64,000 nucleotides of DNA from Verrucomicrobiota bacterium (GTDB lineage: Bacteria; Verrucomicrobiota; Verrucomicrobiia; Opitutales; Opitutaceae). The DNA lies in assembly GCA_028293545.1 (NCBI GenBank), contig JAQGOP010000048.1, positions 1 to 64,000 of the forward strand. Reading direction: 5' to 3'. This document shows, piece after piece, positions 1-64,000 of the stretch; positions within the stretch are counted from its first letter, which is position 1; each line of letters begins with the position of its first letter. The translations under genes and the position numbers were made by a program. The notes beneath the pieces are model-generated. The model did not search any database. It was not told the DNA's origin and was given only the letters and a program-made list of their open reading frames with translations.

Positions 1-31
1 TTTCGTGTGTTTCGTGTATTTCGTGGTGCCT
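1..31. repeat. Intergenic CACGAAA-type repeat, fragment
   Basis: The first 31 bases carry the motif TTTCGTG three times at a 9-base period and end in TTTCGTGGTGCC. The same string occurs at 3464-3484 and, inverted, at 3264-3285. It is a copy of a dispersed non-coding repeat cut by the window edge. It lies just beyond the stop of the TPR gene at 57. Confidence 0.7.
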
Positions 32-56
32 AAATCCGAAATCCCGTGGTCGCCGG

Positions 57-365
57 TTACAGATCTGCCAGCAGCGCCCGTAATTCCTTTTCAGGGTCCT
101 CGTGGTTCTGCGCGACCGCCAGAACCAGCGCGTCGGCAAAGAGCGCTTTCGCGGCATGCGATCGCCCCAGCTGGAGCAACACCTTGCCGAGCAGGATTCG
201 CGGCATCATCCAATCCGCGCGGCCCGCGATGCAGATCTGGAAATGCTCGATCGACTCCGCCTCGCGGCCTTCCGCCACCAAGGCCTGCGCCAGGCTAAAA
301 CGAAAAAGCGCGTTCGAGGGCTGCTCGCGCACCAACGCCTCGAAATGTGCGGACCGCGACGCCAT
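57..365 (-). CDS. Small tetratricopeptide-repeat-like protein
   Basis: A 102-residue protein that is almost entirely two helix-turn-helix TPR-like units (residues about 15-48 and 50-85; pattern FRFSLAQALVAEGREAESIEHF, then a second unit with LLGKVLLQLGRSHAA). There is no signal peptide or membrane segment, so it is probably a cytoplasmic protein-protein interaction module. It starts 3 bases after the PP2C phosphatase stop and is the last gene of a DinG-PP2C-TPR operon. A role as partner or adaptor of the phosphatase is an inference from position only. TPR assignment is by repeat pattern, so a different helical-repeat class is possible. Confidence 0.7.
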   Translation of the reverse strand: MASRSAHFEALVREQPSNALFRFSLAQALVAEGREAESIEHFQICIAGRADWMMPRILLGKVLLQLGRSHAAKALFADALVLAVAQNHEDPEKELRALLADL

Positions 366-368
366 GCG

Positions 369-1088
369 TCACAGGACTTCGTCGATGTACACCAGCACCC
401 CCGTCGCGTTGTCCGGTCCGCCGCGGCGGACCGCGAGCGAAATGATCTCGTGCAGCACGTCGTCCGGCGACGCATCGCGGTCAATCATGTCGCACAACTC
501 GGAATCACGCACCAGGCGCGTCACCCCGTCCGTGCAAAACAGGTAGCGATCGTGCGCCTCAAGCGGGCGGTCAATCAGGTCAACCATCGGCGGCGTCGGC
601 TGCCCGATGCAACGCGTCAGCGCATTCCGGTTCGCCTCATGGTAATAAACGGTTTCGCCCTTCGCGCGCCGCATCTTGGCCTCGTTCTCCACCGAGTGAT
701 CCTCGCTCAGCTGCTGGATCTTCCCGGCGCGAAAACCGTAGCAGCGCGAGTCGCCGACGTGCGCGATCCGCATCACGTCGTTGACGATCTGCCCAAACGT
801 CAGCGTTGAACCTATCCCCATGCTGGGGCTTAACTTAAGGCCCAGCACATGCACGCTCTCGTTCGCGCGGTGCACCACGGCGGTGAGATCGATGTTCGGC
901 GATTGGTCGCGTAGCGCCGCCGCCACCTCGTCGACCGAACGCTGCGCCGCGTCCGCGCCGCCGGGGAGGCCGCCCACGCCGTCAGCGACGCCGAACAGAT
1001 TGATTTCCAGGTCCAGCAGATACCGGTCTTCGTTCCGTTGACGGACCCGACCGATGTCTGTGAGCGCCGCAGCGCGAAGCGAAGTCAT
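369..1088 (-). CDS. PP2C-family serine/threonine protein phosphatase
   Basis: A 239-residue stand-alone PP2C (PPM) catalytic domain. It is expected to be a cytosolic Mn/Mg-dependent phosphatase that removes phosphate from Ser/Thr. All signature motifs are present: RQRNED (residues 17-21), ADGVGG with the metal-binding Asp36, GIGSTL (91-96), HVGDSR (110-115), CTDGVT with Asp187, and GGPDNAT with Asp226. The length equals bacterial Stp/PstP catalytic domains without a membrane anchor. No Hanks-type kinase is visible in the window. It sits 32 bases downstream of the DinG-type helicase and 3 bases upstream of the TPR gene, so the three are probably cotranscribed. Confidence 0.93.
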   Translation of the reverse strand: MTSLRAAALTDIGRVRQRNEDRYLLDLEINLFGVADGVGGLPGGADAAQRSVDEVAAALRDQSPNIDLTAVVHRANESVHVLGLKLSPSMGIGSTLTFGQIVNDVMRIAHVGDSRCYGFRAGKIQQLSEDHSVENEAKMRRAKGETVYYHEANRNALTRCIGQPTPPMVDLIDRPLEAHDRYLFCTDGVTRLVRDSELCDMIDRDASPDDVLHEIISLAVRRGGPDNATGVLVYIDEVL

Positions 1089-1120
1089 TGGGGATTAAGT
1101 GATGGCGACAATCCTGACAG

Positions 1121-3190
1121 TTAGCGGAAAGGATGGAAGTGTTCGCCACGTGACTCCCGCGTCAACTTGGTAAACTGCGGTTGAGGCAGGGTGTCGAGGA
1201 AGAGTTGACCGTAAGTTTTCGCCAGGACGCGGGAATCGAGGATCGTGATCAACCCGCGGTCCGTCGCCGAGCGGATCAGGCGGCCGACTCCCTGCCGAAA
1301 CTTGATCAGCGCATCCGGCAGCGTGAGTTCGTTGAACGGGCTGCCGCCGCGCTCGCGGATCCAATCGCTCTTCGCCTCCGCCACCGGGTGCGTCGGCGGA
1401 TCGAACGGCAGCCGCGTAATGATGACCTGCGAAAGCGACGGTCCGGGCACATCGACCCCCGCCCAAAAACTGTCGGTGCCAAACAGGATGCCGTTGCCCG
1501 CGTCCTGCAGCTTCCGCGTCAACTCCGTGCGTGAGAAATCCAGCCCCTGCATGAAAAACGGGCGGCCTTCGGACTCGAATTCCGAGCCAAGGACATCCGC
1601 CACCTGCTGCATGTCCTTGTAACTCGTGAAAAGCACGAGCGACCCACCGCTCACGCGCAACGCGCAGAAGCGGATGTAGTCGATCAATGCCTCGATCGCC
1701 AAGCGCGCGCCTTGGGGCGAGGGCAGGGGGATGTCGGCGGCCACGTAAACGCGCATGTTGCGCTGGTAGTCAAAAGGCGACTGCACGACCGCGGCGCGCG
1801 CATTTTCGGCGCCGACGCGTTGTTGGAACGCCTCGATCCGTCCCCCGATCGCGAGGGTCGCACTGGTGAAGAGCACCGAGGTGCCGCGCTGCAACAGTTC
1901 CTCGCGGATGTAAGGCGCGACGTCGATCGGCGCCGTCCGCAGCGTGACCACCGTGTTGCGGCGTCCCGAGCGCTCGATCCAGTACACAAATTTGGGGTCC
2001 GCGACCGCCAGCCATTGCCGCAGGCCGGTTTGGTAAGTCTTCAACCGATCGCGTTGGTCGATCAGTTCGTCGCGCGCCGGGCCCTCGTCGAGTTTGTCGG
2101 CGCGCATGCTCACCGCCTTGATCAACGCCAGCAGCGGGCCGTCGAGCCAGGGCTCGCACGAACCTTCCTCGCGGATGCGCACGATGGGTTGCTTGTCGAG
2201 CAGGCGATCGCGCAGGAAACCGAAAAACTGTTCCGCCGCGTCGATCGCGTCGACCACCAGCTGCTGCTCCACGGGCCCGCCATGTTTCGCCAGCAGGCCG
2301 CGCCGGGTTTTCGGGCTGTAAAGGTAACGCAGCATCCGATCGGTGCCGTAGCTGCTCAGGCGCAGCCCGAAGTGGTCGGTCGCGACCTCCGGCACCGTGT
2401 GCGCCTCATCGAGCACCACGAAATCGTCCGGGAAAAGCACGCCGCGCGAATCGCCCTTGTCGGCCGCCACCGCGTTGATCAGCGCGAAGAGCAGCGAGTG
2501 GTTGACGATGATCACGTTGGCCTGCCGGATGCGCGCGCGGGCCCGCTGGTAAAAGCAGCGCTCGCTGTCGCAGTGTTTCCGCGAGCAGGCGGAAGAGTCG
2601 GCGCTGACCCACTCCCACACGTCGGGCGAAGGCGCCGGGGACAATTCATGTCGCAGGCCATCGGCCGTCGTCGCCGCCCACGTCACGATGCGTTGGAGTT
2701 CCGTGTGCTCCGGCGACGCAAAGAGCTCCTGGCGGTCGCGCAAAGCCGCCGCGAGGCGGGTGGTGCAGAGGTAATTGGACTTTCCCACCAAGACGGCGCT
2801 CTTGAAATCGGCGTAAGGCTTCAGCTCCGGCCGCGATTGGAAAATCCGGCGGCAAAGCGGGAGGTCCTTGGTATTGACCTGCTCCTGCAGCGAAATCGTG
2901 TGGGTCGAGACGATCAACTGGCGCGCCTGGTCGACGGCGTGGATGATTCCCGGCAGCAGGTAAGCGAGCGACTTCCCGACGCCCGTGCCCGCCTCGAACA
3001 GGAGGGGTTCGTCCGCCGTCATCGCCGAGGCGACGGTTCGCGCCATTTGTTCCTGTTCGGGACGATGCTCCAGGCTGAGGCCGGAATGCAGCCATCCGCC
3101 TTCCGCGAAAATCCTGGCGGCGAGTTCCGGGGCATGACTCACCGGCGGTGCCGGGGGCGCGGAGTCATTGTCGTCGCGGATGCCAATCAT
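1121..3190 (-). CDS. dinG: DinG/XPD-type iron-sulfur superfamily 2 DNA helicase
   Basis: A 689-residue ATP-dependent 5'-3' helicase of the DinG/XPD family, which in other bacteria unwinds D-loops and R-loops during repair. Visible motifs: Walker A AGTGVGKS (residues 67-74), four cysteines at 142, 202, 207 and 212 spaced as in the [4Fe-4S] domain, the DEAH box at 261-264, and a C-terminal QGVGRLIR motif VI. There is no N-terminal DnaQ exonuclease domain, so it is not the fused DinG of Firmicutes. The start is the ATG at 3190. It is first in an operon with the PP2C phosphatase. The family is certain; the exact orthology (dinG versus yoaA) is not. Confidence 0.93.
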   Translation of the reverse strand: MIGIRDDNDSAPPAPPVSHAPELAARIFAEGGWLHSGLSLEHRPEQEQMARTVASAMTADEPLLFEAGTGVGKSLAYLLPGIIHAVDQARQLIVSTHTISLQEQVNTKDLPLCRRIFQSRPELKPYADFKSAVLVGKSNYLCTTRLAAALRDRQELFASPEHTELQRIVTWAATTADGLRHELSPAPSPDVWEWVSADSSACSRKHCDSERCFYQRARARIRQANVIIVNHSLLFALINAVAADKGDSRGVLFPDDFVVLDEAHTVPEVATDHFGLRLSSYGTDRMLRYLYSPKTRRGLLAKHGGPVEQQLVVDAIDAAEQFFGFLRDRLLDKQPIVRIREEGSCEPWLDGPLLALIKAVSMRADKLDEGPARDELIDQRDRLKTYQTGLRQWLAVADPKFVYWIERSGRRNTVVTLRTAPIDVAPYIREELLQRGTSVLFTSATLAIGGRIEAFQQRVGAENARAAVVQSPFDYQRNMRVYVAADIPLPSPQGARLAIEALIDYIRFCALRVSGGSLVLFTSYKDMQQVADVLGSEFESEGRPFFMQGLDFSRTELTRKLQDAGNGILFGTDSFWAGVDVPGPSLSQVIITRLPFDPPTHPVAEAKSDWIRERGGSPFNELTLPDALIKFRQGVGRLIRSATDRGLITILDSRVLAKTYGQLFLDTLPQPQFTKLTRESRGEHFHPFR

Positions 3191-3263
3191 GGATGGCGAA
3201 GTTGAGAGGGGAGCGTTGAAAGTTGAAAGCCCAGAGAAGGTCCATTTTTCCGAATGGGGAAGG

Positions 3264-3484
3264 TGGCACCACGAAATACACGAAACACACGAAAGAATGT
3301 CGGGTACCGAGCCTACGGAGGGTTGGCCGCAAAGAAGCGCAAGTTTCCGGGGCTTCGAATCAAAATTTCCGCGCGCTTATAAGCGCTCCCAAATCTTCTT
3401 CGCAGCCCCGGAAAAACTTGCGCTTCTTTGCGACTAAAATTCCGAAGCTTGGGTCCGGGGTATTCTTTCGTGTATTTCGTGGTG
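3264..3484. repeat. Inverted pair of CACGAAA-period intergenic repeats
   Basis: The left arm (about 3264-3291) reads GGCACCACGAAATACACGAA followed by further CACGAAA units. The right arm (about 3463-3484) is its reverse complement, TTTCGTGTATTTCGTGGTGC. Between them lies a second shorter inverted pair, CGCAAGTTTCCGGGG (near 3338) and CCCGGAAAAACTTGCG (near 3409). The arms occupy the promoter region between the divergent dinG-like and P-type ATPase genes. The 366-base gap 3191-3556 holds nothing else I can recognise. Confidence 0.75.
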
Positions 3485-3556
3485 CCCAACTCCTAAATCC
3501 GCGTCGGTATTCCAAATGGATTTGCGGAAGATCGTTGTCGCAGGTCACTTGGGCGG

Positions 3557-5806
3557 ATGAAACCGGCTGAACTCGATGCGGGATGGGTGGACGAACTCGT
3601 CCAATTTCTCCGCACGCAGCCGGGCGTCAGCGCGGTTCGCGTCGATCCGGAGGCGCATAAGTTTTCCGTCGCGACGATCGGCAACGTCGATCTCGGTGAC
3701 CTCGAGGCCAAACTCGCTGCGACGATTGCCGGCGTGGAAGCGCGATTGGCGGCGCATCCGGGCACCCGTGCGACACCGGGCTACCAGGTGCGCCAGGACG
3801 GCAATGTCACGGTCATCGGACGCGATTCGTGCACGACCGCGGAAACGATGTGGCGCTGGCGCGAAATTGAGTGGCCTGAGGCCGAGGCCGGGCACGCGCA
3901 TACGCACGATCAGGAGGAATGGCGCACGCTCGCGCTGCTGGCCGCGGCCTGTGGCTTCCTGGGAATCGGCGGTTTATTGGCGAGCCACTTCGCGCCCGAG
4001 TGGCCGTGGGTCGCGCGGGGATTTTTCCTCGCGGCGCTGATCGCGGGCGCGTGGGACGCGGCGGTGGACACCCGGGAAAACCTGTCCGAGGGCCGGATTG
4101 ATATTCATTTCCTCATGCTCGCAGTCGCGGTTGGCGCGATTTTCATCGGCGCGTGGGGCGAGGCGGTGCTGCTGCTGTTTCTTTTCTCGTCCTCGGGCGC
4201 GATGGAAGGCTTTGCGTTGGACCGCACGCAGCGGGAGGTGAGCGCGCTGCTGAAGACGTCCCCCAAACGTGCGACCCGCGTGCTGGCCGATGGAAAAGAG
4301 GAGGAGGTGGGAGTCGAGACGCTGCAGGTCGGGAACACCGTGCGCGTGAAGCCCGGCGAAGCTTTCGCGGCCGACGGCACGGTGGTCAAAGGCCAGAGCG
4401 CCACCGATGAGTCCACGCTCACCGGCGAAGCCACGCCCGTGGAGAAGGGGCCGGGCGACAAGGTTTTCAGCGGGACGATCAACATCTGGGGCGCGCTCGA
4501 CTTCGAAGTCCGGCGGCTGCCGTCGGAAAGCACGCTGCAGAAAATCATCCGCCTGATCCAGACCGCGCAAAAGTTGAAGGCGCCCAGCGAACGCTTCACC
4601 GATAAATTCGGGACTGGCTACACCTATATCGTCATCGGCGGATCGCTCGCGATGTTCCTGGTCTGGTGGCTCGGGTTTCACCTGCCGGCGTTCGAGAACA
4701 CGCCGGACGAGCGCTCGGCATTTTACCGCGCCATGACCCTGATGGTCGTGGCGAGCCCGTGTGCGTTGGTGCTTTCGATCCCGTCGGCGATCCTCGCCGC
4801 AATCGCGTGGGGCGCCCGGCATGGCGTGTTGTTCCGCGGGGGCGCCGCGATTGAAAAACTGGCGGAGATCAACGTCGTCGCGCTCGACAAGACCGGCACG
4901 CTGACCACCGGCGAGCTCAGCGTCGTGGGTTACGAGAGTTTTCCGCCGGGCCGCGAAAAGGAAGTCATGGAAATGGCGTACGCGCTCGAGGCGCGCTCCG
5001 AGCATCCGCTGGCGCGCGCGATCGTGCGCGACGCGCGGGCCCGTGGCGTGCGTTCGCAGGAGATCGCGGATTTCCGCAACATCGCCGGCCAGGGCGTCCG
5101 GGGCCGCCTGGGCGAATCGCAGATGCTGCTCGGGCGCCGCGAACTCCTCGCGGCGGGGCCGCTGGCGGCTTGGGCGGAAAAACTCCCTCCGGCACCCGCG
5201 GAGCTGGCGGAAATCTGGGTGGTTGGAAAGGACCTGATCGGGCGGGTGTTGCTCCGGGACCAGATTCGCGCCGAGTCGCGCGGAGTGTTGGCGGAGCTGA
5301 AACGGCTCGGGATCCACACGGTGATGCTGACCGGCGATCGCCGGCAAGCGGCGGAGGCCGTGGCGCGCGAGTTGGGCCTGGCCGAAGTGCGTGCGCACCT
5401 GACCCCCGAGCAAAAAGTCGAGGCGATCATGGAATTGAAAAAGGGCGGGCGTCGCGTCGCGATGGTGGGCGACGGCGTGAACGACGCGCCATGCCTGGCC
5501 GCCGCCGACGTCGGGGTCGCGATGGGCGCGCGGGGCAGCGACGCGGCGTTGGAGCAGGCGGAGGTGATTTTGATGGATGACCGCATCGACAATTTCCTCG
5601 CGGCCGAGCGGCTCAGCCGGCGCGCGAAACGGATCATCCGGCAGAACCTCACGATCTCGCTCGGCGTGGTGATCATCATGGTGATTGCGACGGCGCTCGG
5701 CACCGTGCCGCTCGCGTTTGGCGTGGGTGCGCACGAAGGCAGCACCTTGGTCGTGTGCCTGAATTCACTCCGGCTCTTGTTCGGACGGAGCGACCTGAAG
5801 AAGTAG
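3557..5806 (+). CDS. P1B-4 type heavy-metal transporting P-type ATPase
   Basis: A 749-residue inner-membrane metal-exporting ATPase. Motifs: DESTLTGEA actuator loop, SPC at residues 400-402 in the ion-channel helix, DKTGTLT with the phosphorylated Asp444, SEHPLA, and MVGDGVNDAP. The SPC motif together with HEGST (from His726) in the last membrane segment is the hallmark of the P1B-4 group (CoaT/CtpD-like; Co, Zn or Fe export) rather than CPC/CPH copper or ZntA pumps. The N-terminal about 115 residues form a small soluble domain without a CxxC motif, followed by a His-containing HAHTHD stretch. It is monocistronic. Its TAG stop lies inside a dispersed palindromic repeat. Metal specificity is inferred. 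Confidence 0.92.
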   Translation: MKPAELDAGWVDELVQFLRTQPGVSAVRVDPEAHKFSVATIGNVDLGDLEAKLAATIAGVEARLAAHPGTRATPGYQVRQDGNVTVIGRDSCTTAETMWRWREIEWPEAEAGHAHTHDQEEWRTLALLAAACGFLGIGGLLASHFAPEWPWVARGFFLAALIAGAWDAAVDTRENLSEGRIDIHFLMLAVAVGAIFIGAWGEAVLLLFLFSSSGAMEGFALDRTQREVSALLKTSPKRATRVLADGKEEEVGVETLQVGNTVRVKPGEAFAADGTVVKGQSATDESTLTGEATPVEKGPGDKVFSGTINIWGALDFEVRRLPSESTLQKIIRLIQTAQKLKAPSERFTDKFGTGYTYIVIGGSLAMFLVWWLGFHLPAFENTPDERSAFYRAMTLMVVASPCALVLSIPSAILAAIAWGARHGVLFRGGAAIEKLAEINVVALDKTGTLTTGELSVVGYESFPPGREKEVMEMAYALEARSEHPLARAIVRDARARGVRSQEIADFRNIAGQGVRGRLGESQMLLGRRELLAAGPLAAWAEKLPPAPAELAEIWVVGKDLIGRVLLRDQIRAESRGVLAELKRLGIHTVMLTGDRRQAAEAVARELGLAEVRAHLTPEQKVEAIMELKKGGRRVAMVGDGVNDAPCLAAADVGVAMGARGSDAALEQAEVILMDDRIDNFLAAERLSRRAKRIIRQNLTISLGVVIIMVIATALGTVPLAFGVGAHEGSTLVVCLNSLRLLFGRSDLKK

Positions 5807-6256
5807 CGCAGGCGGCCCGCCTGCTCAGGGATCGAATCCCAATCCATTTGAACAGAAGGCAACTAAGGTAACGAAGAGATTCTCGTCAGAGAAATCGTTC
5901 GTGGCCCTTCGCGAAATAGGTTTCGAAATTTCCGAATTCCAGTTCGTCAATGGCCGTCGCTGCACGTCGCTCATCCTTGAGACCTACTCAAAACGGGCGC
6001 GCGCAGCATGAAGACCCCGGCGGTGTCATGCCGGCCAAACCACAAATCCGGCTCAGCCGCCGAGGTTCTTGGTCGGATAGAAACAGGGGATCGACGCCCC
6101 GACGGGGCAACTTAGCCAGAGCCCAGGGCAACGCCCTGGGGATTTGATCGACAGAATCCGAGCCCTGAAGGGGCGGCTTAATGAGAATTATAACCGCTCC
6201 TCTAGACTGTTATCTGGGATTCGATTTTCGGAGCAGGCGGGCCGGCTGCGCTACTT
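5803..6256. repeat. Inverted pair of GCAGGCGGCCCGCCTGC repeats bounding a non-coding segment
   Basis: The left arm starts GTAGCGCAGGCGGCCCGCCT at 5803 and continues through GATCGAATCCC. The right arm (about 6218-6256) is the near-exact inverse, GGGATTCGATTTTC then GGAGCAGGCGGGCC. The arms are about 40 bases and bound roughly 400 bases with no convincing gene. Inside are a perfect hairpin CCCAGGGC-AAC-GCCCTGGG (about 6122-6140), a repeat-like GACGCCCCGACGGGGC segment, and one imperfect GAACGATTTC site (5889-5904, reverse). The whole resembles a non-autonomous MITE-like insertion. No transposase is present. The gap continues to 6281. Confidence 0.65.
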
Positions 6257-6281
6257 CGGCGGGTCGAGGACCGCGCTGACG

Positions 6282-6818
6282 CTAATCCTGAATCCACACC
6301 ATGTCGCCGGTTCGGACCTGGTCGTAGAGCTCGATGATTTCCACGTTTCGCATCAGCACGCAGCCGGCGCTCATGCGCTCGCCGAGGCGCGCTTCGTGGT
6401 TCGTGCCGTGGATGTAGACATAACGCTCGTAGGTATCGACGTCGCCGCCGCGGTTCACGCCGGGCTCCAGGCCGCGCAGCCACAGGATTCGCGTCGTGAT
6501 CAAATTGTCGTCGGTGCCAGCGTCCGGAAATTCGGAAAAGTGGCGGCCGGTGGGCACGCGCGACTTGAAAACCATCCCAGGCGGCTGGCCTTCGCCCACA
6601 CGTTCCGCGATCTCGTGGAGGCCGCGCGGGGTCCCGAGCGAGGCCTTCACGTTCGACGGCGGACGACGCGAAGTGGAAACCGCGTAGCTCTTCACGAGCT
6701 GGCCGACAGCGTAAAACTGCAGGGTTTGGCGATCCAGGCGCACGACAAGAATCCGCGCTGCGGGCTTGATACCGAGGCGCACGCAGGTTTTCGTGACCTG
6801 TTCCATTGGAGAATCCAT
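6282..6818 (-). CDS. L,D-transpeptidase (YkuD domain)
   Basis: A 178-residue protein from ATG 6818. It consists of one YkuD catalytic domain that makes 3-3 peptidoglycan cross-links or attaches proteins to peptidoglycan. The signature YIHGTN with His137 and GERMSAGCVLM with nucleophile Cys153 is complete. No signal peptide is visible from this start, so export is unexplained; longer starts (GTG 6860 or 6839) do not supply one. A shorter ATG at 6806 is also possible. The 5' end abuts or overlaps the divergent asd gene (GTG 6820), so its promoter must lie within asd, or the true start is downstream. The family call is strong and the start is uncertain. Confidence 0.88.
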   Translation of the reverse strand: MDSPMEQVTKTCVRLGIKPAARILVVRLDRQTLQFYAVGQLVKSYAVSTSRRPPSNVKASLGTPRGLHEIAERVGEGQPPGMVFKSRVPTGRHFSEFPDAGTDDNLITTRILWLRGLEPGVNRGGDVDTYERYVYIHGTNHEARLGERMSAGCVLMRNVEIIELYDQVRTGDMVWIQD

Positions 6819-6819
6819 C

Positions 6820-7866
6820 GTGAAAACATCATCCTTCACAGTCGCAATCGTCGGCGCCACAGGTGCGGTCGGTCAAGAGCTCCTCAAGCTCTTGGGCGAA
6901 AGAAATTTCCCCATGACAACGCTCAGGCTCTTCGCCTCGGCGCGGTCGGCGGGCAAGGCGGTGGAGTTCGGTGGGAAAAAAATTATCATCGAAGAGGCGC
7001 GTCCGGGCGTGTTCGGCGACATCGACGTGGCATTCTTTGCCGCGGGCGGGACCGTCACGCGTGCGCTTGCGCCGGATGCGGTGAAGGCGGGTTGCCTCGT
7101 GATCGACAAAAGCTCGGCGCTGCGCATGGACCCGAACGTCCCGCTGGTGATTCCCGAGATCAACCCGCAGGACCTGCGGCGTCACCAAGGCATCATTGCC
7201 AATCCGAATTGCTCGACCGCGGTCACGCTGATGGGCCTCTGGCCCTTGCACCAGGCGTTTGGGTTGAAGCGTTACTTCGCCTCCACCTACCAGTCGGTTT
7301 CCGGCACGGGCGCGGAAGCGGTGCGTGAACTCGAGAGCCAGGTCCAGGCGCATGCGAAGAACGCGCCGATCGAGCACAAGGTTTACCCCTACCAGATCGC
7401 CTTCAACGCGATCCCGCAGGTCGATACCTTCGGTTCCAACGGCTACACCGGCGAGGAAACGAAGATGATGCTGGAGAGCCGCAAGATCATGGGCCTGCCC
7501 GACCTCAGGGTTTCCGCGACCTGCGTGCGGGTCCCGGTCGTGCGCGCGCATTCGATCGCAGTGACCGCGGAGTTTGAGCGCCCGGTCAGCGTCGACGCGG
7601 CGCGTGCCGCCGTGGCCGCTTTCCCCGGCGCACAGCTCGTCGACGATCCCGCGCACCTGAAGTACCCGACACCGCTCGATTTCGCGCAGAAAGTGAAGTG
7701 CGGCGTGGGGCGGATCCGCGTCGATACCGCGTTGGACAACGGCCTTTCGTTTTGGGTGGCGGGCGACAATCTGTGGAAGGGCGCCGCGCTCAACGCACTG
7801 CAGAACGCCGAGCTGATGGTGCGGGAAGGCTTGCTGAAGCCGAAAAACGCGCTGGCGGTTTTGTGA
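6820..7866 (+). CDS. asd: Aspartate-semialdehyde dehydrogenase
   Basis: 348 residues. It reduces aspartyl phosphate to aspartate semialdehyde with NADPH, the branch point to lysine/diaminopimelate, threonine and methionine. Visible: the Rossmann motif VGATGAVGQE (residues 11-20), the active-site NPNCST with Cys131, and RAHS with substrate His244. The length is typical of the family. The GTG start at 6820 is chosen because it has a GGAGA ribosome-binding site at 6808-6812 and begins right at the Rossmann strand. It lies head to head with the L,D-transpeptidase with essentially no intergenic space. Both products serve cell-wall metabolism (diaminopimelate supply and cross-linking). Confidence 0.95.
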   Translation: MKTSSFTVAIVGATGAVGQELLKLLGERNFPMTTLRLFASARSAGKAVEFGGKKIIIEEARPGVFGDIDVAFFAAGGTVTRALAPDAVKAGCLVIDKSSALRMDPNVPLVIPEINPQDLRRHQGIIANPNCSTAVTLMGLWPLHQAFGLKRYFASTYQSVSGTGAEAVRELESQVQAHAKNAPIEHKVYPYQIAFNAIPQVDTFGSNGYTGEETKMMLESRKIMGLPDLRVSATCVRVPVVRAHSIAVTAEFERPVSVDAARAAVAAFPGAQLVDDPAHLKYPTPLDFAQKVKCGVGRIRVDTALDNGLSFWVAGDNLWKGAALNALQNAELMVREGLLKPKNALAVL

Positions 7867-7933
7867 GCGTCAGCTCGCGCGACCAATCTCAAGCTTACAG
7901 CCTAAAGCTTATCGCCTACCGCTTTTTCTTTCC

Positions 7934-8010
7934 GGACGCCTAGCTCAGTTGGTTAGAGCATCTCGTTTACACCGAGAGGGTCGGGGGTTCGAGTCCCTCG
8001 GCGTCCACCA
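7934..8010 (+). tRNA. tRNA-Val(TAC)
   Basis: A complete cloverleaf of 77 bases: acceptor GGACGCC pairs with GGCGTCC, D stem GCTC/GAGC, anticodon loop TTTACAC (anticodon TAC), T arm with GTTCGAGTC, discriminator A, and an encoded CCA at the 3' end. It lies 67 bases after asd. A recombinase remnant lies downstream, consistent with use of the tRNA 3' end as an integration site. Confidence 0.96.
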
Positions 8011-8230
8011 CTAGGAAAGCCTGCGAACCAAAGTCGAGTTTGGTTCGCAATGGGCCATTAGAGGATCTCCGAGAATGCTCGCTTTTTATCCGCAAAAACA
8101 GGCCCGAAGTTATATCATCCCCGAGACCGAGAATTGAATTTCGCGCTGAAATTTGCCTTACTTGCAGGCAGATTCGCGCGGCGCGTATCGGGCATGTAAG
8201 CCGAATCACGGCGCGGGAATTCGACCCATC

Positions 8231-8338
8231 TTGTCGAATCAAGCCGTCCAGCTGCCGACCCCGGTTTCGCCCGTTCCCGTGGCGATCTATGCGCGTGTTT
8301 CCACCCAAGCCCAGGTCGGCGGCCGGAAAACCTCATGA
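8231..8338 (+). pseudogene. Truncated N-terminus of a serine recombinase
   Basis: From TTG 8231 the frame reads 35 residues ending VAIYARVSTQAQVGGR-KTS-stop. VAIYARVST is the catalytic N-terminal strand of resolvase/large serine recombinases (the last S-T carry the nucleophile region), and QVGGR continues as in the family before the frame is lost. Only about 25 recognisable residues of a protein normally at least 180-500 long survive, so this is a decayed fragment. It lies 220 bases downstream of tRNA-Val. In the rest of 8011-8534 I see no gene beyond a doubtful 28-codon hydrophobic ORF at 8335-8421. Confidence 0.6.
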
Positions 8339-8534
8339 ATCCGGGGGAATGGAAGTCGATCGCGACCTGCGCCGCGATCTTAGTCGGAGGTGCCGTCACT
8401 TTCCGCACTCGGCGGCGATAATTCTTTCTGGAGAAAAGCTAACCGCGGCCGCCCGTCGTCGACTGGCGGCCAACTGCACGGGGTGACGACCTTTTGAATG
8501 GCGGTTTCGATGTGCTTTCTTGTCATAGGATCGC

Positions 8535-8771
8535 ATGCGTTACCCACCTTTGATCGCTCTCGTGCTGAGTGGGCTGCTTGGGATGATTTTCCCGTGCGGC
8601 GTGGTCGCAGCCCCCGCTCCTGAAAGTATTGCGGATAAGTTACTCGGAATCTCGCTCCCGGGTCAGAAGGAATATGAGCTTTTTCGGTTGGGTGCCGATG
8701 GTAAGGGCTACCGGTTATATACTCTGCTCGGGACTGAGGGCATCCCCGGGTTCATTACGCCTCGGCCGTAA
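8535..8771 (+). CDS. Small hypothetical protein with signal peptide
   Basis: 78 residues starting MRYPPLIALVLSGLLGMIFP, a clear Sec signal peptide with likely cleavage near VVAAP (about residues 24-27). About 50 mature residues remain, with no recognised domain. The protein ends abruptly at a stop in a low-complexity, repeat-like stretch, so it may be the 5' remnant of a longer exported protein. It lies between the tRNA-Val recombinase remnant and the catabolic operon, in the least gene-like part of the window. The 274 bases 8772-9045 that follow hold only a putative operator. Confidence 0.4.
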   Translation: MRYPPLIALVLSGLLGMIFPCGVVAAPAPESIADKLLGISLPGQKEYELFRLGADGKGYRLYTLLGTEGIPGFITPRP

Positions 8772-8901
8772 ATTGGAGCAAGGTTGGGACCGCTACACGT
8801 CCCCGCTTCGCGAGGCCAGTTCAGTTCGCTGCGCTCCCGCCCTTCGGGTTGCGACCTACCCGCCTCTGTGGAACCGGCTAAGATTCCGCGCTTCCACCTC
8901 G

Positions 8902-8917
8902 AGCGAACGATTTCAGC
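8902..8917 (+). promoter_or_regulatory. Putative LacI-family operator, motif 1
   Basis: AGCGAACGATTTCAGC, an imperfect palindrome sharing the GAACGRTTTC core with six other sites up to 32 kb. It lies 129 bases upstream of the oxidoreductase that begins the five-gene operon. Read in reverse, the core fits the general LacI/CcpA pattern GNAANCGNWNNC. Functional role is inferred from recurrence and placement. Confidence 0.55.
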
Positions 8918-9045
8918 AGGGGCAGGATTGTGCTTCGACTCGCTGATTTGTTGGTAATCGCGCGAATGACTGCGGAGAGTTCGACCCCCCTTCACGAAGC
9001 AATGCCAGCGTGCGCCTTGGTCGCAAGGTGCCGGTACCTTTCCCG

Positions 9046-10224
9046 ATGAAAGCCCTTCGGATTGGACTCATCGGGTCCGGCGGGCGCGGGGCTCATCTTG
9101 GCAAGGTTGCGCACGATCCGGCCCGCGGAGTGATGGTCACGGCTTGCTGCGACACCAGCCGCGACGCGCTCGACGAGAACTTGGCAGCCTTTGGCCCGAA
9201 TATTTTCACCACGTCCCGCTATCGCGATCTGCTTCGCCAGGACCTCGATGCGGTGATCGTGGCGACGCCCGACTTTTGTCACGAGGAGCATGCCGTCGCC
9301 GCCTTGTCGAAGGGACTGGCGGTGTATTTGGAAAAGCCCATGGCGATCACGGTCGAAGGCTGCGACCGCGTCCTGCGCGAAGCCGTCAAGCATCGGGCTC
9401 CGCTCTACCTCGGCCACAACATGCGCCACATGCCGTTCGTGCGGAAAATGAAAGAGCTCATCGCGAATGGCGCCATCGGCGAACCCAAGGCCTGCTGGGT
9501 CCGGCACTTCGTGGGGAATGGCGGGGATTTTTATTTCCGCGACTGGCATGCCGAGCGGCGCTTCTCGACCGGCCTGCTCCTCCAAAAAGCGGCCCACGAT
9601 ATCGACGTGATCCATTGGTTGTGCGATGGGTACAGCCGGGTGGTGAATGCGATGGGCGCGTTGGCGGTGTATGGCGACGTGGAGAAACGCCTTCCCGCCA
9701 TCCCCGGGCCGCGCCCGATTGCGCGGCCGGTGGTGCGCTTGAAAGTCTGGCCGCCCGCGACGCAGCACGGCCTGAATCATCGCATCGATGTCGAGGATCT
9801 CAGCCAGGTGCAGATGCAGTTGGACAATGGCGTGCTCGCGAATTACGCGCAGTGTCATTTTACCCCCGACTACTGGAGAAGCTACGTGGTCATCGGCACC
9901 GAGGGACGCTTGGAAAATTTCGGCAACGGCGAAAAAGGCACCTGCGTTCGATTGTGGAACACGCGGAAGCGCGGCTATGACGTCCGCGGTGACAAGACCT
10001 ATACGTTTCCCGTGCTGGCGGGCGGCCATGGTGGCGCGGACGTCAAGACGGTGGCGGAATTCGTCCGCTTTGTCCGCAAGGGCGGGACCACAGATACTTC
10101 GCCTTTGGGCGCGCGCGAAAGTGTCGCCACCGCCGTCACCGCCACCCAATCCCTGCGCTCCGGCGGGATTCCGTTGAAGGTGCCGCTCGCTGCGCCGGCG
10201 ATCGTGAAATTTTTTCAACGATGA
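9046..10224 (+). CDS. Gfo/Idh/MocA-family oxidoreductase
   Basis: 392 residues. An NAD(P)-dependent dehydrogenase of the glucose-fructose oxidoreductase/inositol dehydrogenase family, cytoplasmic. It has the Rossmann GSGGRG (residues 10-15) and the catalytic EKPMA with Lys97, followed by the usual alpha/beta C-terminal domain containing HDIDVIHW. ATG 9046 is preferred over the upstream GTG because it starts directly at the Rossmann strand. First gene of a five-gene operon: its TGA overlaps the ATG of the M20 hydrolase by 4 bases. Substrate is unknown. Family members act on sugars, inositols and also amino-group-bearing cyclic substrates. Confidence 0.9.
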   Translation: MKALRIGLIGSGGRGAHLGKVAHDPARGVMVTACCDTSRDALDENLAAFGPNIFTTSRYRDLLRQDLDAVIVATPDFCHEEHAVAALSKGLAVYLEKPMAITVEGCDRVLREAVKHRAPLYLGHNMRHMPFVRKMKELIANGAIGEPKACWVRHFVGNGGDFYFRDWHAERRFSTGLLLQKAAHDIDVIHWLCDGYSRVVNAMGALAVYGDVEKRLPAIPGPRPIARPVVRLKVWPPATQHGLNHRIDVEDLSQVQMQLDNGVLANYAQCHFTPDYWRSYVVIGTEGRLENFGNGEKGTCVRLWNTRKRGYDVRGDKTYTFPVLAGGHGGADVKTVAEFVRFVRKGGTTDTSPLGARESVATAVTATQSLRSGGIPLKVPLAAPAIVKFFQR

Positions 10225-11414
10225 CCGCGACCGCGACCGCAACGGCGCAGGCCTTGGTGCGCATCCCCAGCATCAACCCTCAGTACGATCCCGCCAGTCG
10301 CGGCGAGGGCGAAGTCTCTGCGTGGATCGAGGGCTGGGCCGCGCGGCACGGCATTGAGCTTCGGGTGGACGACGCGCTGCCCAATCGCCGCAACCTTGTG
10401 CTGACCGTGCGGAATGGTCCACCCAGGCCGCATTTCCTGTTCGCGGGCCACATGGACACCGTGGCGGTCGCTGGCATGGAGATCGCGCCGTTCGGCGGTG
10501 AGATTACGCGAGGACGTCTCTTTGGACGCGGCAGTGCCGACATGAAAGGACCGCTCGCCGCCATGTTGCACGCGTTGCTGCGGCTGCGCGACCGACGCAG
10601 TCATTGGCAAGGCACAGTGTCGGTCGCATGCGTGGTCGACGAAGAATACCTCGCGCGCGGGATCAAGGCCCTGATGGCCCGGGAGGACAGGCATTTCGAT
10701 TATGCGGTGGTCGGCGAGCCGACCGGCATGAGCGTGGTCAACGGCTGCAAGGGCTGCCTGCGTTTCACTTTCTCCGCGGAAGGCGCCGCGGCCCACAGCA
10801 GCACTCCGGCGCTGGGGCGGAATGCGATCGTCGCCATGAGCGAGGCGATCCTGGCGCTGAACCGCTTCTTCGAAACCGATCTGGGCGCGACACAGCGTCT
10901 CGCTTTCGGCAGTAGCACGGGCTCGATCGGGCTCATCAGCGGCGGTACCGGCGTCAACATTGTCGCCGGCTCCTGTCGCGCCTCCGTGGATATCCGGCTG
11001 ATTCCGGGTCAATCGTGGGAAAAAGTCTATGCCGCGGTGCAAGCCTGCGTGAGGTCGGCCGCGTCCGTCGTGGCAGGCGTCACCTGGAACTTCGAAGCCG
11101 ACCCATTTACAGATCCTTCCTTCGAAACCGCCGCCGACCATGCTCTCGTCCAAACTGCCCTCGCAGTGACCAAGGAAAAAAAGGTGCGGGTCGTCGCGTT
11201 CTGCTGCGATGCGAGCAAGATCGCCGCCGCGGGTGTGCCGTGCATCGTCCTGGGTCCGGGCGACATCGCTGAGGCGCACACGAGCGCCGAGTCGATTGGG
11301 ATCGATGAAATCGAGATGGCGGTCGAACGGTACGCCGAACTGGCGGAGCAATTGCTGGCGCCGAAAAACCCAATGGAGTTTCGCGATGATCGACCCCGAA
11401 CGCATCCGAACTGA
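10221..11414 (+). CDS. M20-family metallo-amidohydrolase/peptidase
   Basis: 397 residues. A dinuclear-zinc M20 hydrolase (ArgE/DapE/carboxypeptidase G2 group) that cleaves N-acyl or C-terminal amide bonds. The metal and catalytic residues are in place: GHMDTV with His77 and Asp79, SADMKG with bridging Asp107, DEE with the catalytic Glu141 and Glu142, and GEPTGM. The dimerisation insert is present. The ATG overlaps the preceding stop (ATGA) and the 3' end overlaps the next gene by 29 bases, so translation is coupled. The context suggests release of an amine or amino acid that the following PLP enzyme then processes. Substrate is not identifiable. Confidence 0.9.
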   Translation: MTATATATAQALVRIPSINPQYDPASRGEGEVSAWIEGWAARHGIELRVDDALPNRRNLVLTVRNGPPRPHFLFAGHMDTVAVAGMEIAPFGGEITRGRLFGRGSADMKGPLAAMLHALLRLRDRRSHWQGTVSVACVVDEEYLARGIKALMAREDRHFDYAVVGEPTGMSVVNGCKGCLRFTFSAEGAAAHSSTPALGRNAIVAMSEAILALNRFFETDLGATQRLAFGSSTGSIGLISGGTGVNIVAGSCRASVDIRLIPGQSWEKVYAAVQACVRSAASVVAGVTWNFEADPFTDPSFETAADHALVQTALAVTKEKKVRVVAFCCDASKIAAAGVPCIVLGPGDIAEAHTSAESIGIDEIEMAVERYAELAEQLLAPKNPMEFRDDRPRTHPN

Positions 11415-12528
11415 TTTTCCCTCGCTGGCCGGCCGGGCGTATTTGAACACGGCGGCCGAAGGTATTCCGTCGACTTCGGTGGGTGAGAGCCTGCGCGCTT
11501 ATTGGGAGGACAAGCTGATGGGCATGGAAGGGCGGGCCGCACATTTCAAAACCGAGGCGGAGTGTTGCGCGGTGGTGGCGCGTTCGCTGGCGATGACGCC
11601 GGAGGAGATCGGCTTCTGCTCGTGCAGCTCCGAGGCCTACAACCTGCTCGCGTCGACGTTTGATTTCGCGCCCGACGATGAGGTCGTGATCAACGATCTC
11701 GATTTTCCGTCGGGAGCGACGCCGTGGTTGGCCGGGAAAGATCGTCCGCGGGTGAGGGTATGGCGCTCGGTCGACGGTGAACTGAATTTAGACGACCTGC
11801 GTCCCTTGCTGAGCCCCCGCACGCGCCTGGTGCAGGTTTCGTTGGTGAGTTTTCTCAATGGCTATCGGATTCCCTGGGCGCCGTTCGCGGCGAGTGTGAG
11901 GGAGTCGGTGCCGACGGCCGTGATCGCGGTGGATGTGACGCAGGCGCTGGGCCGATGCGTCCTGGATTGCGCCGGCGCCGACGTCGTGATCTCCAGCACC
12001 CACAAGTGGTCGCTGGGCATCCACGGCGGTTGTGTCGTTGGGATTCGCTCCGCGGCCGCGGATCGCCTGACGGCGCGGGCTGGGGGTTGGTACAACCTCC
12101 AGGATGCATTCGGCGCGCAGCGGTTCGAACACGCGGAAGCGAAGCCCGGCGCGGCGAGTTTCGCGACGGGCATGCCGAGTTTTGCCGCGCTTTACGCGTT
12201 GAACGCGGGGCTCCGTTACCTGGAACAGGTCGGAATTGAACGCGTCGCACGATACTCGGATGCGCTGGTAGGGGAGGTTCACGCGGGCCTGCGGGAGGTT
12301 GGCCTGGCGCCGATGGCTCCGTACCGCGCGGCCTGCACCGGGGGCATCGTGACCTTTCGCCACGTCGACGCGGAAGCAATCGGCCGAGCACTCCTGGCGG
12401 ACGGCATCCACGTGATGAGCCCGGCGGGCCGGGTTCGGATCTCGCTCCACGGCTACAACACTCGCGCGGATGTCGAGCAGCTGCTGGCCTCGCTGCGGCG
12501 GATCGTCGGTCGCACCGCTTCGGCTTGA
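11386..12528 (+). CDS. Aminotransferase class V (PLP-dependent fold type I)
   Basis: 380 residues. Features: N-terminal YLNTAAEG substrate/PLP loop, VDVTQALG with the PLP-N1 aspartate (Asp183), and SSTHKWS with the Schiff-base lysine Lys207. The class V family includes cysteine desulfurases, isopenicillin-N-epimerase-like proteins, kynureninases and small-molecule aminotransferases. The desulfurase cysteine loop is not obvious, so a transaminase, epimerase or lyase role is more likely. The ATG at 11386, inside the M20 reading frame, is chosen because the protein homology begins there and GGAG precedes it. It is the third gene of the coupled operon, directly before a RidA protein, which fits production of a reactive enamine/imine. 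Confidence 0.88.
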   Translation: MIDPERIRTDFPSLAGRAYLNTAAEGIPSTSVGESLRAYWEDKLMGMEGRAAHFKTEAECCAVVARSLAMTPEEIGFCSCSSEAYNLLASTFDFAPDDEVVINDLDFPSGATPWLAGKDRPRVRVWRSVDGELNLDDLRPLLSPRTRLVQVSLVSFLNGYRIPWAPFAASVRESVPTAVIAVDVTQALGRCVLDCAGADVVISSTHKWSLGIHGGCVVGIRSAAADRLTARAGGWYNLQDAFGAQRFEHAEAKPGAASFATGMPSFAALYALNAGLRYLEQVGIERVARYSDALVGEVHAGLREVGLAPMAPYRAACTGGIVTFRHVDAEAIGRALLADGIHVMSPAGRVRISLHGYNTRADVEQLLASLRRIVGRTASA

Positions 12529-12550
12529 TCACTCCCCATTCACGGCTCCC

Positions 12551-12946
12551 ATGAAAAAAACCATCACAAAGATTCCCGGCAATCCCACTCACATCGGACC
12601 GTACTCTCCGGGCGTCATCGCTGAAGGGCGGTTCCTGTTCGTTTCCGGGCAGGGGCCGTGGGATCCCAAGGCCGATAAGTTCGACCGCGGCTCGATCGCG
12701 GATCAGACCCGCCTGACGCTCGAAACCGTGAAGCGGGTAGTCGAGGCGGCCGGCGGCCGCATGGAGGACGCGGTGAGCTGCCGGGTGTTTCTACAGCCGC
12801 TCACGCAAGAAACCTTTACCGCGATGAACGACGTCTACCGCCGATACTGGGGCGACGAAAAGCCGGCCCGCACCACTATAGGCTGCACGCTGCTCAACAT
12901 CGACGTGGAGATCGACTGCGTGATTTTGATGAAGCAAGGCGCATGA
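12551..12946 (+). CDS. RidA-family enamine/imine deaminase
   Basis: 131 residues, the usual length of RidA/YjgF/UK114 proteins, which hydrolyse enamines and imines released by PLP enzymes. It keeps the residues used by deaminating members: Arg107 (in ARTTIGC) and Glu120 (in VEIDC). It starts 22 bases after the class V PLP enzyme, and its TGA overlaps the ATG of the next gene. Its placement directly behind a PLP enzyme supports a dedicated role in clearing or steering that enzyme's product. It differs clearly in sequence from the second RidA protein at 60211. Confidence 0.93.
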   Translation: MKKTITKIPGNPTHIGPYSPGVIAEGRFLFVSGQGPWDPKADKFDRGSIADQTRLTLETVKRVVEAAGGRMEDAVSCRVFLQPLTQETFTAMNDVYRRYWGDEKPARTTIGCTLLNIDVEIDCVILMKQGA

Positions 12947-14160
12947 CCGAGCTCGAGTCCTTCCTCGCTTCATCCGTCGCCGCTCCACTTGGGGCCGAGA
13001 CCCGGCCGCAGCAGTCACCGGCCCGGATCGCAGAGTGTATTGGCCAGCTGACGACGCTCTTCGCCTTGCAGCGAGCGCTCCTGCTCGCGGCTGGAGGCTG
13101 GCTCGCGAGTGTGCCGTATTGGGATGCGAAGCTGAAGATCGGGGAACACATCCTGGAGGATGCCCATCAAGCCGAGGCGCTGCTGAAACGGCTGCACGAA
13201 CTCAAGGCCACTTCGGCGGAGCATAAACAGCCGGCGGGGTTGGACGAATTTGTGCGCGACCTGGCCTGCGCCCGCAGCGGCGACGAGTGGCTGCAGGGGT
13301 TTTATCGCGACATCAAACCATGGCTGACCGGCGAGTTTGCCCGCTACCTCGCGGCCAGCGACCCGGTGATGGATCGGCCGACGCGCGAAATCATTGAAGC
13401 GACGATCGCGGGCCTGCGCCGACAGAACGCGTGGTTTGAAACCTATGCACCTAAATTTTCCGCCTGGGAGCAACCCGACACCACGGAGTGGCGCGGCTAT
13501 CTCGGCGCGCGGCTGTCGGAAGTAACCATTGGTTCGGACGTGCGCAGGTCAGGGACCCAGTGCGCGGTGCGTCCGGAAGGCTCGGTTGATTTCATCGGCG
13601 ATCGGCCGCTGCGTCGCGATGCGGGTTTTCGCCTGGTGAACCCGGCGGGCGCGTTTCCCGCGGAGCGGACCTTCGAGGAGAAACGGCTCATGGTGTTTTT
13701 CCATCACGTGCAGGAGATGCAGTTCGCCGAATCGCTCGGGGCGATCCTCTCCGGCACCCCGGAAATGCCGTGGGCGTTTCATCACGACCTCGCCCGTCAT
13801 CTGGCGGACGAAGTGAGGCACTCCCACATGGGTGAGGAGCGCCTGGCGCAGCTCGGTATTTCGCTGGAGGAGGTGCCGATGTTTGCGGTGCACTATCAGT
13901 TCCGATCCCGCCTGCATCCGCTGGAACGGTTCGCGCTGATGACGCTGGTGATCGAAGCCGGCGCGTTCGAAAGCAAGCGGACGAACGTGCAGCTTTTCGA
14001 AGCGAACGGCGATGCGGTGTCGGCGCTGTATGAGAGTTATGACATCCGCGACGAGATGCTGCACACGAACCTGGGACACCTCTGGGTGCCGATCATGCTG
14101 CGGGTTTATCACGACTCGCGCTCCTTGCCGCAGCTCGTCGAGCACTGCCGGAATCTTTGA
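12943..14160 (+). CDS. Two-domain ferritin-like di-iron protein, putative oxygenase
   Basis: 405 residues, overwhelmingly helical, no signal peptide. The C-terminal half holds a full di-iron carboxylate set: Glu258, Glu290-V-R-His293, Glu338, Glu371-M-L-His374. The spacing (32 residues, then 48, then 33) matches the E...ExxH...E...ExxH pattern of R2-like/ferritin-like oxygenases. The N-terminal half has helices and one ExxH (Glu72-D-A-His75), which may be a degenerate second bundle. The protein is translationally coupled (ATGA) to RidA and closes the operon. I do not recognise a named family. An O2-activating role in catabolism of an N-containing compound is inferred. A non-catalytic ferritin-like fold remains possible. 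Confidence 0.7.
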   Translation: MTELESFLASSVAAPLGAETRPQQSPARIAECIGQLTTLFALQRALLLAAGGWLASVPYWDAKLKIGEHILEDAHQAEALLKRLHELKATSAEHKQPAGLDEFVRDLACARSGDEWLQGFYRDIKPWLTGEFARYLAASDPVMDRPTREIIEATIAGLRRQNAWFETYAPKFSAWEQPDTTEWRGYLGARLSEVTIGSDVRRSGTQCAVRPEGSVDFIGDRPLRRDAGFRLVNPAGAFPAERTFEEKRLMVFFHHVQEMQFAESLGAILSGTPEMPWAFHHDLARHLADEVRHSHMGEERLAQLGISLEEVPMFAVHYQFRSRLHPLERFALMTLVIEAGAFESKRTNVQLFEANGDAVSALYESYDIRDEMLHTNLGHLWVPIMLRVYHDSRSLPQLVEHCRNL

Positions 14161-14241
14161 ACGGAAGAGGCGATGCTCTCGCGTCCCTCCGCGGCCTCTG
14201 GGAAAAAATCCGGGTCTTCCAGCTCGCATCGAGCGGGCCTG

Positions 14242-15264
14242 TCAGAGAGCGGTGCTATTCGCGGGCATCCAGTCGCCGCGCAGGCTCAAGTGCCGGGCGC
14301 GTTCCGGGACGCCTGCCTCGTTCATGTGAAGCTGCGAAACCAGGAGGTCGACGGCGCTCTCGGCGATGAGGTCGTGGCGAAACCTGATGCCAGGAAGAAG
14401 GCGATGGCTAGCTTCCCAGTTAAGCGTCACCAGGCGCCGGCCGCGGAAGGCTCCCGGGTTGAGCGCCATGCAGGCATCATAAGTGCGGTTGGTGCCGAAG
14501 ATCACGCTGTCGGCCTGGTTGGCATCCAGCCACGGGAAGAAGTCTCCCAGGTTAGTGCCTTGGGCGAAGAAGATTAATTTTCGGGCTTTTGCCGGATGTG
14601 GATGGTGCGTGAGAAAAGCCGCCTCCTGGGCAAAATCGGTGCGCTGATTGATTTCGGAGGAGAAAATCGCGGCGGGTTTTTTAGCGCCCATCAGCGCCAG
14701 CTGGTCCAGGCACTCATGCACAGCGTGATAATGATTCGAAATGCAGCGATGCATCTCCGGCGTCCATTGCGCGTGGCCAAGCACCACGGTGACAAACCGA
14801 TTCCAGTCGAGGCTCGGTTCGAGGGACGAGCCATGCAGTGCCGGCGCAAAGACGATCCCGCGGATATTCCGGGTGGCGAGGATCGTCGACATGCGCGCGC
14901 CGGAAAGATTGTCCTCCTCCATCCAGAACTGCTCCAGGCCAAAGCCCAACGCGCGCGCGCGACTGCCGACCGCGGTGAAAATATCCCGGCAAAATTCCGT
15001 GGTCTTGATGTGGTTCCGACTGCCGTGCGGCCAGATGAGCGCGATGTTCTCGACGGTCCGGACCTTCCGGCCCTGCCCGATGACGGACATCAACGCAGAA
15101 ATGTGCGGGTTCCGCCGATAACCCAGCGTCTCCGCGATCGCCTGGATGCGCCGGCAGGTTTCGACCGGGATACGCGGATGGTTTCTCAGCGCGTAGGAAA
15201 CTGTGGACAGCGACACCTCTGCGGCGCGGGCGATATCTTTGACGGTACAATACTTGCGGGCCAT
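14242..15264 (-). CDS. LacI-family transcriptional regulator 1
   Basis: 340 residues from ATG 15264. The N-terminal LacI helix-turn-helix is at residues about 7-26 (VKDIARAAEVSLSTVSYAL), followed by the verrucomicrobial-type linker RRNPHISALM in place of the classical hinge helix, then a periplasmic-binding-protein-like effector domain (FAPALHG..., VVLGHAQW...). It is convergent with the five-gene operon and divergent from the gene at 15391. A GAACGGTTTC palindrome begins at the base next to its start codon, which suggests autoregulation and makes it the best candidate to bind all motif 1 sites. A sugar-like effector is expected from the family. Confidence 0.92.
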   Translation of the reverse strand: MARKYCTVKDIARAAEVSLSTVSYALRNHPRIPVETCRRIQAIAETLGYRRNPHISALMSVIGQGRKVRTVENIALIWPHGSRNHIKTTEFCRDIFTAVGSRARALGFGLEQFWMEEDNLSGARMSTILATRNIRGIVFAPALHGSSLEPSLDWNRFVTVVLGHAQWTPEMHRCISNHYHAVHECLDQLALMGAKKPAAIFSSEINQRTDFAQEAAFLTHHPHPAKARKLIFFAQGTNLGDFFPWLDANQADSVIFGTNRTYDACMALNPGAFRGRRLVTLNWEASHRLLPGIRFRHDLIAESAVDLLVSQLHMNEAGVPERARHLSLRGDWMPANSTAL

Positions 15265-15280
15265 GCCGAACGGTTTCGCT
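15265..15280 (+). promoter_or_regulatory. Putative operator motif 1 at the LacI start codon
   Basis: GCCGAACGGTTTCGCT, adjoining the ATG (15262-15264, reverse strand) of the LacI gene and within the 126-base divergent promoter shared with the gene at 15391. Binding here would block LacI translation initiation or transcription and could also control the divergent gene. Role inferred. Confidence 0.6.
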
Positions 15281-15390
15281 AACGGCGGGATTATGCCAAC
15301 GAAATTATTGAGCGAGACTGGGATCCCATCTGCTCTTTCCTTCCCGCGACTACCGGCCGATCGATCGGCTGCGCCCAATAAAATCCATCC

Positions 15391-16326
15391 ATGAAACATG
15401 TCACCGCGAGGGGTAACGAGCCTGCGAAGAATCACTGGAAGAATGTCCTGACCCTGGACCGTGAACGCCGTCTGGTGTCGGGCACGGCTGAGGCGTTGGT
15501 CGCGGCGATCAGGCGGGGCGCCGACCTGCGGGTCTATACTGAATTCCGGCACAACGAGCACATCGACACGACCTCCACCGACGCACAGCTGATCAAGGAG
15601 GCAGCCGATTTCAGAGTCACCTACCTGCTGGAGGACCGCTGGGTCGCAGGCATCATCAATCTCCGCCAACCCATCGAACTGCCGATAGGATTCGGCCCGC
15701 GGCCTTCAATGTCGTTTTTCCTCTATAACCAGGATGGCAAGCAGGCCATTGCCCGACCCTATTTGGACGGACAGCCGGCGACGGGAGGCCCGGGACCCTC
15801 GCCCTTGGACGACCACAGCCAGATGCCCAAGTATCATCAGTCCGATGCCTGGGATCAGCGCACGAATGCGCCGAGCAGCAATTTTGCCTACGACTTTGAA
15901 GTGTATAAATACTGGGTGTGCGACGACTGGCAGGAGGTCCTCGCGCACACCGCCGAGGGGAAGGTCGATTCCGGCAGCGTCGGCGCACTCGAGGAAGCTT
16001 TCGCGGGCGGCCGCGAAGTAAAGGTCGGCATTGTGGGATTGTGTGCGGACCTCGCGGGTGCATCTGCCGAGGTGGTGAGCCATGAGGTCTTTGTTCACTG
16101 TGGCTCCTGTTACTATTACACGGAGAGCAAACTCTTCATGGCTGCGGCCCAGCCCGTCGTGCGCGTGCAGCCCGCGATCCCGCTTCGCTATCGAAGCGAG
16201 GGATGGGATTTCGGGTGGTTGATGCCGCGGACAGACGGGCATGTGGCGCGGTGGCTACTGGATCCGTACACGCTGAAATTTAGCCGGAGCAACCAGCGGC
16301 ATGCGATCCGTTGGTTTGTGCGCTAG
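15391..16326 (+). CDS. Conserved-looking protein of unknown function
   Basis: 311 residues, no signal peptide and no membrane segment. I do not recognise a domain. The sequence is rich in aromatic and charged residues (for example RVYTEFRHNEHIDTT, VHCGSCYYYTESK) and looks like a compact beta-rich globular protein. It is divergent from the LacI regulator with a motif 1 operator between them, so it probably belongs to the same catabolic regulon. Downstream is a 292-base gap with another operator, then the propeller protein. A carbohydrate-related enzyme is possible, but no catalytic motif can be named. Confidence 0.75.
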   Translation: MKHVTARGNEPAKNHWKNVLTLDRERRLVSGTAEALVAAIRRGADLRVYTEFRHNEHIDTTSTDAQLIKEAADFRVTYLLEDRWVAGIINLRQPIELPIGFGPRPSMSFFLYNQDGKQAIARPYLDGQPATGGPGPSPLDDHSQMPKYHQSDAWDQRTNAPSSNFAYDFEVYKYWVCDDWQEVLAHTAEGKVDSGSVGALEEAFAGGREVKVGIVGLCADLAGASAEVVSHEVFVHCGSCYYYTESKLFMAAAQPVVRVQPAIPLRYRSEGWDFGWLMPRTDGHVARWLLDPYTLKFSRSNQRHAIRWFVR

Positions 16327-16384
16327 TCTGCGGCTTGGCGCCGGCTGCAACGGTCCTGATAAGGCTTCCGGCCCGGGACCGGAT

Positions 16385-16400
16385 GGCGAACGGTTTCGCC
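16385..16400 (+). promoter_or_regulatory. Putative operator motif 1
   Basis: GGCGAACGGTTTCGCC, a perfect palindrome with 6-base arms around CGGT. It lies 219 bases upstream of the gene at 16619, in an otherwise unassigned 292-base gap (16327-16618). It keeps the core of the other motif 1 sites while both outer bases change together, preserving the symmetry, which argues for a protein-binding site. Confidence 0.55.
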
Positions 16401-16618
16401 GTGGGACCTGTTGCGAAGCTGAAATCAGCGTTCGTATCAATTTCCACCTCCAGGAAATCCCCGGACACCAATGAAAACCTCCACCACCTCGTCTCGCGGG
16501 TGCTGAACTGCGGCGGCCGATAACCGATGCAGGAGGATCTTGTGCCGGCCGCGTTCCCTTATCGCGTCGCACCCAGTAGTCGCAGGACGACACCCCGCTC
16601 AGATCAACTCGCCACCTT

Positions 16619-18220
16619 ATGAAACTCACCTCCTCCTGGCATCTGTTGGTCCTGTTTTCGCTGGCGGTTCGCGGGCTTGTCGCCGGACCGCCCGTCGCTA
16701 GGTCTTCGGCGGTGATCGACCTGGGGTCGCGCCGGGAGTTGTTTCTCGACGACTATCTCGTGGAGAAACTCTCCGGCGGCGCGGAACGGCGCTTGAATCA
16801 TCCCGTGCCGCAAAACCTGTGCCTGACGTTTGACCAGCCTTGGGAAGGCAATGGCAGCGGCGGCTACGCGAGCATCTTCCAGGACGGCCCGCTGTACCGG
16901 ATGTACTATACGGCGTATCAGATCGATGCGGTGAAGGAGGCGAGCGGCGGCAAGATTGCGCCTCCGCATCCGTTGTACACGTGCTATGCCGAGAGCGACG
17001 ATGGGATCAGCTGGCGCAAGCCCGAGCTCGGGCTGCACGAGTTCCAAGGATCCAAGCGCAACAACATCGTCTTGGTCACCGAGGTCGTTGGCGAGTATAA
17101 GATCAACGCGGGGCATGTCGCGATTTTCAAGGACGAGAATCCGAACGCCGCGCCCGAGGCACGGTACAAGGGATTTGTCCGGTCGGATACGTTGAAGAAA
17201 AGACCGTTGCCCACCGGGTTGCTCGCCTACCAGTCCGCGGACGGACTGCACTGGTCGCGGATGCGGGCAAAGCCGGTGATCACCTTCGGCGCGTTTGATT
17301 CGCAGAACCTCGGTTTTTGGGATGGGGCGCGCGGGGAATACCGGGCGTACTGGCGCTACGACACGGCGGGTATCACCAATGAGAACATCTGGGAGCCGGC
17401 CGGGGTCCGGGCGATCCGCACCGCCACTTCCCCGGACTATGTCAACTGGAGCACGCCGGTGAATCTCAGCTACCCCACGAGCAATCCCGAGGAGCATCTA
17501 TATACCAACCAGATCAAACCCTATGCGCGGGCGCCGCATCTGCTCATCGGTTTTCCCACGCGCTATGTTGATCGCGGCTGGTCCGACGTGATGCGGGAGA
17601 TGCCCGACTTGGAAGCGCGGGAAGAAAGGTCCGTGGCCAACAAGCGCTATGGGACGGCCGTGACCGAAGGCTTGATCATGTCGAGCCGCGATGGCGTTTC
17701 ATTCCAGCGTTGGAACGAGGCCTTCCTGCGTCCCGGCATCGAGCGCCCGGGCACCTGGACCTACGGCGATCACTACCTCAGCTGGCACTTGGTCGAAACC
17801 AAATCTTCCTTCGAAGGCGCTCCGAACGAGCTCTCCCTCTACGCCTCCGAGTCCTACTGGAAGGGATCGAGCAGCATGCTGCGCCGGTATACCTTGCGGC
17901 TCGACGGATTCGTCTCGGCGTCGGCGCCGATGAGCGGCGGCGAGTTGGTGACGAAGCCCTTTCGTTTTCGCGGCCATGAGCTCTCGCTGAATTGCGCCAC
18001 CTCGGCGGCCGGCAGCGTACGCGTCGAGATCCAGGATATGAGCGGCCAGCCGCTGCCGGGATTTGCGCTCAGTGACTGCGCCATGCTTTTCGGCGACACG
18101 ATTGGACGCACGGTGCGCTGGGCCAAGGGCCGCGACGTGAGTGCGCTCGCCGGCCAGGTGATCCGGCTGCGATTCGAACTGAAGGACGCGGACCTCTACT
18201 CCTACAAATTCCAGGAATAG
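16619..18220 (+). CDS. Secreted GH32/43-like beta-propeller protein
   Basis: 533 residues with a Sec signal peptide (MKLTSSWHLLVLFSLAVRG; cleavage near LVAGPP). The body has repeating strands of a five-bladed propeller, with blade-like elements such as GSGGYASIFQDGPLYRMYYTAY, YAESDDGISWRKPE, YQSADGLHWSR and MSSRDGVSF. This matches planctomycete/verrucomicrobial proteins annotated as GH32/43-like or sialidase-like. The C-terminal about 80 residues form an additional beta-sandwich (VRVEIQDMSG). It probably binds or cleaves glycans in the periplasm or outside. No catalytic acid pair can be assigned with certainty. A motif 1 operator precedes it and a hairpin follows it. Confidence 0.75.
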   Translation: MKLTSSWHLLVLFSLAVRGLVAGPPVARSSAVIDLGSRRELFLDDYLVEKLSGGAERRLNHPVPQNLCLTFDQPWEGNGSGGYASIFQDGPLYRMYYTAYQIDAVKEASGGKIAPPHPLYTCYAESDDGISWRKPELGLHEFQGSKRNNIVLVTEVVGEYKINAGHVAIFKDENPNAAPEARYKGFVRSDTLKKRPLPTGLLAYQSADGLHWSRMRAKPVITFGAFDSQNLGFWDGARGEYRAYWRYDTAGITNENIWEPAGVRAIRTATSPDYVNWSTPVNLSYPTSNPEEHLYTNQIKPYARAPHLLIGFPTRYVDRGWSDVMREMPDLEAREERSVANKRYGTAVTEGLIMSSRDGVSFQRWNEAFLRPGIERPGTWTYGDHYLSWHLVETKSSFEGAPNELSLYASESYWKGSSSMLRRYTLRLDGFVSASAPMSGGELVTKPFRFRGHELSLNCATSAAGSVRVEIQDMSGQPLPGFALSDCAMLFGDTIGRTVRWAKGRDVSALAGQVIRLRFELKDADLYSYKFQE

Positions 18221-18231
18221 CCCGGCAAAAG

Positions 18232-18258
18232 ACGGCCGCGGAATCCGCCGGCGGCCGT
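18232..18258. terminator. Hairpin between convergent genes
   Basis: ACGGCCGC and GCGGCCGT form a perfect 8-base stem with an 11-base loop, 12 bases after the propeller-protein stop. There is no T-run, so it may act with Rho or simply protect the 3' end. Confidence 0.45.
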
Positions 18259-18394
18259 TGCGAGCGGCATCTTGCAGGAGCGACGGCTATTCAACCCTGG
18301 AGTTGGAGGCGTTGGTGTCGCGGTAGGATTTTCAGAAGGCATCGAAACGATGCACCGCGGACTTCCTCCGCGAACTCTTCCTCATCAAAAGTCG

Positions 18395-19711
18395 TCAATT
18401 TTCCGCGAACGGTTTGGGCTGGGCGGGGAGCTTGAGCCCGACGAGTGCGGCGATGAAACCCAACAGGACCAGCGCCGCGACGAAGCTGGCTCTCAGGCCC
18501 CAGTGGTCGGAGATCCAGCCAAAGCAGACCGGGGCCAGGCCGATGGCGGACGAGGCCAGCATGAGGAAGGCGAGGTTTCCACGCACCTCCGATTTCACCG
18601 AGGCGGCCACGGGATAGTTCATATAGTAGACGCCGGAGAGTTCCGCCGCGCCGTTGAGGCCGAAAGCGAGCAGGAACCAGTAGCCGGGCACCAGCATGAC
18701 CCAGAGCACGGCGATGATCTGCAGCCCGACGGTGACCAGCAGCGGAACCTTGGCGTGGGTGCGCGTCAGCAGCCAGCCGAGCAGGAAGCCGGCGAGCATC
18801 TTGAAGGAGAAACGCAGCGAAAGCTGGTAGCCGGCGAGGTCCTCGGAACTGCGGCCCACCACTTCGTGCGTGAAGATGCTCATGTTGGTCTGGATCGTGT
18901 TGGCACCGCACACGAGGAGGTAGGCGATGCAGGCGATCAGGAGGACGCGGTGCCGGGCAATGGTCTTGAAACCGCCGAGCACGGCCTCCCGGAAACCTTG
19001 GCGTTCCGGCTCCGCCGTCGGCATCGGCAGTCGGTACAGCGGCACGAGCAGCGCGGCGACGCCCATGGTGAGGGCGGTGGCGGCGAAGAGGAGTGCGTAG
19101 CTATAAGGATAGGACGCGGCCATCCACGCCGGCGCTTTCCACCCCAGCACTTTTCCGTCCATCAGCATCTGGCCCCACAACGAGCCAAGCACCGCAAAGC
19201 CCGGGCCCCAGCCATAGGCGAGCCCAAGCGCCCGACCGCGCTGTCCCTCGGCGACACCGCGGCTGAGCGCCTCCCAGCTGAGCATGAAAACGACGCCGTT
19301 CGCCGCGCCGAGCAAGGTGGCATGCACCAGCACCGCTCCGATGATGACAGTGTTCGACACGGGGAGCAGCAGCAGCCCGGCGACCGCCGCACTCGCCACG
19401 GCCATGGCCGCGAAGCCAAGGCCAAGCACCGGTTTCAACTGCCGGGCCTTCGGGAACAGCCAGGCCGTCACCACCGGGCACCACGCCATGGCGAGATAGA
19501 GCGTGTTGGGCAGGTTGGCGATCGTATCGGACGTGTGGAGGCGCTTGCACAATGCCGCCTGCACAAACCCGACGTAGATGATCGGGGCGGAAAGGTACAT
19601 CAGCGCGAGCACCGCTGAGTACACGAAGATGTTTCGCTGCTGGCTCGCGGCGTCTAGCGTCTCGTTGGTCCCGAGCATGAAGGCGTCGCCCGTTGATGCC
19701 TTGTCGCGCAT
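18395..19711 (-). CDS. Major facilitator superfamily transporter
   Basis: 438 residues from ATG 19711, with about 12 hydrophobic helices (for example NIFVYSAVLALMYLSAPII, GLGFAAMAVASAAVAGLLLL, LVTVGLQIIAVLWVMLVPGY). It is an inner-membrane MFS permease. It is the second gene of a minus-strand pair: the unknown gene at 19738-20538 ends 26 bases upstream. A motif 1 operator precedes that gene, so the transporter probably belongs to the LacI regulon and imports the sugar or breakdown product. Substrate is not predictable. The upstream GTG-type extension overlapping the neighbour is rejected because homology-like sequence begins after MRDK. Confidence 0.85.
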   Translation of the reverse strand: MRDKASTGDAFMLGTNETLDAASQQRNIFVYSAVLALMYLSAPIIYVGFVQAALCKRLHTSDTIANLPNTLYLAMAWCPVVTAWLFPKARQLKPVLGLGFAAMAVASAAVAGLLLLPVSNTVIIGAVLVHATLLGAANGVVFMLSWEALSRGVAEGQRGRALGLAYGWGPGFAVLGSLWGQMLMDGKVLGWKAPAWMAASYPYSYALLFAATALTMGVAALLVPLYRLPMPTAEPERQGFREAVLGGFKTIARHRVLLIACIAYLLVCGANTIQTNMSIFTHEVVGRSSEDLAGYQLSLRFSFKMLAGFLLGWLLTRTHAKVPLLVTVGLQIIAVLWVMLVPGYWFLLAFGLNGAAELSGVYYMNYPVAASVKSEVRGNLAFLMLASSAIGLAPVCFGWISDHWGLRASFVAALVLLGFIAALVGLKLPAQPKPFAEN

Positions 19712-19737
19712 GGGTTGGGGGGGGCGCCCGCTCGACT

Positions 19738-20538
19738 TTACTCGCCGACCTGATCGACCACCCACAAGGTGTTCTGCGCTGTCATCCGGCGCGATTCACT
19801 GAAGTGATGCACTGCCACCGGCAGGTTCTTCAGCTGGGTGGGACGGCTGACCAGGAACTCCACCCAGTCCCCGCCGAGGTGCGCGATGAAGGCCAGGTGA
19901 AAGCATTCGATGGAGTTCGGCCCTGTGGGTTCATCGGGGAAAAGCACGGGACCGGTGTCGACCTGGTAGTAGCGGTGGCGTTCGCTGTAGTTCACCGTCT
20001 TGACGGGGTATTCGATCGTCACTTCGCCGCCTGCGATGGGAACGGTCGTGCGCGCGACCACGCGGCGATCGCCGTTGAACGTCGCGATCACGTCCTCGAT
20101 CGATTCGAGCGGTTGCGCGCGGCAGCGGCGGAGATCGAGGGAATGGGTTTCGAAGGCGAGCACGGGATCGATGCACTGCCGCTCGGGTTGCACGCCGAGG
20201 CTGGGCGGGAAAAGCATTTCCCCTTTGTCCACCTGGTCCCACCGCTTGATGATAAGGAACTGCCCGGCGCCGACCACGGCGCACATGTCGGCATTGGGCT
20301 GCATCCAGACGTCGCGTTCGACGAAGACCTGCTCGGTCTTGCACGAGGCGCCCAGGGCGAACTCCTCGCGCTGGTGGCCGCGCGACACGACTGCGACGCA
20401 TTCCACGGGCATGCGCACGTTGTTGAGGGTCGTGGGCGGCGGACGTGAAACCGTCAGCATCGGTTTCTTCAAGGTATCGGAACGCCAGCGAATATAAGAC
20501 CGGCCGAAATCACACACCGTCGGAGCAGGGGAGGCCAT
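19738..20538 (-). CDS. Conserved-looking protein of unknown function
   Basis: 266 residues, no signal peptide, no recognised domain. It contains beta-rich segments (VFVERDVWMQPNADMCAVVGAG, FLIIKRW, VTIEYPVKTVNYS, ERHRYYQVDTGPVLFPDEP) that read like a cupin/jelly-roll or other sandwich. It is the first gene of the operon with the MFS transporter. Position 47 bases downstream of a motif 1 operator ties it to the same regulon. It could be a DUF-type enzyme of carbohydrate metabolism, but nothing catalytic can be named. Confidence 0.75.
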   Translation of the reverse strand: MASPAPTVCDFGRSYIRWRSDTLKKPMLTVSRPPPTTLNNVRMPVECVAVVSRGHQREEFALGASCKTEQVFVERDVWMQPNADMCAVVGAGQFLIIKRWDQVDKGEMLFPPSLGVQPERQCIDPVLAFETHSLDLRRCRAQPLESIEDVIATFNGDRRVVARTTVPIAGGEVTIEYPVKTVNYSERHRYYQVDTGPVLFPDEPTGPNSIECFHLAFIAHLGGDWVEFLVSRPTQLKNLPVAVHHFSESRRMTAQNTLWVVDQVGE

Positions 20539-20584
20539 GGGGAAGAACCTTGGGAGGGGTTGCGGGAGAGATAATCCCGCTGCG

Positions 20585-20600
20585 AGCGAAATCGTTCAGC
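20585..20600 (-). promoter_or_regulatory. Putative operator motif 1 (inverse)
   Basis: Plus strand AGCGAAATCGTTCAGC; inverse GCTGAACGATTTCGCT. It lies 47 bases upstream of the unknown/MFS operon that reads leftward. A second site at 20837 faces the rightward symporter operon. Confidence 0.55.
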
Positions 20601-20625
20601 GGGGAGGAGAGGACGGAAGCTTTTT

Positions 20626-20808
20626 AATCGCGAATGGACACGAATACGCACGAATCTTTCGCGGACCGGGTGGAGCGCGTTGCCCCTAACGCGCTGAGAG
20701 GGTCAGACCACAGCAAAGAGTCGACGGAGCCAAACCCGTTCGACCCCTTCGACAAGCTCAGGCCGAACAGCTCAGGGTCTCCGACAACGCGTTAGGGGCA
20801 ACGCGCTC
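20626..20808. repeat. Mosaic of dispersed intergenic repeats
   Basis: Three elements lie side by side. First is a CACGAAT-type unit (about 20630-20656). Second is a perfect 21-base inverted repeat whose arms 20673-20693 and 20788-20808 begin GAGCGCGTTGCCCCTAACGC. Third, inside its loop, is a TTCGACAAGCTCAGG element (about 20748-20762) also found at 27052-27066. The mosaic separates the two motif 1 operators of a divergent promoter by about 250 bases. The 420-base gap 20539-20958 holds no gene. Confidence 0.7.
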
Positions 20809-20836
20809 GCCTTCGCGGCGAAAGGCCGCCGCGGGC

Positions 20837-20852
20837 AGCGAACGATTTCGCT
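20837..20852 (+). promoter_or_regulatory. Putative operator motif 1, perfect palindrome
   Basis: AGCGAACGATTTCGCT with 6-base arms, extended to 7 bases by flanking C/G (20836-20853). Identical to the site at 23869. It lies 107 bases upstream of the symporter gene. Confidence 0.6.
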
Positions 20853-20958
20853 GGGTCGGGACTGTTCGGCGGAAGGATCGCATGCAGCATGGTATGACCT
20901 TTGGCTCCGGAGAAATTGGGGCTGGCCCATCGTCGTTTCCCATCAACCCTGCCCTCCC

Positions 20959-22371
20959 TTGAGTCCTCCGACCCTTGAATCGGCTGCATCCAAGCGGGAG
21001 GTCGCGCTCTCGCGCAAGGAGCTCGCGGCGTATGGCTCGGGAATCATCGGCTACCAGTATCCGCACTACGCCTTGGCGCACCTGGCGCTGCCGCTCTTCA
21101 ATATCGGTCTCGGGATCGGCCCGGCGGCCGTGGGCGCGATCCTGATGGGCGGGAGGATTTGGGAGGCCTTGAGCAATCCGCTGGTGGGGGCGTTGTCCGA
21201 CAATACCCGGACGCGCTGGGGTCGGCGAAGGCCCTACATCCTGATCGGTGCGATCCTGACGGGTATGATTTACCCATTGGTCTGGCTCGCACCTCGCTCG
21301 TGGGGCAACGAGGCGATCATCGGGTACATTCTCGTGAGCACGCTGGCACTATATACGGCGTTCAGCGTGTTCTCCGTGCCCTATATCGCGTTGGGATTGG
21401 AGCTGACGCCCGATTATCACGAGCGCACCAAGGTCCAAGTTTGGAGAACCTATTTCAGTCTCGTCCCGGGGTTCACCTCCGGGTGGTTCCTCTGGTTCTG
21501 TAAACTCCCCGCCTTCGGCGACATCATGGTCGGAGCCCGCTGGCTGGGAAGTGGGGTAGGATTGTTGATCCTGCTCGCCGGTGTCATCCCCGCGATTTTC
21601 CTCACCGAACGCTACTATCAAGTCGCGAAAAAAACCCGGAAGGAGCCCTTCGTCAGGACAATGGTCGAGGTGCTCAAGAACAAGCCGTTCGGCATCATGA
21701 TGATTGTGATCACAGCCTTGGAGCTGGGGCGCTTCACCACGGACAATCTCGGTTTCTACGTGCTGGCGTACCACGTTTACGGCGGCGACACCTCGGCGGC
21801 GGCCTTCCTCATGGGCATCAACACCACGGTACTGCTGTTGATATCATTTGCGACGATTCCAGCGGTGCAGAAAGCCGAACTGCGCTGGGGCAAGATCGTG
21901 ACCCTTCGACTCTGCCTGGCCATCAATATCCTGGCTGATCTCTTGAAATGGTTCCTCGCGTCGCCGTCGTATCCATGGGCGTGGATTTCGATCAATGTAC
22001 TGACGACCTTCGGCGGACTGGGCTTCTGGATCCTCGTGAATTCCATGAAGGCTGACATCTGCGACTGGGATGAACTGGAGACAGGGAAGCGGCGGGAAGG
22101 TTCTTTCAGCGCGATTGCCGGGTTGCTGCAGAAAACCACGGCAGCCGTCACACTGTGGCTCGCCGGCCTGATGCTTCAATGGGTCGGCTTTGATGCGTCA
22201 AAGGCCGGCCAGCAGGAACCGGAGACCATCTTCTGGCTGCGAGTCGCGTACTTTGCCCCTTCGGTCGTGATGCTCGGGATCGGTCTTTGGGCGCTCAGAA
22301 AATATGAGTTGGACCTGCCCACCATGCAGCGGGTCCGGGCGCAGCTGGAACTCAGGCGCGCCGCGGTGTGA
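20959..22371 (+). CDS. GPH-family sugar:cation symporter
   Basis: 470 residues, about 12 membrane helices, with the family motif SDNTRTRWGRRRPYIL between helices 2 and 3. This marks the glycoside-pentoside-hexuronide:cation symporter family (MelB/XylP/UidB-like). It is expected to import oligosaccharides or glycosides with Na+ or H+. The start is a TTG; no ATG or GTG occurs before the second membrane helix in this frame and the ribosome-binding site is weak, so the exact start is uncertain. It is followed after 32 bases by the secreted esterase and preceded by a motif 1 operator. Confidence 0.9.
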   Translation: MSPPTLESAASKREVALSRKELAAYGSGIIGYQYPHYALAHLALPLFNIGLGIGPAAVGAILMGGRIWEALSNPLVGALSDNTRTRWGRRRPYILIGAILTGMIYPLVWLAPRSWGNEAIIGYILVSTLALYTAFSVFSVPYIALGLELTPDYHERTKVQVWRTYFSLVPGFTSGWFLWFCKLPAFGDIMVGARWLGSGVGLLILLAGVIPAIFLTERYYQVAKKTRKEPFVRTMVEVLKNKPFGIMMIVITALELGRFTTDNLGFYVLAYHVYGGDTSAAAFLMGINTTVLLLISFATIPAVQKAELRWGKIVTLRLCLAINILADLLKWFLASPSYPWAWISINVLTTFGGLGFWILVNSMKADICDWDELETGKRREGSFSAIAGLLQKTTAAVTLWLAGLMLQWVGFDASKAGQQEPETIFWLRVAYFAPSVVMLGIGLWALRKYELDLPTMQRVRAQLELRRAAV

Positions 22372-22403
22372 ACGAGCGGGACACTCACCCTTTCGATTTT
22401 CCG

Positions 22404-23645
22404 ATGCGTAACATTTCCTCATTCCTGTTTTCAGTCATCACCCTGGGCGCGTTTAGCTTGGCTGCGATTGGGGCCGTGCCCAGCGGACCGAGTCCGCAAT
22501 CGCTTTGGGACATGAAGGCTCTTTCCAAAGCTCCGGCGACCTATCCTGCGGAAGGAATTTCTGCCAAGGGCGTCCGCGCCGTTTTCTACGAAGGCCCTCT
22601 CTATAAAGGAAAGCCCACGCGGGTCTTCGCCTACTATGGAATCCCGAACGTACCCGCCGGCCAAAAAGTTCCGGCGATCGTCCTCGTGCACGGCGGCGGC
22701 GGCACCGCGTTCGACGGCTGGGTTCGACTTTGGAATTCACGCGGCTATGCGGCGATCTCGATGGACCTCTGCGGTTGCGTCCCGGTTGGCAAGATTCCCA
22801 AGTGGCAGCGTCACGAAATGGGCGGGCCCCCGGGTCCGGGGGGATTTGAGCAGCTGGACGATGCCTTCGCTGACCAATGGACCGGCCAGGCCGTGTCCGA
22901 CGTCATCCTCGCGCACTCGCTCCTTCGGTCCTTTCCCGAAGTCGACGCTTCGCGCATCGGCATCACGGGCATTTCCTGGGGTGGATATCTCACATGCATC
23001 GTCGCGGGCCTGGACCAGCGCTTCAAGTTCGCGGTCCCGGTCTACGGCTGCGGCTTCCTGGGCGACAATTCCTTCTGGCTGGATCGATTCGCCAAGTGGG
23101 GGCCGGTGGTGTCCGGGCGATGGCTCGGACAATGGGATCCCTCCCACTATCTGACCGCCGCCAAGCTGCCCATGCTGTGGGTGACGGGCACCAACGATTT
23201 TGCCTATCCCATGGACTCGCTCCAAAAATCGTACCGCCGGGCACCCGGACCGCACACCTTGACGGTGACGGTGCGCATGCCGCATGGGCATCCACCTGGC
23301 GAGAGTCCCCCGGAAATCCAGGCCTTCGCCGACAGCATTTTCAAAGGAGGCGCACGGCTCGCCGAGATCACGAAGCAAGGCAGCGAGGCCGGGGCGGCCT
23401 GGGCCAGGTACCGGTCCGCCGTTCCGGTCGCAAAGGCCGAACTCAATTACACCACGCAGGGCGGAAAGTGGCAGGAACGGCGCTGGGAAACCATCCCCGC
23501 CGCGCTCGACGCGAAACGCCGCCGCGTCACTGCCACGCCGCCTGCGGGGACCACGGTCTATTATTTCAATCTCACGGATGAGCGCGGCCGGGTGGTGAGC
23601 ACCGAGCACGTGGAAATTATCCCGAAGAAAAACGAGTCGTCCTAG
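22404..23645 (+). CDS. Secreted alpha/beta-hydrolase, acetyl-esterase-like
   Basis: 413 residues with a signal peptide (MRNISSFLFSVITLGAFSLA). Alpha/beta-hydrolase fold: oxyanion region LVHGGGG (95-100), nucleophile elbow GISWGGY with Ser191, acid in TGTNDFAYP (Asp265), and base in MPHGHPPGE (His294 or His296). The dienelactone/acetyl-xylan-esterase-like layout fits deacylation of carbohydrates in the periplasm. A C-terminal extension of about 100 residues looks beta-sandwich-like (VPVAKAELNYTT..., TTVYYFNLTDERG). It is in an operon with the GPH symporter, suggesting that it trims substrates before import. Confidence 0.82.
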   Translation: MRNISSFLFSVITLGAFSLAAIGAVPSGPSPQSLWDMKALSKAPATYPAEGISAKGVRAVFYEGPLYKGKPTRVFAYYGIPNVPAGQKVPAIVLVHGGGGTAFDGWVRLWNSRGYAAISMDLCGCVPVGKIPKWQRHEMGGPPGPGGFEQLDDAFADQWTGQAVSDVILAHSLLRSFPEVDASRIGITGISWGGYLTCIVAGLDQRFKFAVPVYGCGFLGDNSFWLDRFAKWGPVVSGRWLGQWDPSHYLTAAKLPMLWVTGTNDFAYPMDSLQKSYRRAPGPHTLTVTVRMPHGHPPGESPPEIQAFADSIFKGGARLAEITKQGSEAGAAWARYRSAVPVAKAELNYTTQGGKWQERRWETIPAALDAKRRRVTATPPAGTTVYYFNLTDERGRVVSTEHVEIIPKKNESS

Positions 23646-23699
23646 CTTTTCAGCGATGGGGAAATTTTTTAAGTAGTTCCGAAGTTCGGAAGAGCTCTC

Positions 23700-23846
23700 A
23701 GTCTCAGCTTTCAGTGGTCAGCAAATCGTGTGGTTTCTTCACTCCGAGACGGTTCTGACCGCGCCAAGTTTATCCCTCATCGGCTGATTGCTGACGGCTG
23801 ACAGCTACCGCTCCCCGGAGCAGGCTGGGCCGCCTGCGCTACTTTT
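23700..23846. repeat. Dispersed repeats in intergenic region
   Basis: A pair AGCTTTCAGTGGTCAGC (near 23716) and GCTGACGGCTGACAGCT (near 23790) forms a long imperfect inverted repeat. It is followed by a copy of the CCGGAGCAGGCTGGGCCGCC element (23815-23846) seen inverted at 5803 and 63691. The surrounding gap 23646-24003 contains a motif 1 operator and no gene. Confidence 0.6.
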
Positions 23847-23868
23847 TACCGTTCTTGGTCTTCGAAGC

Positions 23869-23884
23869 AGCGAACGATTTCGCT
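23869..23884 (+). promoter_or_regulatory. Putative operator motif 1, perfect palindrome
   Basis: AGCGAACGATTTCGCT, with flanking C/G extending the arms to 7 bases. It lies about 120 bases upstream of the FAD oxidoreductase start and directly follows a dispersed repeat, so repeat insertion has stopped just short of it. Confidence 0.6.
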
Positions 23885-24003
23885 GAAGACGGCGTTGAGG
23901 CGTAAAAATGGTGCCGGCAAACATGCCGGCCACTTTCCCCGAATACCCTCTCGGTGGAACTCCTGGAAGATTTCGCCCGCGCATGCCGACAAATGTCTTA
24001 AAA

Positions 24004-25872
24004 ATGAGTCCCGTTCCGACGATCGACGTCAGCTGCGACGTGCTGGTCGCCGGTGGCGGATTGGCTGGCGTGGCCTGTGCGATCGCGGCGGCCAGAAACG
24101 GAGCCCGCGTCTATCTCTGCCAGGATCGATCCGTGCTCGGCGGCAACGCCAGCAGCGAAATCCGCATGCATGCGGTCGGAGCGAATTCCGGGCGGCCGAG
24201 CCAGGACCTGGTGCTCGAGGCTCGGGAGACCGGCATCATCGAGGAAATCCGTCTGGAAAATGCCGTGCGCAACCCGCAGCGCTCGCCTTCGGTCTTCGAC
24301 CTGATCCTTTACGAGAAGTGCTACGCCGAGAAAAATCTCACGCTGTATCTGAATACCACGATCAGCAGCGCGGAGGTGCGCGACGGCCGCATCCAGCGGG
24401 TAATCGCCATGCGCCCCAGCACCGAGCATCGGTTTTGTTTCAAGGCCAAGGTCTATGTGGACTGCACCGGCGACGCGACCCTCGGGGCGCTGGCGGGCGC
24501 GGGATACATGCAGGGACGCGAGGATGAGAAGGCCTTTGGGGAGTCGTTTGCCGTCCCCACCGCCGATCGAAAAACCCTCGGATCCACGCTTTTGTTCATG
24601 GCCCGGAAGCATGACCGCCCGATGGCGTTTGTCCCGCCACCGTGGGCGAGAAAATTCACGGAACGTGACCTCCTGCTGAGAACCCACGCCGCGCCGACCG
24701 TCGATGCGGGCTTGGAATATGGCTATTGGTGGCTCGAGTGGGGCGGTCAGCTCGACACCATTCGCGACAACGAGGAAATCAGGCACGAGCTGATGGCGAT
24801 CGTCCTCGGCATGTGGGACCACATCAAGAATGGCGGCGATCACGGGGCGGCGTGCTGGGCCCTGGATTGGTTTGGGGTCGTGCCGGGCAAGCGCGAGAGT
24901 CGCCGGCTGATGGGGCGCTATGTGCTGACGGAGCGCGATGTCCTTTCGTCGACTGCTTTTCCGGACGCCATCGCATACGGCGGGTGGCCGATCGACCTTC
25001 ATCCTCCCGAAGGCATCGACCGGGTGGAGGAAGATCCGTGTGTCCAACATCCGGTGCCGTGCCTCTATGATATCCCGCTGCGCTGCTGCGTCGCGCGCGA
25101 TCTCACCAACCTGATGTTTGCGGGTCGGAATATTTCCGCGACTCACGTGGCGTTCGCTTCGACGCGCGTCATGGCAACCTGCGCTGTGATCGGCGAAGGC
25201 GTCGGCGTCGCGGCGGCTTACGCGGCGACGGCCAACCTGGAACCTGCGTCCCTCGCCGACCGGTCCGAAACGATGGCCCTGATTCAACGGCGCCTCCTGC
25301 GTCAGGACGCATTTCTCATCGGCCAGCGTTACGCCGAGCGTGCGGACCTCGCGCGCTCCGCCTCGATCCGGGCATCCAGCGAAACCGCCCTGGGACTCGC
25401 GACGAATGTGATCTCCGGCCAGAATCGAGCGCTGCTAGGCGACCGCGGCGTCCCAGCCGCGCGGCAGCTTCCCGGCATCCATCGCTGGATGAGCGACCCG
25501 AGTGTAAAGCTGCCGGCATGGATCGAACTGCGGTGGCCGAATCCGGTGACGGTGGGATTGGTCGAGATCGTGTTCGATACCGGACTCCATCGCCATCTCA
25601 CGTTGACGCAATCGGATGCTTACCATGCCAAGATGTGCTGGGGCGTTCCGCAGCCCGAGACGGTGAAGAGCTACGAAGTCAGCTGTGAGGATTCCATGGG
25701 TTGGCGGTCGTTGGTGAAGGTGGACCAACACTGGCAGCGGCGGGCGACGCATTTGTTTTCCCCGACGGTTTCCACGATGGCTCTCCGTCTGGCGGTGAGC
25801 GAGACGTGGGGAACGCCGGAAGCGCGGATCATGCGGATCAGCGTCTACGCTTCAGCCGGGCCTCTCGTCTAG
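24004..25872 (+). CDS. FAD-dependent oxidoreductase (FAD_oxidored type)
   Basis: 622 residues from ATG 24004. N-terminal dinucleotide fold VLVAGGGLAGVACAIAAARNG (GGGLAG at 17-22), then VLGGNASSEIRMHAVG, DCTGDATLGALAGAGY, and a C-terminal FAD motif FAGRNISATHVAFASTRVMATCAVIGEGVG. These fit the PF12831 group common in polysaccharide or sugar catabolism. The last about 130 residues look like a beta-sandwich (ELRWPNPVTVGLVEIVFDTG) of discoidin type. No export signal. An alternative start at ATG 23983 is possible. It heads an operon with two Gfo/Idh oxidoreductases, so a set of sugar oxidations is likely; the substrate is unknown. Confidence 0.88.
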   Translation: MSPVPTIDVSCDVLVAGGGLAGVACAIAAARNGARVYLCQDRSVLGGNASSEIRMHAVGANSGRPSQDLVLEARETGIIEEIRLENAVRNPQRSPSVFDLILYEKCYAEKNLTLYLNTTISSAEVRDGRIQRVIAMRPSTEHRFCFKAKVYVDCTGDATLGALAGAGYMQGREDEKAFGESFAVPTADRKTLGSTLLFMARKHDRPMAFVPPPWARKFTERDLLLRTHAAPTVDAGLEYGYWWLEWGGQLDTIRDNEEIRHELMAIVLGMWDHIKNGGDHGAACWALDWFGVVPGKRESRRLMGRYVLTERDVLSSTAFPDAIAYGGWPIDLHPPEGIDRVEEDPCVQHPVPCLYDIPLRCCVARDLTNLMFAGRNISATHVAFASTRVMATCAVIGEGVGVAAAYAATANLEPASLADRSETMALIQRRLLRQDAFLIGQRYAERADLARSASIRASSETALGLATNVISGQNRALLGDRGVPAARQLPGIHRWMSDPSVKLPAWIELRWPNPVTVGLVEIVFDTGLHRHLTLTQSDAYHAKMCWGVPQPETVKSYEVSCEDSMGWRSLVKVDQHWQRRATHLFSPTVSTMALRLAVSETWGTPEARIMRISVYASAGPLV

Positions 25873-25882
25873 GTTTTCGAGC

Positions 25883-26926
25883 ATGCCGCTTGATCCCCTC
25901 CAGCCCGCTCCGGCCCGCGGGATTCCCGCACGACGCGAAAACCTCAGGATTGGAGTGGTGGGATGCGGCGCATTTGGCGAAAGCTACCTCGCGACGCTGG
26001 CCGGTATGACTGGGATCGAGGTCGTGGCGGTGACGGATGCGATGCCGGAGCGCGCCCGGCGATTGGCGAAGCGTTACAGCATCCCGAACGTTTCGCCTAG
26101 CTTCCAGGAGCTCGTGGCGCGAGCCGACATCGATGCGGTGTGCGTGGTCACGACGGAGGACCAGCATTTTGAACCGGTGATGGCCGCGCTGCGGCACGGC
26201 AAGGACGTCATGGTGGAAAAACCGATGGCCACGCGGCTGGATGAAGCGCAGCGCATGATGGAGGCTGCAAGCGAACACGGTCGCGTGCTCATGCCGGGGC
26301 ATCTGCTTCGGTTCGAACCCCGGTACGCCACGGTCAAGCAGCAGCTCGCGGAAGGACGCCTGGGCCGGGTGCTTTTTCTTTCCGCCCGCCGGAATCGCAC
26401 CAAGGGCCAGGGGCGAATCTACAAGCGCACGCCGCTGGTGTTCGAGACTGCCATCCACGACATCGACCTGATGCTCTGGTTCACCTGTCAGAAAGTGGCC
26501 TCGGTCCGCGCCTGGACGGTGGCGGCCGTGGCGGGCCAAGAACCCGATCTTCTTTGTGCGGCCCTCAAGTTTCAGGACGGAGCGATCGGGATGTTTCACG
26601 CAAGTTGGCTGCTGCCGGACCGGACTGCGGTGTTTGACGACCACCTTCAGGTGCTGGCCACGGCGGGCGCCGCCAACGTGGATCTGCTCAACGCGGGATT
26701 GACGCTCTGGCCCGAGTCGGGGCCGGAGCATCCGGATACCAGTTACGAACCTCGCCTGCATGGCAGCATCCAGGGCGCGTTGCGGGAACAGCTCATCTAC
26801 TTCGCCCGTTGCTGCCGCGAACAACGGCTGCCGACAATCGTTTCGGCGGCGGATGGCGTGGAAGCAGTCCGGGTGTGTGCAGCCCTGGTGCAATCGGCCG
26901 TGGAGGATCGGGAGATCGACTTGTAG
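25883..26926 (+). CDS. Gfo/Idh/MocA-family oxidoreductase
   Basis: 347 residues. Rossmann motif VGCGAFGESY, catalytic VEKPMATR, and C-terminal-domain motif TAIHDIDLMLWF. NAD(P)-dependent and cytoplasmic. It begins 10 bases after the FAD oxidoreductase stop, so it is cotranscribed. It is only moderately similar to the next Gfo/Idh enzyme (27117), so the two probably do different steps or act on different substrates of the same pathway. The 190 bases that follow are filled with repeats. Confidence 0.9.
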   Translation: MPLDPLQPAPARGIPARRENLRIGVVGCGAFGESYLATLAGMTGIEVVAVTDAMPERARRLAKRYSIPNVSPSFQELVARADIDAVCVVTTEDQHFEPVMAALRHGKDVMVEKPMATRLDEAQRMMEAASEHGRVLMPGHLLRFEPRYATVKQQLAEGRLGRVLFLSARRNRTKGQGRIYKRTPLVFETAIHDIDLMLWFTCQKVASVRAWTVAAVAGQEPDLLCAALKFQDGAIGMFHASWLLPDRTAVFDDHLQVLATAGAANVDLLNAGLTLWPESGPEHPDTSYEPRLHGSIQGALREQLIYFARCCREQRLPTIVSAADGVEAVRVCAALVQSAVEDREIDL

Positions 26927-26947
26927 CCGAAATTAAGCCGCGGAATT

Positions 26948-27107
26948 TTAGCCACGAATGGACACGAATTCACCCGAATCCAAAAGTAGCGCAGGCGGCC
27001 CCGCCTGCTCCGAAGTTCGAAGTTCAAATCCCGGAGCAGGCTGGGAGCCCGTTCGACAAGCTCAGGACCCTCGGCCTGCACTGAATTCGTTTCCATTCGT
27101 GGTTAAA
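26948..27107. repeat. Cluster of nested dispersed repeats
   Basis: The outer pair is GCCACGAATGGACACGAATT (26951) and its inverse ending TTTCCATTCGTGGTTAA (27090-27106). Inside are the GCAGGCGG palindrome (26985-27012), a partial inverse copy (27031-27047) and a TTCGACAAGCTCAGG element (27052-27066). The nesting shows successive insertions of three repeat families into one intergenic site within an operon. Confidence 0.7.
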
Positions 27108-27116
27108 AACGCTCCG

Positions 27117-28130
27117 ATGCCGAGTGGATCGAATCGCGCAACGAATCCCGTGAAATCGCGCCGTAAAATCGCCATTGTCGGGCTGGGCGCGTTTGGTGTG
27201 CTCCACGCGGAGACCGCGCTGGGATTGGACGAGGCGGCGGTGGTTGCGGTCTGCGACCAGCAAATGATCCGGGCACAACAGCTGGCCGGGCAATGGAGAG
27301 TCCCACACGCCTTCGCATCATTGGATGAGCTGCTGGCTTCCGGGGTGGCGGACTCCGTCATCATTGCCACGCGCACGGACACGCATGCTGCGCTCGCGGC
27401 GCGTGCGATGGAGGCGGGCTTGGATGTCCTGCTCGAAAAACCGGCGGCCCGGACGCAGGAAGAATTGCGGCACCTGCTGGAGGTGTGCGCGGCGACGGGA
27501 CGCGTGGTGATGGTGGATCATATCTGCTTGTTTCACTCGCTGGTGGGCCCGTTGCTACGACGAGTGGAGCAGGAGGGGTTTCGCGCCGCGCATTTCGTTC
27601 GGCATCGATCGCGCGAGACGGGAACGAAGTTCGCGGGGGAAAGCCCGCTGGAGCTGCTGATGGTTCATGACTTCTATGTGGCCGCGCAAATGGCGCAGGG
27701 CGCGGAGCCGGTTGAATTCGCGATCACGGAGAGCCGGAATCGGCGCGGGAAAGTGGACATGGCCTGGGTGCTGTTGCGTTGGGCCGATGGGCGGGTCGCG
27801 ACCTTTCATTCGAACTTCGGCCTGCCCGCATCGGCGCCCGGCGATGGCTGGGATGCCACCGAAGTGTTCGGCGAGAATTACCACGCTCGGATCGACACCA
27901 ACCCGGCGCCCTTCCGGATTGGATCCGACGGAGTGAGCTGGCCGATCACGCTGGAGATTTCGAAGGTCATGGGTCGACCGACCGGCATGCTGGCCGAAGC
28001 GCAGCGATCTTTTTTCGCCGTGCTGGACGGCGCGCCGGTTCCCGCCGGCTGCCGGATTGAAGATGCACTCCAGATCCAGGGTTGGACGGATCGGCTCCGC
28101 CAGATTGCACAACAAACCTCGGAGTTTTAA
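27117..28130 (+). CDS. Gfo/Idh/MocA-family oxidoreductase
   Basis: 337 residues from ATG 27117. Rossmann motif VGLGAFGVLHAETAL, catalytic LEKPAART, and the C-terminal domain with LLMVHDFYVAAQM (the family's usual HD-I-D motif is altered to HDFYV). The repeat-derived upstream reading frame (from 26958) is rejected as non-protein. It is the third oxidoreductase of the 24.0-28.1 kb group and is separated from its partner by a repeat cluster, so it may be transcribed by read-through. Confidence 0.88.
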   Translation: MPSGSNRATNPVKSRRKIAIVGLGAFGVLHAETALGLDEAAVVAVCDQQMIRAQQLAGQWRVPHAFASLDELLASGVADSVIIATRTDTHAALAARAMEAGLDVLLEKPAARTQEELRHLLEVCAATGRVVMVDHICLFHSLVGPLLRRVEQEGFRAAHFVRHRSRETGTKFAGESPLELLMVHDFYVAAQMAQGAEPVEFAITESRNRRGKVDMAWVLLRWADGRVATFHSNFGLPASAPGDGWDATEVFGENYHARIDTNPAPFRIGSDGVSWPITLEISKVMGRPTGMLAEAQRSFFAVLDGAPVPAGCRIEDALQIQGWTDRLRQIAQQTSEF

Positions 28131-28253
28131 CCACGGATTTCACGGATCGCACGGATGGAGCCAACCGGGCTCGGTCCGCGAGGCATTGGGAGATCTGACC
28201 GCCTCAAGTTTTCGTGCAGCGCGAGAACTGAAGCGTACTGCCAGCCGCGTGCC

Positions 28254-29027
28254 TCAGGGCTGGCAACTGGCCGCTCGGGCGTCGTAACAGCCGAGCGTGC
28301 GGAAGAATTCGATCGCGAGCTGGCGGTGCCCGGCGCCGTTCGGGTGAATCGGGTCGGCGAGCCATTCGCGCAGGGCCGCGGGCTCTTTTTTCTTCGCCTG
28401 CCAATAGTGCCAGTGGTCAACGAGGATGGTCTGTGTCGCCTGTGCGACCCGTGCAATCGATTCATTGTACAAAGGCAGGTCGTGACGGGTGCGGCTGTCC
28501 GGCGATGCATCGTCGATGGGATTTGTCCGATGGAGAATCGGGATGGCGCCGGCCGCACGGACGCGGGCCAGCATCTCACGCAGGTCGGATTCGAACTTTT
28601 CCACGCCCGCCGGACCCTGGGTGGCGTTGTTCATGCCGATCATGATGGAAACCACATCCGGACGAAGACGCAGGACCCGCCAGTCGAAGTCGGCGAGCAG
28701 GCCGGCGGTGTTCTCGCCGGAGAGCCCGGAGTTGATGAAAAGATCGCGCCGGCGTTTCAATTCCCAGCGGATGCGTTCCTGCACCAGCTCGGGGTAGGAA
28801 CGCTCCCGCCCGAGATGCCTGGCGCCTTGAGTGATGGAGTCGCCCGTGAATACCCAGACCAAGGGCGTCCGCAGCAGGGCTAGTTTTTGCTGCAGCGCAA
28901 CCAAGTCGGGAAGCGGAGCGGGCTCGTTTGGAGCTTCGGCCAGGCCCGACGTCGGCGTCATCAGCAAGAGGAAGCAAACGCCAACGTGGCGAAGGAAACC
29001 AAGAGGCTTTGATTCGGTCGAATTCAT
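28254..29027 (-). CDS. Secreted SGNH/GDSL-family hydrolase
   Basis: 257 residues from ATG 29027 (a TTG at 29051 would add 8). Signal peptide with hydrophobic VGVCFLLLMTPTSG. SGNH blocks: FTGDSITQG with nucleophile Ser64, NSGLSGENTAG, SIMIGMNN, and DPIHPNGAGH with the Asp/His pair. The family removes acetyl or other acyl groups from glycans or lipids outside the cytoplasm. It follows the FG-GAP protein by 39 bases on the same strand and probably shares its promoter and motif 1 operator. It converges on the Gfo/Idh gene. Confidence 0.87.
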   Translation of the reverse strand: MNSTESKPLGFLRHVGVCFLLLMTPTSGLAEAPNEPAPLPDLVALQQKLALLRTPLVWVFTGDSITQGARHLGRERSYPELVQERIRWELKRRRDLFINSGLSGENTAGLLADFDWRVLRLRPDVVSIMIGMNNATQGPAGVEKFESDLREMLARVRAAGAIPILHRTNPIDDASPDSRTRHDLPLYNESIARVAQATQTILVDHWHYWQAKKKEPAALREWLADPIHPNGAGHRQLAIEFFRTLGCYDARAASCQP

Positions 29028-29066
29028 CACGCTAATTTTGAGTTCACTCAAACCGCCGAGTTTCGC

Positions 29067-31886
29067 TTACTTGATTTGGACGTCGACCTGCCGAACGATC
29101 GGATACGCGTCGCCGTTGGCACTGACGAGTTCGAGCCGGTACTGCAGCCTGCGATCAGCGGGAGCGAGGTCGAAGGAATCCGCCGTGAGTTTCCGCCACG
29201 GCGCGGCTTCGAGCGAAGACGCATCCGGCGAGCTGCGCACCAGCGTGCGCACCTGGGCGCCAAACGAAGCGGTGGCGGTGACCTGCAGTCGGCCATGACG
29301 GCAGGAATCGGACCAGTTTAACACGTGCGACGTGAACGTTTCCTCGTTCCGGCGGTTGTAGAGGTTACCGATATCTTGTACCCACATGTAGTGGGGACCG
29401 TTGGAAGGAAGATATTGGACGGCAGGCGCCTGGAATCGGTTCCCGTCGTTGAAGAAGATCGGCGAACTGACGAGATGCCCCGCGTCGACCGAATGGGCGG
29501 CGAACGCCAGGTCCAGTTTGCCGTCGTGGTTGAAGTCCGCGATGACCACCTCCGAGGCGGAATTTATGATCAGCGGGGTCCGATTGAGCGGCAGGAAGCC
29601 GGTGTCAGATCCCCAGAAAATGTATGATGGAAGGTGCTCGCGCGAGAGTTCGCCGTGGTAGGACGGCATCACGATGTCGAGATGGCCGTCGCCATCGAGA
29701 TCTGCGACGGCGAGGCCGACCGGCGTGGATCCTGGGAGCCACTGGGAGTTGCTCTGGGTCCAACCGGTAGGCGAACCCCAGAAGATACTGAAGCCAGTGT
29801 CGTGATGCTTCGTGACCGGATCCTCGTAGCTGGCGACCAGCAGGTCCAGCCACCCATCTCCATTGAGATCCGCGGCCTCGAGATCGATCGGCGCCGGATA
29901 CGGAAGGACCGTCTTGTTCTGATCGCTGTAGCCCTGCGTCGAACCCCAGTAAGTGGAAAGCAAGTTGGCCGTGTAGGAATTGACGGTGATGTCGAGGTAG
30001 CCATCGCGATTGAAATCCCCGATCAGGCAGCCGGTGGAGCGTCCTTTCACGGGAAAGACCTGCCGCTGCTCGCGCCGGTACCCCTGCGGCCCGCCGAAAT
30101 AAATCACGAGCTCCGCGTCGGGATTGCTGGCGTGCTCGAACGTGCCCAGGACCAAGTCGAGGTAACCATCGCGGTTGAGGTCCGCGACATTGATGGAGCC
30201 GAGGCTCTTCTCGTGCAGGACCTGCCGGCGGGAAGCATCGAAGCGGTTGGGTCCCGGCCCGGCGATGGCGCCTTCGGGTCCGCCCCAATAAATGTTGATC
30301 CCGTAGTCCGGGGTGCGATCGAGGGTTTCATCCGTGACGTCGCCACCGTTGATGACGATCATGTCCACGAAACCGTCGCTGTTGAGGTCCGAGGCGCTCG
30401 ATTTGTAACCGCTGAGGTTGGGAATATCGCTCATCCTGCTGGTGGAAAATCCGTCCTTCGCCCCCCAGTAGAGCCGAAGGGGCACGGCGTCGTCCAATGT
30501 GCGCCGGAGGCTGCCGGTAAAAATCGCGGTCGGTGGGACGCCGGGCTTGAGGCGCGCCAAGGCCACATCCTGCGGCCCGGTCGTGGAAACCTGGGCCCTC
30601 GTCCCGGCCAGGGCGCGGGTGCCGTCGCCGAACAAGACGAGCGAGGAGCCCTGCGTGGTTTTGTCCCCTTGGTAAACGGCGACGAGTAAGTCCGCATGAC
30701 CGTCCTCGTCGAGGTCGCCGATGGTCGCAGCGATTGCGTTCGCGATCGTGAGATCCTTGCGCCGTTCGAGATTGATACCGTCTTCTCCGCCCCAGAACAC
30801 GGTGACGCAGGGCTTCGCTTCCGGCGGCACGCCGCCCTTCGGAAAGACGAGCTTCCGGTTGGTGACGACCAAGTCCGGCCAAGCGTCGTCGTCGAGCCGG
30901 CCCACCGCAAGATGCCAGGCTGGCCCGGCGCGAAGGATCCGCGTGCTGGGCTGGGGCAGGGAAGGCTTCACTTCATAGAGCTCATCGGACTCAGTTCCGA
31001 CCCAAAGGCGGTCGGCCGCGGGATCGCGCCCCGAGAAACCAGCGAAGCTTCGAATCCTCGGGCGCGACGCGCCCGCCTTCGTTGCGGGCAGTTCGATGGC
31101 CGGGCCGAGCTTCAGGCCCTTCGGACCATCGGGCGAGAGCAACAGGACTTTTTCCGAAGTGACGACGGCGCCGACAAACTCGTGAGCGGGACCGAACGCT
31201 CCGCATACCACCTCCATCGCATTGGGCACGCCGAGGTCTTGGTAGTTGGTCATGGCAAATCCTTCCGGCCCGCCCCAGTACGTGCGAAGGATGCGTCCGG
31301 TTGGTTGTCCCATCATCCAGCCGGTGCTGTTGAGGGTCAGGATGTCGGGCCAGCCATCATGATTCAGATCGGCGACGGCGAACGCGGTGACGCCATTGAC
31401 GGGAAGCTGGCGGACGAGCCGCCGCGAACTCCAGCCGTCGTCGCCACCCCATGCGATCATCATGGAGCTACGCGGCTGTTGGACATTCTGTGGATTCGGC
31501 ATGATGACGAGATCGGTGAATCCGTCGCAATTCAAGTCGCACGGGATGACTCGGCTGCTGCCGTCGACCTCCAGGTTGGCGGCCTTCAGTGTCTGGTGCG
31601 GTCCCGCGACGGCCAGCGTGGCGGGCAGCGCGTGGTACATGTCGTGGGTGTTGTTGAACAACAGGTCGAGATAGCCGTTGTGATCGAGATCATAGCGGTG
31701 GATGACTTCCAGTTCACCGCGATGATTCACATAAAGATTCTGCCCCGAATTTCCCAGGGTGCCGGCGGCAAAGGCGGCGCCGCTTTCGCGCCAAGCCGGC
31801 GGCTCGGTTCCTCTGGCGGCGCGGACGAGGCCGGAGTTGATCGCGAGGAATGACAAGACCACGCGGGAAGGACGAGGGAGGTGCAT
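29067..31886 (-). CDS. Secreted FG-GAP/VCBS-repeat protein
   Basis: 939 residues from ATG 31886 with a signal peptide (MHLPRPSRVVLSFLAINSG). About ten repeats carry Ca-binding loops of the integrin-alpha/FG-GAP type: DLDHNGYLDLL, DLNCDGFTDLV, DLNHDGWPDIL, DLDEDGHADLL, DLNSDGFVDMI, DLNRDGYLDLV, DFNRDGYLDIT, DLNGDGWLDLL, DLDGDGHLDIV and DFNHDGKLDLA. This predicts a large Ca-stabilised beta-propeller or double propeller, probably surface-located and glycan-binding. The last about 110 residues form a separate beta domain. It is divergent from the TonB receptor with one motif 1 operator between them. A longer frame to 32066 is rejected because it would run through that operator. Confidence 0.88.
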   Translation of the reverse strand: MHLPRPSRVVLSFLAINSGLVRAARGTEPPAWRESGAAFAAGTLGNSGQNLYVNHRGELEVIHRYDLDHNGYLDLLFNNTHDMYHALPATLAVAGPHQTLKAANLEVDGSSRVIPCDLNCDGFTDLVIMPNPQNVQQPRSSMMIAWGGDDGWSSRRLVRQLPVNGVTAFAVADLNHDGWPDILTLNSTGWMMGQPTGRILRTYWGGPEGFAMTNYQDLGVPNAMEVVCGAFGPAHEFVGAVVTSEKVLLLSPDGPKGLKLGPAIELPATKAGASRPRIRSFAGFSGRDPAADRLWVGTESDELYEVKPSLPQPSTRILRAGPAWHLAVGRLDDDAWPDLVVTNRKLVFPKGGVPPEAKPCVTVFWGGEDGINLERRKDLTIANAIAATIGDLDEDGHADLLVAVYQGDKTTQGSSLVLFGDGTRALAGTRAQVSTTGPQDVALARLKPGVPPTAIFTGSLRRTLDDAVPLRLYWGAKDGFSTSRMSDIPNLSGYKSSASDLNSDGFVDMIVINGGDVTDETLDRTPDYGINIYWGGPEGAIAGPGPNRFDASRRQVLHEKSLGSINVADLNRDGYLDLVLGTFEHASNPDAELVIYFGGPQGYRREQRQVFPVKGRSTGCLIGDFNRDGYLDITVNSYTANLLSTYWGSTQGYSDQNKTVLPYPAPIDLEAADLNGDGWLDLLVASYEDPVTKHHDTGFSIFWGSPTGWTQSNSQWLPGSTPVGLAVADLDGDGHLDIVMPSYHGELSREHLPSYIFWGSDTGFLPLNRTPLIINSASEVVIADFNHDGKLDLAFAAHSVDAGHLVSSPIFFNDGNRFQAPAVQYLPSNGPHYMWVQDIGNLYNRRNEETFTSHVLNWSDSCRHGRLQVTATASFGAQVRTLVRSSPDASSLEAAPWRKLTADSFDLAPADRRLQYRLELVSANGDAYPIVRQVDVQIK

Positions 31887-32008
31887 CGTGAGGATGGGGT
31901 TGAGGACGGCCGTGCATCGCAGGCGTGCGAAATGATGCCTGCCGCGCCGCGAAGCCGAGTGAATGACAAGACTGTCGCGGAGACACGGTCGACTTTTTTC
32001 CCTCATTT

Positions 32009-32024
32009 GGTGAACGATTTCGCT
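32009..32024 (+). promoter_or_regulatory. Putative operator motif 1 in divergent promoter
   Basis: GGTGAACGATTTCGCT, 122 bases upstream of the FG-GAP gene and 74 bases upstream of the TonB receptor. One site placed between the two diverging operons suggests shared control. Confidence 0.55.
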
Positions 32025-32098
32025 AAGACAGAAATTGTCCGGTGATGGCACCCGGGTAATCGACAAGCGCGCCCAGGCAGAACAACCCGCCCCCCACC

Positions 32099-35000
32099 AT
32101 GAAAACTGTCACGCCCGCCTTATCGTGCGTCACCTGTCAGGAAACATTCGAGCGCGCTCCCGCTGCTCTTGCCCCTTTGCTCGTTCGCCAACTTTGGAAC
32201 CGGTGGTCGTACCAACCGGTCCGTCGAATCCTGACGTTGCTCGCGTTGCTGCCCCTGGCCGCAATGGCCCAATCCTCGGGCACCGTGGAGGGTCGCGTGT
32301 TCAACGGCGTGGCCGGCACGTATCTGGTCAATGTGCGCGTCAGCGTCGATGGCACCAACCGGGAGACGCTGACGGATCCCGACGGCAACTACCGCCTGGC
32401 CAACCTGCCGGCGGGCACGGTGCGCGTGCGCGCCGCGTACGTCGGACTGGCGGAAAACGTCCAGTCGGTCGAGGTCGCGGTCGGCAAGGTCACGCAGCAG
32501 AATTTCGAACTCGCCCGCGCCGGTGTGACGCCAACCGCGGCCGAGGTGACCCAGATGAAGGAATACAAGGTGGTCGCGGAGCGCCAATATGATGCCCAGG
32601 CGCTGGCGCTCAACGAGCAGCGGCGATCCCCGAACATCAAGAATGTGGTCGCGATGGACGAATACCCCAACGGCACGACCGGCAACCTGGGCGACACGAT
32701 CCGGTTTATCCCGGGCGTCACGCTCAGCTATTCCGGCTATGTTCCCTCGGAAGTCTCGGTGCGTGGTTTGCCCACCGACATGACCAACGTCACCATCGAC
32801 GGCTCGCCGGTGGCCGCGGCCTTTTTCGCCCAGACGCGCGCGGCCTCGCTCCTCTCGGTTCCGATGAACAACGTGTCCCGCATCGAGGTGACGAAGGTGC
32901 CGACGCCAGACATGTCGGCCTCCGGCCTGGGTGGCACGGTCAACCTGATTTCGAAAGGCGGGTTCGAATCCAAGGCCCGCCTGATCACCTACGAACTCTA
33001 CACGACGTTTCGTCCTGACTTTGGCTTCTCGCTCGACGAGCGGACCGGTCCGATGGACAAGCTCACCACGAGTCACTTCAAACCGAGCGCCGGGTTCACC
33101 TACTCGCAGCCGATCACAAGCTCGCTCGCGGTCTCCCTGTCCGCCTCGACCAAATCGAATTACCTCTGGTCCAACGAAACCGGTTCGACCTGGGACTTGA
33201 TCAAGTTGATTCAGACGGCCAACACGCTGACCTCGGTGCCGCAGATCGTGACGACCCGCAATGCCCGCGTCGGACTCGACTGGAAGCTCGGGGACAAGAA
33301 CGTCTTCGGCCTCAGCTACCAAGTCTCCGAATATGATTCGCTCTACATGGGCACGCTCGTCGGTGTGACGTATGGCACGGGTGCGACCGGCGGGGTCAAC
33401 GCCGACGGCGCCTTCACCCAAGGTGCGGCCACTGGCGTGGGCACGCTCACGCAGTCAGGATCGGCCTTCAAGATGGATATCCGGACGAAGCACCTCAGGT
33501 TCAAGTACCGTTTTGACGGCGACGTGTGGAAGGTGAGTGCCAACAGCAGCTACAGCCGCTCGTACTCCACCCCGCGCAACACGAGCGAGGGATTCTTCCA
33601 GAACTTCAACGCCACGATTCCCAACCTCGTCATCCGGGGCGAGGGGGTCACCGGCACCGGGGAGACGCGCGAAAGCACGGCGCCCACCCGTTACACGGTC
33701 ACCGATCGCAACGGCGCACCGGTCGACCTGTACAACGGCAACAACTACTCGCTGAACAATGCCTCCTCGTTCATCGTCACTTACCTGACCGAGAAGGCCG
33801 ACGGCCGGGTCGATGTCGGCCGTGAGTTCGCCACGTCGAACCCGACGGCGATCAAGGCCGGCGTGGGCTATTCCCAGGAAGTCTCCATTGCCGAGAACTA
33901 CAGCGAGACCTTCAACTTCCGCACCGGGGCGCCGGTGGCCGATCGCATGGCGGGCCTATATGGCCTCGTGGACACCGACTTCTCCGATCAGGTCCCGAGT
34001 GTCCTGGGCCGGAAGGTGCAGCGCATCACGGCGCGCAAGGTGTACCAGTTGTATGCGGCCCATCCAGAGTACTTCATCCGCGACGACGTAGGCGCCTTCA
34101 CCACCTACGCCAACAACTCGAAGGAGATCACCGAGGACATCCTGTCCGCCTACCTGCGAGGCGATATCCGACTGCTTAACAACCGCTGGTGGATCGTCGC
34201 CGGCGTCCGCTATGAGCGCACGATGGACGACGCGGTCGGGCCGCTGAACGATCCCAACGCGGTGTACCAAAGGAATGCGAACGGTTCATTCATCCTGGAC
34301 GCCGGGGGCAACCGAATTTTCCGGACCACTAACCTGCTGGAGCGGGCCAAGCAGCAGTACACGCCCCGCGGCTCGACCGCGGAGAGAAACTACCAGCATT
34401 TGTTTCCCAGCGTGAATTCCACGTTCAACCTCACAAATGATTTCGTGGCGCGCTTCGGTTATGCCAAGACCATCGGCCGCCCCAATCTGCCCAACGTCAT
34501 TCCCTCCGTGTCGCTGTCCGCCGTCACCCCTTCCTCCACGACGCAGGTTGTCACCGTGGTCAACACCGGCCTGAAGCCGTGGACGGCCGACAACTATGAT
34601 TTCACGCTGGACTCCTACCTGATCAAGAACGGGTTTGGCTCGATCGGGGTCTTCCAAAAGGACATCAAGAACTTCTTCGTGACGACCTCGCAGGACGGAA
34701 CCCCGGCGTTGCTCGCCCAGTACGGCATCATTTCGCCCAATCCGGAGCTGCTTTACACGGTCAATACCCTCGGTAACGGCGGCGCGGCGACCATCCGCGG
34801 CCTGGAGTTCAACTACAAGCAGTCGCTCACCTTCCTCCCGCACTGGGCGCGCGGCGTGCAGGTGTTCTTCAATTACACGCGTGCCACGGTCGGCGGACCG
34901 AACAGCGGGGACTTCATCGGGTTCAGCCCCAAAAGCCAAAGCTGGGGCATCAACCTGCTCCGCCCTCGCTATTCCGTGAAGCTCTCGCGGACCGAGCAGG

Positions 35001-35275
35001 CCCAATCCCGTCGGGCGATCGCGGGAGCCAGTGCCACCATCCCGGCCGGCACCTACACCTACCAAGGGGGCAAGCGGACCCTTACACTGGAGGGTGAATA
35101 TCGTTTCTCGCGCAGCGTTTCCCTTTTCGGATCGATCAGCGACTTCGACAAGAACAACGGGTTTGTGGACGAACTGTTCCGCTACGGTTCCGAATCCACC
35201 CCACAGTATGCCCGATCCCAGCGCTACCAGGAGTGGGGCATGCGGGCCGCCCTCGGCATCAAGGGCGAATTCTGA
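32099..35275 (+). CDS. TonB-dependent outer-membrane receptor with N-terminal carboxypeptidase-like domain
   Basis: 1058 residues. After an unusually long about 45-residue N-region comes a hydrophobic export segment (RRILTLLALLPLAAMAQ), then a CarboxypepD_reg-like domain (about 60-130, GRVFNGVAGTYLVNVRVSVDG), a plug (about 180-300, GVTLSYSGYVPSEVSVRGLP, GGTVNLISKGG), and a beta-barrel ending in the terminal GEF phenylalanine. This is the SusC/CarboxypepD type used for glycan or oligosaccharide uptake with TonB energy. The N-region contains C-V-T-C at residues 10-13, which is odd for a signal peptide; no alternative start is seen. It leads the 32.1-41.3 kb catabolic operon and is followed by a hairpin. 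Confidence 0.92.
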   Translation: MKTVTPALSCVTCQETFERAPAALAPLLVRQLWNRWSYQPVRRILTLLALLPLAAMAQSSGTVEGRVFNGVAGTYLVNVRVSVDGTNRETLTDPDGNYRLANLPAGTVRVRAAYVGLAENVQSVEVAVGKVTQQNFELARAGVTPTAAEVTQMKEYKVVAERQYDAQALALNEQRRSPNIKNVVAMDEYPNGTTGNLGDTIRFIPGVTLSYSGYVPSEVSVRGLPTDMTNVTIDGSPVAAAFFAQTRAASLLSVPMNNVSRIEVTKVPTPDMSASGLGGTVNLISKGGFESKARLITYELYTTFRPDFGFSLDERTGPMDKLTTSHFKPSAGFTYSQPITSSLAVSLSASTKSNYLWSNETGSTWDLIKLIQTANTLTSVPQIVTTRNARVGLDWKLGDKNVFGLSYQVSEYDSLYMGTLVGVTYGTGATGGVNADGAFTQGAATGVGTLTQSGSAFKMDIRTKHLRFKYRFDGDVWKVSANSSYSRSYSTPRNTSEGFFQNFNATIPNLVIRGEGVTGTGETRESTAPTRYTVTDRNGAPVDLYNGNNYSLNNASSFIVTYLTEKADGRVDVGREFATSNPTAIKAGVGYSQEVSIAENYSETFNFRTGAPVADRMAGLYGLVDTDFSDQVPSVLGRKVQRITARKVYQLYAAHPEYFIRDDVGAFTTYANNSKEITEDILSAYLRGDIRLLNNRWWIVAGVRYERTMDDAVGPLNDPNAVYQRNANGSFILDAGGNRIFRTTNLLERAKQQYTPRGSTAERNYQHLFPSVNSTFNLTNDFVARFGYAKTIGRPNLPNVIPSVSLSAVTPSSTTQVVTVVNTGLKPWTADNYDFTLDSYLIKNGFGSIGVFQKDIKNFFVTTSQDGTPALLAQYGIISPNPELLYTVNTLGNGGAATIRGLEFNYKQSLTFLPHWARGVQVFFNYTRATVGGPNSGDFIGFSPKSQSWGINLLRPRYSVKLSRTEQAQSRRAIAGASATIPAGTYTYQGGKRTLTLEGEYRFSRSVSLFGSISDFDKNNGFVDELFRYGSESTPQYARSQRYQEWGMRAALGIKGEF

Positions 35276-35288
35276 TCGACGGCATTTT

Positions 35289-35338
35289 GCCGGCCTGAAT
35301 CGGGGCAGGCGAAACGTCGCGTGCTCCTTCAGGCCGGC
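35289..35338 (+). terminator. Hairpin after the TonB receptor
   Basis: GCCGGCCTGAA and TTCAGGCCGGC form a perfect 11-base stem around 28 bases, 13 bases after the receptor stop and 26 bases before the next gene. There is no T-run. It may partially terminate or stabilise the receptor mRNA so that the receptor is made in excess over the downstream enzymes. Confidence 0.5.
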
Positions 35339-35364
35339 CCGGTTCCTGGTTCCCTATCCCCGCC

Positions 35365-37608
35365 ATGACTTCCTTTTCACGACCTTCCTTCCTCGCCCGC
35401 GCCGCTGCCCTGCTCGCCTTTGCCGTGTGCAGCGTCGTCGCGAGGGCGTCACCCGCCACCGCGGCCGATGTCATCAAGCCAGGGGAGTCGGCGCGCCGTC
35501 CGCTGCAAGCTTACTGTGGGGCGGGTGACCACTGGTGGACCGCCGAAAGGGAGCCAGTGGACAGCCCGGCCACGATCCGGGCGATGTTCGAGTGGATGTC
35601 GAAGACCTATCAGATCGGCACGATGTACTGGCGGGGCGGACAGCAGGAACTCTGGCACGAATACTATCGGTTCGGTCAGGAAGCCCCGTTGACGTACGAC
35701 TCCGAGTTCACGTGGGCGAAATACATGATGTACGATGTGCACACCAACGAGGTCGCGGTGCAGGCGGCCCATCAGAACGGCATGCGGATCGTGCTCTATA
35801 CCGGCTTGTTCGAGCATGGCGTGCAGCCCGACCAGGGAATTCTTTCGCCGCATCCCTGGGAAGACCGAGCGAGGATCGAGCATCCGGAATGGTGCCCGCT
35901 GGACCGCTGGGGCGAGCGCCGCGCCCCGGGTCCGCTGTCTTTTTCGCATCGCGAAGTGCGGGACCTGCTGGCCCGGCGCTATATCGATTTCGTCACCCAG
36001 CGCAGTTACGACGGCATCATATTTTATACCTACGTGGAAAACCACGGCACCCGGTACCCGGAGGAGTTTGACTATAGCGCGCCGATCCTCGCGGAATTCG
36101 ACAAACGGTATCCCGGGGTCGACCCGCGGAGCGCCCCGTTGACGTTCGAGCAGCAAGCGCATCTGGCGGTTTGCCGCGGTCAGTTTGTCACCGCATTCCT
36201 GCGGCAGCTGCACGATGGGCTGAAGTCCTCCGGGAAGACGCTCACCATGATCCTCGACGCGAAAAATCCTGATCGCGGCCAGGCGTGGTGGAGCCGACCG
36301 CCGTCATCAACGGGCAACATTGCCATGGAATGGGAGCGCTGGATCAAAGAGGGGATCGTCGATGAATTTTATGTTCAACTCGGCAGCGTGGAGGACCAGC
36401 AGCGCCTGCTGGATCGCCTGCTCGAGGCCACGCGCGGCACTCCCATCAAGCTGGCCGTCCGGACCCTCGAGCCGTTCAAGGAATCCTCCTGGGCAAAATA
36501 TGCGGCGGCCGGCGTCGCCCTCACGCCTTGCATCACGTCGCCGACCAACGACCTCGATCGAATCGCCCTCGAGGCGACGAGCCCCGAGACCATCCGGAGC
36601 GGGGATTGGCGGCTCCGCCTTCAGACGCTGGCTGACATGGGTGGAAAAAAGCTGCCGGCGGACACGAAGGCGGCCGCGTCGGCCACGAGAGATCCACATC
36701 CTTTGGTCCGGAGGAAAGCCCTGCAGGTACTCGCCGCGCTCAACGCCGGCGACCAAGTCACGGCGGTCGAGGCCGCGCTGCACGATCCGGAGAACAGCGT
36801 ACGGGTGACGGCTGCGGTCACGCTTAAAACTATCCACGGTCCGAAATCCGCTCCGGCTCTTTTGGCGGCGCTCGCAAGCGAGCGTGTGTCCTCCTTTCTG
36901 CTTCGGCTCATGGCGGCAGACACCTTGGCCGCCATCGGAAGCGATGCTCTCCCGGTGGTGCTCGAGGGCACGGGCCATTCCTCCGCCGCGGTCCGGGAGA
37001 CGTGCATCCGGGCCCTGCGGCTGCTCGCAAAGCCGACCATGAGCGACGCGGTGTTTTCACGCCTGCAAAGCATCATGATGAATCCCGCGACCAGCGCGGT
37101 GGATCGGTATTGGAGCGCGATCACGTTCAGCAGCGCGCGTGCGGCGTTGAGCGAGGCCCAGCGGGAAACCTGCGCCCAGGATTTGTTGAAGCTCATTCGG
37201 AGCGACACCCCCCCGCTCGTCCAAATCCGGGCCGCCATGGTCCTGGGAGAACTCCAACCCACAATGGCATCCGCGACACAGGCGCAGGCAGTCGAGGCGC
37301 TCGGGACGCTTTTTCGGCGGTACGGCACGGGCTCGCGCCGTAGCGACGCGGCATTCGGCTGGCGACTCGTGGGGAACGCGCTTGATCGGTTCGGGCCGCC
37401 TGGCCGGGGTGTGCTGGAGTCGTTTCGCGTCCAAAAGGAGGACGAATGGCTGGCGTGGTTCGCTTACGAAGTCACCTACCTGCCATTGCGCGGGGCGAAG
37501 GCGGATTTGACCACCGAAGCGGAGGCCGTGGCCACGCACGCGAAATACGCGCCCAAGTTTCCGGGCTGGCGGACCTGGAACCAACCCGACGCGACCGGCA
37601 CAAATTGA
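35365..37608 (+). CDS. Secreted TIM-barrel glycoside-hydrolase-like protein with HEAT repeats
   Basis: 747 residues with a signal peptide (RAAALLAFAVCSVVARA). Residues about 45-420 look like a hypothetical-glycosyl-hydrolase TIM barrel: GTMYWRGGQQ, RIVLYTGLFEHG, YDGIIFYTYVENHG (candidate catalytic acid Glu at a strand end), NIAMEWERW and VDEFYVQLGS. Residues about 440-660 are HEAT-like repeats (DPHPLVRRKALQVLAAL, DPENSVRVTAAVTLKTI, HSSAAVRETCIRALRLL). The combination of barrel and HEAT is unusual. It follows the TonB receptor, and its stop overlaps the TTG start of the SDR gene. Hydrolytic activity is inferred only. Confidence 0.75.
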   Translation: MTSFSRPSFLARAAALLAFAVCSVVARASPATAADVIKPGESARRPLQAYCGAGDHWWTAEREPVDSPATIRAMFEWMSKTYQIGTMYWRGGQQELWHEYYRFGQEAPLTYDSEFTWAKYMMYDVHTNEVAVQAAHQNGMRIVLYTGLFEHGVQPDQGILSPHPWEDRARIEHPEWCPLDRWGERRAPGPLSFSHREVRDLLARRYIDFVTQRSYDGIIFYTYVENHGTRYPEEFDYSAPILAEFDKRYPGVDPRSAPLTFEQQAHLAVCRGQFVTAFLRQLHDGLKSSGKTLTMILDAKNPDRGQAWWSRPPSSTGNIAMEWERWIKEGIVDEFYVQLGSVEDQQRLLDRLLEATRGTPIKLAVRTLEPFKESSWAKYAAAGVALTPCITSPTNDLDRIALEATSPETIRSGDWRLRLQTLADMGGKKLPADTKAAASATRDPHPLVRRKALQVLAALNAGDQVTAVEAALHDPENSVRVTAAVTLKTIHGPKSAPALLAALASERVSSFLLRLMAADTLAAIGSDALPVVLEGTGHSSAAVRETCIRALRLLAKPTMSDAVFSRLQSIMMNPATSAVDRYWSAITFSSARAALSEAQRETCAQDLLKLIRSDTPPLVQIRAAMVLGELQPTMASATQAQAVEALGTLFRRYGTGSRRSDAAFGWRLVGNALDRFGPPGRGVLESFRVQKEDEWLAWFAYEVTYLPLRGAKADLTTEAEAVATHAKYAPKFPGWRTWNQPDATGTN

Positions 37609-38492
37609 AGATTTTTGTGACAGGGCTATGCGGGTACCTCGGCCGGGCCGTTGCCCGCGAGGCGGTGAGCCGTGGACATCAGGTCACGGGAATTGACCTC
37701 GCACCCTGGCCGACGACCGAGCTCAAGCCACCAGGAGTGACCTGGCTCCGATGCTCGCTCGACGATGGCGCGAAATTTGGGGAGATGCTGCATGGCTGTG
37801 ATGCCCTGGTCCACACCGCCGCGCTTCATCTTCTCAACGGCAAGGGGCAGCCGATGGCCGAGTTTATCCGCGTCAATGTCCAGCTCACCGCCGCACTGCT
37901 CGACCGCGCGGTGGCGGCCGGGATCCGCCGTTTCGCCCTCTGCTCCTCGATGACCGTGCAGGTGGGAATCGACCTGACGGCGGGCGGGATGGCGGTGCTC
38001 GATGAAGACATGCCCTGCCGTCCCGATCACGCGTACTCCCTCAGCAAGGTCATGGTCGAGGAGCTGGCGCGCACGGTCGCGCGCCGTCATCGCGTTTCTA
38101 CGGCCTCGCTCCGGTTCATGGGTTTCGGCCACGACTGCACGGAAGCCGGCACGCAATTGATCGCCCGCGTGCTTTCCGCCCGTGACGCCGGTCGGGCGTG
38201 CCTCCTTGCCGTGGAGCGGGACGGATTGCGCGGCGAAGCGTTCAACGTCGGATCGGGCACACCGCTGAGCAATCGCGACATTGCCGATGCGCAGAAGGAT
38301 CCGGAGGCCGTGCTGGAACGGCTTTTCCCCGGTTGCGCGCCCGTGCTTTTGGCGCTCGCCGTCGAAGCTCGCACCACCGACTTCTGGCCCGCCTGCAGCA
38401 ATGCGAAATCGAAGGCACTGCTCGGTTACGAGCCTCAGGATACTTTCGCCGCCTGGCTGAGCAGCCACGGCTGGCGACCCGCTACGCCATGA
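37605..38492 (+). CDS. NAD(P)-dependent sugar epimerase/dehydratase-like SDR
   Basis: 295 residues of the extended short-chain dehydrogenase family: KIFVTGLCGYLGRAV nucleotide motif at the N-terminus and catalytic YSLSK in mid-protein. The start is TTG at 37605, chosen because the homology begins exactly there and the codon overlaps the preceding stop as TTGA, implying translational coupling. It probably oxidises or epimerises a sugar or sugar acid. Its last codon overlaps the ATG of the enolase-superfamily gene. Related uronate dehydrogenases have this size and fold, but the substrate cannot be fixed. Confidence 0.87.
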   Translation: MKIFVTGLCGYLGRAVAREAVSRGHQVTGIDLAPWPTTELKPPGVTWLRCSLDDGAKFGEMLHGCDALVHTAALHLLNGKGQPMAEFIRVNVQLTAALLDRAVAAGIRRFALCSSMTVQVGIDLTAGGMAVLDEDMPCRPDHAYSLSKVMVEELARTVARRHRVSTASLRFMGFGHDCTEAGTQLIARVLSARDAGRACLLAVERDGLRGEAFNVGSGTPLSNRDIADAQKDPEAVLERLFPGCAPVLLALAVEARTTDFWPACSNAKSKALLGYEPQDTFAAWLSSHGWRPATP

Positions 38493-39688
38493 AATCGAAA
38501 CGCTCTGCGCCCAAGGTGGCGGAACCAGGATTGATTGCCGGCATGTCCTTCGTGCGCTTCCGCGTTTGGGAAGTGGTGGTGCCGGGGCGCGCGGACATCG
38601 TTTCCGCCGCACCGCATCGTGGCTTGGGCTACAGTGGCAGCGTGACCTGGGCACAGGAGGCCATTCACCTCGTGGAAGGGGAGACGGCCGGCGGGCTCGT
38701 GGCGCTCGGTGAGTCCGGCCGCGGGCAGAGCGCCGCGATGATCGAGTCCACGTTGCGCGGGTTGCTCGGCGTGGCGCTGGATCGCGCCACGCCAGCTTCC
38801 CTTTGGTCCACGCCGAATCGCAAAGGAGGGCTTCCACCTTCGTTCCCGCTGCATTCTTGGGAAGCGACGGAAGGACGCAGCCTGGCGTTGATGGAAACGC
38901 TTTGGCTGGACGCGATGGGCAAGGCCGCGGGTGTTCCAGCCCACGTGCTTTTTGGCGGCGCGGTGCGCGATCGGGTCGCGGTGGATTTTTGGGCGAACCG
39001 CCCGAACACCAAAACCCTGATTCGCCTCGTGCGCGAGGCGGTCGACCGCGGATGCAGCGGGATGAAACTCAAGTGTGACGGGTTCGGCGACACCGTGGAG
39101 AGCCTGGTGGAAGCGGCGCCGGACGTGCCGCCTGGTTTCCGCTTCACCCTCGATCCCATGTGCGCGTGGCGCACCTTTCGGGAATCGTGGAAATTGGCCG
39201 AACGCCTGCACGCCGCGGGCCTCGCCGTGCAGATCGAGGATCCGTTTCCCCATGCCGCGATCGAGGACTGGCGCCGCCTGCGTGCAGCCCTGCCGATTCC
39301 GCTGATCTGGCATGCGCGAGACGAGGCGACCCTGCGCCTCGGGCTGCGGGAACGCGTGGCGGACGGTTATAACCTGGGCTGTGTCTCGGGCTATGAATTT
39401 CGCCAGTTCGCCGACGTCACCGCCTTCGAGGGCTTTGATTGCTGGCAAGGCAGCTCGCTCGAGCTCGGTGTGATCCAGGCCGCGCGACTGCACGCGGCCG
39501 CGACGGCTAAGAACTGCGTCATCCCGAGCGACCTCCAGAGTGTCTGGGTAAGGGAGTCGACGCTTGTGACCCCCACCATGGAGATTCGGGACGGCTTCGC
39601 GCGGGTCTCGAACCGGCCGGGGCTCGGCGTGGAGTTGGACCGCCGGGCCTTGGCGCGCTACACCCGGCGGCACTGGGAGGTTCGTTGA
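38489..39688 (+). CDS. Enolase-superfamily sugar-acid dehydratase-like protein
   Basis: 399 residues. Mandelate-racemase/muconate-lactonising fold: KxK catalytic lysines at 193 and 195 (GMKLKCDG), metal ligands Asp222 (TLDPM) and Glu250 (QIEDP), with a third acidic position in HARDE (about 278-279). This set is typical of acid-sugar dehydratases and racemases that abstract the alpha proton of a carboxylate. It is coupled to the SDR gene (ATGA). An oxidation, lactone hydrolysis and dehydration order (SDR, hydrolase, enolase enzyme) would fit non-phosphorylative sugar-acid catabolism; that order is an inference. Confidence 0.87.
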   Translation: MKSKRSAPKVAEPGLIAGMSFVRFRVWEVVVPGRADIVSAAPHRGLGYSGSVTWAQEAIHLVEGETAGGLVALGESGRGQSAAMIESTLRGLLGVALDRATPASLWSTPNRKGGLPPSFPLHSWEATEGRSLALMETLWLDAMGKAAGVPAHVLFGGAVRDRVAVDFWANRPNTKTLIRLVREAVDRGCSGMKLKCDGFGDTVESLVEAAPDVPPGFRFTLDPMCAWRTFRESWKLAERLHAAGLAVQIEDPFPHAAIEDWRRLRAALPIPLIWHARDEATLRLGLRERVADGYNLGCVSGYEFRQFADVTAFEGFDCWQGSSLELGVIQAARLHAAATAKNCVIPSDLQSVWVRESTLVTPTMEIRDGFARVSNRPGLGVELDRRALARYTRRHWEVR

Positions 39689-39692
39689 GGAG

Positions 39693-39775
39693 TTTTTAAC
39701 GACGAAGAACACGAAGATGCACGAATCGACCGGAGGCTTCGGATTCGTGCGCGTTCGTGTCCATTTGTGGTTAAC
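39693..39775. repeat. CACGAA-type repeat forming a long hairpin inside an operon
   Basis: The left arm is TTTTTAACGACGAAGAACAC then GAAGATGCACGAATC (to 39727). The right arm is GGATTCGTGCGCGTTCGTGT then CCATTTGTGGTTAA (39741-39774). The innermost GCACGAATC/GATTCGTGC pairs perfectly. It fills the whole 93-base gap between the enolase-superfamily and creatininase-family genes. Confidence 0.7.
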
Positions 39776-39781
39776 AGCATC

Positions 39782-40564
39782 ATGATCTACTACGACCTCA
39801 CCTCGCCGCAGATCGGGCGGCTCGCGCCGCACGCGATCGCGGTATTGCCGATTGCGGCGCTGGAGCAGCACGGGGATCACCTGCCGGTGGGAACCGATGC
39901 GGCGATCGTCACGGAACTGGGCCGGCGCGCGGAAGCGGCGCTGCCGGAGCAGGTGCTGCTGCTCCCCACGCTCTGGTGCGGGTCGTCACACCATCATTTT
40001 GGATTTCCCGGGACCGTCAGCATTGGCAGCGAACGTTACATCGAGGTCCTCGTCGACTTGGTCGAATCGCTCACCCGCAGCGGATTCCGCCGGATTGTCC
40101 TCCTCAACGGGCACGGCGGAAACATCGGCCCGGCCTCCGAGGCGCTGTATCGCCTGCATTTGAAACAGGAGGGACCGGACGAGCCTTGGATCGCCGCGGC
40201 GACGTACTGGAAACTGGCCGCGGAGGAGTTGGCCGCGCAGAAATTCATGGCCACGCCGGCTCTGACCCACGCCTGCGAATATGAGACGTCGCTCATGCTC
40301 GCGTTGCGCGCGGACTGGGTGGAGCTGGGTCGGGCCCGCGGACACGAACCGCAGCGAAACTCAGCCTTCTACGACCCGTTGGGTTACCGGCGCAGCGGAG
40401 TCGCCGTGGCCGAATCGTTCCGGCAGTTCACGCCCAACGGCGCCCTGGGCCGGCCGGACTTGGCGACGTCGGAAAAAGGGGCGAAGCTCTACGAGCTGAT
40501 GAGCGGCGTCCTGATCGCGTTCCTCCGTGATTTCTCCCAATGGAAACTCCCGCGCGGCCTTTGA
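39782..40564 (+). CDS. Creatininase-family amidohydrolase
   Basis: 260 residues from ATG 39782. The metal-binding pattern EQHGDHLPVGTD (Glu28, His30, Asp39), FNGHGGN-type loop (LLNGHGGNIG) and HACEYETSL match the creatininase/MftE/ArfB family of dinuclear metal hydrolases. Members open cyclic amides or lactams or cleave formamides. In this sugar-acid-like operon a lactone or amide-opening step is plausible. A TTG at 39767 would add 5 residues from the repeat and is rejected. Its 3' end overlaps the next gene by 25 bases. Confidence 0.9.
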   Translation: MIYYDLTSPQIGRLAPHAIAVLPIAALEQHGDHLPVGTDAAIVTELGRRAEAALPEQVLLLPTLWCGSSHHHFGFPGTVSIGSERYIEVLVDLVESLTRSGFRRIVLLNGHGGNIGPASEALYRLHLKQEGPDEPWIAAATYWKLAAEELAAQKFMATPALTHACEYETSLMLALRADWVELGRARGHEPQRNSAFYDPLGYRRSGVAVAESFRQFTPNGALGRPDLATSEKGAKLYELMSGVLIAFLRDFSQWKLPRGL

Positions 40565-41295
40565 CGGCGCCGCTCGTCCCGGCCGCCGCTGTCGGTCCGC
40601 GCCGAATCCCGCGGCTGGGGGACTTTGATCGAACTGACTGGAACGCGATCTCCACGGCCTTTCGCACGGCGCCGGCGCTGGCGTTGCGGCAAGCATGGCG
40701 CAGCGAACCGGAAGCCGGGTTTCGCGGCGCAAGCGTGAAGCTGGGTTGGCGCGGCGCCGTGCTGTGGTTCCTGGCGGAGCTCATCGACGATCAGATCGTC
40801 ACGCGGGCGGAGCGGGATGATCAGTTGCTGTGTGAACTGGGCGACGTCTTCGAGGTGTTTGCGCGCGACGTGCGGCGGGAGGAATATCTCGAGCTGCATA
40901 CGGCCCCGAACGGGCTGACCCTGCGGCTCCGGTGGGTCAGCCGGGAGGTTTTCAAAAATTTCGCCCGGCAGAGCCCGCTGGATATTTCCCCGCATGTCGG
41001 TTCGAAGATAAACTTCCGGCCGATGGTGCAGATGACGAACGGAGGGTGGAGGGTGTGCGGCGCCGTCGCGCTTCCGGCCGGGAGCGCCGAAGCCATCGAA
41101 GGCCAGACGTGGCTCGTCTCGTTTGGCCGTTACGATGCGTCGATCGATGGGTCGCCGACCTTGCTTTCATCGACCTCTGCGCATGCCATCCCCGACTTTC
41201 ACCGCCAGGAAGAGTGGACGCCCCTCCGCTTTGTGGGTGCCGAGGACGAAGCGGGACCAAGACCGAGCTTTCCAGTCCGGATCAAAACTACTTAA
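40540..41295 (+). CDS. CBM9-like beta-sandwich protein
   Basis: 251 residues, no signal peptide. The pattern IPRLGDFDRTDWNAI, then AVLWFLAELIDDQIVT, then EVFARDVRREEYLELHTAPNG resembles the carbohydrate-binding family 9-like (DOMON-related) domain, often found as a stand-alone protein next to sugar catabolic operons in this phylum. The missing export signal is odd for a glycan-binding role, though GTG/ATG alternatives inside the upstream gene cannot be excluded. It overlaps the creatininase-family gene and ends the operon. Confidence 0.72.
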   Translation: METPARPLTAPLVPAAAVGPRRIPRLGDFDRTDWNAISTAFRTAPALALRQAWRSEPEAGFRGASVKLGWRGAVLWFLAELIDDQIVTRAERDDQLLCELGDVFEVFARDVRREEYLELHTAPNGLTLRLRWVSREVFKNFARQSPLDISPHVGSKINFRPMVQMTNGGWRVCGAVALPAGSAEAIEGQTWLVSFGRYDASIDGSPTLLSSTSAHAIPDFHRQEEWTPLRFVGAEDEAGPRPSFPVRIKTT

Positions 41296-41311
41296 CCACG
41301 CAGCGAGACTC

Positions 41312-41382
41312 GGGCCTATCGCTCAACGGTTAGAGCAGAGGACTCATAATTCTTTGTTTCCGGGTTCGAATTCCAGTGGGCC
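41312..41382 (+). pseudogene. Degenerate tRNA with CAT anticodon (Ile2/Met-like)
   Basis: The D arm (GCTCAACGGTTAGAGC) and anticodon arm (GAGGA-CTCATAA-TTCTT, anticodon CAT with one or two G-T pairs) are intact, and the T loop TTCGAAT is present. But the T stem has a mismatch (CCGGG/TCCAG), position 9 is C, and the acceptor GGGCCTA does not pair with TGGGCC, and CCA is absent. This looks like a decayed duplicate of a tRNA-Ile2(CAT) or tRNA-Met gene. A divergent but working tRNA is less likely. Confidence 0.55.
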
Positions 41383-41494
41383 ATTCCGCCGTCGTTTCTT
41401 TAGCGTCGTTGGGGGAAGGCGAAATGAACCTCGACGCTTGGCGCTACCACTCACTCCTTGAGGAGCCACCGGGTCGCCGCTACATCCAGCGCAC

Positions 41495-41959
41495 ATGAAG
41501 AAATTCCTGGCTGGGGCAGCGGCGGTATTTCTCGGGGTCAGTCGGCTGTGCGCCGGGGAGTGGCTTCCGTGGCACGCCTTGAGCGGGAAACAGATTCCCG
41601 AACGGGCGGGCATCGTCGAGATCCGGTTCCGCCGCGACGAGGCCGGCGACGATCGGCAAAGAGGCTACCTGTTCCATTACGAACTGCGGAACCTCAGTAG
41701 CGCGCAGGTAGCGAAGGTGTCGCTGGCCTTTGCTTGGCAGGATCCAAAGTCGCGGAAGTGGGAGGATGCCAGTATTGGCCGGGCCATCATTTTCGAAGTA
41801 GGACCAAAGGCATCCTCGCCCACCGGCTCTATCTACTCTCCCGAACCGACGGGCATCGACCATGGCGTGCTCATCGTCTGGCAGGACGACTTCACGCCAA
41901 AACCGGGGGAGGAAAAACCAGGGCAGGCCGATCGTTCGTCCACGCTCCTCGTGCGCTAG
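41495..41959 (+). CDS. Secreted hypothetical protein
   Basis: 154 residues starting MKKFLAGAAAVFLGVSRLCAG, a clear signal peptide. The mature part is about 130 residues, predicted beta-rich (GIVEIRFRRDE, GYLFHYELRNLSSAQVAKVSLAFAWQD, RAIIFEVGPK), resembling an immunoglobulin-like fold. No catalytic motif. It stands alone upstream of the histidine kinase with a 198-base gap (41960-42157) that shows only a short direct repeat of ACGGCTCG. It may be an accessory of the signalling island, but that is positional inference. Confidence 0.7.
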   Translation: MKKFLAGAAAVFLGVSRLCAGEWLPWHALSGKQIPERAGIVEIRFRRDEAGDDRQRGYLFHYELRNLSSAQVAKVSLAFAWQDPKSRKWEDASIGRAIIFEVGPKASSPTGSIYSPEPTGIDHGVLIVWQDDFTPKPGEEKPGQADRSSTLLVR

Positions 41960-42157
41960 CCTAGCGGCGATGTACCTTTGCGGGCTTGCGAAGAACGAAC
42001 CGAAAAGTGATCTGCCGTCGCCGCGCGACGCCGAGCAGTGCGTGGGACTGGAGAAAGTTCTTCCGAGGGCGCGCCGGTCGAGTGAACGGCTCGCCTGGCG
42101 AGTGTACGGCTCGGATTCGGCGTCGACCGCGGAAAATCGATCGCCCATGCTGCCGGC

Positions 42158-43975
42158 GTGAGACTGCTCCTGCTCGCCCTCTCTCTCTGTTGGTTTGTCA
42201 TGGATGCGGCGGCGGCGCCGTCCCCGCCGATCTCGCCGAGCTCCATGCCTCCGGTCAACTTGCACATCCGCATGGGCGACGATCCGCGCTGGGCCTCGGC
42301 GGATTGGGATGATCGCAGTTGGGACACCCTGGTGTACCGCTATGAAGACTGGAGGGGCGGCCTTTTCCCGTCGCGGAAGGGGCCCTATTGGGTCCGGTTC
42401 AAGATCGTGCCGTCGAACATCGACTGGCCGACCCCCGTGCTCTGGCCCTTCCTCTGGCCGAAGACCGGGAAGAATTCCCCGGTCAACGGTATCTACGTCG
42501 CAGCGGTGTTCGCCTTCGAACTCTATCTGGACGGCCATCTGATCGGGCAGGGCGGTCGGGTCGGCCATGACCGCGCTTCGGAGATTCCCGGCCCGGTGGA
42601 CAACCTGTTTCCCATTCCGCCGGAGCTGCTCGGCCCCGGCCCGCACACGGTGGCCATGCGCATTTCCAGTCATCGTTTGAATTTCAGCTCCGACACGTTC
42701 AGCCCGATCGTTACCTTCGAAAACTATGCGGACCGGCTGGTCTTCGAGACCAAGCAGCCGGTTTTTCCGCTGCTGGCGATGGCGGGCGCCCTGCTGGCCG
42801 GGATGCTCTGCGGATTTCTTTACTGGTTCATGGACCGGCGGCGCTCGCTGCTGATCCTGGGTGCACTCAGCCTGGCGATCGCCGCTTTCTATTTCCTGAT
42901 CGTGTGGCGCTGGCTGCATCCGGACCCATATCCTTGGCTGGCGCGCCGGTACGATGTGATCACGGGGATCATGGCCTTCATCACCCTCTTGATGCCATGG
43001 GTGCTGCTCGAGCACTTCGGGTTCGCCCGCAAGCGACTATGGCTGGTGCTCCTCGTCCCGCTCGTCGTCGTAAGCTGCGTCGTGCCGGAATATCACTGGG
43101 ACAAGGTGATCTGGCTGAGCCGCGTGATGCTGGGCCCCTCCCTCCTGATCGCGCTCTGGGCGGTCTGGCGCCGTCGCGCTGGCAGCCTGCTGGTCCTGAC
43201 CGGCGTCGTCGTCGGGCTCGTGTTTTCTCCGCCGGGCAGCCGCGGGTTTCTGGGCCCCGAACTCATGTTCACCTTTGGGTCGATCCTTTCCTTCCTGCTC
43301 GGATCGGTGGCCGTGCGGGCGCGCGTCGACCGGCGCCGCGCCCAGGAGGCGCTCGCAACCAAGGCCCGGCTCGAGATCGAGCTGCTGAAGCAGAACATCC
43401 AGCCGCACTTCCTGGTCAACACCCTGTCCGCGCTGACCGAAGTCATCGAGAACGACACGGCCGCGGGCGTGAAATTCATCGACGACTTGGCGATCGAATT
43501 TCGCACGCTCGCGCGACTCGCCGGGGAACGGCTAATCCCGCTGGCGCGCGAACTCGAACTCTGCGAGGCCCACCTCCGGCTTGCGAGTGTCAGGCGAGGG
43601 TTGGAGTGGCACTTGGACAGCAAAGACGCGGATCTTTCGTTCGAAGTCCCGCCTTCCATCTTCCTCACCTTGATCGAAAACGGGTTCGCCCATCAACAAA
43701 TCCGCGAGCGTTCCGGCACCTTCGTCTTGCGCCTGGTGCAGATGAGAGACCGCGTGCAGCTGCGGTTTTTCTCCCCCGGGCGGGTGGTCCCCCGGCCCGG
43801 GCGGGCGGAAGGCGGCACGGGCTTGAAGTACGTGAGGGCCCGGCTTGAAGAGAGTTTTCCCAGACGCTGGTCCTTGGCCCAGCAACCGGTCGAGGATGGC
43901 TGGGAGACCGTGATCGAGATCAAGGACGCCGCCCGGGCCCGCCCGGAGGTGCAGCAGTCTTTGGCTTCAATATAG
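42158..43975 (+). CDS. LytS/YehU-type membrane sensor histidine kinase
   Basis: 605 residues, GTG start. Order: signal or first helix (1-20), a periplasmic beta domain (about 30-200) like the 7TMR-DISM or galactose-binding extracellular type (YWVRFKIVPSN, YLDGHLIGQGG), seven or so membrane helices (about 215-390), then the HisKA_7TM/His_kinase domain with NIQPHFLVNTLSAL (phospho-acceptor His417), an N-box ENGFAHQ (the usual ENA-KH altered) and G-box GGTGLKYVRARL. LytS-type kinases normally pair with LytTR regulators. Here the nearest regulator is the NarL-type protein at 46258. A convergent hairpin follows. Confidence 0.88.
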   Translation: MRLLLLALSLCWFVMDAAAAPSPPISPSSMPPVNLHIRMGDDPRWASADWDDRSWDTLVYRYEDWRGGLFPSRKGPYWVRFKIVPSNIDWPTPVLWPFLWPKTGKNSPVNGIYVAAVFAFELYLDGHLIGQGGRVGHDRASEIPGPVDNLFPIPPELLGPGPHTVAMRISSHRLNFSSDTFSPIVTFENYADRLVFETKQPVFPLLAMAGALLAGMLCGFLYWFMDRRRSLLILGALSLAIAAFYFLIVWRWLHPDPYPWLARRYDVITGIMAFITLLMPWVLLEHFGFARKRLWLVLLVPLVVVSCVVPEYHWDKVIWLSRVMLGPSLLIALWAVWRRRAGSLLVLTGVVVGLVFSPPGSRGFLGPELMFTFGSILSFLLGSVAVRARVDRRRAQEALATKARLEIELLKQNIQPHFLVNTLSALTEVIENDTAAGVKFIDDLAIEFRTLARLAGERLIPLARELELCEAHLRLASVRRGLEWHLDSKDADLSFEVPPSIFLTLIENGFAHQQIRERSGTFVLRLVQMRDRVQLRFFSPGRVVPRPGRAEGGTGLKYVRARLEESFPRRWSLAQQPVEDGWETVIEIKDAARARPEVQQSLASI

Positions 43976-44112
43976 GCGGACCGATCGACCCGGGCCAAAT
44001 CGGGAAAGCGGTCCTTAAACCGAATTTCGGCTGCAGGAAAACCGTTCAAGTGAGACTTGGCTACGTCACGTCGCCAGCTCGGCAGCATCGCTCCGATTTC
44101 ATTTACAACGAA

Positions 44113-44138
44113 CAAGGCGGGGACGAAGCCCCGCCTTG
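44113..44138. terminator. Bidirectional hairpin
   Basis: CAAGGCGGGG-ACGAAG-CCCCGCCTTG is a perfect 10-base stem with a 6-base loop between the convergent kinase gene (ends 43975) and small secreted protein gene (ends 44168). No strong T-run on either side. Confidence 0.6.
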
Positions 44139-44167
44139 CCTACAAACGATTTCCTGCCGATTGGACC

Positions 44168-44575
44168 CTAGTTCAGAATCACCCAGATGGCGCCGCCGGT
44201 GCAGTTCACATTCCCGACGTAATAAGTCCCGGGCGCATAGTTGGTGTCGATGGTCAGGAGCGCCCAGCCATAACCCGTGCCCCAATTGGCGAAGGGGAGG
44301 CTCCAACCGGTGGCAATCGGCGAAACCAGCGATGCACCCGAGTCGCCGGGTGCGCCCCAGCCCTGCGGACCGTAGCCGGTGTAGGTGTACGCGGGTGATC
44401 CGCCGACCCAATAGATCCAGAAGCTGAAGTCCTGCATGGAATTTCCGACCTGCACGTCGATCACGGAGCCCACGGTTTGGGTGCCCGTATATGCATACGT
44501 GGTGAAGACTTCGTCCGCATAGGAACCGGCCGACAAGGCGAACAGTAGCGTAAGGATTTGGATGCTTTTTTTCAT
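44168..44575 (-). CDS. Small secreted protein A of the signalling island
   Basis: 135 residues from ATG 44575. Signal peptide MKKSIQILTLLFALSAGSYA. The mature part is Gly/Tyr/Trp-rich and nearly without charge (FSFWIYWVGGSPAYTYTGYG), with a C-terminal LLTIDTNYAPGTYYVGNVN. This end resembles that of the second small secreted protein (45725): both read I-D-T-x(1-2)-A-P-x-(G/H)-x-Y-Y-(V/L)-G. Two cysteines at most. It is divergent from the membrane protein at 44916, with two CGTAAWWTTACG palindromes between. Function unknown; an extracellular structural or signal protein is possible. Confidence 0.72.
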   Translation of the reverse strand: MKKSIQILTLLFALSAGSYADEVFTTYAYTGTQTVGSVIDVQVGNSMQDFSFWIYWVGGSPAYTYTGYGPQGWGAPGDSGASLVSPIATGWSLPFANWGTGYGWALLTIDTNYAPGTYYVGNVNCTGGAIWVILN

Positions 44576-44649
44576 GGTTTTTGGGGTTTGCACGAAATGT
44601 GCGAGGGCAACGGCACGCCTTTTGGGACCGACGATAAAGGGCAAAAACG

Positions 44650-44663
44650 CCGTAATTTTACGG
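44650..44663. promoter_or_regulatory. Putative response-regulator site CCGTAATTTTACGG
   Basis: A perfect palindrome with arms CCGTAA/TTACGG, 75 bases upstream of the secreted-protein A start. It shares CGTAA-N2-TTACG with the site at 44799 and GTAA-N2-TTAC with 46161. The divergent gap 44576-44915 otherwise holds no gene. Confidence 0.5.
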
Positions 44664-44798
44664 ACAATGCTGGCGTAGTTGGGTGAAGAAGGAGCCGAGT
44701 TATTCGGCCGACTTACCCATGCTCTCGTGGTTCCTGTCCCAATTTATTTTCCATCCCGGAACGCTTGGGTGTCAGCTGCGCCGCAGGAAATCGTACGC

Positions 44799-44810
44799 CG
44801 TAAAATTACG
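44799..44810. promoter_or_regulatory. Putative response-regulator site CGTAAAATTACG
   Basis: Perfect palindrome with 5-base arms, 105 bases upstream of the membrane-anchored protein (44916). Same arms as the site at 44650 with a different central dinucleotide, which suggests a dyad recognised by a dimer. Confidence 0.5.
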
Positions 44811-44915
44811 TAAAGAAACCTCCTGTGAATCATTCGAAATCGGATTGTCCTTTGTCCGGCCGATGCGACTTGAAAACCAATCGTTTGGCGGGCGCGAACC
44901 CTTTGGAGTACAGTC

Positions 44916-45677
44916 GTGAGCATCCCCGCCGCCAAAAAATCGTCGATCGGTTATTGGGTGGCTGCGGCGGTCGTGGTCCTGGTGGCGTACGACATTTATA
45001 CCCGGGTGAAAGAACCGGCCGCGGGGGCGGGCGCATATAAAATCCTTCCGGCGCGCACAAGCCCGGCGGTCGATTCGCCGGAGGGTGACCAGCTTTTTGC
45101 CGGCTATATCAAAAGCTATTCCGTAGTGACCTACGCGGGATTCGTCTCGATGAATTCGGCTTCACTGCCACCGGATAAGCGGCACCGGCTGGCGAACCTG
45201 CTCGGCCAGCGCTCCCTCGAGGGTGCCCTGCTTACGCGACAGCGCATCCGGGAAAAAAGCACGGAGAAGCGGCAGAAGAGCCTGCCGACGGATGCGGCCA
45301 TTGCCAAGGAGTTCGGCGACGAGCTGCTCGCGGCCCTGCAGCGATTTGAACGCACTCTGCCCCAGCGGAGCCGGCTCCAGCCGTTGATTCAGGTGCTGAT
45401 CTACGATCGGGATGAGTTGAGCGTCACGCAGCTCGAAACCCTGGTCGACGGCCTGCAGTCGACCGTGGCGGCGCCGCTTCGCGTCGATGCGCCGATCGCC
45501 GACGTGGACCGGGCGATGGCAGTGGGACGCGAGGGCAATGACCGCGTGCTGGCAGAGGCCAGCGGGTATCTGTCGCCGACGCAGTTTGCTCGTCTCCGGG
45601 AATTGATCGAAGCGGAAAACGAGTACCAAAAATACTTCCGCTTTCGCCGGGCGCAGCCGGTCGCGCTGTCGCCATGA
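44916..45677 (+). CDS. Membrane-anchored hypothetical protein
   Basis: 253 residues, GTG start. A single N-terminal membrane helix (about 10-28, SIGYWVAAAVVVLVAYDIYT) with the rest probably periplasmic: helical, rich in Arg, Glu and Leu (RLANLLGQRSLEGALLTRQRIREK, AALQRFERTLPQ, FARLRELIEAENEY). No known domain. It lies between the two secreted-protein genes and converges on the second, with a long hairpin at their shared end. Both its promoter and that of its divergent neighbour carry the GTAA-N2-TTAC dyad. Confidence 0.7.
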   Translation: MSIPAAKKSSIGYWVAAAVVVLVAYDIYTRVKEPAAGAGAYKILPARTSPAVDSPEGDQLFAGYIKSYSVVTYAGFVSMNSASLPPDKRHRLANLLGQRSLEGALLTRQRIREKSTEKRQKSLPTDAAIAKEFGDELLAALQRFERTLPQRSRLQPLIQVLIYDRDELSVTQLETLVDGLQSTVAAPLRVDAPIADVDRAMAVGREGNDRVLAEASGYLSPTQFARLRELIEAENEYQKYFRFRRAQPVALSP

Positions 45678-45719
45678 AGAGTGCGCGGAAGAAAGTCCGC
45701 GCACTCGCTGTCTTCATGG
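45672..45719. terminator. Long bidirectional hairpin
   Basis: Outer arms CCATGAAGA/TCTTCATGG and inner arms GTGCGCGGA/TCCGCGCAC pair perfectly, with a 6-base loop AGAAAG and a 6-base bulge on one side. The left arm includes the stop codon of the gene at 44916, and the right arm lies 6 bases before the convergent stop at 45725. It serves both genes. Confidence 0.7.
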
Positions 45720-45724
45720 TGGGT

Positions 45725-46051
45725 TCAATACACCGTGACGTAGGTGTCGGAGCCGCTGGGGAAAGTCCCGAGGTAGTAGTGTCCGGTCGGGGCGCTGGTA
45801 TCGATGACGGCGAGAAAGGCGCACAGCCCCTGCCCGTTGAAATAAGGGCAGCTCACCGAATAGGCCGGGTAGTTGGGACTGGCGACGTTCGAATGCGAGG
45901 GGTTGTCGTCGTCGTCGCCTTCCTGCCAGGTCCACGGATCGGAGGCATTGTGCTGGATGACGAAGTTCACGTCGAGGGCAGTAGCGCACCCCCAGTGGGC
46001 GGCGCCGCAGGCCAAGGCCACGAGGGCCATGAGTCTTATGACTTTTTTCAT
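45725..46051 (-). CDS. Small secreted protein B of the signalling island
   Basis: 108 residues with signal peptide MKKVIRLMALVALACGAAHW. The mature part has an acidic DDDDN patch, four cysteines counting those near the signal, and a C-terminal FLAVIDTSAPTGHYYLGTFPSG that parallels the end of secreted protein A (44168). The two are likely distant paralogues. It is divergent from the response regulator, with a GTAAATTTAC palindrome between. Function unknown. Confidence 0.68.
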   Translation of the reverse strand: MKKVIRLMALVALACGAAHWGCATALDVNFVIQHNASDPWTWQEGDDDDNPSHSNVASPNYPAYSVSCPYFNGQGLCAFLAVIDTSAPTGHYYLGTFPSGSDTYVTVY

Positions 46052-46159
46052 GTTGGGTTGGGTTCGATCGGCCGGTCCGGTCCCGGAGGAATTCCGCGAT
46101 GCCCGCCAGCCTTGACCACAGCCTGCGCCGAGCCGGCGCGGAAGAGAGCGCCCAGATTA

Positions 46160-46171
46160 AGTAAATTTACA
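46160..46171. promoter_or_regulatory. Putative response-regulator site AGTAAATTTACA
   Basis: Palindrome GTAAATTTAC (46161-46170) in the 206-base divergent gap between secreted protein B (46051) and the response regulator (46258). It matches the GTAA-N2-TTAC core of the two upstream sites but lacks the outer C/G, so it is the weakest of the three. Confidence 0.4.
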
Positions 46172-46257
46172 CGGGATCGGCCGATTGAACCCTCAGGCAC
46201 TCCCAACGCCGCCATGAAACCTGCCGATCGATTCTGCTAAAGACCCTGCTGTCTGCC

Positions 46258-46905
46258 ATGCGTGCGTTCATTGTCGAAGACCATGTGATGTTCCGCGAGG
46301 TGGTGACCCGGATCTGCGAGCGGGAACTGGGCTATGAGGTGGTGGGTGCGACCGGCCTGGGGCAGGAGGCGGTTTCCCAGATCCTCGCGCATGAACCCGA
46401 CGTCGTCCTCCTGGACTTGAATCTCCCTGACATGGATGGCTTCGCCGTGGCCAAGGCCATCCTCGAATCCCGGCCCGCGACCCGGATCGTCGCGTTTTCC
46501 GCTTACGTGGACGACTACACCATGTACCGCATGGAAAAATCCGGCATGGCCGGCTTCGTGGACAAGACCACGAGCATCGTTGCAACCCTGCGAACCGCTT
46601 TGGAAACCGTCAGCCAGGGGAAGGCTTATTTTACGGCGGCCTACTATGCCGCCAAGAAACGGCGCGACGCGGACACGCAGTTCTTCACGAAGATTCTCTC
46701 CGAGCGGGAGTGCACTTTCGTCATGCTCGCAAGCCGGGGCCTGAGCGACGTGGAGATCGCGCCCATCCTCGGGATTTCGGTGCGGACGGCGGAGACGCAC
46801 CGAAGCCACATCCTGCACAAGTTGAAACTCAGTGGCACACCCAAGCTAATTGCCTTTGCCGTCGAGCGCGGACTGGTGCTTTCGTCGCGGAAGAGTCGCG
46901 GTTAG
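46258..46905 (+). CDS. NarL/FixJ-type response regulator
   Basis: 215 residues. Receiver domain (1-125) with acidic pair Glu7-Asp8, phospho-acceptor Asp53 (LLDLNLPD) and Lys103 (VDKTTS). LuxR-type helix-turn-helix at the C-terminus (LSDVEIAPILGISVRTAETHRSHI). A DNA-binding transcription factor activated by phosphorylation, expected to bind short inverted repeats. The sensor kinase of the same island lies 2.3 kb upstream, with three genes between; pairing is inferred. A GTAAATTTAC palindrome lies about 88 bases upstream, consistent with autoregulation. Confidence 0.93.
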   Translation: MRAFIVEDHVMFREVVTRICERELGYEVVGATGLGQEAVSQILAHEPDVVLLDLNLPDMDGFAVAKAILESRPATRIVAFSAYVDDYTMYRMEKSGMAGFVDKTTSIVATLRTALETVSQGKAYFTAAYYAAKKRRDADTQFFTKILSERECTFVMLASRGLSDVEIAPILGISVRTAETHRSHILHKLKLSGTPKLIAFAVERGLVLSSRKSRG

Positions 46906-47059
46906 AAAGGTGACCGCCAGCCCAGCGCCAATCTTGGTCGTTGTTCCGATGCAGGTGCAGTCCGCTGGGGAAGGGACGGGTCAGCGCGCGCACGTCCCGC
47001 CAATTGGACCGCATTGAGAAACCCGCGCCCGGGAGGAGCTCACTCTGCTGCACTCGCGT

Positions 47060-47071
47060 CCAATTGATTGA
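47060..47071 (-). promoter_or_regulatory. Putative LacI-family operator, motif 2
   Basis: CCAATTGATTGA (inverse TCAATCAATTGG), 37 bases upstream of the isomerase gene. The context TCCAATTGATTGAAAGGGCG is almost identical to that of the site at 52188 upstream of the TonB receptor (19 of 20 bases, differing G/A). That is strong evidence of a shared functional element. Confidence 0.6.
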
Positions 47072-47108
47072 AAGGGCGCTCCGTTGTCGCGCCGTTACCT
47101 GTCGCCTG

Positions 47109-47921
47109 ATGGTGGGTGCCATCTTGAAAGTTCGCTATTCGCGCGCGATTTCCACGTTGGGTTGCCCGACGCTCGGGTTGCGGCAAGTCCTCGAATTAGC
47201 CGCGCAGCACGGAATTGCCGGCGTGGAGTTGAGGGCCCTGGCTGCTTCCACAGATCTTCCGAAGTATTTTGCGGAAGCGGAATCGTCGGGGATGCGACCA
47301 CTGGAATTGTCGGTCGCTAACGACGTCGCGGTGCTGTCCTTGAACAGTTCCTGCGCTCTGATCGGCGGCGCCGAAACCGAATGGGCGCAACTGGCGGCAT
47401 TTGGCCAGTTGGCCGATCGCTTGACGGTGCCTTGGGTGCGGGTGTTCGACGGCAGCAGCGCGGGGGAAACGGACCTGTCGCTCGCATGGACTGCGCTCGA
47501 TCGCTGGCGGAAACTCCGACGGCGTTTCAAGTGGAAAACCGCGCTGCTCGTGGAGACGCATGGCATTCTCGCGAACGCCGAAGCGATCATGCGCTTCCTC
47601 GGAGGCGCGCCCGACGTCGGGTTGCTCTGGGACAGCCATTATACCTGGCTTTGCGGGGAAGATCCGGTGACGACCTGGCAAGCGATAGGCGCACGCGTGG
47701 AGCGAATTCATGTAAAGGACTCTCTTCGCTGCCATGACGCGCCTGGCGGTTGTGAGTATGTGCTCCCGGGCACGGGAGAATTTCCGATGAACCGACTTGG
47801 TCCGATCCTCGAGCGGGAGTTTTCCGGTGCGGTGACGCTCGAGTGGGAAAAGCTCTGGCATCCCGAAATCCCTTCGCTCGAGGCAGCGCTCGCTTCCGCT
47901 CGTGCGCGTGGCTGGTGGTAA
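47109..47921 (+). CDS. Sugar phosphate isomerase/epimerase-like TIM barrel
   Basis: 270 residues from ATG 47109. AP-endonuclease-2/xylose-isomerase-like TIM barrel with the metal-binding pattern ETHG, WDSHYTW, RIHVKDS and TLEWEK. The family includes inosose dehydratase/isomerases (IolE/IolI) and 3-keto-sugar-processing enzymes. The upstream frame to 46941 is rejected because it crosses the motif 2 operator and has no coding character. It is the only rightward gene at the left edge of the second catabolic region. It converges on the Gfo/Idh gene at 47945. Confidence 0.88.
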   Translation: MVGAILKVRYSRAISTLGCPTLGLRQVLELAAQHGIAGVELRALAASTDLPKYFAEAESSGMRPLELSVANDVAVLSLNSSCALIGGAETEWAQLAAFGQLADRLTVPWVRVFDGSSAGETDLSLAWTALDRWRKLRRRFKWKTALLVETHGILANAEAIMRFLGGAPDVGLLWDSHYTWLCGEDPVTTWQAIGARVERIHVKDSLRCHDAPGGCEYVLPGTGEFPMNRLGPILEREFSGAVTLEWEKLWHPEIPSLEAALASARARGWW

Positions 47922-47944
47922 CGCAGGGCGGACGCCGCGATCCC

Positions 47945-49039
47945 TCAGGCTTTCCCGGTCGAGCCCTTCCACAAAGCGAACGGGCTCACGGCGTCTGTCC
48001 GGAACGGCATCGACACCTTGCGGCCCGTGCGGGCTGATTCATAGGCGGCGAAGATCACCCCGAGCACGGCCCGGCCGTCCTCACCGGTCACTTCCGGTTT
48101 TCGATCGAAACGGACGCAGTCGACAAAATGCGCCATTTCCTGCGGAAAACCGTAGTTCCACGCCTCTTCAAAAATCGTGAAACTCCACCCCTGCGTGGAC
48201 CCTGCTTTCTCGACCGCGTAGGCATAGCCTTTCATACTGTACGTCTCGATGGAATTGCCGTGCAGGAGATCCGCGTAGGCGACGCCTTCCGATCCGTAGA
48301 CCTCCGCGCGATCGTCCATGCCGCCGAGCTTGGTCCAGCTTTCCTCGGCGATCCCGATCGTCCCGTCCTGAAATTCCACGATGATGACCGCGTTATCGTC
48401 GCCCTGGGTCTTGTCCCCGTGAACCTGGGTCGTGAGATGGGCGTAGACGGATTTCACCGGCGGCCGTCCCAGCATCCAGCGGAAGAATTCGATGCCGTGA
48501 CAGCCCATGTCCATCGTGACGCCACCGCCAGATCGCGTGACATCCCAAAAATGCGCCGCATGGGGTCCGTCGTGTTTCTCGGTCTGTTTGAGGAGCGTGG
48601 GCCGGCCCAGTGCGCCGGAATCGAGCAGCTGCTTTAGTCGAACGTACTTTGGCGCAAAGCAAAGTTCCTCGGCATACATGAGTTTCACGCCCGCATCGTG
48701 GCAGGCTTGGATCATGCGGTCCGCTTCCGCGAGATTGAGACAGAGCGGTTTTTCGATCACGACGTGTTTGCCGGCGGCCGCCGCATCGAGGACGACCTGG
48801 CAGTGCAGGTGGTTGGGTATGCCCACGACGATCATGTCGAGGTCCGACTGCTGGAGCAGCTCACGGTAGTCCGTGTAAGCCTGGGCGATCCCGAATTTTC
48901 GGGCGAAGGCTTCGACGTGTTCACGGTTCGGCGACGCCACGCCGATCAATTTCGCGTGCGGGCACTGCAGCAGCGATTCCGCGTGGATGGAGGAAATGAA
49001 CTGCGAACCGACCAAGCCGACATTGACGATTTCTTTCAT
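47945..49039 (-). CDS. Gfo/Idh/MocA-family oxidoreductase
   Basis: 364 residues. N-terminal VGLVGSQFISSIHAESL (the third glycine of the usual GxGxxG is replaced), catalytic VIEKPLCLN, and C-terminal-domain motif DMGCHGIEFFRW. NAD(P)-dependent oxidation of a sugar or cyclitol is expected. It is the third gene of a leftward operon (50937 to 47945) with a second Gfo/Idh and a TIM-barrel isomerase. The 75-base spacing from the previous gene holds no obvious promoter. Confidence 0.9.
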   Translation of the reverse strand: MKEIVNVGLVGSQFISSIHAESLLQCPHAKLIGVASPNREHVEAFARKFGIAQAYTDYRELLQQSDLDMIVVGIPNHLHCQVVLDAAAAGKHVVIEKPLCLNLAEADRMIQACHDAGVKLMYAEELCFAPKYVRLKQLLDSGALGRPTLLKQTEKHDGPHAAHFWDVTRSGGGVTMDMGCHGIEFFRWMLGRPPVKSVYAHLTTQVHGDKTQGDDNAVIIVEFQDGTIGIAEESWTKLGGMDDRAEVYGSEGVAYADLLHGNSIETYSMKGYAYAVEKAGSTQGWSFTIFEEAWNYGFPQEMAHFVDCVRFDRKPEVTGEDGRAVLGVIFAAYESARTGRKVSMPFRTDAVSPFALWKGSTGKA

Positions 49040-49114
49040 GAGGATGGGTGAGGGGATTTGGATTGCGGCCAGCAGAGGCTCGCCGCTCGACCAAGCCGGC
49101 GGCGACTCAACCGC

Positions 49115-49846
49115 CTACGCACGATGCCACGCCTTCAATTGCTCCAGTGAAAGTCGGACCCCGTCGAGCGGACTTCCGCGGTGCTGATCCGATTCGACGA
49201 TCAACCATTCGGCCGCTCCGACCGAGTCGATCGCTGCGAAGACCTCGCGAAAATCAACCGGTCCGCTGCCGAGCTCGTAGCTGTCCTTCAGGTGTACCAG
49301 CCGGCAGCGTCGCCCCAAATCCTTCAGCAGTCGTGACGGGGAAATCCCGGCGAAGTTGGCCCAATAAACGTCGACCTCGGCGGCAAGATTCCGGGGTTCG
49401 GCCGCGTTGAGAAGCCAGTCCAGCGCCAGCTGACCGTCCACCGACTTCATTTCGCCGTCGTGATTGTGATAACTGAATTCGAGACCGTGCGCGCGCAGGA
49501 TGGCTCCGTACCCGTTTAGCCGCTCGCCGATTTCCTCGCAGGCGCTGGCAGAACAAAAATGGGAGGGTGGCCACCACGAGCAAACGACGCGGCGCGTCCC
49601 GAGTGCGAGCGCATCGTCGATGATGCCGTGAAAACCCGCGGCCAAGGTTTCCAGGCGCACGTGCATCCCGATGATTTCAAGACCGGCCCGGCGCGTGGCC
49701 TCGGCGACGCCCTTCGCGTGCAGGTTGCCGTAGCCGGCCAGTTCGACGCCGGCGTAGCCCATCTTCCCGACGGCCGCGACCGTGGCCACAAAGTCTCGGG
49801 CACAATCCTCGTGGAGCGACCAAAGTTGGAGGCCGATCGGAATCAT
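49115..49846 (-). CDS. Sugar phosphate isomerase/epimerase-like TIM barrel
   Basis: 243 residues. TIM-barrel signature: IGLQLWSLHEDC, GYAGVELAGYG, FSYHNHDGE (catalytic/metal His and Glu), AEVDVYW, LVHLKDSY and IVESDQ. The set of metal ligands is complete. The ATG overlaps the stop of the upstream Gfo/Idh gene (ATGA), indicating a functional pair: oxidation to a keto sugar followed by isomerisation, epimerisation or beta-elimination. This pairing is known for inositol and 3-keto-glycoside pathways; which applies here is open. Confidence 0.9.
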   Translation of the reverse strand: MIPIGLQLWSLHEDCARDFVATVAAVGKMGYAGVELAGYGNLHAKGVAEATRRAGLEIIGMHVRLETLAAGFHGIIDDALALGTRRVVCSWWPPSHFCSASACEEIGERLNGYGAILRAHGLEFSYHNHDGEMKSVDGQLALDWLLNAAEPRNLAAEVDVYWANFAGISPSRLLKDLGRRCRLVHLKDSYELGSGPVDFREVFAAIDSVGAAEWLIVESDQHRGSPLDGVRLSLEQLKAWHRA

Positions 49847-50937
49847 GGTTTGGCCCTGCGAGCGGGAGGAGCGGGCAAACGCACTTCTCGTCCCGTCTGC
49901 GCCGATCGATAGATCGCGTCCAGAATTCGCTGCACTGCGAGCGATTCCTCCATCGGGACAAACGGAGTGGCCTCGCCGAGGAGACAGTCGATGAAGTGAT
50001 GCATCCGGTTCGGATGGACGAGGGGCGGAAGTGGGCGGATGGCCTCGGTGACGTAACCGTTCTCGCCGTTCCGGAAGACCTGCAGATTGGGGAGGCTAAG
50101 GCCGGCTTCTGTGCCAAAAAGATGGCTGCCGTTGACATCGGCGAGCGGCTGATGGCATGCCCAAGCGCATTCGAGGAGAACCGTGCGACCGCTCCGAAGC
50201 TTGATCAAGGCGACGGCCAGGTCGTCGACATCGAAGGGCCGCCGGGGATCGATTTCACTTTTGCCCCAGTCGCCATCGCCCCTCTGCTGTGGTCCGAATT
50301 TCGCGAAGGTCGAACCGCTCACGGCTGCGGCGTCAAAATCTCCCACCACGTACAGGCAGCGATCGAGCGCGTGGACCCCGATGTCGTAAAGGCCGCCCCC
50401 GCCGGAAAATTTCCGCTGCGTGAACCAGGAGCCGATCCGGGGAATTCCGGACCGGCGCGACCACGAAGTCTTGGCATGATATACGTCCCCGAGAACGCCA
50501 CGGGTGACCAACTGCCGGGCGGTCTGCACCTCGGGATCGAAGCGCAAATTCTGTCCGACCATGAGCAGCCGGCGTTGCTTCCTCGCTTCTGCCACGAGGA
50601 GAGCAGCGTCGCGACCGCTGGTCGCCATGGGTTTTTCCAGCAACACGTGCTTACCTTGCCGGAGGGCCTGGAGTGCCACCGGTGCGTGCAGATAATTGGG
50701 CAGCGCAATCGAAACGACATCGATGTCGTCGCGAGACAGGATTTTCGCGTAGTCGAGCACCGCTTCCGGCAGCCCGAATTCCTCCGCGGCCTGCCGCGCG
50801 CGTTCGGCGGATGTATCGGCCACGGCCACAACTTCGGCGGCGGGGTGGAGCTGGAAGCCCCGGATATGATCGAGGCCAATGGCGCCAGCGCCGATGACTC
50901 CGATCCGATAGCGATCTTTCTTGGGCGTTTTCTGCAT
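49843..50937 (-). CDS. Gfo/Idh/MocA-family oxidoreductase
   Basis: 364 residues from ATG 50937. Rossmann motif IGVIGAGAIGLDHIRGF, catalytic LEKPMATSG, and C-terminal-domain motif GGLYDIGVHALDRCLY. The longer frame from 51003 is rejected because it overlaps the TCAATCAATTGA operator. First gene of the three-gene leftward operon, with the operator 62 bases upstream. It lies next to the LacI regulator, which points the same way. Confidence 0.92.
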   Translation of the reverse strand: MQKTPKKDRYRIGVIGAGAIGLDHIRGFQLHPAAEVVAVADTSAERARQAAEEFGLPEAVLDYAKILSRDDIDVVSIALPNYLHAPVALQALRQGKHVLLEKPMATSGRDAALLVAEARKQRRLLMVGQNLRFDPEVQTARQLVTRGVLGDVYHAKTSWSRRSGIPRIGSWFTQRKFSGGGGLYDIGVHALDRCLYVVGDFDAAAVSGSTFAKFGPQQRGDGDWGKSEIDPRRPFDVDDLAVALIKLRSGRTVLLECAWACHQPLADVNGSHLFGTEAGLSLPNLQVFRNGENGYVTEAIRPLPPLVHPNRMHHFIDCLLGEATPFVPMEESLAVQRILDAIYRSAQTGREVRLPAPPARRAKP

Positions 50938-50999
50938 GGGACTTCGGAACGAAGGCCAAGGAAGCGCCAAAGCCCGACCCGCCTCAACTCGCCCGGAGT

Positions 51000-51011
51000 T
51001 CAATCAATTGA
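51000..51011 (+). promoter_or_regulatory. Putative operator motif 2, perfect palindrome
   Basis: TCAATCAATTGA, a dyad TCAAT-N2-ATTGA, 62 bases upstream of the Gfo/Idh start at 50937 and 50 bases beyond the LacI stop. Confidence 0.6.
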
Positions 51012-51061
51012 GAGGACGTATCACCTAATGGCGGGCTGCTCGCCGCTGCGCTGCGCCTCAG

Positions 51062-52096
51062 TTATGGGAGCGGAGCACGGATCGAAGAACCTTCACGCCA
51101 GCGGCCGCGGATCAGGATTCGCTGCAGATCATTGGGTGTGCCCCGCTGGCTGTGCTCGAGCATGGACACCAGGACCTCCGCCGCGACCCGACCGATGTTG
51201 CGGGGATCCTCGACCATGCCAGTGAACGATTCGTCCCCTTCCATCGGCCCGAGGAGGACGAGGCCGATCTCACCCGGGATCTTGAGGCGCAACGTGTCGG
51301 TGACGACCGAGGCCTGATAGTCTCCCCCGATCAGGGCATCGGGCCGATGCGCTTTCATCCACCGGCGAAACGGTGCGATTTTCGCAGCCTCGAAACTTCC
51401 CCGGTAAGGCGGCAGGCGGTCGGTCTCCGGCCAACCCTGCTGGCAGTGCAGGTATGCGGAAAGGAAAGTCCCATGGACGCGCCGGTCGTGTTCCTCGGGT
51501 ACGATGAAACCGATCCGCCGGTAGCCGCGCTCGCGGAGGCGGGCGCAGATTTCACGGACGGAAAAATAGTGGTCCTGATTCACACTATGGAGCTGGGGAC
51601 TCTTCAGGGTATTGCCCAAGGCGACGCCAGAGAGATAGGTGAAGTCCAGGTCGAGAACGGTGTCGACGCGCGGCTGTGGGCACACGATCACGCCGCGGAT
51701 ATTCCGCGCGCGGAAGACTCCAGTCAGGCGTGCGGGGCGTTTCGCGTAGTCAGCCATGTCGAAGACGACGAGCTGATATCCGAGTTCTTGGGCGCGCTGG
51801 CGGCAGGCTTCGAAGTAATCGAGAAAGACCTTGTAGCTGCGCCACTCGAATTCCTGCGCCGTCGTGGCGAGCCACGCGAGGGTGCCATGAAAGCCAGGCT
51901 TGCGCAGCGAATTGCGGTAAGCCGAGAAAGCGGCCAGCATCGGGTCGCGCACGTAGCCCAGCTTGGTTACCGCCGCCTTCACGCGCTCGACGGTGGCCGC
52001 AGGTACGCGCGGATCGTTTTTTAACGCCAGGCAAACGGTCGACGGGTGGACCTTAAGATACTTGGCGACGTCCTTCTGGGTCGTGGGTCCAGCCAT
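51062..52096 (-). CDS. LacI-family transcriptional regulator 2
   Basis: 344 residues from ATG 52096 (a TTG at 52102 would lie inside the operator). Helix-turn-helix TQKDVAKYLKVHPSTVCLAL at the N-terminus, linker GYVRDPMLAAFSAYR of the verrucomicrobial type, and an effector domain with GVIVCPQPRVDTVL and GEIGLVLLGPMEGDESFTGM. Its recognition-helix residues (HPSTVCLAL) differ from regulator 1 (SLSTVSYAL), in line with two different operator sequences. A motif 2 site abuts its start codon, suggesting autorepression. It probably controls the 47-60 kb genes. Confidence 0.92.
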   Translation of the reverse strand: MAGPTTQKDVAKYLKVHPSTVCLALKNDPRVPAATVERVKAAVTKLGYVRDPMLAAFSAYRNSLRKPGFHGTLAWLATTAQEFEWRSYKVFLDYFEACRQRAQELGYQLVVFDMADYAKRPARLTGVFRARNIRGVIVCPQPRVDTVLDLDFTYLSGVALGNTLKSPQLHSVNQDHYFSVREICARLRERGYRRIGFIVPEEHDRRVHGTFLSAYLHCQQGWPETDRLPPYRGSFEAAKIAPFRRWMKAHRPDALIGGDYQASVVTDTLRLKIPGEIGLVLLGPMEGDESFTGMVEDPRNIGRVAAEVLVSMLEHSQRGTPNDLQRILIRGRWREGSSIRAPLP

Positions 52097-52098
52097 CC

Positions 52099-52110
52099 TC
52101 AATCAGTTGA
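52099..52110 (+). promoter_or_regulatory. Putative operator motif 2 at LacI start
   Basis: TCAATCAGTTGA, two bases upstream of the LacI ATG (reverse strand), overlapping where its ribosome-binding site would be. A mirror of the arrangement at 15265 for regulator 1. Confidence 0.6.
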
Positions 52111-52187
52111 ATTGGCGGGGGAGCGGGGCAACCCTAAAGCGCCGGCATGCGTTTTCGAGTGGGAAATATCCGGAAAATATTGCCAAT

Positions 52188-52199
52188 CCAATTGATTGA
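52188..52199 (-). promoter_or_regulatory. Putative operator motif 2 upstream of TonB receptor
   Basis: CCAATTGATTGA in the context TCCAATTGATTGAAAGAGCG, 112 bases upstream of the TonB receptor and 91 bases upstream of the divergent LacI gene. It differs in one base of 20 from the site at 47060. Confidence 0.6.
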
Positions 52200-52311
52200 A
52201 AGAGCGGCCCGTTGAAAGCCCACGGTTCAGACTTAGGAACGCCATCACCCGAACGGGAGGCGGATTTCCGTTCGTTCCTTTTGATTTCCCCCTCGACCCC
52301 CCAAGAGAACC

Positions 52312-54552
52312 ATGAACTCCCAACGTAGTCTCCTGTCCGCCGTCGGCGTCCTCCGCGCCGGATTGGCTTTCTTCGCCCTCGGCGGCGCGTGTGCGCTTGA
52401 TGCCCAGACCGCGCCGACCCCGGTATCATCGGCCCCCGGCGACGAAGTGGTGTTGAGTCCATTCGTCATCTCCGCCGACAAGGACAACGGTTATCAGGCG
52501 AGCAATTCGGTTTCCGCGACGCGGGTCGCGATCCCGATCCAGGACCTGCCGTTCACGATCAGCGCCCTGACCCGGCAATTCCTGACGGATGTGAACGACA
52601 ACGATCTCCTCGGCGCGCTGCGCTATGCTCCCGGCGTCAGCGGCGCTTCCTCCGACTTCACCGGCGGCAACGCCCAATATGTCGTGAACGGGTTTCCGCA
52701 GTATCCCCTCCGCAATGGATTTTTGAGCAGTGTTAATATTGCGGACACGGTGAACATCGAACGCGTGGAGGTGGTGCACGGGCCCGCGTCACTCCTCTAC
52801 GGCGCGATCCAGCCAGGTGGCACCGTCAACTTCATTACGAAGACGCCGCGGCCGAACGCGTTCGTCGACTTCACGGTGCAGGCCGGCAGCTATAATTTCT
52901 ATCGGTTTGAAACCGACATCAACCAACCGCTGATCAAGGACGCGCTCCTGTTTCGCTTCAATGGCGAGTACCAGAATCTTTTCCAATGGATCAAGCCGTA
53001 CCAATCGCGCGACTTCGACGCGGCTCCCACTGTCACTTGGAAGACATCCAAGAATTCCGAACTCACGGTGTCGTACGAATTGTTTCACCGCCGCGAAAGT
53101 CCTCAGAACTTCAAGAAGATCGATGTCCTCGACCCGAATACGTTCCAGGACCTGGGTGTGAACGTCATCTATCCCCATCCGCTGCCCCAGTCGTTCAATT
53201 TTCTCAGTAACCGCGACTGGCGGCGGACCGATCAGGAGATGCTGGATGTCGGAGAGACGGTCCGATTCGGCGAGCATTGGTATGCGAAGGGGGTTTTCGA
53301 ATGGACGAAGGGCCGGGTGGACGAACTTTACACGGGCGTCTCCAATCTGGTCGCGAATCCGGATGGCACCGTGCCATTGGAACAACGGCGGGTGCGCTAT
53401 CAGTTGGACCGCAACCGTGGTCACACGACGCAACTCGACCTCGCGGGTGACTACGATTTTGGCTTCATGAAATGGAAGCCGCTCTTCGGCCTCCATCTCG
53501 ATTCGCAGTATCAGTACGAGATTCAGCGGACGGCGGATTCCTCGCAGTATCCTCGGGCGTGGAATCTCTACGATCCATCGACTTGGGATTATAACGCTAA
53601 TCTGCCTGTCAACGCTTTGCCTCTGGGCTATGAATACGGGATCCGCTCCTCAGATCAGGCGTTCTACACCGTGCAAAGCCTGTCGTTTCTGCAGGAGCGC
53701 CTGAACCTGATCGGTGGCGTGCGCTATTCGATCGCCTGCAACCAGCAGGAGGACAATCCGGTCTTCGGGCCCGAGGGATGGGAACCGCAGTTCCGGACGA
53801 CCACCACGACGCCGCAATTTGGCGCCGGCTATAAAATTGTGCCGGGCCTCATGCTGTACGGTTCGTATAGCGAATCGTTCCAGCCACAGCCTTTCGGACT
53901 CTTCACGAACGATCTGCCGAGTGGTCCCGCGAAGCCGCTCATCGGCAAGGGTTACGAGGCCGGAGTCAAGACCGAGTTCCTCGATGGACGCCTCTCGGGC
54001 ACGATCGGGGTTTTTGACATCACGAACACGAATATCATCCAGACGATTGCGGGCGCTTTCAATCCAGTGACGGGAGTCGCCACAAGTTCTTCGATCCAGG
54101 CGGGCGAAGCAAAGAGCCGGGGGGCCACGGTGGAACTGTTTTATTCGCCCGCCAAGAACTGGCAGGTGTATGCGACGGCCTCATGGGATCATGCTTACAT
54201 CAGCAAGAATCCGGAAGATCCCACTCTTGTCGGGACGCCGCTCCAATATTCCACCCGGCATCTCGCGAGCCTCTGGGTCCGGCACGATTTTACCGGAAAC
54301 TGGAAAGGCCTCTACCTCGCCGGAGGCCCGAACTACACCGGGCCGAAGAGTTTTCTCGGGGGTGGCAATCCGATCTTCTTGAAGGGTTACACGCTCTGGA
54401 ACGCGCTCGTGGCATACGACGGCGCGTGGGGCGATCACAAGTATACGATCAAGCTGAATGTCGATAACCTGACGGACATCTATTACGACAACAGCAACTA
54501 CGATCGCGGGCTGCCGCGCCGGGTCATCGGCTCGTTCACTCTGCACTATTGA
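52312..54552 (+). CDS. TonB-dependent outer-membrane receptor (siderophore-receptor type)
   Basis: 746 residues. Signal peptide (LRAGLAFFALGGACALDAQ), a TonB-box-like VVLSPFVIS (about 45-53), plug domain (about 75-190: ILPFTISALTRQFLTD-type region, YVVNGFPQYP, ERVEVVHGPASLLYGAIQPGGTVNFITK) and a beta-barrel to the terminal SFTLHY. The length and plug match FhuA/ferrichrome-type receptors, but in this phylum the type is widely used near sugar operons. Regulation by a motif 2 operator and the downstream Na+ symporter and esterase argue for uptake of a carbohydrate-related compound. Iron transport is not excluded. Confidence 0.92.
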   Translation: MNSQRSLLSAVGVLRAGLAFFALGGACALDAQTAPTPVSSAPGDEVVLSPFVISADKDNGYQASNSVSATRVAIPIQDLPFTISALTRQFLTDVNDNDLLGALRYAPGVSGASSDFTGGNAQYVVNGFPQYPLRNGFLSSVNIADTVNIERVEVVHGPASLLYGAIQPGGTVNFITKTPRPNAFVDFTVQAGSYNFYRFETDINQPLIKDALLFRFNGEYQNLFQWIKPYQSRDFDAAPTVTWKTSKNSELTVSYELFHRRESPQNFKKIDVLDPNTFQDLGVNVIYPHPLPQSFNFLSNRDWRRTDQEMLDVGETVRFGEHWYAKGVFEWTKGRVDELYTGVSNLVANPDGTVPLEQRRVRYQLDRNRGHTTQLDLAGDYDFGFMKWKPLFGLHLDSQYQYEIQRTADSSQYPRAWNLYDPSTWDYNANLPVNALPLGYEYGIRSSDQAFYTVQSLSFLQERLNLIGGVRYSIACNQQEDNPVFGPEGWEPQFRTTTTTPQFGAGYKIVPGLMLYGSYSESFQPQPFGLFTNDLPSGPAKPLIGKGYEAGVKTEFLDGRLSGTIGVFDITNTNIIQTIAGAFNPVTGVATSSSIQAGEAKSRGATVELFYSPAKNWQVYATASWDHAYISKNPEDPTLVGTPLQYSTRHLASLWVRHDFTGNWKGLYLAGGPNYTGPKSFLGGGNPIFLKGYTLWNALVAYDGAWGDHKYTIKLNVDNLTDIYYDNSNYDRGLPRRVIGSFTLHY

Positions 54553-54576
54553 GCGCTCCATGGGCCTCCTTTCCGG

Positions 54577-54600
54577 CGCTTGCGGCCCACGCCGCAAGCG
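54577..54600 (+). terminator. Hairpin after TonB receptor
   Basis: CGCTTGCGGC-CCAC-GCCGCAAGCG is a perfect 10-base stem with a 4-base loop, 24 bases after the receptor stop and 51 bases before the symporter ATG. No T-run. Same placement as the hairpin at 35289 behind the other receptor. Confidence 0.55.
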
Positions 54601-54651
54601 GACGATGATCCGCAAAAATCCGTTGCGCTGGTTTACGCCGCCAACGCCCTC

Positions 54652-56424
54652 ATGATTACCGTCTACGATTACGCGGTCATTGCCTTCTACTTCGTTTTCC
54701 TGGGCGGCTTGGGTTGGTACTACCGCCACACCGCTGCGGACAGTGACGAGTTTTTCCGCGGCAGCGGCCAGATGCCTTGGTGGCTCGTGGGCACGAAGAG
54801 CTTCATGGGCTCGTTCAGCGCCTGGACTTTCACCGGCGCCGCCGCACTGGCCTACGACCACGGCTTCGTCGTCTTGGTCCTGTATCTAGCGAACGTTCTC
54901 ATGTTCGTCAGCAATTGGGCCTGGACCGCCGCGCGATTTCGCCAGCTGCGAGTGATCATCGGCATGGAAGCAATCCGGCTGCGGCTGGGTTTGGCCAACG
55001 AGCAGTTCTTTATCTGGATCAGTTACCCCGTGGGCTGGCTCGTCGCGGGAATCCAGCTGTACGGGCTCGGCATCATCTGCGGGTCGATGTTCCATCTCGA
55101 CGTCCGCACGATGATTGTCGTCTGCGGGCTCTCCATGATTTTCCTCTCCGCGCTGGGTGGCGCGTGGGGGGTCGCGGCGAGCAATTTTCTGCAGACGCTG
55201 ATCCTTCTCCCCATCACGCTCGTCGTGGCCGCGTACGCGCTGCATGTTTCCGGAGGCCTCGGGAATCTTCTCCACCAGCTGCCGCCCAGCAGCCGCGATT
55301 TTCTGGCCTCCGACGTTAAGGGTTTCGGGGCTTGGTTCGTCGTCGCCAATGTCCTCGACAAGCTTTTCAACGCGAATTCGCTGACGAATACGGGTGCGGT
55401 TTACCTGGCGGTCCGCGACGGGCGTGCGGCCCGCAAGGTCGCGCTCCTCAGTGCCGCACTTTTTTTGCTGGGGTCGGCGGTCTGGTTCCTCCCTCCCTGG
55501 ACGGCGCGGGCGTTGGGCTGGGATCTCCACGCCCTTTTTCCTGCCCTGGCTCGGCCGTCCGAGGGCGCGTTCCTGGCCGTGGTCGTCAAATTCTTCCCGG
55601 CCGGACTCATCGGACTTTTTGCCACTGGAATGATCAGCGCGACCTTGGCCACGATGGACAACAGTCTGAGTGGCAGCGCCGGCATCGTGGCGCGGTCGAT
55701 TTATCTGCCGCTCTTTCGGCCCAAGGCATCCGAGCGTGAGCTGGTGCTCGTCGGTCGGCTGGCGACGATCGTGCTCGGCCTGGTGACGATCGCGATCGCA
55801 CTCGTCTACACGACTTGGAGGGATGTCGGCGTCTTCCAATTGATGCTAAGCTTCGGGGCGATCCTGGGAATTCCCATGGCGATCCCGATCGTCTGCTGCC
55901 TTTTCCTGCGCCGGGCGCCCGATTGGGCTGCGTGGTCAACCGTAGTGGTCAATCTGGGCGCGGTCGGCCTTGGAACTTTTCTGGCCACCCTGCCGTCGTT
56001 TCAAGCGATGGTCGCACGAGCCGGTTTGAGTGCGTACCTCCAGCGTTTCGTTGAACACGATTATGTGTTCCTGGTCCTGTTCAATCTCGTGACCGGCGTC
56101 GGTTGGTATGTTCTCGTGGCGATCCTTTTCCGCGATCGCTTGAGTGCTCCGCGCCGCGCCCACGTGAAGGAATTCTTTCGCCGATTCGATACGCCCTTGA
56201 GCCCGGCCGAGCTTCGCGAGGAAGGTTCCGACTCCATCCGGACCGTTGGCATCGGCAAACTTGTCATGGGCTTTGCCGGCGTCATCGCCCTCCTGATCTT
56301 CATTCCCAATCCACTTCCGGGACGCCTCGCGATCCTCTTCTGCGTCGCCGCCGTCGGCCTGATTGGTTTCGGTCTCTACCGATTTGGTGGCCGCGTGACT
56401 CCCGCCGCGGTTAAAAAGAACTGA
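54652..56424 (+). CDS. Sodium:solute symporter family transporter
   Basis: 590 residues from ATG 54652. About 13-14 membrane helices of the SSS fold: TVYDYAVIAFYFVFLGGLGWYY first helix, SDEFFRGSGQMPWWLVG loop, FMGSFSAWTFTGAAALAYDHG, and the GMISATLATMDNSLSGSAGIVARSIY stretch with the Na+-binding serine-rich helix. Inner-membrane Na+-driven import of a sugar, cyclitol or carboxylate. The upstream extension to 54580 is rejected because it runs through the hairpin. It is 16 bases upstream of the two-domain esterase and probably shares the receptor's promoter. Confidence 0.92.
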   Translation: MITVYDYAVIAFYFVFLGGLGWYYRHTAADSDEFFRGSGQMPWWLVGTKSFMGSFSAWTFTGAAALAYDHGFVVLVLYLANVLMFVSNWAWTAARFRQLRVIIGMEAIRLRLGLANEQFFIWISYPVGWLVAGIQLYGLGIICGSMFHLDVRTMIVVCGLSMIFLSALGGAWGVAASNFLQTLILLPITLVVAAYALHVSGGLGNLLHQLPPSSRDFLASDVKGFGAWFVVANVLDKLFNANSLTNTGAVYLAVRDGRAARKVALLSAALFLLGSAVWFLPPWTARALGWDLHALFPALARPSEGAFLAVVVKFFPAGLIGLFATGMISATLATMDNSLSGSAGIVARSIYLPLFRPKASERELVLVGRLATIVLGLVTIAIALVYTTWRDVGVFQLMLSFGAILGIPMAIPIVCCLFLRRAPDWAAWSTVVVNLGAVGLGTFLATLPSFQAMVARAGLSAYLQRFVEHDYVFLVLFNLVTGVGWYVLVAILFRDRLSAPRRAHVKEFFRRFDTPLSPAELREEGSDSIRTVGIGKLVMGFAGVIALLIFIPNPLPGRLAILFCVAAVGLIGFGLYRFGGRVTPAAVKKN

Positions 56425-56440
56425 CGGGTTTGCTCACGCC

Positions 56441-58780
56441 ATGATCCATTCGGCTCGCCCCCTCCTTCGCCGGCCCCTGCTTTGCGCTCTCATCTTTTCC
56501 GGCGCGACCTTCGTCGGGAGCTCGGCCCTGGCGGCCGATGCGGGCGCGTCGTTGGAGACTTTGACCGCACGAGCGGACGTCGCGATCGCCCGTCCCGAAC
56601 TTTTGGCCTATCGGGGCTGGATCAAATTTCTGTTGGAGGAAGCGCGGGCAACTGCGGCGAAGGACGCGGGCAAAGGGGAGGCGGCCCTCGCGAAACAGCA
56701 TCGCTTGGACGACTGGCTGCAGCGGATTGCGGCTGATCCGGCGTTGATCGCCTCGCTGCGCGGCGTGCAGGAATGGGCGTACGAATCGCCGGTCGATGGA
56801 TCGGGCCAGCCTTTCAAACTCGTCATCCCGACCGACTACGATCCGGCAAAACCGGCGCCGCTTTCGATCTACATGCATGGCTCGGGCGGCAACCACTTGG
56901 AACATTCGACCGCGATGGTCGCCCATCCCGGCGGATTCGAAATGGCGGTCTTGGGTCGTGGGCGCGACGGAGGCTATCGCGCGTTGTCCGAAGCTGATGT
57001 TCTTCAGGCGCTCGATTACGTCGAGGCGCATTGGGCGATCGACCCGAATCGGATCGCCCTGCGCGGCGGAAGCATGGGCGGCGGGGGCACGTACCGCCTG
57101 GGGTCGCGCTACCCGCAGCGGTGGGCCTCGGGCCGGCCCGTCTGCGGGTTCGCGAGCGCGGTGCCAATGGGAAACCTGCTCACACTGCCGCTCTATGCGA
57201 CCCACAGCGCCGACGATCCGATCGTTTCGGTCCTGCACCAGCGCGGGCCGATCATGCGCCTGAACGAAATGGGTGGGCAGGCGATTCTCGATGAAACCAA
57301 CGGCCTCGGTCATTTCGCGTGGGATTATTCGGCGGGCACGGCGCGGGCCGTTGCTTGGCTGGCTGACAAGGTCAGGCCGGATTCGCGGACGGTTCGCCAT
57401 GTCGACTACACGGCGATCGACGGCGCCGCGGTGCGGGGATGGTGGGCCGAGATCGTGGAATGGGGCGAGGCACCGGCGAGCGCGCGTTTTGTCCTGACGG
57501 CCGGGTCTGGCAATACGTTGTATGCCACGCTGACGAATCTGCGCGGACTTAAACTTCTGATCAACGAAGCGCCGTTCGACCCGCATTTACCACTGCAGGT
57601 CTCAGTGAACGGCGAGCGGCCGATCACCTGGCCGGCGCCGCTGCCAGCCGAAGTCGTCCTCCGGCAGTCAGGATCCGCTTGGGAATTTGCGGCCCGAGCA
57701 CCGGCAGACCCGATCCGCCTCCACACGCCCGGCAGCGCGAATCTCCTGTATAACGGCGAGCCACTGCTCATTTGCTACGGCACCGGCGGAAATGCGGAGG
57801 AACAGGCCGCGATGAAGGCCGCCGCGGTGGCGGCGAGCCACAGCTGCAATGCCTCGTGGCCCGACGGCAGCGGCGAGGCGGGACCGGACGGCGTGCCGAA
57901 CAGCTACAACCTTTACGGCCAGTTACCGCTTCGGGCGGATCACGATCTGACCGATACGGAGATGGAAAATTGTCACCTCGTCCTGATCGGCACGGCCGCC
58001 CAAAACAAGATCGTGGCCCGGATGAGCGCCTCATTGCCCGTCCGATGGGATGAACAAGGCGTGGCGTGCAGTGATGGCACTCGCCTGACCGGTTCCGATC
58101 TCGCGCTGGGGCTCGTTTATTATAATCCGCTCTTCCCGCGCCGGTTGATCTACTGGGTCGCGGCCCGCACAACCGCAACCTATGCGGCCGGCGCGGTGAT
58201 CCCCCAGGTGATGTCGGGGATCCGCAACTTCGGATCGAATTCCTTTGGAGCCGACCTGCTCGTGATGACGGGCAAAGCGACTGTCCTTTGCGCGCGAAGT
58301 TTCGATTCGAAGTGGCAGTGGTCGAAGGACCGGGATGCCTCACCAGTCCTTGACTCGACTCTCTCCAGCAGCCTGGGATTTTCGGCGGCGCTGGGGCGGG
58401 CGATTTGCCGCGCGAGTGGCGCGGATTTGGCACTCGTGCTGGCCGCGAATTCGTCCCTCGGACCGGTCGGAGTGCCCGGCATCACGCGCGTGTCCGACCT
58501 GGCGTCCTTTTACGCGAATGAGCCGGTGGGCGTGATGGAATTAGCCGGCACCGAGTTACTCCGAATGGAACGACTCATGGCCAAGCATCCGGAAGTCCCG
58601 CTGGTTTTGTCCCGCATCGACGCGAAGCCGATTGAACCCGACCGCCGCTATCAAGTGGCGCTGCCCGTGGATGTGCTGTGGTCCTTCAGTGCCCTATTTA
58701 ACTTCGCGCCGTCGCACTACCGGTTGACCGAGATCGACACCGCGGAGGCGATCGGGCGCTATATTTCTCCTGCGCGTTGA
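56441..58780 (+). CDS. Secreted esterase fused to a 5'-nucleotidase-C-like domain
   Basis: 779 residues. Signal peptide (LLCALIFSGATFVGSSALA). Residues about 110-310 form an alpha/beta-hydrolase of the PHB-depolymerase/prolyl-oligopeptidase type: oxyanion IYMHGSGG, nucleophile LRGGSMGGGG with Ser211, acid SADDPI, and base region NGLGHFAW. Residues about 330-430 form a linker beta domain. The last about 150 residues (AICRASGADLALVLAANSSLGP, ITRVSDLASFYANEPVGVMELAGTELLRM) resemble the substrate-binding C-terminal domain of 5'-nucleotidases, without a metallophosphatase domain. The fusion is unusual. It is in an operon with the symporter, so it probably releases the imported unit in the periplasm. 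Confidence 0.78.
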   Translation: MIHSARPLLRRPLLCALIFSGATFVGSSALAADAGASLETLTARADVAIARPELLAYRGWIKFLLEEARATAAKDAGKGEAALAKQHRLDDWLQRIAADPALIASLRGVQEWAYESPVDGSGQPFKLVIPTDYDPAKPAPLSIYMHGSGGNHLEHSTAMVAHPGGFEMAVLGRGRDGGYRALSEADVLQALDYVEAHWAIDPNRIALRGGSMGGGGTYRLGSRYPQRWASGRPVCGFASAVPMGNLLTLPLYATHSADDPIVSVLHQRGPIMRLNEMGGQAILDETNGLGHFAWDYSAGTARAVAWLADKVRPDSRTVRHVDYTAIDGAAVRGWWAEIVEWGEAPASARFVLTAGSGNTLYATLTNLRGLKLLINEAPFDPHLPLQVSVNGERPITWPAPLPAEVVLRQSGSAWEFAARAPADPIRLHTPGSANLLYNGEPLLICYGTGGNAEEQAAMKAAAVAASHSCNASWPDGSGEAGPDGVPNSYNLYGQLPLRADHDLTDTEMENCHLVLIGTAAQNKIVARMSASLPVRWDEQGVACSDGTRLTGSDLALGLVYYNPLFPRRLIYWVAARTTATYAAGAVIPQVMSGIRNFGSNSFGADLLVMTGKATVLCARSFDSKWQWSKDRDASPVLDSTLSSSLGFSAALGRAICRASGADLALVLAANSSLGPVGVPGITRVSDLASFYANEPVGVMELAGTELLRMERLMAKHPEVPLVLSRIDAKPIEPDRRYQVALPVDVLWSFSALFNFAPSHYRLTEIDTAEAIGRYISPAR

Positions 58781-58805
58781 AGGGCCAGCAAAGGGCCGCC
58801 GGCTC

Positions 58806-59882
58806 TCAGGTCGACCGGTCGTAGATTTCCAAGCTGACGACCGAATCAAGGGGTTGGCCCGCCCGAAAGCGCTGCAAGTTGGCCAGCGCCAGATCTCCGC
58901 AATGAGCCAGTCGGTCGTCGGTGGGACTGCCGAGGTGAGGGGTGAGCGTCGCCGCCGCGAGGCTGCGAAGTGGCGAGTCGATGGAAAGCGGTTCGCACGC
59001 GAAAACATCCAGCGCCAGGCGAATCCGACCGGCGGTCGCCAGCTCGGCGGCAGCGGCTTCGTCAATCAAGGCACCTCGGGCCACGTTCACGAAGACGGCA
59101 TCCGGGGGCAAACGTTCGAGGATTTCCCGGTTCACGACGCCGCGCGTCGCGGGCGTCAATCCCTCGAGTTCAAATAACACCTCGGAACTGGCGAAGAGAT
59201 CCGCGAGCGACTGGCATTGTCGCACGCCTGCCTCTTGGAAAAGTCCGGCGGGCACGCCGGCAGAGTAAGCGGAGATTTCCACGCGGAAAGGCGCCAGCAA
59301 GCGGACCAGGTTGCGCGCGGCGGCGCCGAAGCCGTGAATCCCGACGCGTTTTTCGAAGAGCGTCTTCGTGCCGGAGGGAAATTCGGACCAACCCTTCTCG
59401 CGGTGCATGAGGTCGCCAAAGTACTGCCCGCGGCGCAGCGCCGAAAGCGCGTGAAAAAGGGCCGCCTCGGCGAGTCCTTCGCTCACACTGTCGCCCCAGT
59501 TGGTCACGAGCAGTCCCCTCTCGATCAGTGGTCGCGGGATCAAATTCCTGACCGTCCCGCCGACGTGGCAAACCAAGGCCACTCCGCTGGTGTCGATGGG
59601 CAACGCGGGGGTCGACCACGATGTGACCAGAATTTCGGGCCGCGTTTCACGCAGCAGGTCAGCCCACCGGCTTGGTTCGGAACAGTCGAACAACTCGGCG
59701 GTGGGCAGGAGGGCGTGCAGCCGCTCGGGACCGCCGGCGGTGCCCTGGAAAAACATGCCCACTTCCTGGGGCGTCAGGGCAATCAGCGCGCGTGGAGCCG
59801 ACGGGTGCGCGAGGGGAGGGTGGGGGTGCGATGCAGCCGGATTCAAGAGTGGGAAGGGACGCGCGCGCTGGAGTTCGTTCAA
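58806..59882 (-). CDS. D-isomer-specific 2-hydroxyacid dehydrogenase
   Basis: 358 residues. NAD-binding domain with GIHGFGAAARNLV (the usual GxGxxG has its last glycine replaced by alanine), VNVARGALIDEAA (catalytic Arg), a glutamate in FACEPL, and TPHLGS (catalytic His). It interconverts a 2-keto acid and a D-2-hydroxy acid. The start is taken as TTG 59882, preceded by GCAGGA, but is uncertain because the first about 25 residues are not conserved-looking. A motif 2 operator lies 12 bases upstream, placing it in the second LacI regulon. It is convergent with the esterase. Confidence 0.87.
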   Translation of the reverse strand: MNELQRARPFPLLNPAASHPHPPLAHPSAPRALIALTPQEVGMFFQGTAGGPERLHALLPTAELFDCSEPSRWADLLRETRPEILVTSWSTPALPIDTSGVALVCHVGGTVRNLIPRPLIERGLLVTNWGDSVSEGLAEAALFHALSALRRGQYFGDLMHREKGWSEFPSGTKTLFEKRVGIHGFGAAARNLVRLLAPFRVEISAYSAGVPAGLFQEAGVRQCQSLADLFASSEVLFELEGLTPATRGVVNREILERLPPDAVFVNVARGALIDEAAAAELATAGRIRLALDVFACEPLSIDSPLRSLAAATLTPHLGSPTDDRLAHCGDLALANLQRFRAGQPLDSVVSLEIYDRST

Positions 59883-59894
59883 CGTCCTGCCGGT

Positions 59895-59906
59895 TCAATA
59901 AGTTGA
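59895..59906 (+). promoter_or_regulatory. Putative operator motif 2
   Basis: TCAATAAGTTGA, 12 bases upstream of the dehydrogenase start. It departs from the consensus at two positions. In the rest of the gap 59907-60210 I see only a doubled GGTTCA-NNACCCG-like element near 60016-60055 and no gene. The RidA gene starts at 60211. Confidence 0.5.
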
Positions 59907-60210
59907 AGGCCGTCGACCGCTGGGCTCGCTCCGGGAGACTCGGTCAGCTGATCTTTCCTCCCACGCCCCCGGCTATTTTCACCGAGTTGGGGCTGCGCTG
60001 ATTTTCGCACGCGTGGAAAGGTTCAGCACCCGTGACGGAACGGTTCACGACCCGGACGAAACCCAGCTCGGAGCAACGGGGGCGACGCGGGCGTGGTGAT
60101 GAAATCAGCGGATTACCAAGGGACGGCTTGTAGTTGAAGACGACGCGCGATCTTTTCCTCCTGCGATCTCGCCGGCGAAATTTGGCCCGCAACCTCACTT
60201 TATTTTACCC

Positions 60211-60576
60211 ATGAAACTCATCGACACCGATCCCGATTTTCCAATCAGCTCCGCGGTCATCACGCAGGGCCGTCTCCTCGAAGCCGTGATCGTCGGCATT
60301 CGCCCGGAAGAATCGAAACCCGTCGGGGGCGGCGCTGCGGCGGAGATGGCCGAGATCTTCCGCCAGTTGGACGCTCTGCTCCAATCACAGGGTTTGGCCC
60401 GGTCGCACGTCGCCTCGGTCCGCCTCTATCTCCAGCACGTGAACCGCGACATTCCCGAGGTAAACCGCATCTACCGGGAATACTTCGGCGGTCACGCGCC
60501 CTGTCGCCGTGGCTATGGTGTCGATCTGCAGGCGGGGCTCATGGTCGAGGCGGCCTTTGTCGTGGAATTTCCCTGA
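60211..60576 (+). CDS. RidA-family protein
   Basis: 121 residues with the RidA chorismate-mutase-like fold: EMAEIFRQLDALLQSQGLARSHVASVRLYL central helix and strand, active-site Arg100 (in CRRGYGV) and Glu113 (in MVEAAF). It hydrolyses reactive imines or enamines, or acts as a ligand-binding relative. It is transcribed alone, divergent from the hydroxyacid dehydrogenase, and may come under the same motif 2 operator 305 bases away. It is closer to the general YjgF-like class than to the RidA in the five-gene operon. Confidence 0.88.
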   Translation: MKLIDTDPDFPISSAVITQGRLLEAVIVGIRPEESKPVGGGAAAEMAEIFRQLDALLQSQGLARSHVASVRLYLQHVNRDIPEVNRIYREYFGGHAPCRRGYGVDLQAGLMVEAAFVVEFP

Positions 60577-60671
60577 CGCCAGGATGCGCTAAGGAGAGTG
60601 GGGCTGTCCGAAGCCATTCCTCGGCTGGTTTGAAATTCGCGTCCCTTGGCGGTCAAATGCATGGTTACGGC

Positions 60672-61160
60672 CTAGGCCGAAGCCACGTCGATCAAACGCG
60701 GATCGAGCTTGAGGGAGAGTGGCTTCGCCCAATGGACCCGTTTTTTGAACTGCGGATGAGCGGGGTTCAGAATGTAATTCCACGCACCCGGCACCACCGC
60801 CGACGGCACGCGCAGCGCGACCGACCGAAGCGACCGCAGCCAGGCATCGCCCAACGCCACCGTCTTGGGATGAATCAACGGATCATTCCATCCGCGCGGC
60901 AGTCGGTTGTTTCCGAGTCCCGTGATCGCCGTCGACGGCATGTGCAATCGAAACCGTACCCGCGGATCCACCCGCTCCTCAGGTGTCGACGCATGGACCA
61001 GGATTTCCACGATACAAAGGGCGAGGGATTCGCCGCAATAGATCGCAGATAACCCCGGTGAATTCCACCGCCCGCCCGCAATCCGGGCGCCTTCTCCCGT
61101 TCGTGCGCTCGAGACGAAGATCTCTTTTTCGATTCGCCACAGCTCGATCATCCCCGCCAT
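60672..61160 (-). CDS. RES-domain toxin
   Basis: 162 residues from ATG 61160. RES domain named after conserved Arg, Glu and Ser: LWRIEKEIFVSS (Arg), GGRWNSPG, AIYCGESLALCIVEILVH (Glu, Ser). RES toxins of the ParT/MbcT type modify or degrade NAD+ or ADP-ribosylate targets and arrest growth. The ATG overlaps the antitoxin stop (ATGA), typical of a TA operon with antitoxin first. The long upstream frame to 61331 overlaps the antitoxin and is rejected. Confidence 0.88.
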   Translation of the reverse strand: MAGMIELWRIEKEIFVSSARTGEGARIAGGRWNSPGLSAIYCGESLALCIVEILVHASTPEERVDPRVRFRLHMPSTAITGLGNNRLPRGWNDPLIHPKTVALGDAWLRSLRSVALRVPSAVVPGAWNYILNPAHPQFKKRVHWAKPLSLKLDPRLIDVASA

Positions 61161-61555
61161 CAGGCCAGAACCCCGTAATGGATTCGTTGCAGCAGGTTTT
61201 CGACCGTGCGGGCTCCGACCTCGAGGCGGGCGACTTCCACCGGCACGCGGTTCGCCAGCCCGAACTGGCTGCGTTTCAGCCATGACCGCGCCCCCGGGGG
61301 ACCCCCGACCGCCTCGCAGGCCATGAACCACAATCGAGCCAGTCTCACAATGCGCTCGGATTCATCGACGGCGAACCTGCCCTGGGCCTTGCGGCGGGTC
61401 ATGGTCGCCGCGGGAATCTGGAGAAGTTCAGCCAAGCGGCTGATCGGCATCTCCAGCCACTCGGCCAGGTGATCCGCTTCGGCCCATTCTAAACCCGCGA
61501 CGATCTGGCGTTCCGCCTTGCCGGCATCATGGACGACAGTCTCAAGATTGGTCAT
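61160..61555 (-). CDS. Xre/MbcA/ParS-type antitoxin
   Basis: 131 residues from ATG 61555. It has the two-part layout of DUF2384 antitoxins: an N-terminal helical DNA-binding region (LAEWLEMPISRLAELLQIPAATMTRRKAQGRF) and the C-terminal toxin-binding region (ESERIVRLARLWFMACEAVGGPPGARSWLKRSQFGLANRVPVEV). It neutralises the RES toxin downstream and probably represses the operon promoter. The start is ATG 61555; TTG 61561 is the alternative. Confidence 0.9.
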   Translation of the reverse strand: MTNLETVVHDAGKAERQIVAGLEWAEADHLAEWLEMPISRLAELLQIPAATMTRRKAQGRFAVDESERIVRLARLWFMACEAVGGPPGARSWLKRSQFGLANRVPVEVARLEVGARTVENLLQRIHYGVLA

Positions 61556-61561
61556 GCTCAA

Positions 61562-62053
61562 AAGATAAAATCAATATCATCATATGAGCAAGCGGGAAAC
61601 CGCCCATGCGCATGCCGGGGTCGCGGCAAGGCCCCACGCTCGGTGAACAAGGCTGACTTCGGCATATTTTGAAGGGGCGTAGGGACGTGCCCGTTTCGGT
61701 GCGTATGATTCATTTTTCAGAACCCTAATTTCGGCATTTCACACGACCGGATTTGAGTCGAATAGCTCAGCCCACTTACCCCAAGGTCGCGGCACTTTCG
61801 GATTTTGAACCCCAAGTGGTCGCTCCGTGTGTGACATAAACAGCGGGCCGGGCATGGGCCGGGCCGCTTTTGGCGTCGCGGCCCTCGGGAGCGGGGTGTC
61901 GGCGCCGTTTCCGTCGCATGACCTGAACCGAGAAAAACGGTTGCAGTCGGGATGCTTGGCGTAACAGCTTTTCCTTCCGGCAAAACCCTTTGACAACTTA
62001 TCCAGAGGTTGAGGGTATGCGCGGCCTGTAAGACTCCCTTCATCCAAACCTCC
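61562..62053. other. Leader/intergenic region upstream of ilvH
   Basis: 492 bases without a convincing gene between the divergent antitoxin and ilvH. A GC-rich hairpin with arms AGCGG (61842-61846) and CCGCT (61864-61868), inner GCC/GGC pairs, is followed by TTTT and could be an attenuator about 185 bases before ilvH. I looked for a leader peptide rich in Ile, Val or Leu codons before it and did not find one. The ilvH ribosome-binding region is weak. Confidence 0.4.
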
Positions 62054-62524
62054 ATGCGACACACGATTTCGGTCATCGTTGAGAACAAGTTCGGCGTGCT
62101 GGCACGCGTTTCGGGAATGTTTTCCGGACGCGGCTTTAACATCGACACCCTCAACGTCGCGCCGATGCACGATGCGTCGCTCTCGCGCATCACCGTCGTC
62201 CTCAAGGGCGATGACTCCGCCCTCGACATGGTCATCAAACAGCTGCGGAAGCTGGTGAACGTCGTCGACGTCCTCGATTTCAAGGAAGGCCAGGCCGTCG
62301 CCCGCGAACTCGTGCTCGTGAAAGTGCGCGCCGACAACCGCACCCGTCCCGAACTGCTCCAGATCAAGGACATCTTCCGCGCCAAGATCGTGCACCTCTC
62401 GCTCGACGCGATCATCATTGAGGCCACGGGCGACGACGAGAAAGTCACCGCGCTGCTCGGATTGCTCGAGCCCTTCGGCATCATCGAACTCGCGCGCACA
62501 GGCCGCCTGGCGCTAAAGCGGTAG
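62054..62524 (+). CDS. ilvH: Acetolactate synthase, small regulatory subunit
   Basis: 156 residues from ATG 62054. N-terminal ACT domain [33 protein letters not shown], and C-terminal ALS_ss_C domain ([21 protein letters not shown]). It stimulates the catalytic IlvB subunit and gives valine feedback inhibition in branched-chain amino-acid synthesis. The ACT sequence fits IlvH/IlvN. No ilvB is seen on the window upstream, so the large subunit is encoded elsewhere. ilvC follows after 122 bases. Confidence 0.95.
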
Positions 62525-62646
62525 GCTCGCCGCGCAACGCACCCTTGGGCGGCAAGCCTTGGGCCGTGCGACCCGATTCATTTAGAACCCGTATCCAAAA
62601 CCCACCATACGCCTCGAGCTTAAAGCCGACTGCCTTTTTTCATCCC

Positions 62647-63675
62647 ATGCCCGCAAAAGTCTACACCGATAAAGACGCCGATCTCGGCGTGTTCCAAAAC
62701 AAGACCCTCGCCATCCTTGGCTACGGTTCGCAGGGCCATGCCCACGCGATCAACCTGAAGGAGAGCGGCTGCAACGTCATCATCGGACTCTACCCGGGTT
62801 CGAAGTCGAAGGCCGTCGCCGAGCAGCACGGTTTCCAGGTCTTCGAAACCGCCGAAGCCGTCCGCCGCGCCGACGTGATCATGGTCGGCCTTCCCGACAT
62901 GAAGCAGGCCGATGTCTACGAGAAGGACATCGAGCCGAATCTCGCCAAGGGCAAGACCCTCATTTTCAGCCATGGCCTCGCCGTGCATTTCGGCCTGATC
63001 AAGCCGCACAAGGACATCGACGTGATCATGGTCGCCCCGAAAGGCCCCGGCCACATGGTCCGCCGCCTTTACGCCGAGGGCAAAGGCATGCCGGCGCTTA
63101 TCGCCGTCGCACAGGACAAATCCAAGAAGGCCAAGAAAACCGCGCTCGCCTGGGCGAAGGGCATTGGCTCGACCCGCGCCGGCGTGCTCCAGACCACCTT
63201 CAAGGAAGAAACCGAAACCGATCTTTTCGGCGAGCAGGCCGTGCTCTGCGGCGGCGCCAGCGCGTTGGTGCAGGCCGGGTTCGAGACCCTCGTCGAGGCG
63301 GGCTACCAGCCCGAGATGGCGTACTTCGAGTGCCTGCATGAGCTGAAACTCATCTGTGACCTCATGTACGAGAGCGGCATTGCCGGCATGCGTTTCTCGA
63401 TTTCCGAGACGGCCAAGTACGGCGACATCACCCGCGGCCCGCGCGTGGTCGGCAAGCAGACGAAGGCCGAGATGAAGAAGATCCTGAAGGAAATCCAGAC
63501 CGGCAAATTCACCCGCGAGTGGGTCGCCGAATACAAGGGCGGCCTCAAGAAATACAACGCGCTCCTCGCCAAGGGCGAAAAGCACCAGATCGAGAAGACC
63601 GGCGCCTACCTCCGCGGCATGATGCCGTGGATGACCAAGAAGAATCTGAAGGGCGTGCAGGCTTCGTATTCGTAA
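62647..63675 (+). CDS. ilvC: Ketol-acid reductoisomerase, class I
   Basis: 342 residues, the short class I form. It converts acetolactate to dihydroxyisovalerate with NADPH and Mg2+. Visible: [19 protein letters not shown] Rossmann motif, [16 protein letters not shown], and the helical C-terminal domain with [19 protein letters not shown] and [10 protein letters not shown] carrying the metal-binding acids. The start ATG 62647 ([13 protein letters not shown]) is the typical family start. It follows ilvH, forming an ilvHC unit. Confidence 0.97.
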
Positions 63676-63690
63676 GGATACGTTTCGGAA

Positions 63691-63917
63691 AGTAGCGCAG
63701 GCGGCCCGCCTGCCCAGGGGCTGCGGCTGAGTTCCACTCAGGCCGCAGCCGAATTTTTCACCGCGGACCAATGCGAACCCGCGCTCTCGTAATTGAGCCG
63801 CGCAGCGGAGCCAGTCGAAGACAGGGCGCTGCGTCTCCGACGCAGCAGCACTTCGGACAGGCTCGGTCCGCGCTGCGCATTATTTTCCGGAGCAGGCGGG
63901 CCGCCTGCGCTACTTTC
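63691..63917. repeat. Inverted pair of GCAGGCGGCCCGCCTGC repeats
   Basis: The left copy AGTAGCGCAGGCGGCCCGCC begins at 63691, 16 bases after the ilvC stop. The right copy, the exact inverse to GGCGGGCCGCCTGCGCTACT, ends at 63917. Between them are a CTGCGTC/GACGCAG hairpin (about 63830-63845) and no gene. Same organisation as 5803-6256. It fills the gap between ilvC and hemC. Confidence 0.7.
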
Positions 63918-63963
63918 CACGGATTTTGTTTTCATTTCCGGCGGAAATGCGGAGGTTGATGGC

Positions 63964-64000
63964 TTGAAGAAGTTGATCATCGCCACCCGCAAGAGCCCGC
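63964..64000 (+). CDS. hemC: Hydroxymethylbilane synthase (5' fragment)
   Basis: Only the first 12 codons are in the window: (TTG)KKLIIATRKSP. IIATRKSP is the invariant N-terminal strand of porphobilinogen deaminase/hydroxymethylbilane synthase, which makes the linear tetrapyrrole of heme synthesis. The TTG start is chosen because a GGAGG ribosome-binding site lies at 63951-63955. The gene continues past the window edge. Confidence 0.8.
   Translation, partial: MKKLIIATRKSP

Follow-up and report, generated by a model that had tools for sequence, protein, structure and literature searches.

What do the five closely packed genes at positions 9046–14160 of the window (the whole stretch of DNA analyzed, 64,000 nucleotides) do, and do their products act in one pathway? 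The genes, here called A to E, form a single run on the plus strand. A (9046..10224, 392 aa) encodes a Gfo/Idh/MocA oxidoreductase (PF01408, PF22725, PF02894), B (10221..11414, 397 aa) an M20 amidohydrolase of the ArgE/DapE kind (PF01546, PF07687), C (11386..12528, 380 aa) a class V PLP enzyme that lacks the cysteine a desulfurase should have (PF00266), D (12551..12946, 131 aa) a RidA-type protein, expected to be an imine deaminase (PF01042, 89.4 bits), and E (12943..14160, 405 aa) a DUF455 ferritin-like putative di-iron protein (PF04305). A/B and D/E are joined by ATGA overlaps of 4 bases, B and C overlap by 29 bases, and a gap of 22 bases separates C from D. Each protein scored above the Pfam gathering score of its own family, so the five frames are not chance ones. 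The frames, the overlaps, the gap and the Pfam scores all agreed with the original prediction of five tightly coupled genes of these families, and the gene order and overlaps give A to E the look of one transcription unit, as had been proposed.

The surroundings of the operon were also inspected. A promoter/terminator scan returned 0 promoter-like sites against 1.4 expected and 7 terminator-like sites against 7.2 expected, counts too close to chance to be informative, and no sharp break in base composition was seen at the operon. A LacI-type regulator gene (14242..15264, minus strand; PF00356), a candidate regulator only, is convergent with the operon; its start was placed from the LacI domain within a longer frame (14242–15669). 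Within the operon itself, no gene for a sugar kinase, an aldolase or a dehydratase was recognized, which counts against the reading preferred below.

Catalytic residues had been predicted to be intact in all five proteins, and the expected residues were found in B, C, D and E; in A, the EKP motif was present as read by eye only. In B, the HxD, DxK, DEE and EPT motifs and the last AH, which we take to be the catalytic ones, were all retained in a six-row alignment. The best NCBIfam scores of B were 202.1 bits to TIGR01892 (ArgE; cut-off 297.7) and 201.1 bits to TIGR01910 (DapE-ArgE; cut-off 217.6), and B fell under the cut-off of every one of the 25 models listed, among 56 matched. In C, D183, Q186, K207 and R351 are conserved across all 11 aligned rows, one of them from the window; K207 (12004..12006, plus strand) is presumably the PLP-binding lysine, as in other class V enzymes. 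In D, the Arg of the PAR motif, conserved in Rid proteins of the imine-hydrolyzing kind, was present in an alignment with two solved Rid-family proteins, one of them PH0854, and D scored 88.7 bits against NCBIfam TIGR00004, under its cut-off of 106.25.

Orthologues of C (51–59% identity) were found at 11 loci, and at five of these, representing two families, an M20 gene adjoins the C orthologue. The pair thus reappears outside the genus and outside the family of the window, and the originally proposed sequence of deacylation and then PLP chemistry looks like a real module. M20 was not seen in the available flanks of the other six loci, three of which (L216, L217, L218) have 2.7 kb or more of flank in each direction, and three of which (L087, L090, L219) are cut on one side by a contig end. 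No match to D or E was found at any of the 11 loci, and similarity to Gfo/Idh was weak and confined to L087 and L218. At all five M20-PLP loci C has an MFS gene as a neighbor (assigned by Pfam in L088 and L089, by NCBIfam in L092 and by eye in L091 and L215), and three of them also carry an Amidohydro_2 gene (assigned by Pfam in L088 and L091 and by eye in L215). The D-galactonate transporter model was the best NCBIfam match, below cut-off, of the three MFS proteins tested, and the one Amidohydro_2 hydrolase tested matched the sulfomuconolactone hydrolase and L-fuconolactonase models, also below cut-off. These NCBIfam matches suggest that the neighbors of the pair may serve sugar-acid transport and lactone opening. 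Among viral contigs, 21 stretches fit a C pattern and none encoded a relative.

The set as a whole behaved differently from the pair. The tight coupling had been read as implying one pathway, a claim to be refuted if the genes did not co-occur elsewhere. It did not survive that test as a conserved pathway: the A–E set recurred in no other genome examined, and a conserved five-gene system was rejected, with only the M20-PLP pair recurring. Relatives of A with 60–67% identity occur in 30 of the 252 genomes of the family, its own genome counted, and B–E were absent from the 12 such regions that were read. The genome of the window carries two such genes, A and a second copy (G000:C16:62352) that is 66% identical to it. 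The four closest relatives of E that were found stood at 55.6, 46, 45 and 44% (tblastn), and their available flanks gave no tblastn match to A–D.

E scored 46.2 bits against PF04305 (gathering cut-off 34.3) and has an E/ExxH/E/ExxH set of expected metal ligands: E258 (13714..13716), E290-x-x-H293 (13810..13821), E338 (13954..13956) and E371-x-x-H374 (14053..14064), all on the plus strand. Non-conservation of the di-iron ligands among homologues of E had been set beforehand as a refutation test, and the prediction survived it: every one of 79 aligned rows (79 of 79) keeps all six ligands. An AlphaFold2 model (mean pLDDT 89.9, pTM 0.88) shows E as helical almost throughout. In Foldseek searches of the PDB, it matched many ferritins, bacterioferritins and PaaC with probabilities mostly of 0.94–1.00, but the lowest E-value overall was 0.048, and the best for a chain named ferritin was 0.23. 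A hemocyanin match of E (6.5e-5) consisted of scattered short matches around the word EMPWAF and was taken as chance. In the literature searched, no paper was found on PF04305 or on a ferritin-like diiron protein in sugar catabolism, and the accessible portions of that literature gave no function for DUF455.

DUF455 relatives are present in 130 of the 252 genomes of the family and are often located among sugar-acid genes. By tblastn, 22 of 49 DUF455 regions had an HpcH/HpaI aldolase no more than 6.5 kb away, versus 0 of 18 controls, the 49 being related loci of the kind from which the baits were taken (L071 included, window excluded). The other 27 regions, some of which are short contigs, had no such match within that distance. 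The gene caller was crude and missed DUF455 itself in 9 of 49 regions, a set with the window in and L071 out. A KDPG aldolase lies 3.2 kb from a DUF455 paralogue in the window's own genome, and a NagB-like protein adjoins DUF455 in L077. Many relatives of E thus have aldolases of the 2-keto-3-deoxy-acid type close by, and we take E to be a candidate sugar-acid or keto-acid enzyme.

Two other roles for E were weighed against these neighborhoods. A group of Gfo/Idh, DUF455, HpcH/HpaI and SDR genes recurs (for example in L138 and L177), and no dehydratase or lactonase was recognized in it by eye and in tests of some genes, so that a step there may lack an assigned gene; E might fill such a step as an O2-independent metal enzyme, such as a sugar-acid isomerase, dehydratase or lactonase on a ferritin-like fold. 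We consider this improbable, as we know of no ferritin-like isomerase or dehydratase, and O2 or peroxide is the usual reactant of proteins with the E/ExxH/E/ExxH set. Alternatively, E may stand outside the pathway in a co-regulated patchwork, with E, and perhaps A, serving general sugar-acid metabolism or iron and peroxide handling. The varied settings of DUF455 relatives, the unmatched A–D beside the closest relatives of E, and the second copy of A in another setting are consistent with this, but the four-base overlap of E with D and the catabolic rather than iron or stress genes around many DUF455 relatives (judged partly by eye) argue against it, and we hold it to be unlikely.

The reading that we prefer, tentatively and with somewhat less than even confidence, is a patchwork catabolic operon whose parts are found apart in related genomes and which would convert an N-acyl amino-sugar acid to a 2-keto-3-deoxy acid, with E as a di-iron sugar-acid enzyme. 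We infer the substrate, step order, metal and use of O2 as follows. A would oxidize an amino sugar upstream of B–D. B would deacylate an N-acyl amino acid, for which an N-acetylated amino-sugar acid (an aldonic acid) is the likeliest candidate, and C would eliminate from, or deaminate, the free amino acid. D would hydrolyze the enamine or imine released by C, giving the 2-keto-3-deoxy acid and ammonia, and E, perhaps with the use of O2, would act on either the sugar acid or the keto acid. The available text of an earlier study has RidA genes clustering with PLP enzymes that release enamines and with enzymes able to form 2-aminoacrylate (PMC4433059).

The identity of C bears directly on this scheme. 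Cysteine desulfurases were the nearest solved relatives of C by both sequence and fold (best 61.5 bits in sequence comparison with solved structures), and C-S lyases were also matched: its solved sequence relatives include hercynylcysteine sulfoxide lyase and the cystine lyase C-DES, the latter also matched by fold, and the first 42 fold matches were all desulfurases or C-S lyases. Cysteine is absent from the last 63 of the 380 residues of C (those beyond residue 317), the region near the C-terminus where SufS is expected to carry its catalytic Cys. Because this cysteine is missing, C was ruled out as a cysteine desulfurase; it scored 79.4 bits against the SufS-type NCBIfam model (cut-off 475.1).

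The nearest solved relatives of C are equally compatible with a sulfur amino acid, which stands against an amino-sugar acid as the substrate. In a sulfur-salvage route, B would deacetylate a mercapturate-like N-acetyl-S-conjugate, C would be a cysteine-S-conjugate beta-lyase, D would hydrolyze 2-aminoacrylate, and E would oxidize the freed organosulfur part. The desulfurases, C-DES and hercynylcysteine sulfoxide lyase among the relatives of C speak for this route, as does the published clustering of 2-aminoacrylate-forming enzymes with RidA genes. However, the M20-PLP pair has neighbors of sugar-acid type (a galactonate-type MFS and a lactonase-like protein, both sub-threshold), HpcH/HpaI aldolases lie near many DUF455 relatives, and no sulfur-specific gene was recognized in the operon, so we give this route little weight. 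C could also be a C-beta/C-gamma lyase or aldolase acting on a gamma-hydroxy or gamma-keto amino acid, with D handling the leftover enamine. Its solved relatives include FGM3 (45.2 bits), which we take to be a C-lyase/aldolase precedent, UstD (35.4) and kynureninase (24.3), and position 107 of the C alignment is Phe in 8 of 11 rows, at the site where desulfurases presumably have His. The literature searched gave nothing of use on FGM3. The best desulfurase outscores these relatives, the fold matches are headed by desulfurases and C-S lyases, and the position-107 argument presupposes the desulfurase His; a lyase or aldolase of this kind is improbable.

If the amino-sugar-acid reading is right, the operon would represent a second way, by unrelated enzymes, to deacetylate and deaminate amino-sugar acids directly, and it would give DUF455, whose di-iron motif is invariant, its first testable setting. 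We hold it less likely than not that one can go further and see in DUF455 a new family of di-iron enzymes for sugar-acid catabolism that is widespread among these bacteria, and in the window a new amino-sugar-acid route of M20 deacylation, class V PLP elimination, RidA and a DUF455 step. At the level of single enzymes, C is like SufS-type desulfurases and C-S lyases in its fold and PLP-site residues and unlike SufS in its cysteine-free C-terminal region; B resembles ArgE/DapE deacylases in its M20 domains and best family matches and differs from them in staying below the NCBIfam cut-offs.

At the level of the pathway, no paper joining glucosaminate, a deacetylase and RidA was found in the literature searched. 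According to the accessible text, a GlcNAc route predicted for Natrarchaeobius proceeds by deacetylation, oxidation to glucosaminate and a PLP-type ammonia-lyase (PMC12343721). Steps of these kinds are proposed here too, and a RutC-family gene occurs in the clusters there; unlike in the present operon, the deacetylase of Natrarchaeobius is of the CE14 kind and its ammonia-lyase a homologue of glucosaminate-6-phosphate ammonia-lyase. A second parallel is the ong cluster of the oxidative chitin pathway in Pseudoalteromonas prydzensis, where, in the available text, OngB, OngC and OngD take GlcNAc1A to KDG (PMC9537276). The claim that no characterized pathway has this set of genes stood for the set itself, but the logic of deacetylase, PLP deaminase and RidA is published for N-acetylglucosaminate. 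In both systems an N-deacetylase, a PLP deaminase and a RidA-family protein (OngD there, D here) are encoded together, with deacetylation and deamination proceeding, or here proposed to proceed, without prior phosphorylation. The differences, as far as the accessible text describes the ong cluster, are that OngB is nearest to D-aminoacylases whereas B is an M20 protein, that OngC is of fold type III whereas C is class V (PF00266) with SufS-type fold matches, that Gfo/Idh and DUF455 genes are not named for the ong cluster, and that this operon has no sugar kinase, hexosaminidase or SSS gene. By analogy, the logic of the proposed route matches that of OngB–OngC–OngD, carried out by other protein families.

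The five genes lie on the forward strand of contig C3 of a 3.96-Mb assembly in 63 contigs, of which the window is a part. They encode a Gfo/Idh oxidoreductase (A, 9046–10224), an M20 amidohydrolase (B, 10221–11414), a class V PLP enzyme (C, 11386–12528), a RidA protein (D, 12551–12946), and a ferritin-like putative di-iron protein of the DUF455 family (E, PF04305, 12943–14160). Overlaps of 4, 29, and 4 bases join A to B, B to C, and D to E, and a 22-base gap separates C from D. Each protein exceeded the Pfam gathering score of its own family, and the original prediction was accurate in its reading of the sequence, including the places of the genes. None of the five reached the cut-off of any listed NCBIfam model (25 of 56 matched models were listed for B), and no NCBIfam model matched E. 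Because no listed cut-off was reached, the substrates of A–E do not follow from their families. A second Rid-family gene (PF01042, 38.7 bits) was present at 60211–60576 of the window.

Conservation of the di-iron ligands among E homologues, as predicted, was confirmed. E258, E290, H293, E338, E371, and H374 were invariant in an alignment of 27 of 39 homologues. The 12 omitted were a truncated copy of E itself, a sequence that could not be extracted, a partial sequence, two distant ones, and seven similar to rows already present. In a wider count drawn from 127 loci with a match, one of which was dropped as too short, all six ligands were kept in 79 of 79 rows (78 distinct sequences plus the window row; a gene fetched in two loci, including the window's own, may count twice). 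In the N-terminal half, R83 was kept in all 79 rows and E86 in 77. The structure model of E had a mean pLDDT of 89.9, and Foldseek against the PDB returned ferritins, bacterioferritins, and PaaC with probabilities mostly of 0.94–1.00 and E-values of at least 0.23 for chains so named. Since the E-values were 0.23 and up, the predicted ferritin-like fold is based on family, motif, and model together. No published function for DUF455 was found in the literature searched, including sections of PMC4520260.

The five genes had also been proposed to form one conserved pathway, but the set was not found at any of the relatives of A, B, C, or E searched. In many genomes only part of the first-look candidates was scored in the searches of the family (Opitutaceae) and phylum (Verrucomicrobiota), so the following counts, which include the own genome, are lower bounds. 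E had matches in at least 5 of 387 phylum genomes (E ≤ 1e-30). Its best relative, in genome G316 (tblastn identity of 55.6% across 390 residues; 57% in the phylum search), followed genes for a NanM-like kelch protein and a sodium:solute symporter and adjoined an AraC-type regulator, with no match to A–D beside it. A pattern-based scan of an 84,980-genome collection for E yielded two loci, L077 and L078 (44 and 46%), and A–D were absent from both, as they were from the locus of a fourth relative (L182, 45%). Directly upstream of the DUF455 gene at L077, a gene at 159–2063 encoded a fusion of glucosamine-6-phosphate isomerase-type and PIG-L de-N-acetylase domains. Five places in the own genome matched E (contigs C3, C46, C30, C15, and C39); the Pfam search listed four, three of them above the cut-off.

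A matched at least 30 of 252 family genomes (E ≤ 1e-50, 60–67%), among them 11 of 11 genomes of the same genus. The surroundings of a second copy in the own genome (66%) included an esterase, a PhyH protein (Pfam; locus L125), and a gene recognised by eye as AraC-type. C matched at least 9 of 252 family genomes (E ≤ 1e-30), six of them in one genus, g7 (56–59%), and two at 28 and 31%; at least 6 of 367 phylum genomes matched at E ≤ 1e-45, with five outside the family (51–57%). No match to D or E was found at any of 11 C loci, and similarity to A was weak and confined to L087 and L218; L088 had a Gfo/Idh-type gene not close to A. In genome G483, a DUF455 gene was ~9 kb from C and M20 genes on one contig. 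B matched at least 6 of 252 family genomes (E ≤ 1e-55), four of them at loci with paired C and M20 genes and the remaining one on a 3 kb contig without C. The operon is thus a recurring B–C pair joined by Gfo/Idh, RidA, and DUF455 genes that occur in other settings.

The deacylase–PLP pair is a recurring unit. An M20 gene with 35–38% identity to B was within 2.6 kb (centre to centre) of C at 5 of the 11 loci (L088, L089, L091, L092, and L215). It was not seen at the other six, of which L216, L217, and L218 had at least 2.7 kb on both sides, and L087, L090, and L219 had one flank ending within 0.2, 0.1, and 0.9 kb. An MFS gene, identified by Pfam at L088 and L089, by NCBIfam at L092, and by eye at L091 and L215, adjoined C at all five pair loci. 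Three of the five also had an Amidohydro_2 gene near the pair (by Pfam at L088 and L091, by eye at L215); none was recognised at the other two, L089 and L092. The best NCBIfam model for three MFS proteins tested was a D-galactonate transporter (160.8, 222.6, and 152.1 bits against a cut-off of 395), and one hydrolase tested matched sulfomuconolactone hydrolase (63.2 bits, cut-off 500) and L-fuconolactonase (58.4 bits, cut-off 400). These NCBIfam matches, all sub-threshold, point to sugar-acid transport and lactone opening.

DUF455 is a putative di-iron family that is widespread and whose members often lie among sugar-acid genes. A profile of nine E relatives matched at least 130 of 252 family genomes (E ≤ 1e-40). 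We examined 49 DUF455 regions, 40 from the upper part of this 130-genome list and nine from other searches, with some contigs of 3–4 kb. An HpcH/HpaI aldolase was within 6.5 kb of DUF455 in 22 of these, which are not 22 independent events because the loci are related and baits were drawn from such loci, versus none of 18 control regions (12 around A relatives and six around C in g7); no match was seen in the other 27. 2-Keto-3-deoxy acids are the kind of substrate expected for the aldolases found near DUF455 relatives. A second, divergent Gfo/Idh-like gene was also within 6.5 kb of DUF455 in 20 of the 22 regions. Two arrangements occurred: Gfo/Idh, DUF455, Gfo/Idh-like, aldolase, SDR (for example L138 at 3299–11323, L174–L178, L184, and L189), or DUF455 ending or following the same group (for example L064, L065, and L196). 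At L172 (46% to E) and L139, the aldolase was present without the second Gfo/Idh-like gene. Nine regions also had a GntR-type gene (by eye), and no dehydratase or lactonase was recognised in this recurring group. The group has the appearance of a sugar-acid pathway not described before, one that would include a di-iron step. The own-genome DUF455 paralogue had a KDPG aldolase 3.2 kb away, and RidA matches occurred at two of loci L140–L209 (~3.3 kb from DUF455 at L193, ~7 kb at L191).

Other genes were also seen near DUF455. A DUF455 gene of another subfamily adjoined a PhyH gene (Pfam) at L061 (8306–10566), and PhyH-like genes were seen by eye at L139 and L177. Three proteins had no Pfam match at 0.001: a 533-aa protein at 16619–18220 of the window, also without an NCBIfam match, with relatives near DUF455 in six regions including the window; one at L187 (12362–14080), with relatives beside DUF455 in five regions; and one at L177 (13640–14326), with relatives in six.

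In the operon, B would carry out N-deacylation, C a PLP-dependent elimination or deamination, and D imine hydrolysis. C may act on a sulfur substrate, since its nearest solved structures are cysteine desulfurases and C-S lyases are among its matches; its structure model had a pLDDT of 76.8, with residues 231–262 unreliable. We infer a sugar-acid substrate for the operon mainly because two lines agree, the setting of the B–C pair and the setting of E. The published OngB-OngC-OngD route, as described in sections of PMC9537276, leads to a 2-keto-3-deoxy acid. According to the same sections, its deacylase is of the D-aminoacylase kind and its PLP enzyme of fold type III, whereas B is an M20 enzyme and C belongs to class V. 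Because both enzyme families differ, the operon falls outside the ong pathway.
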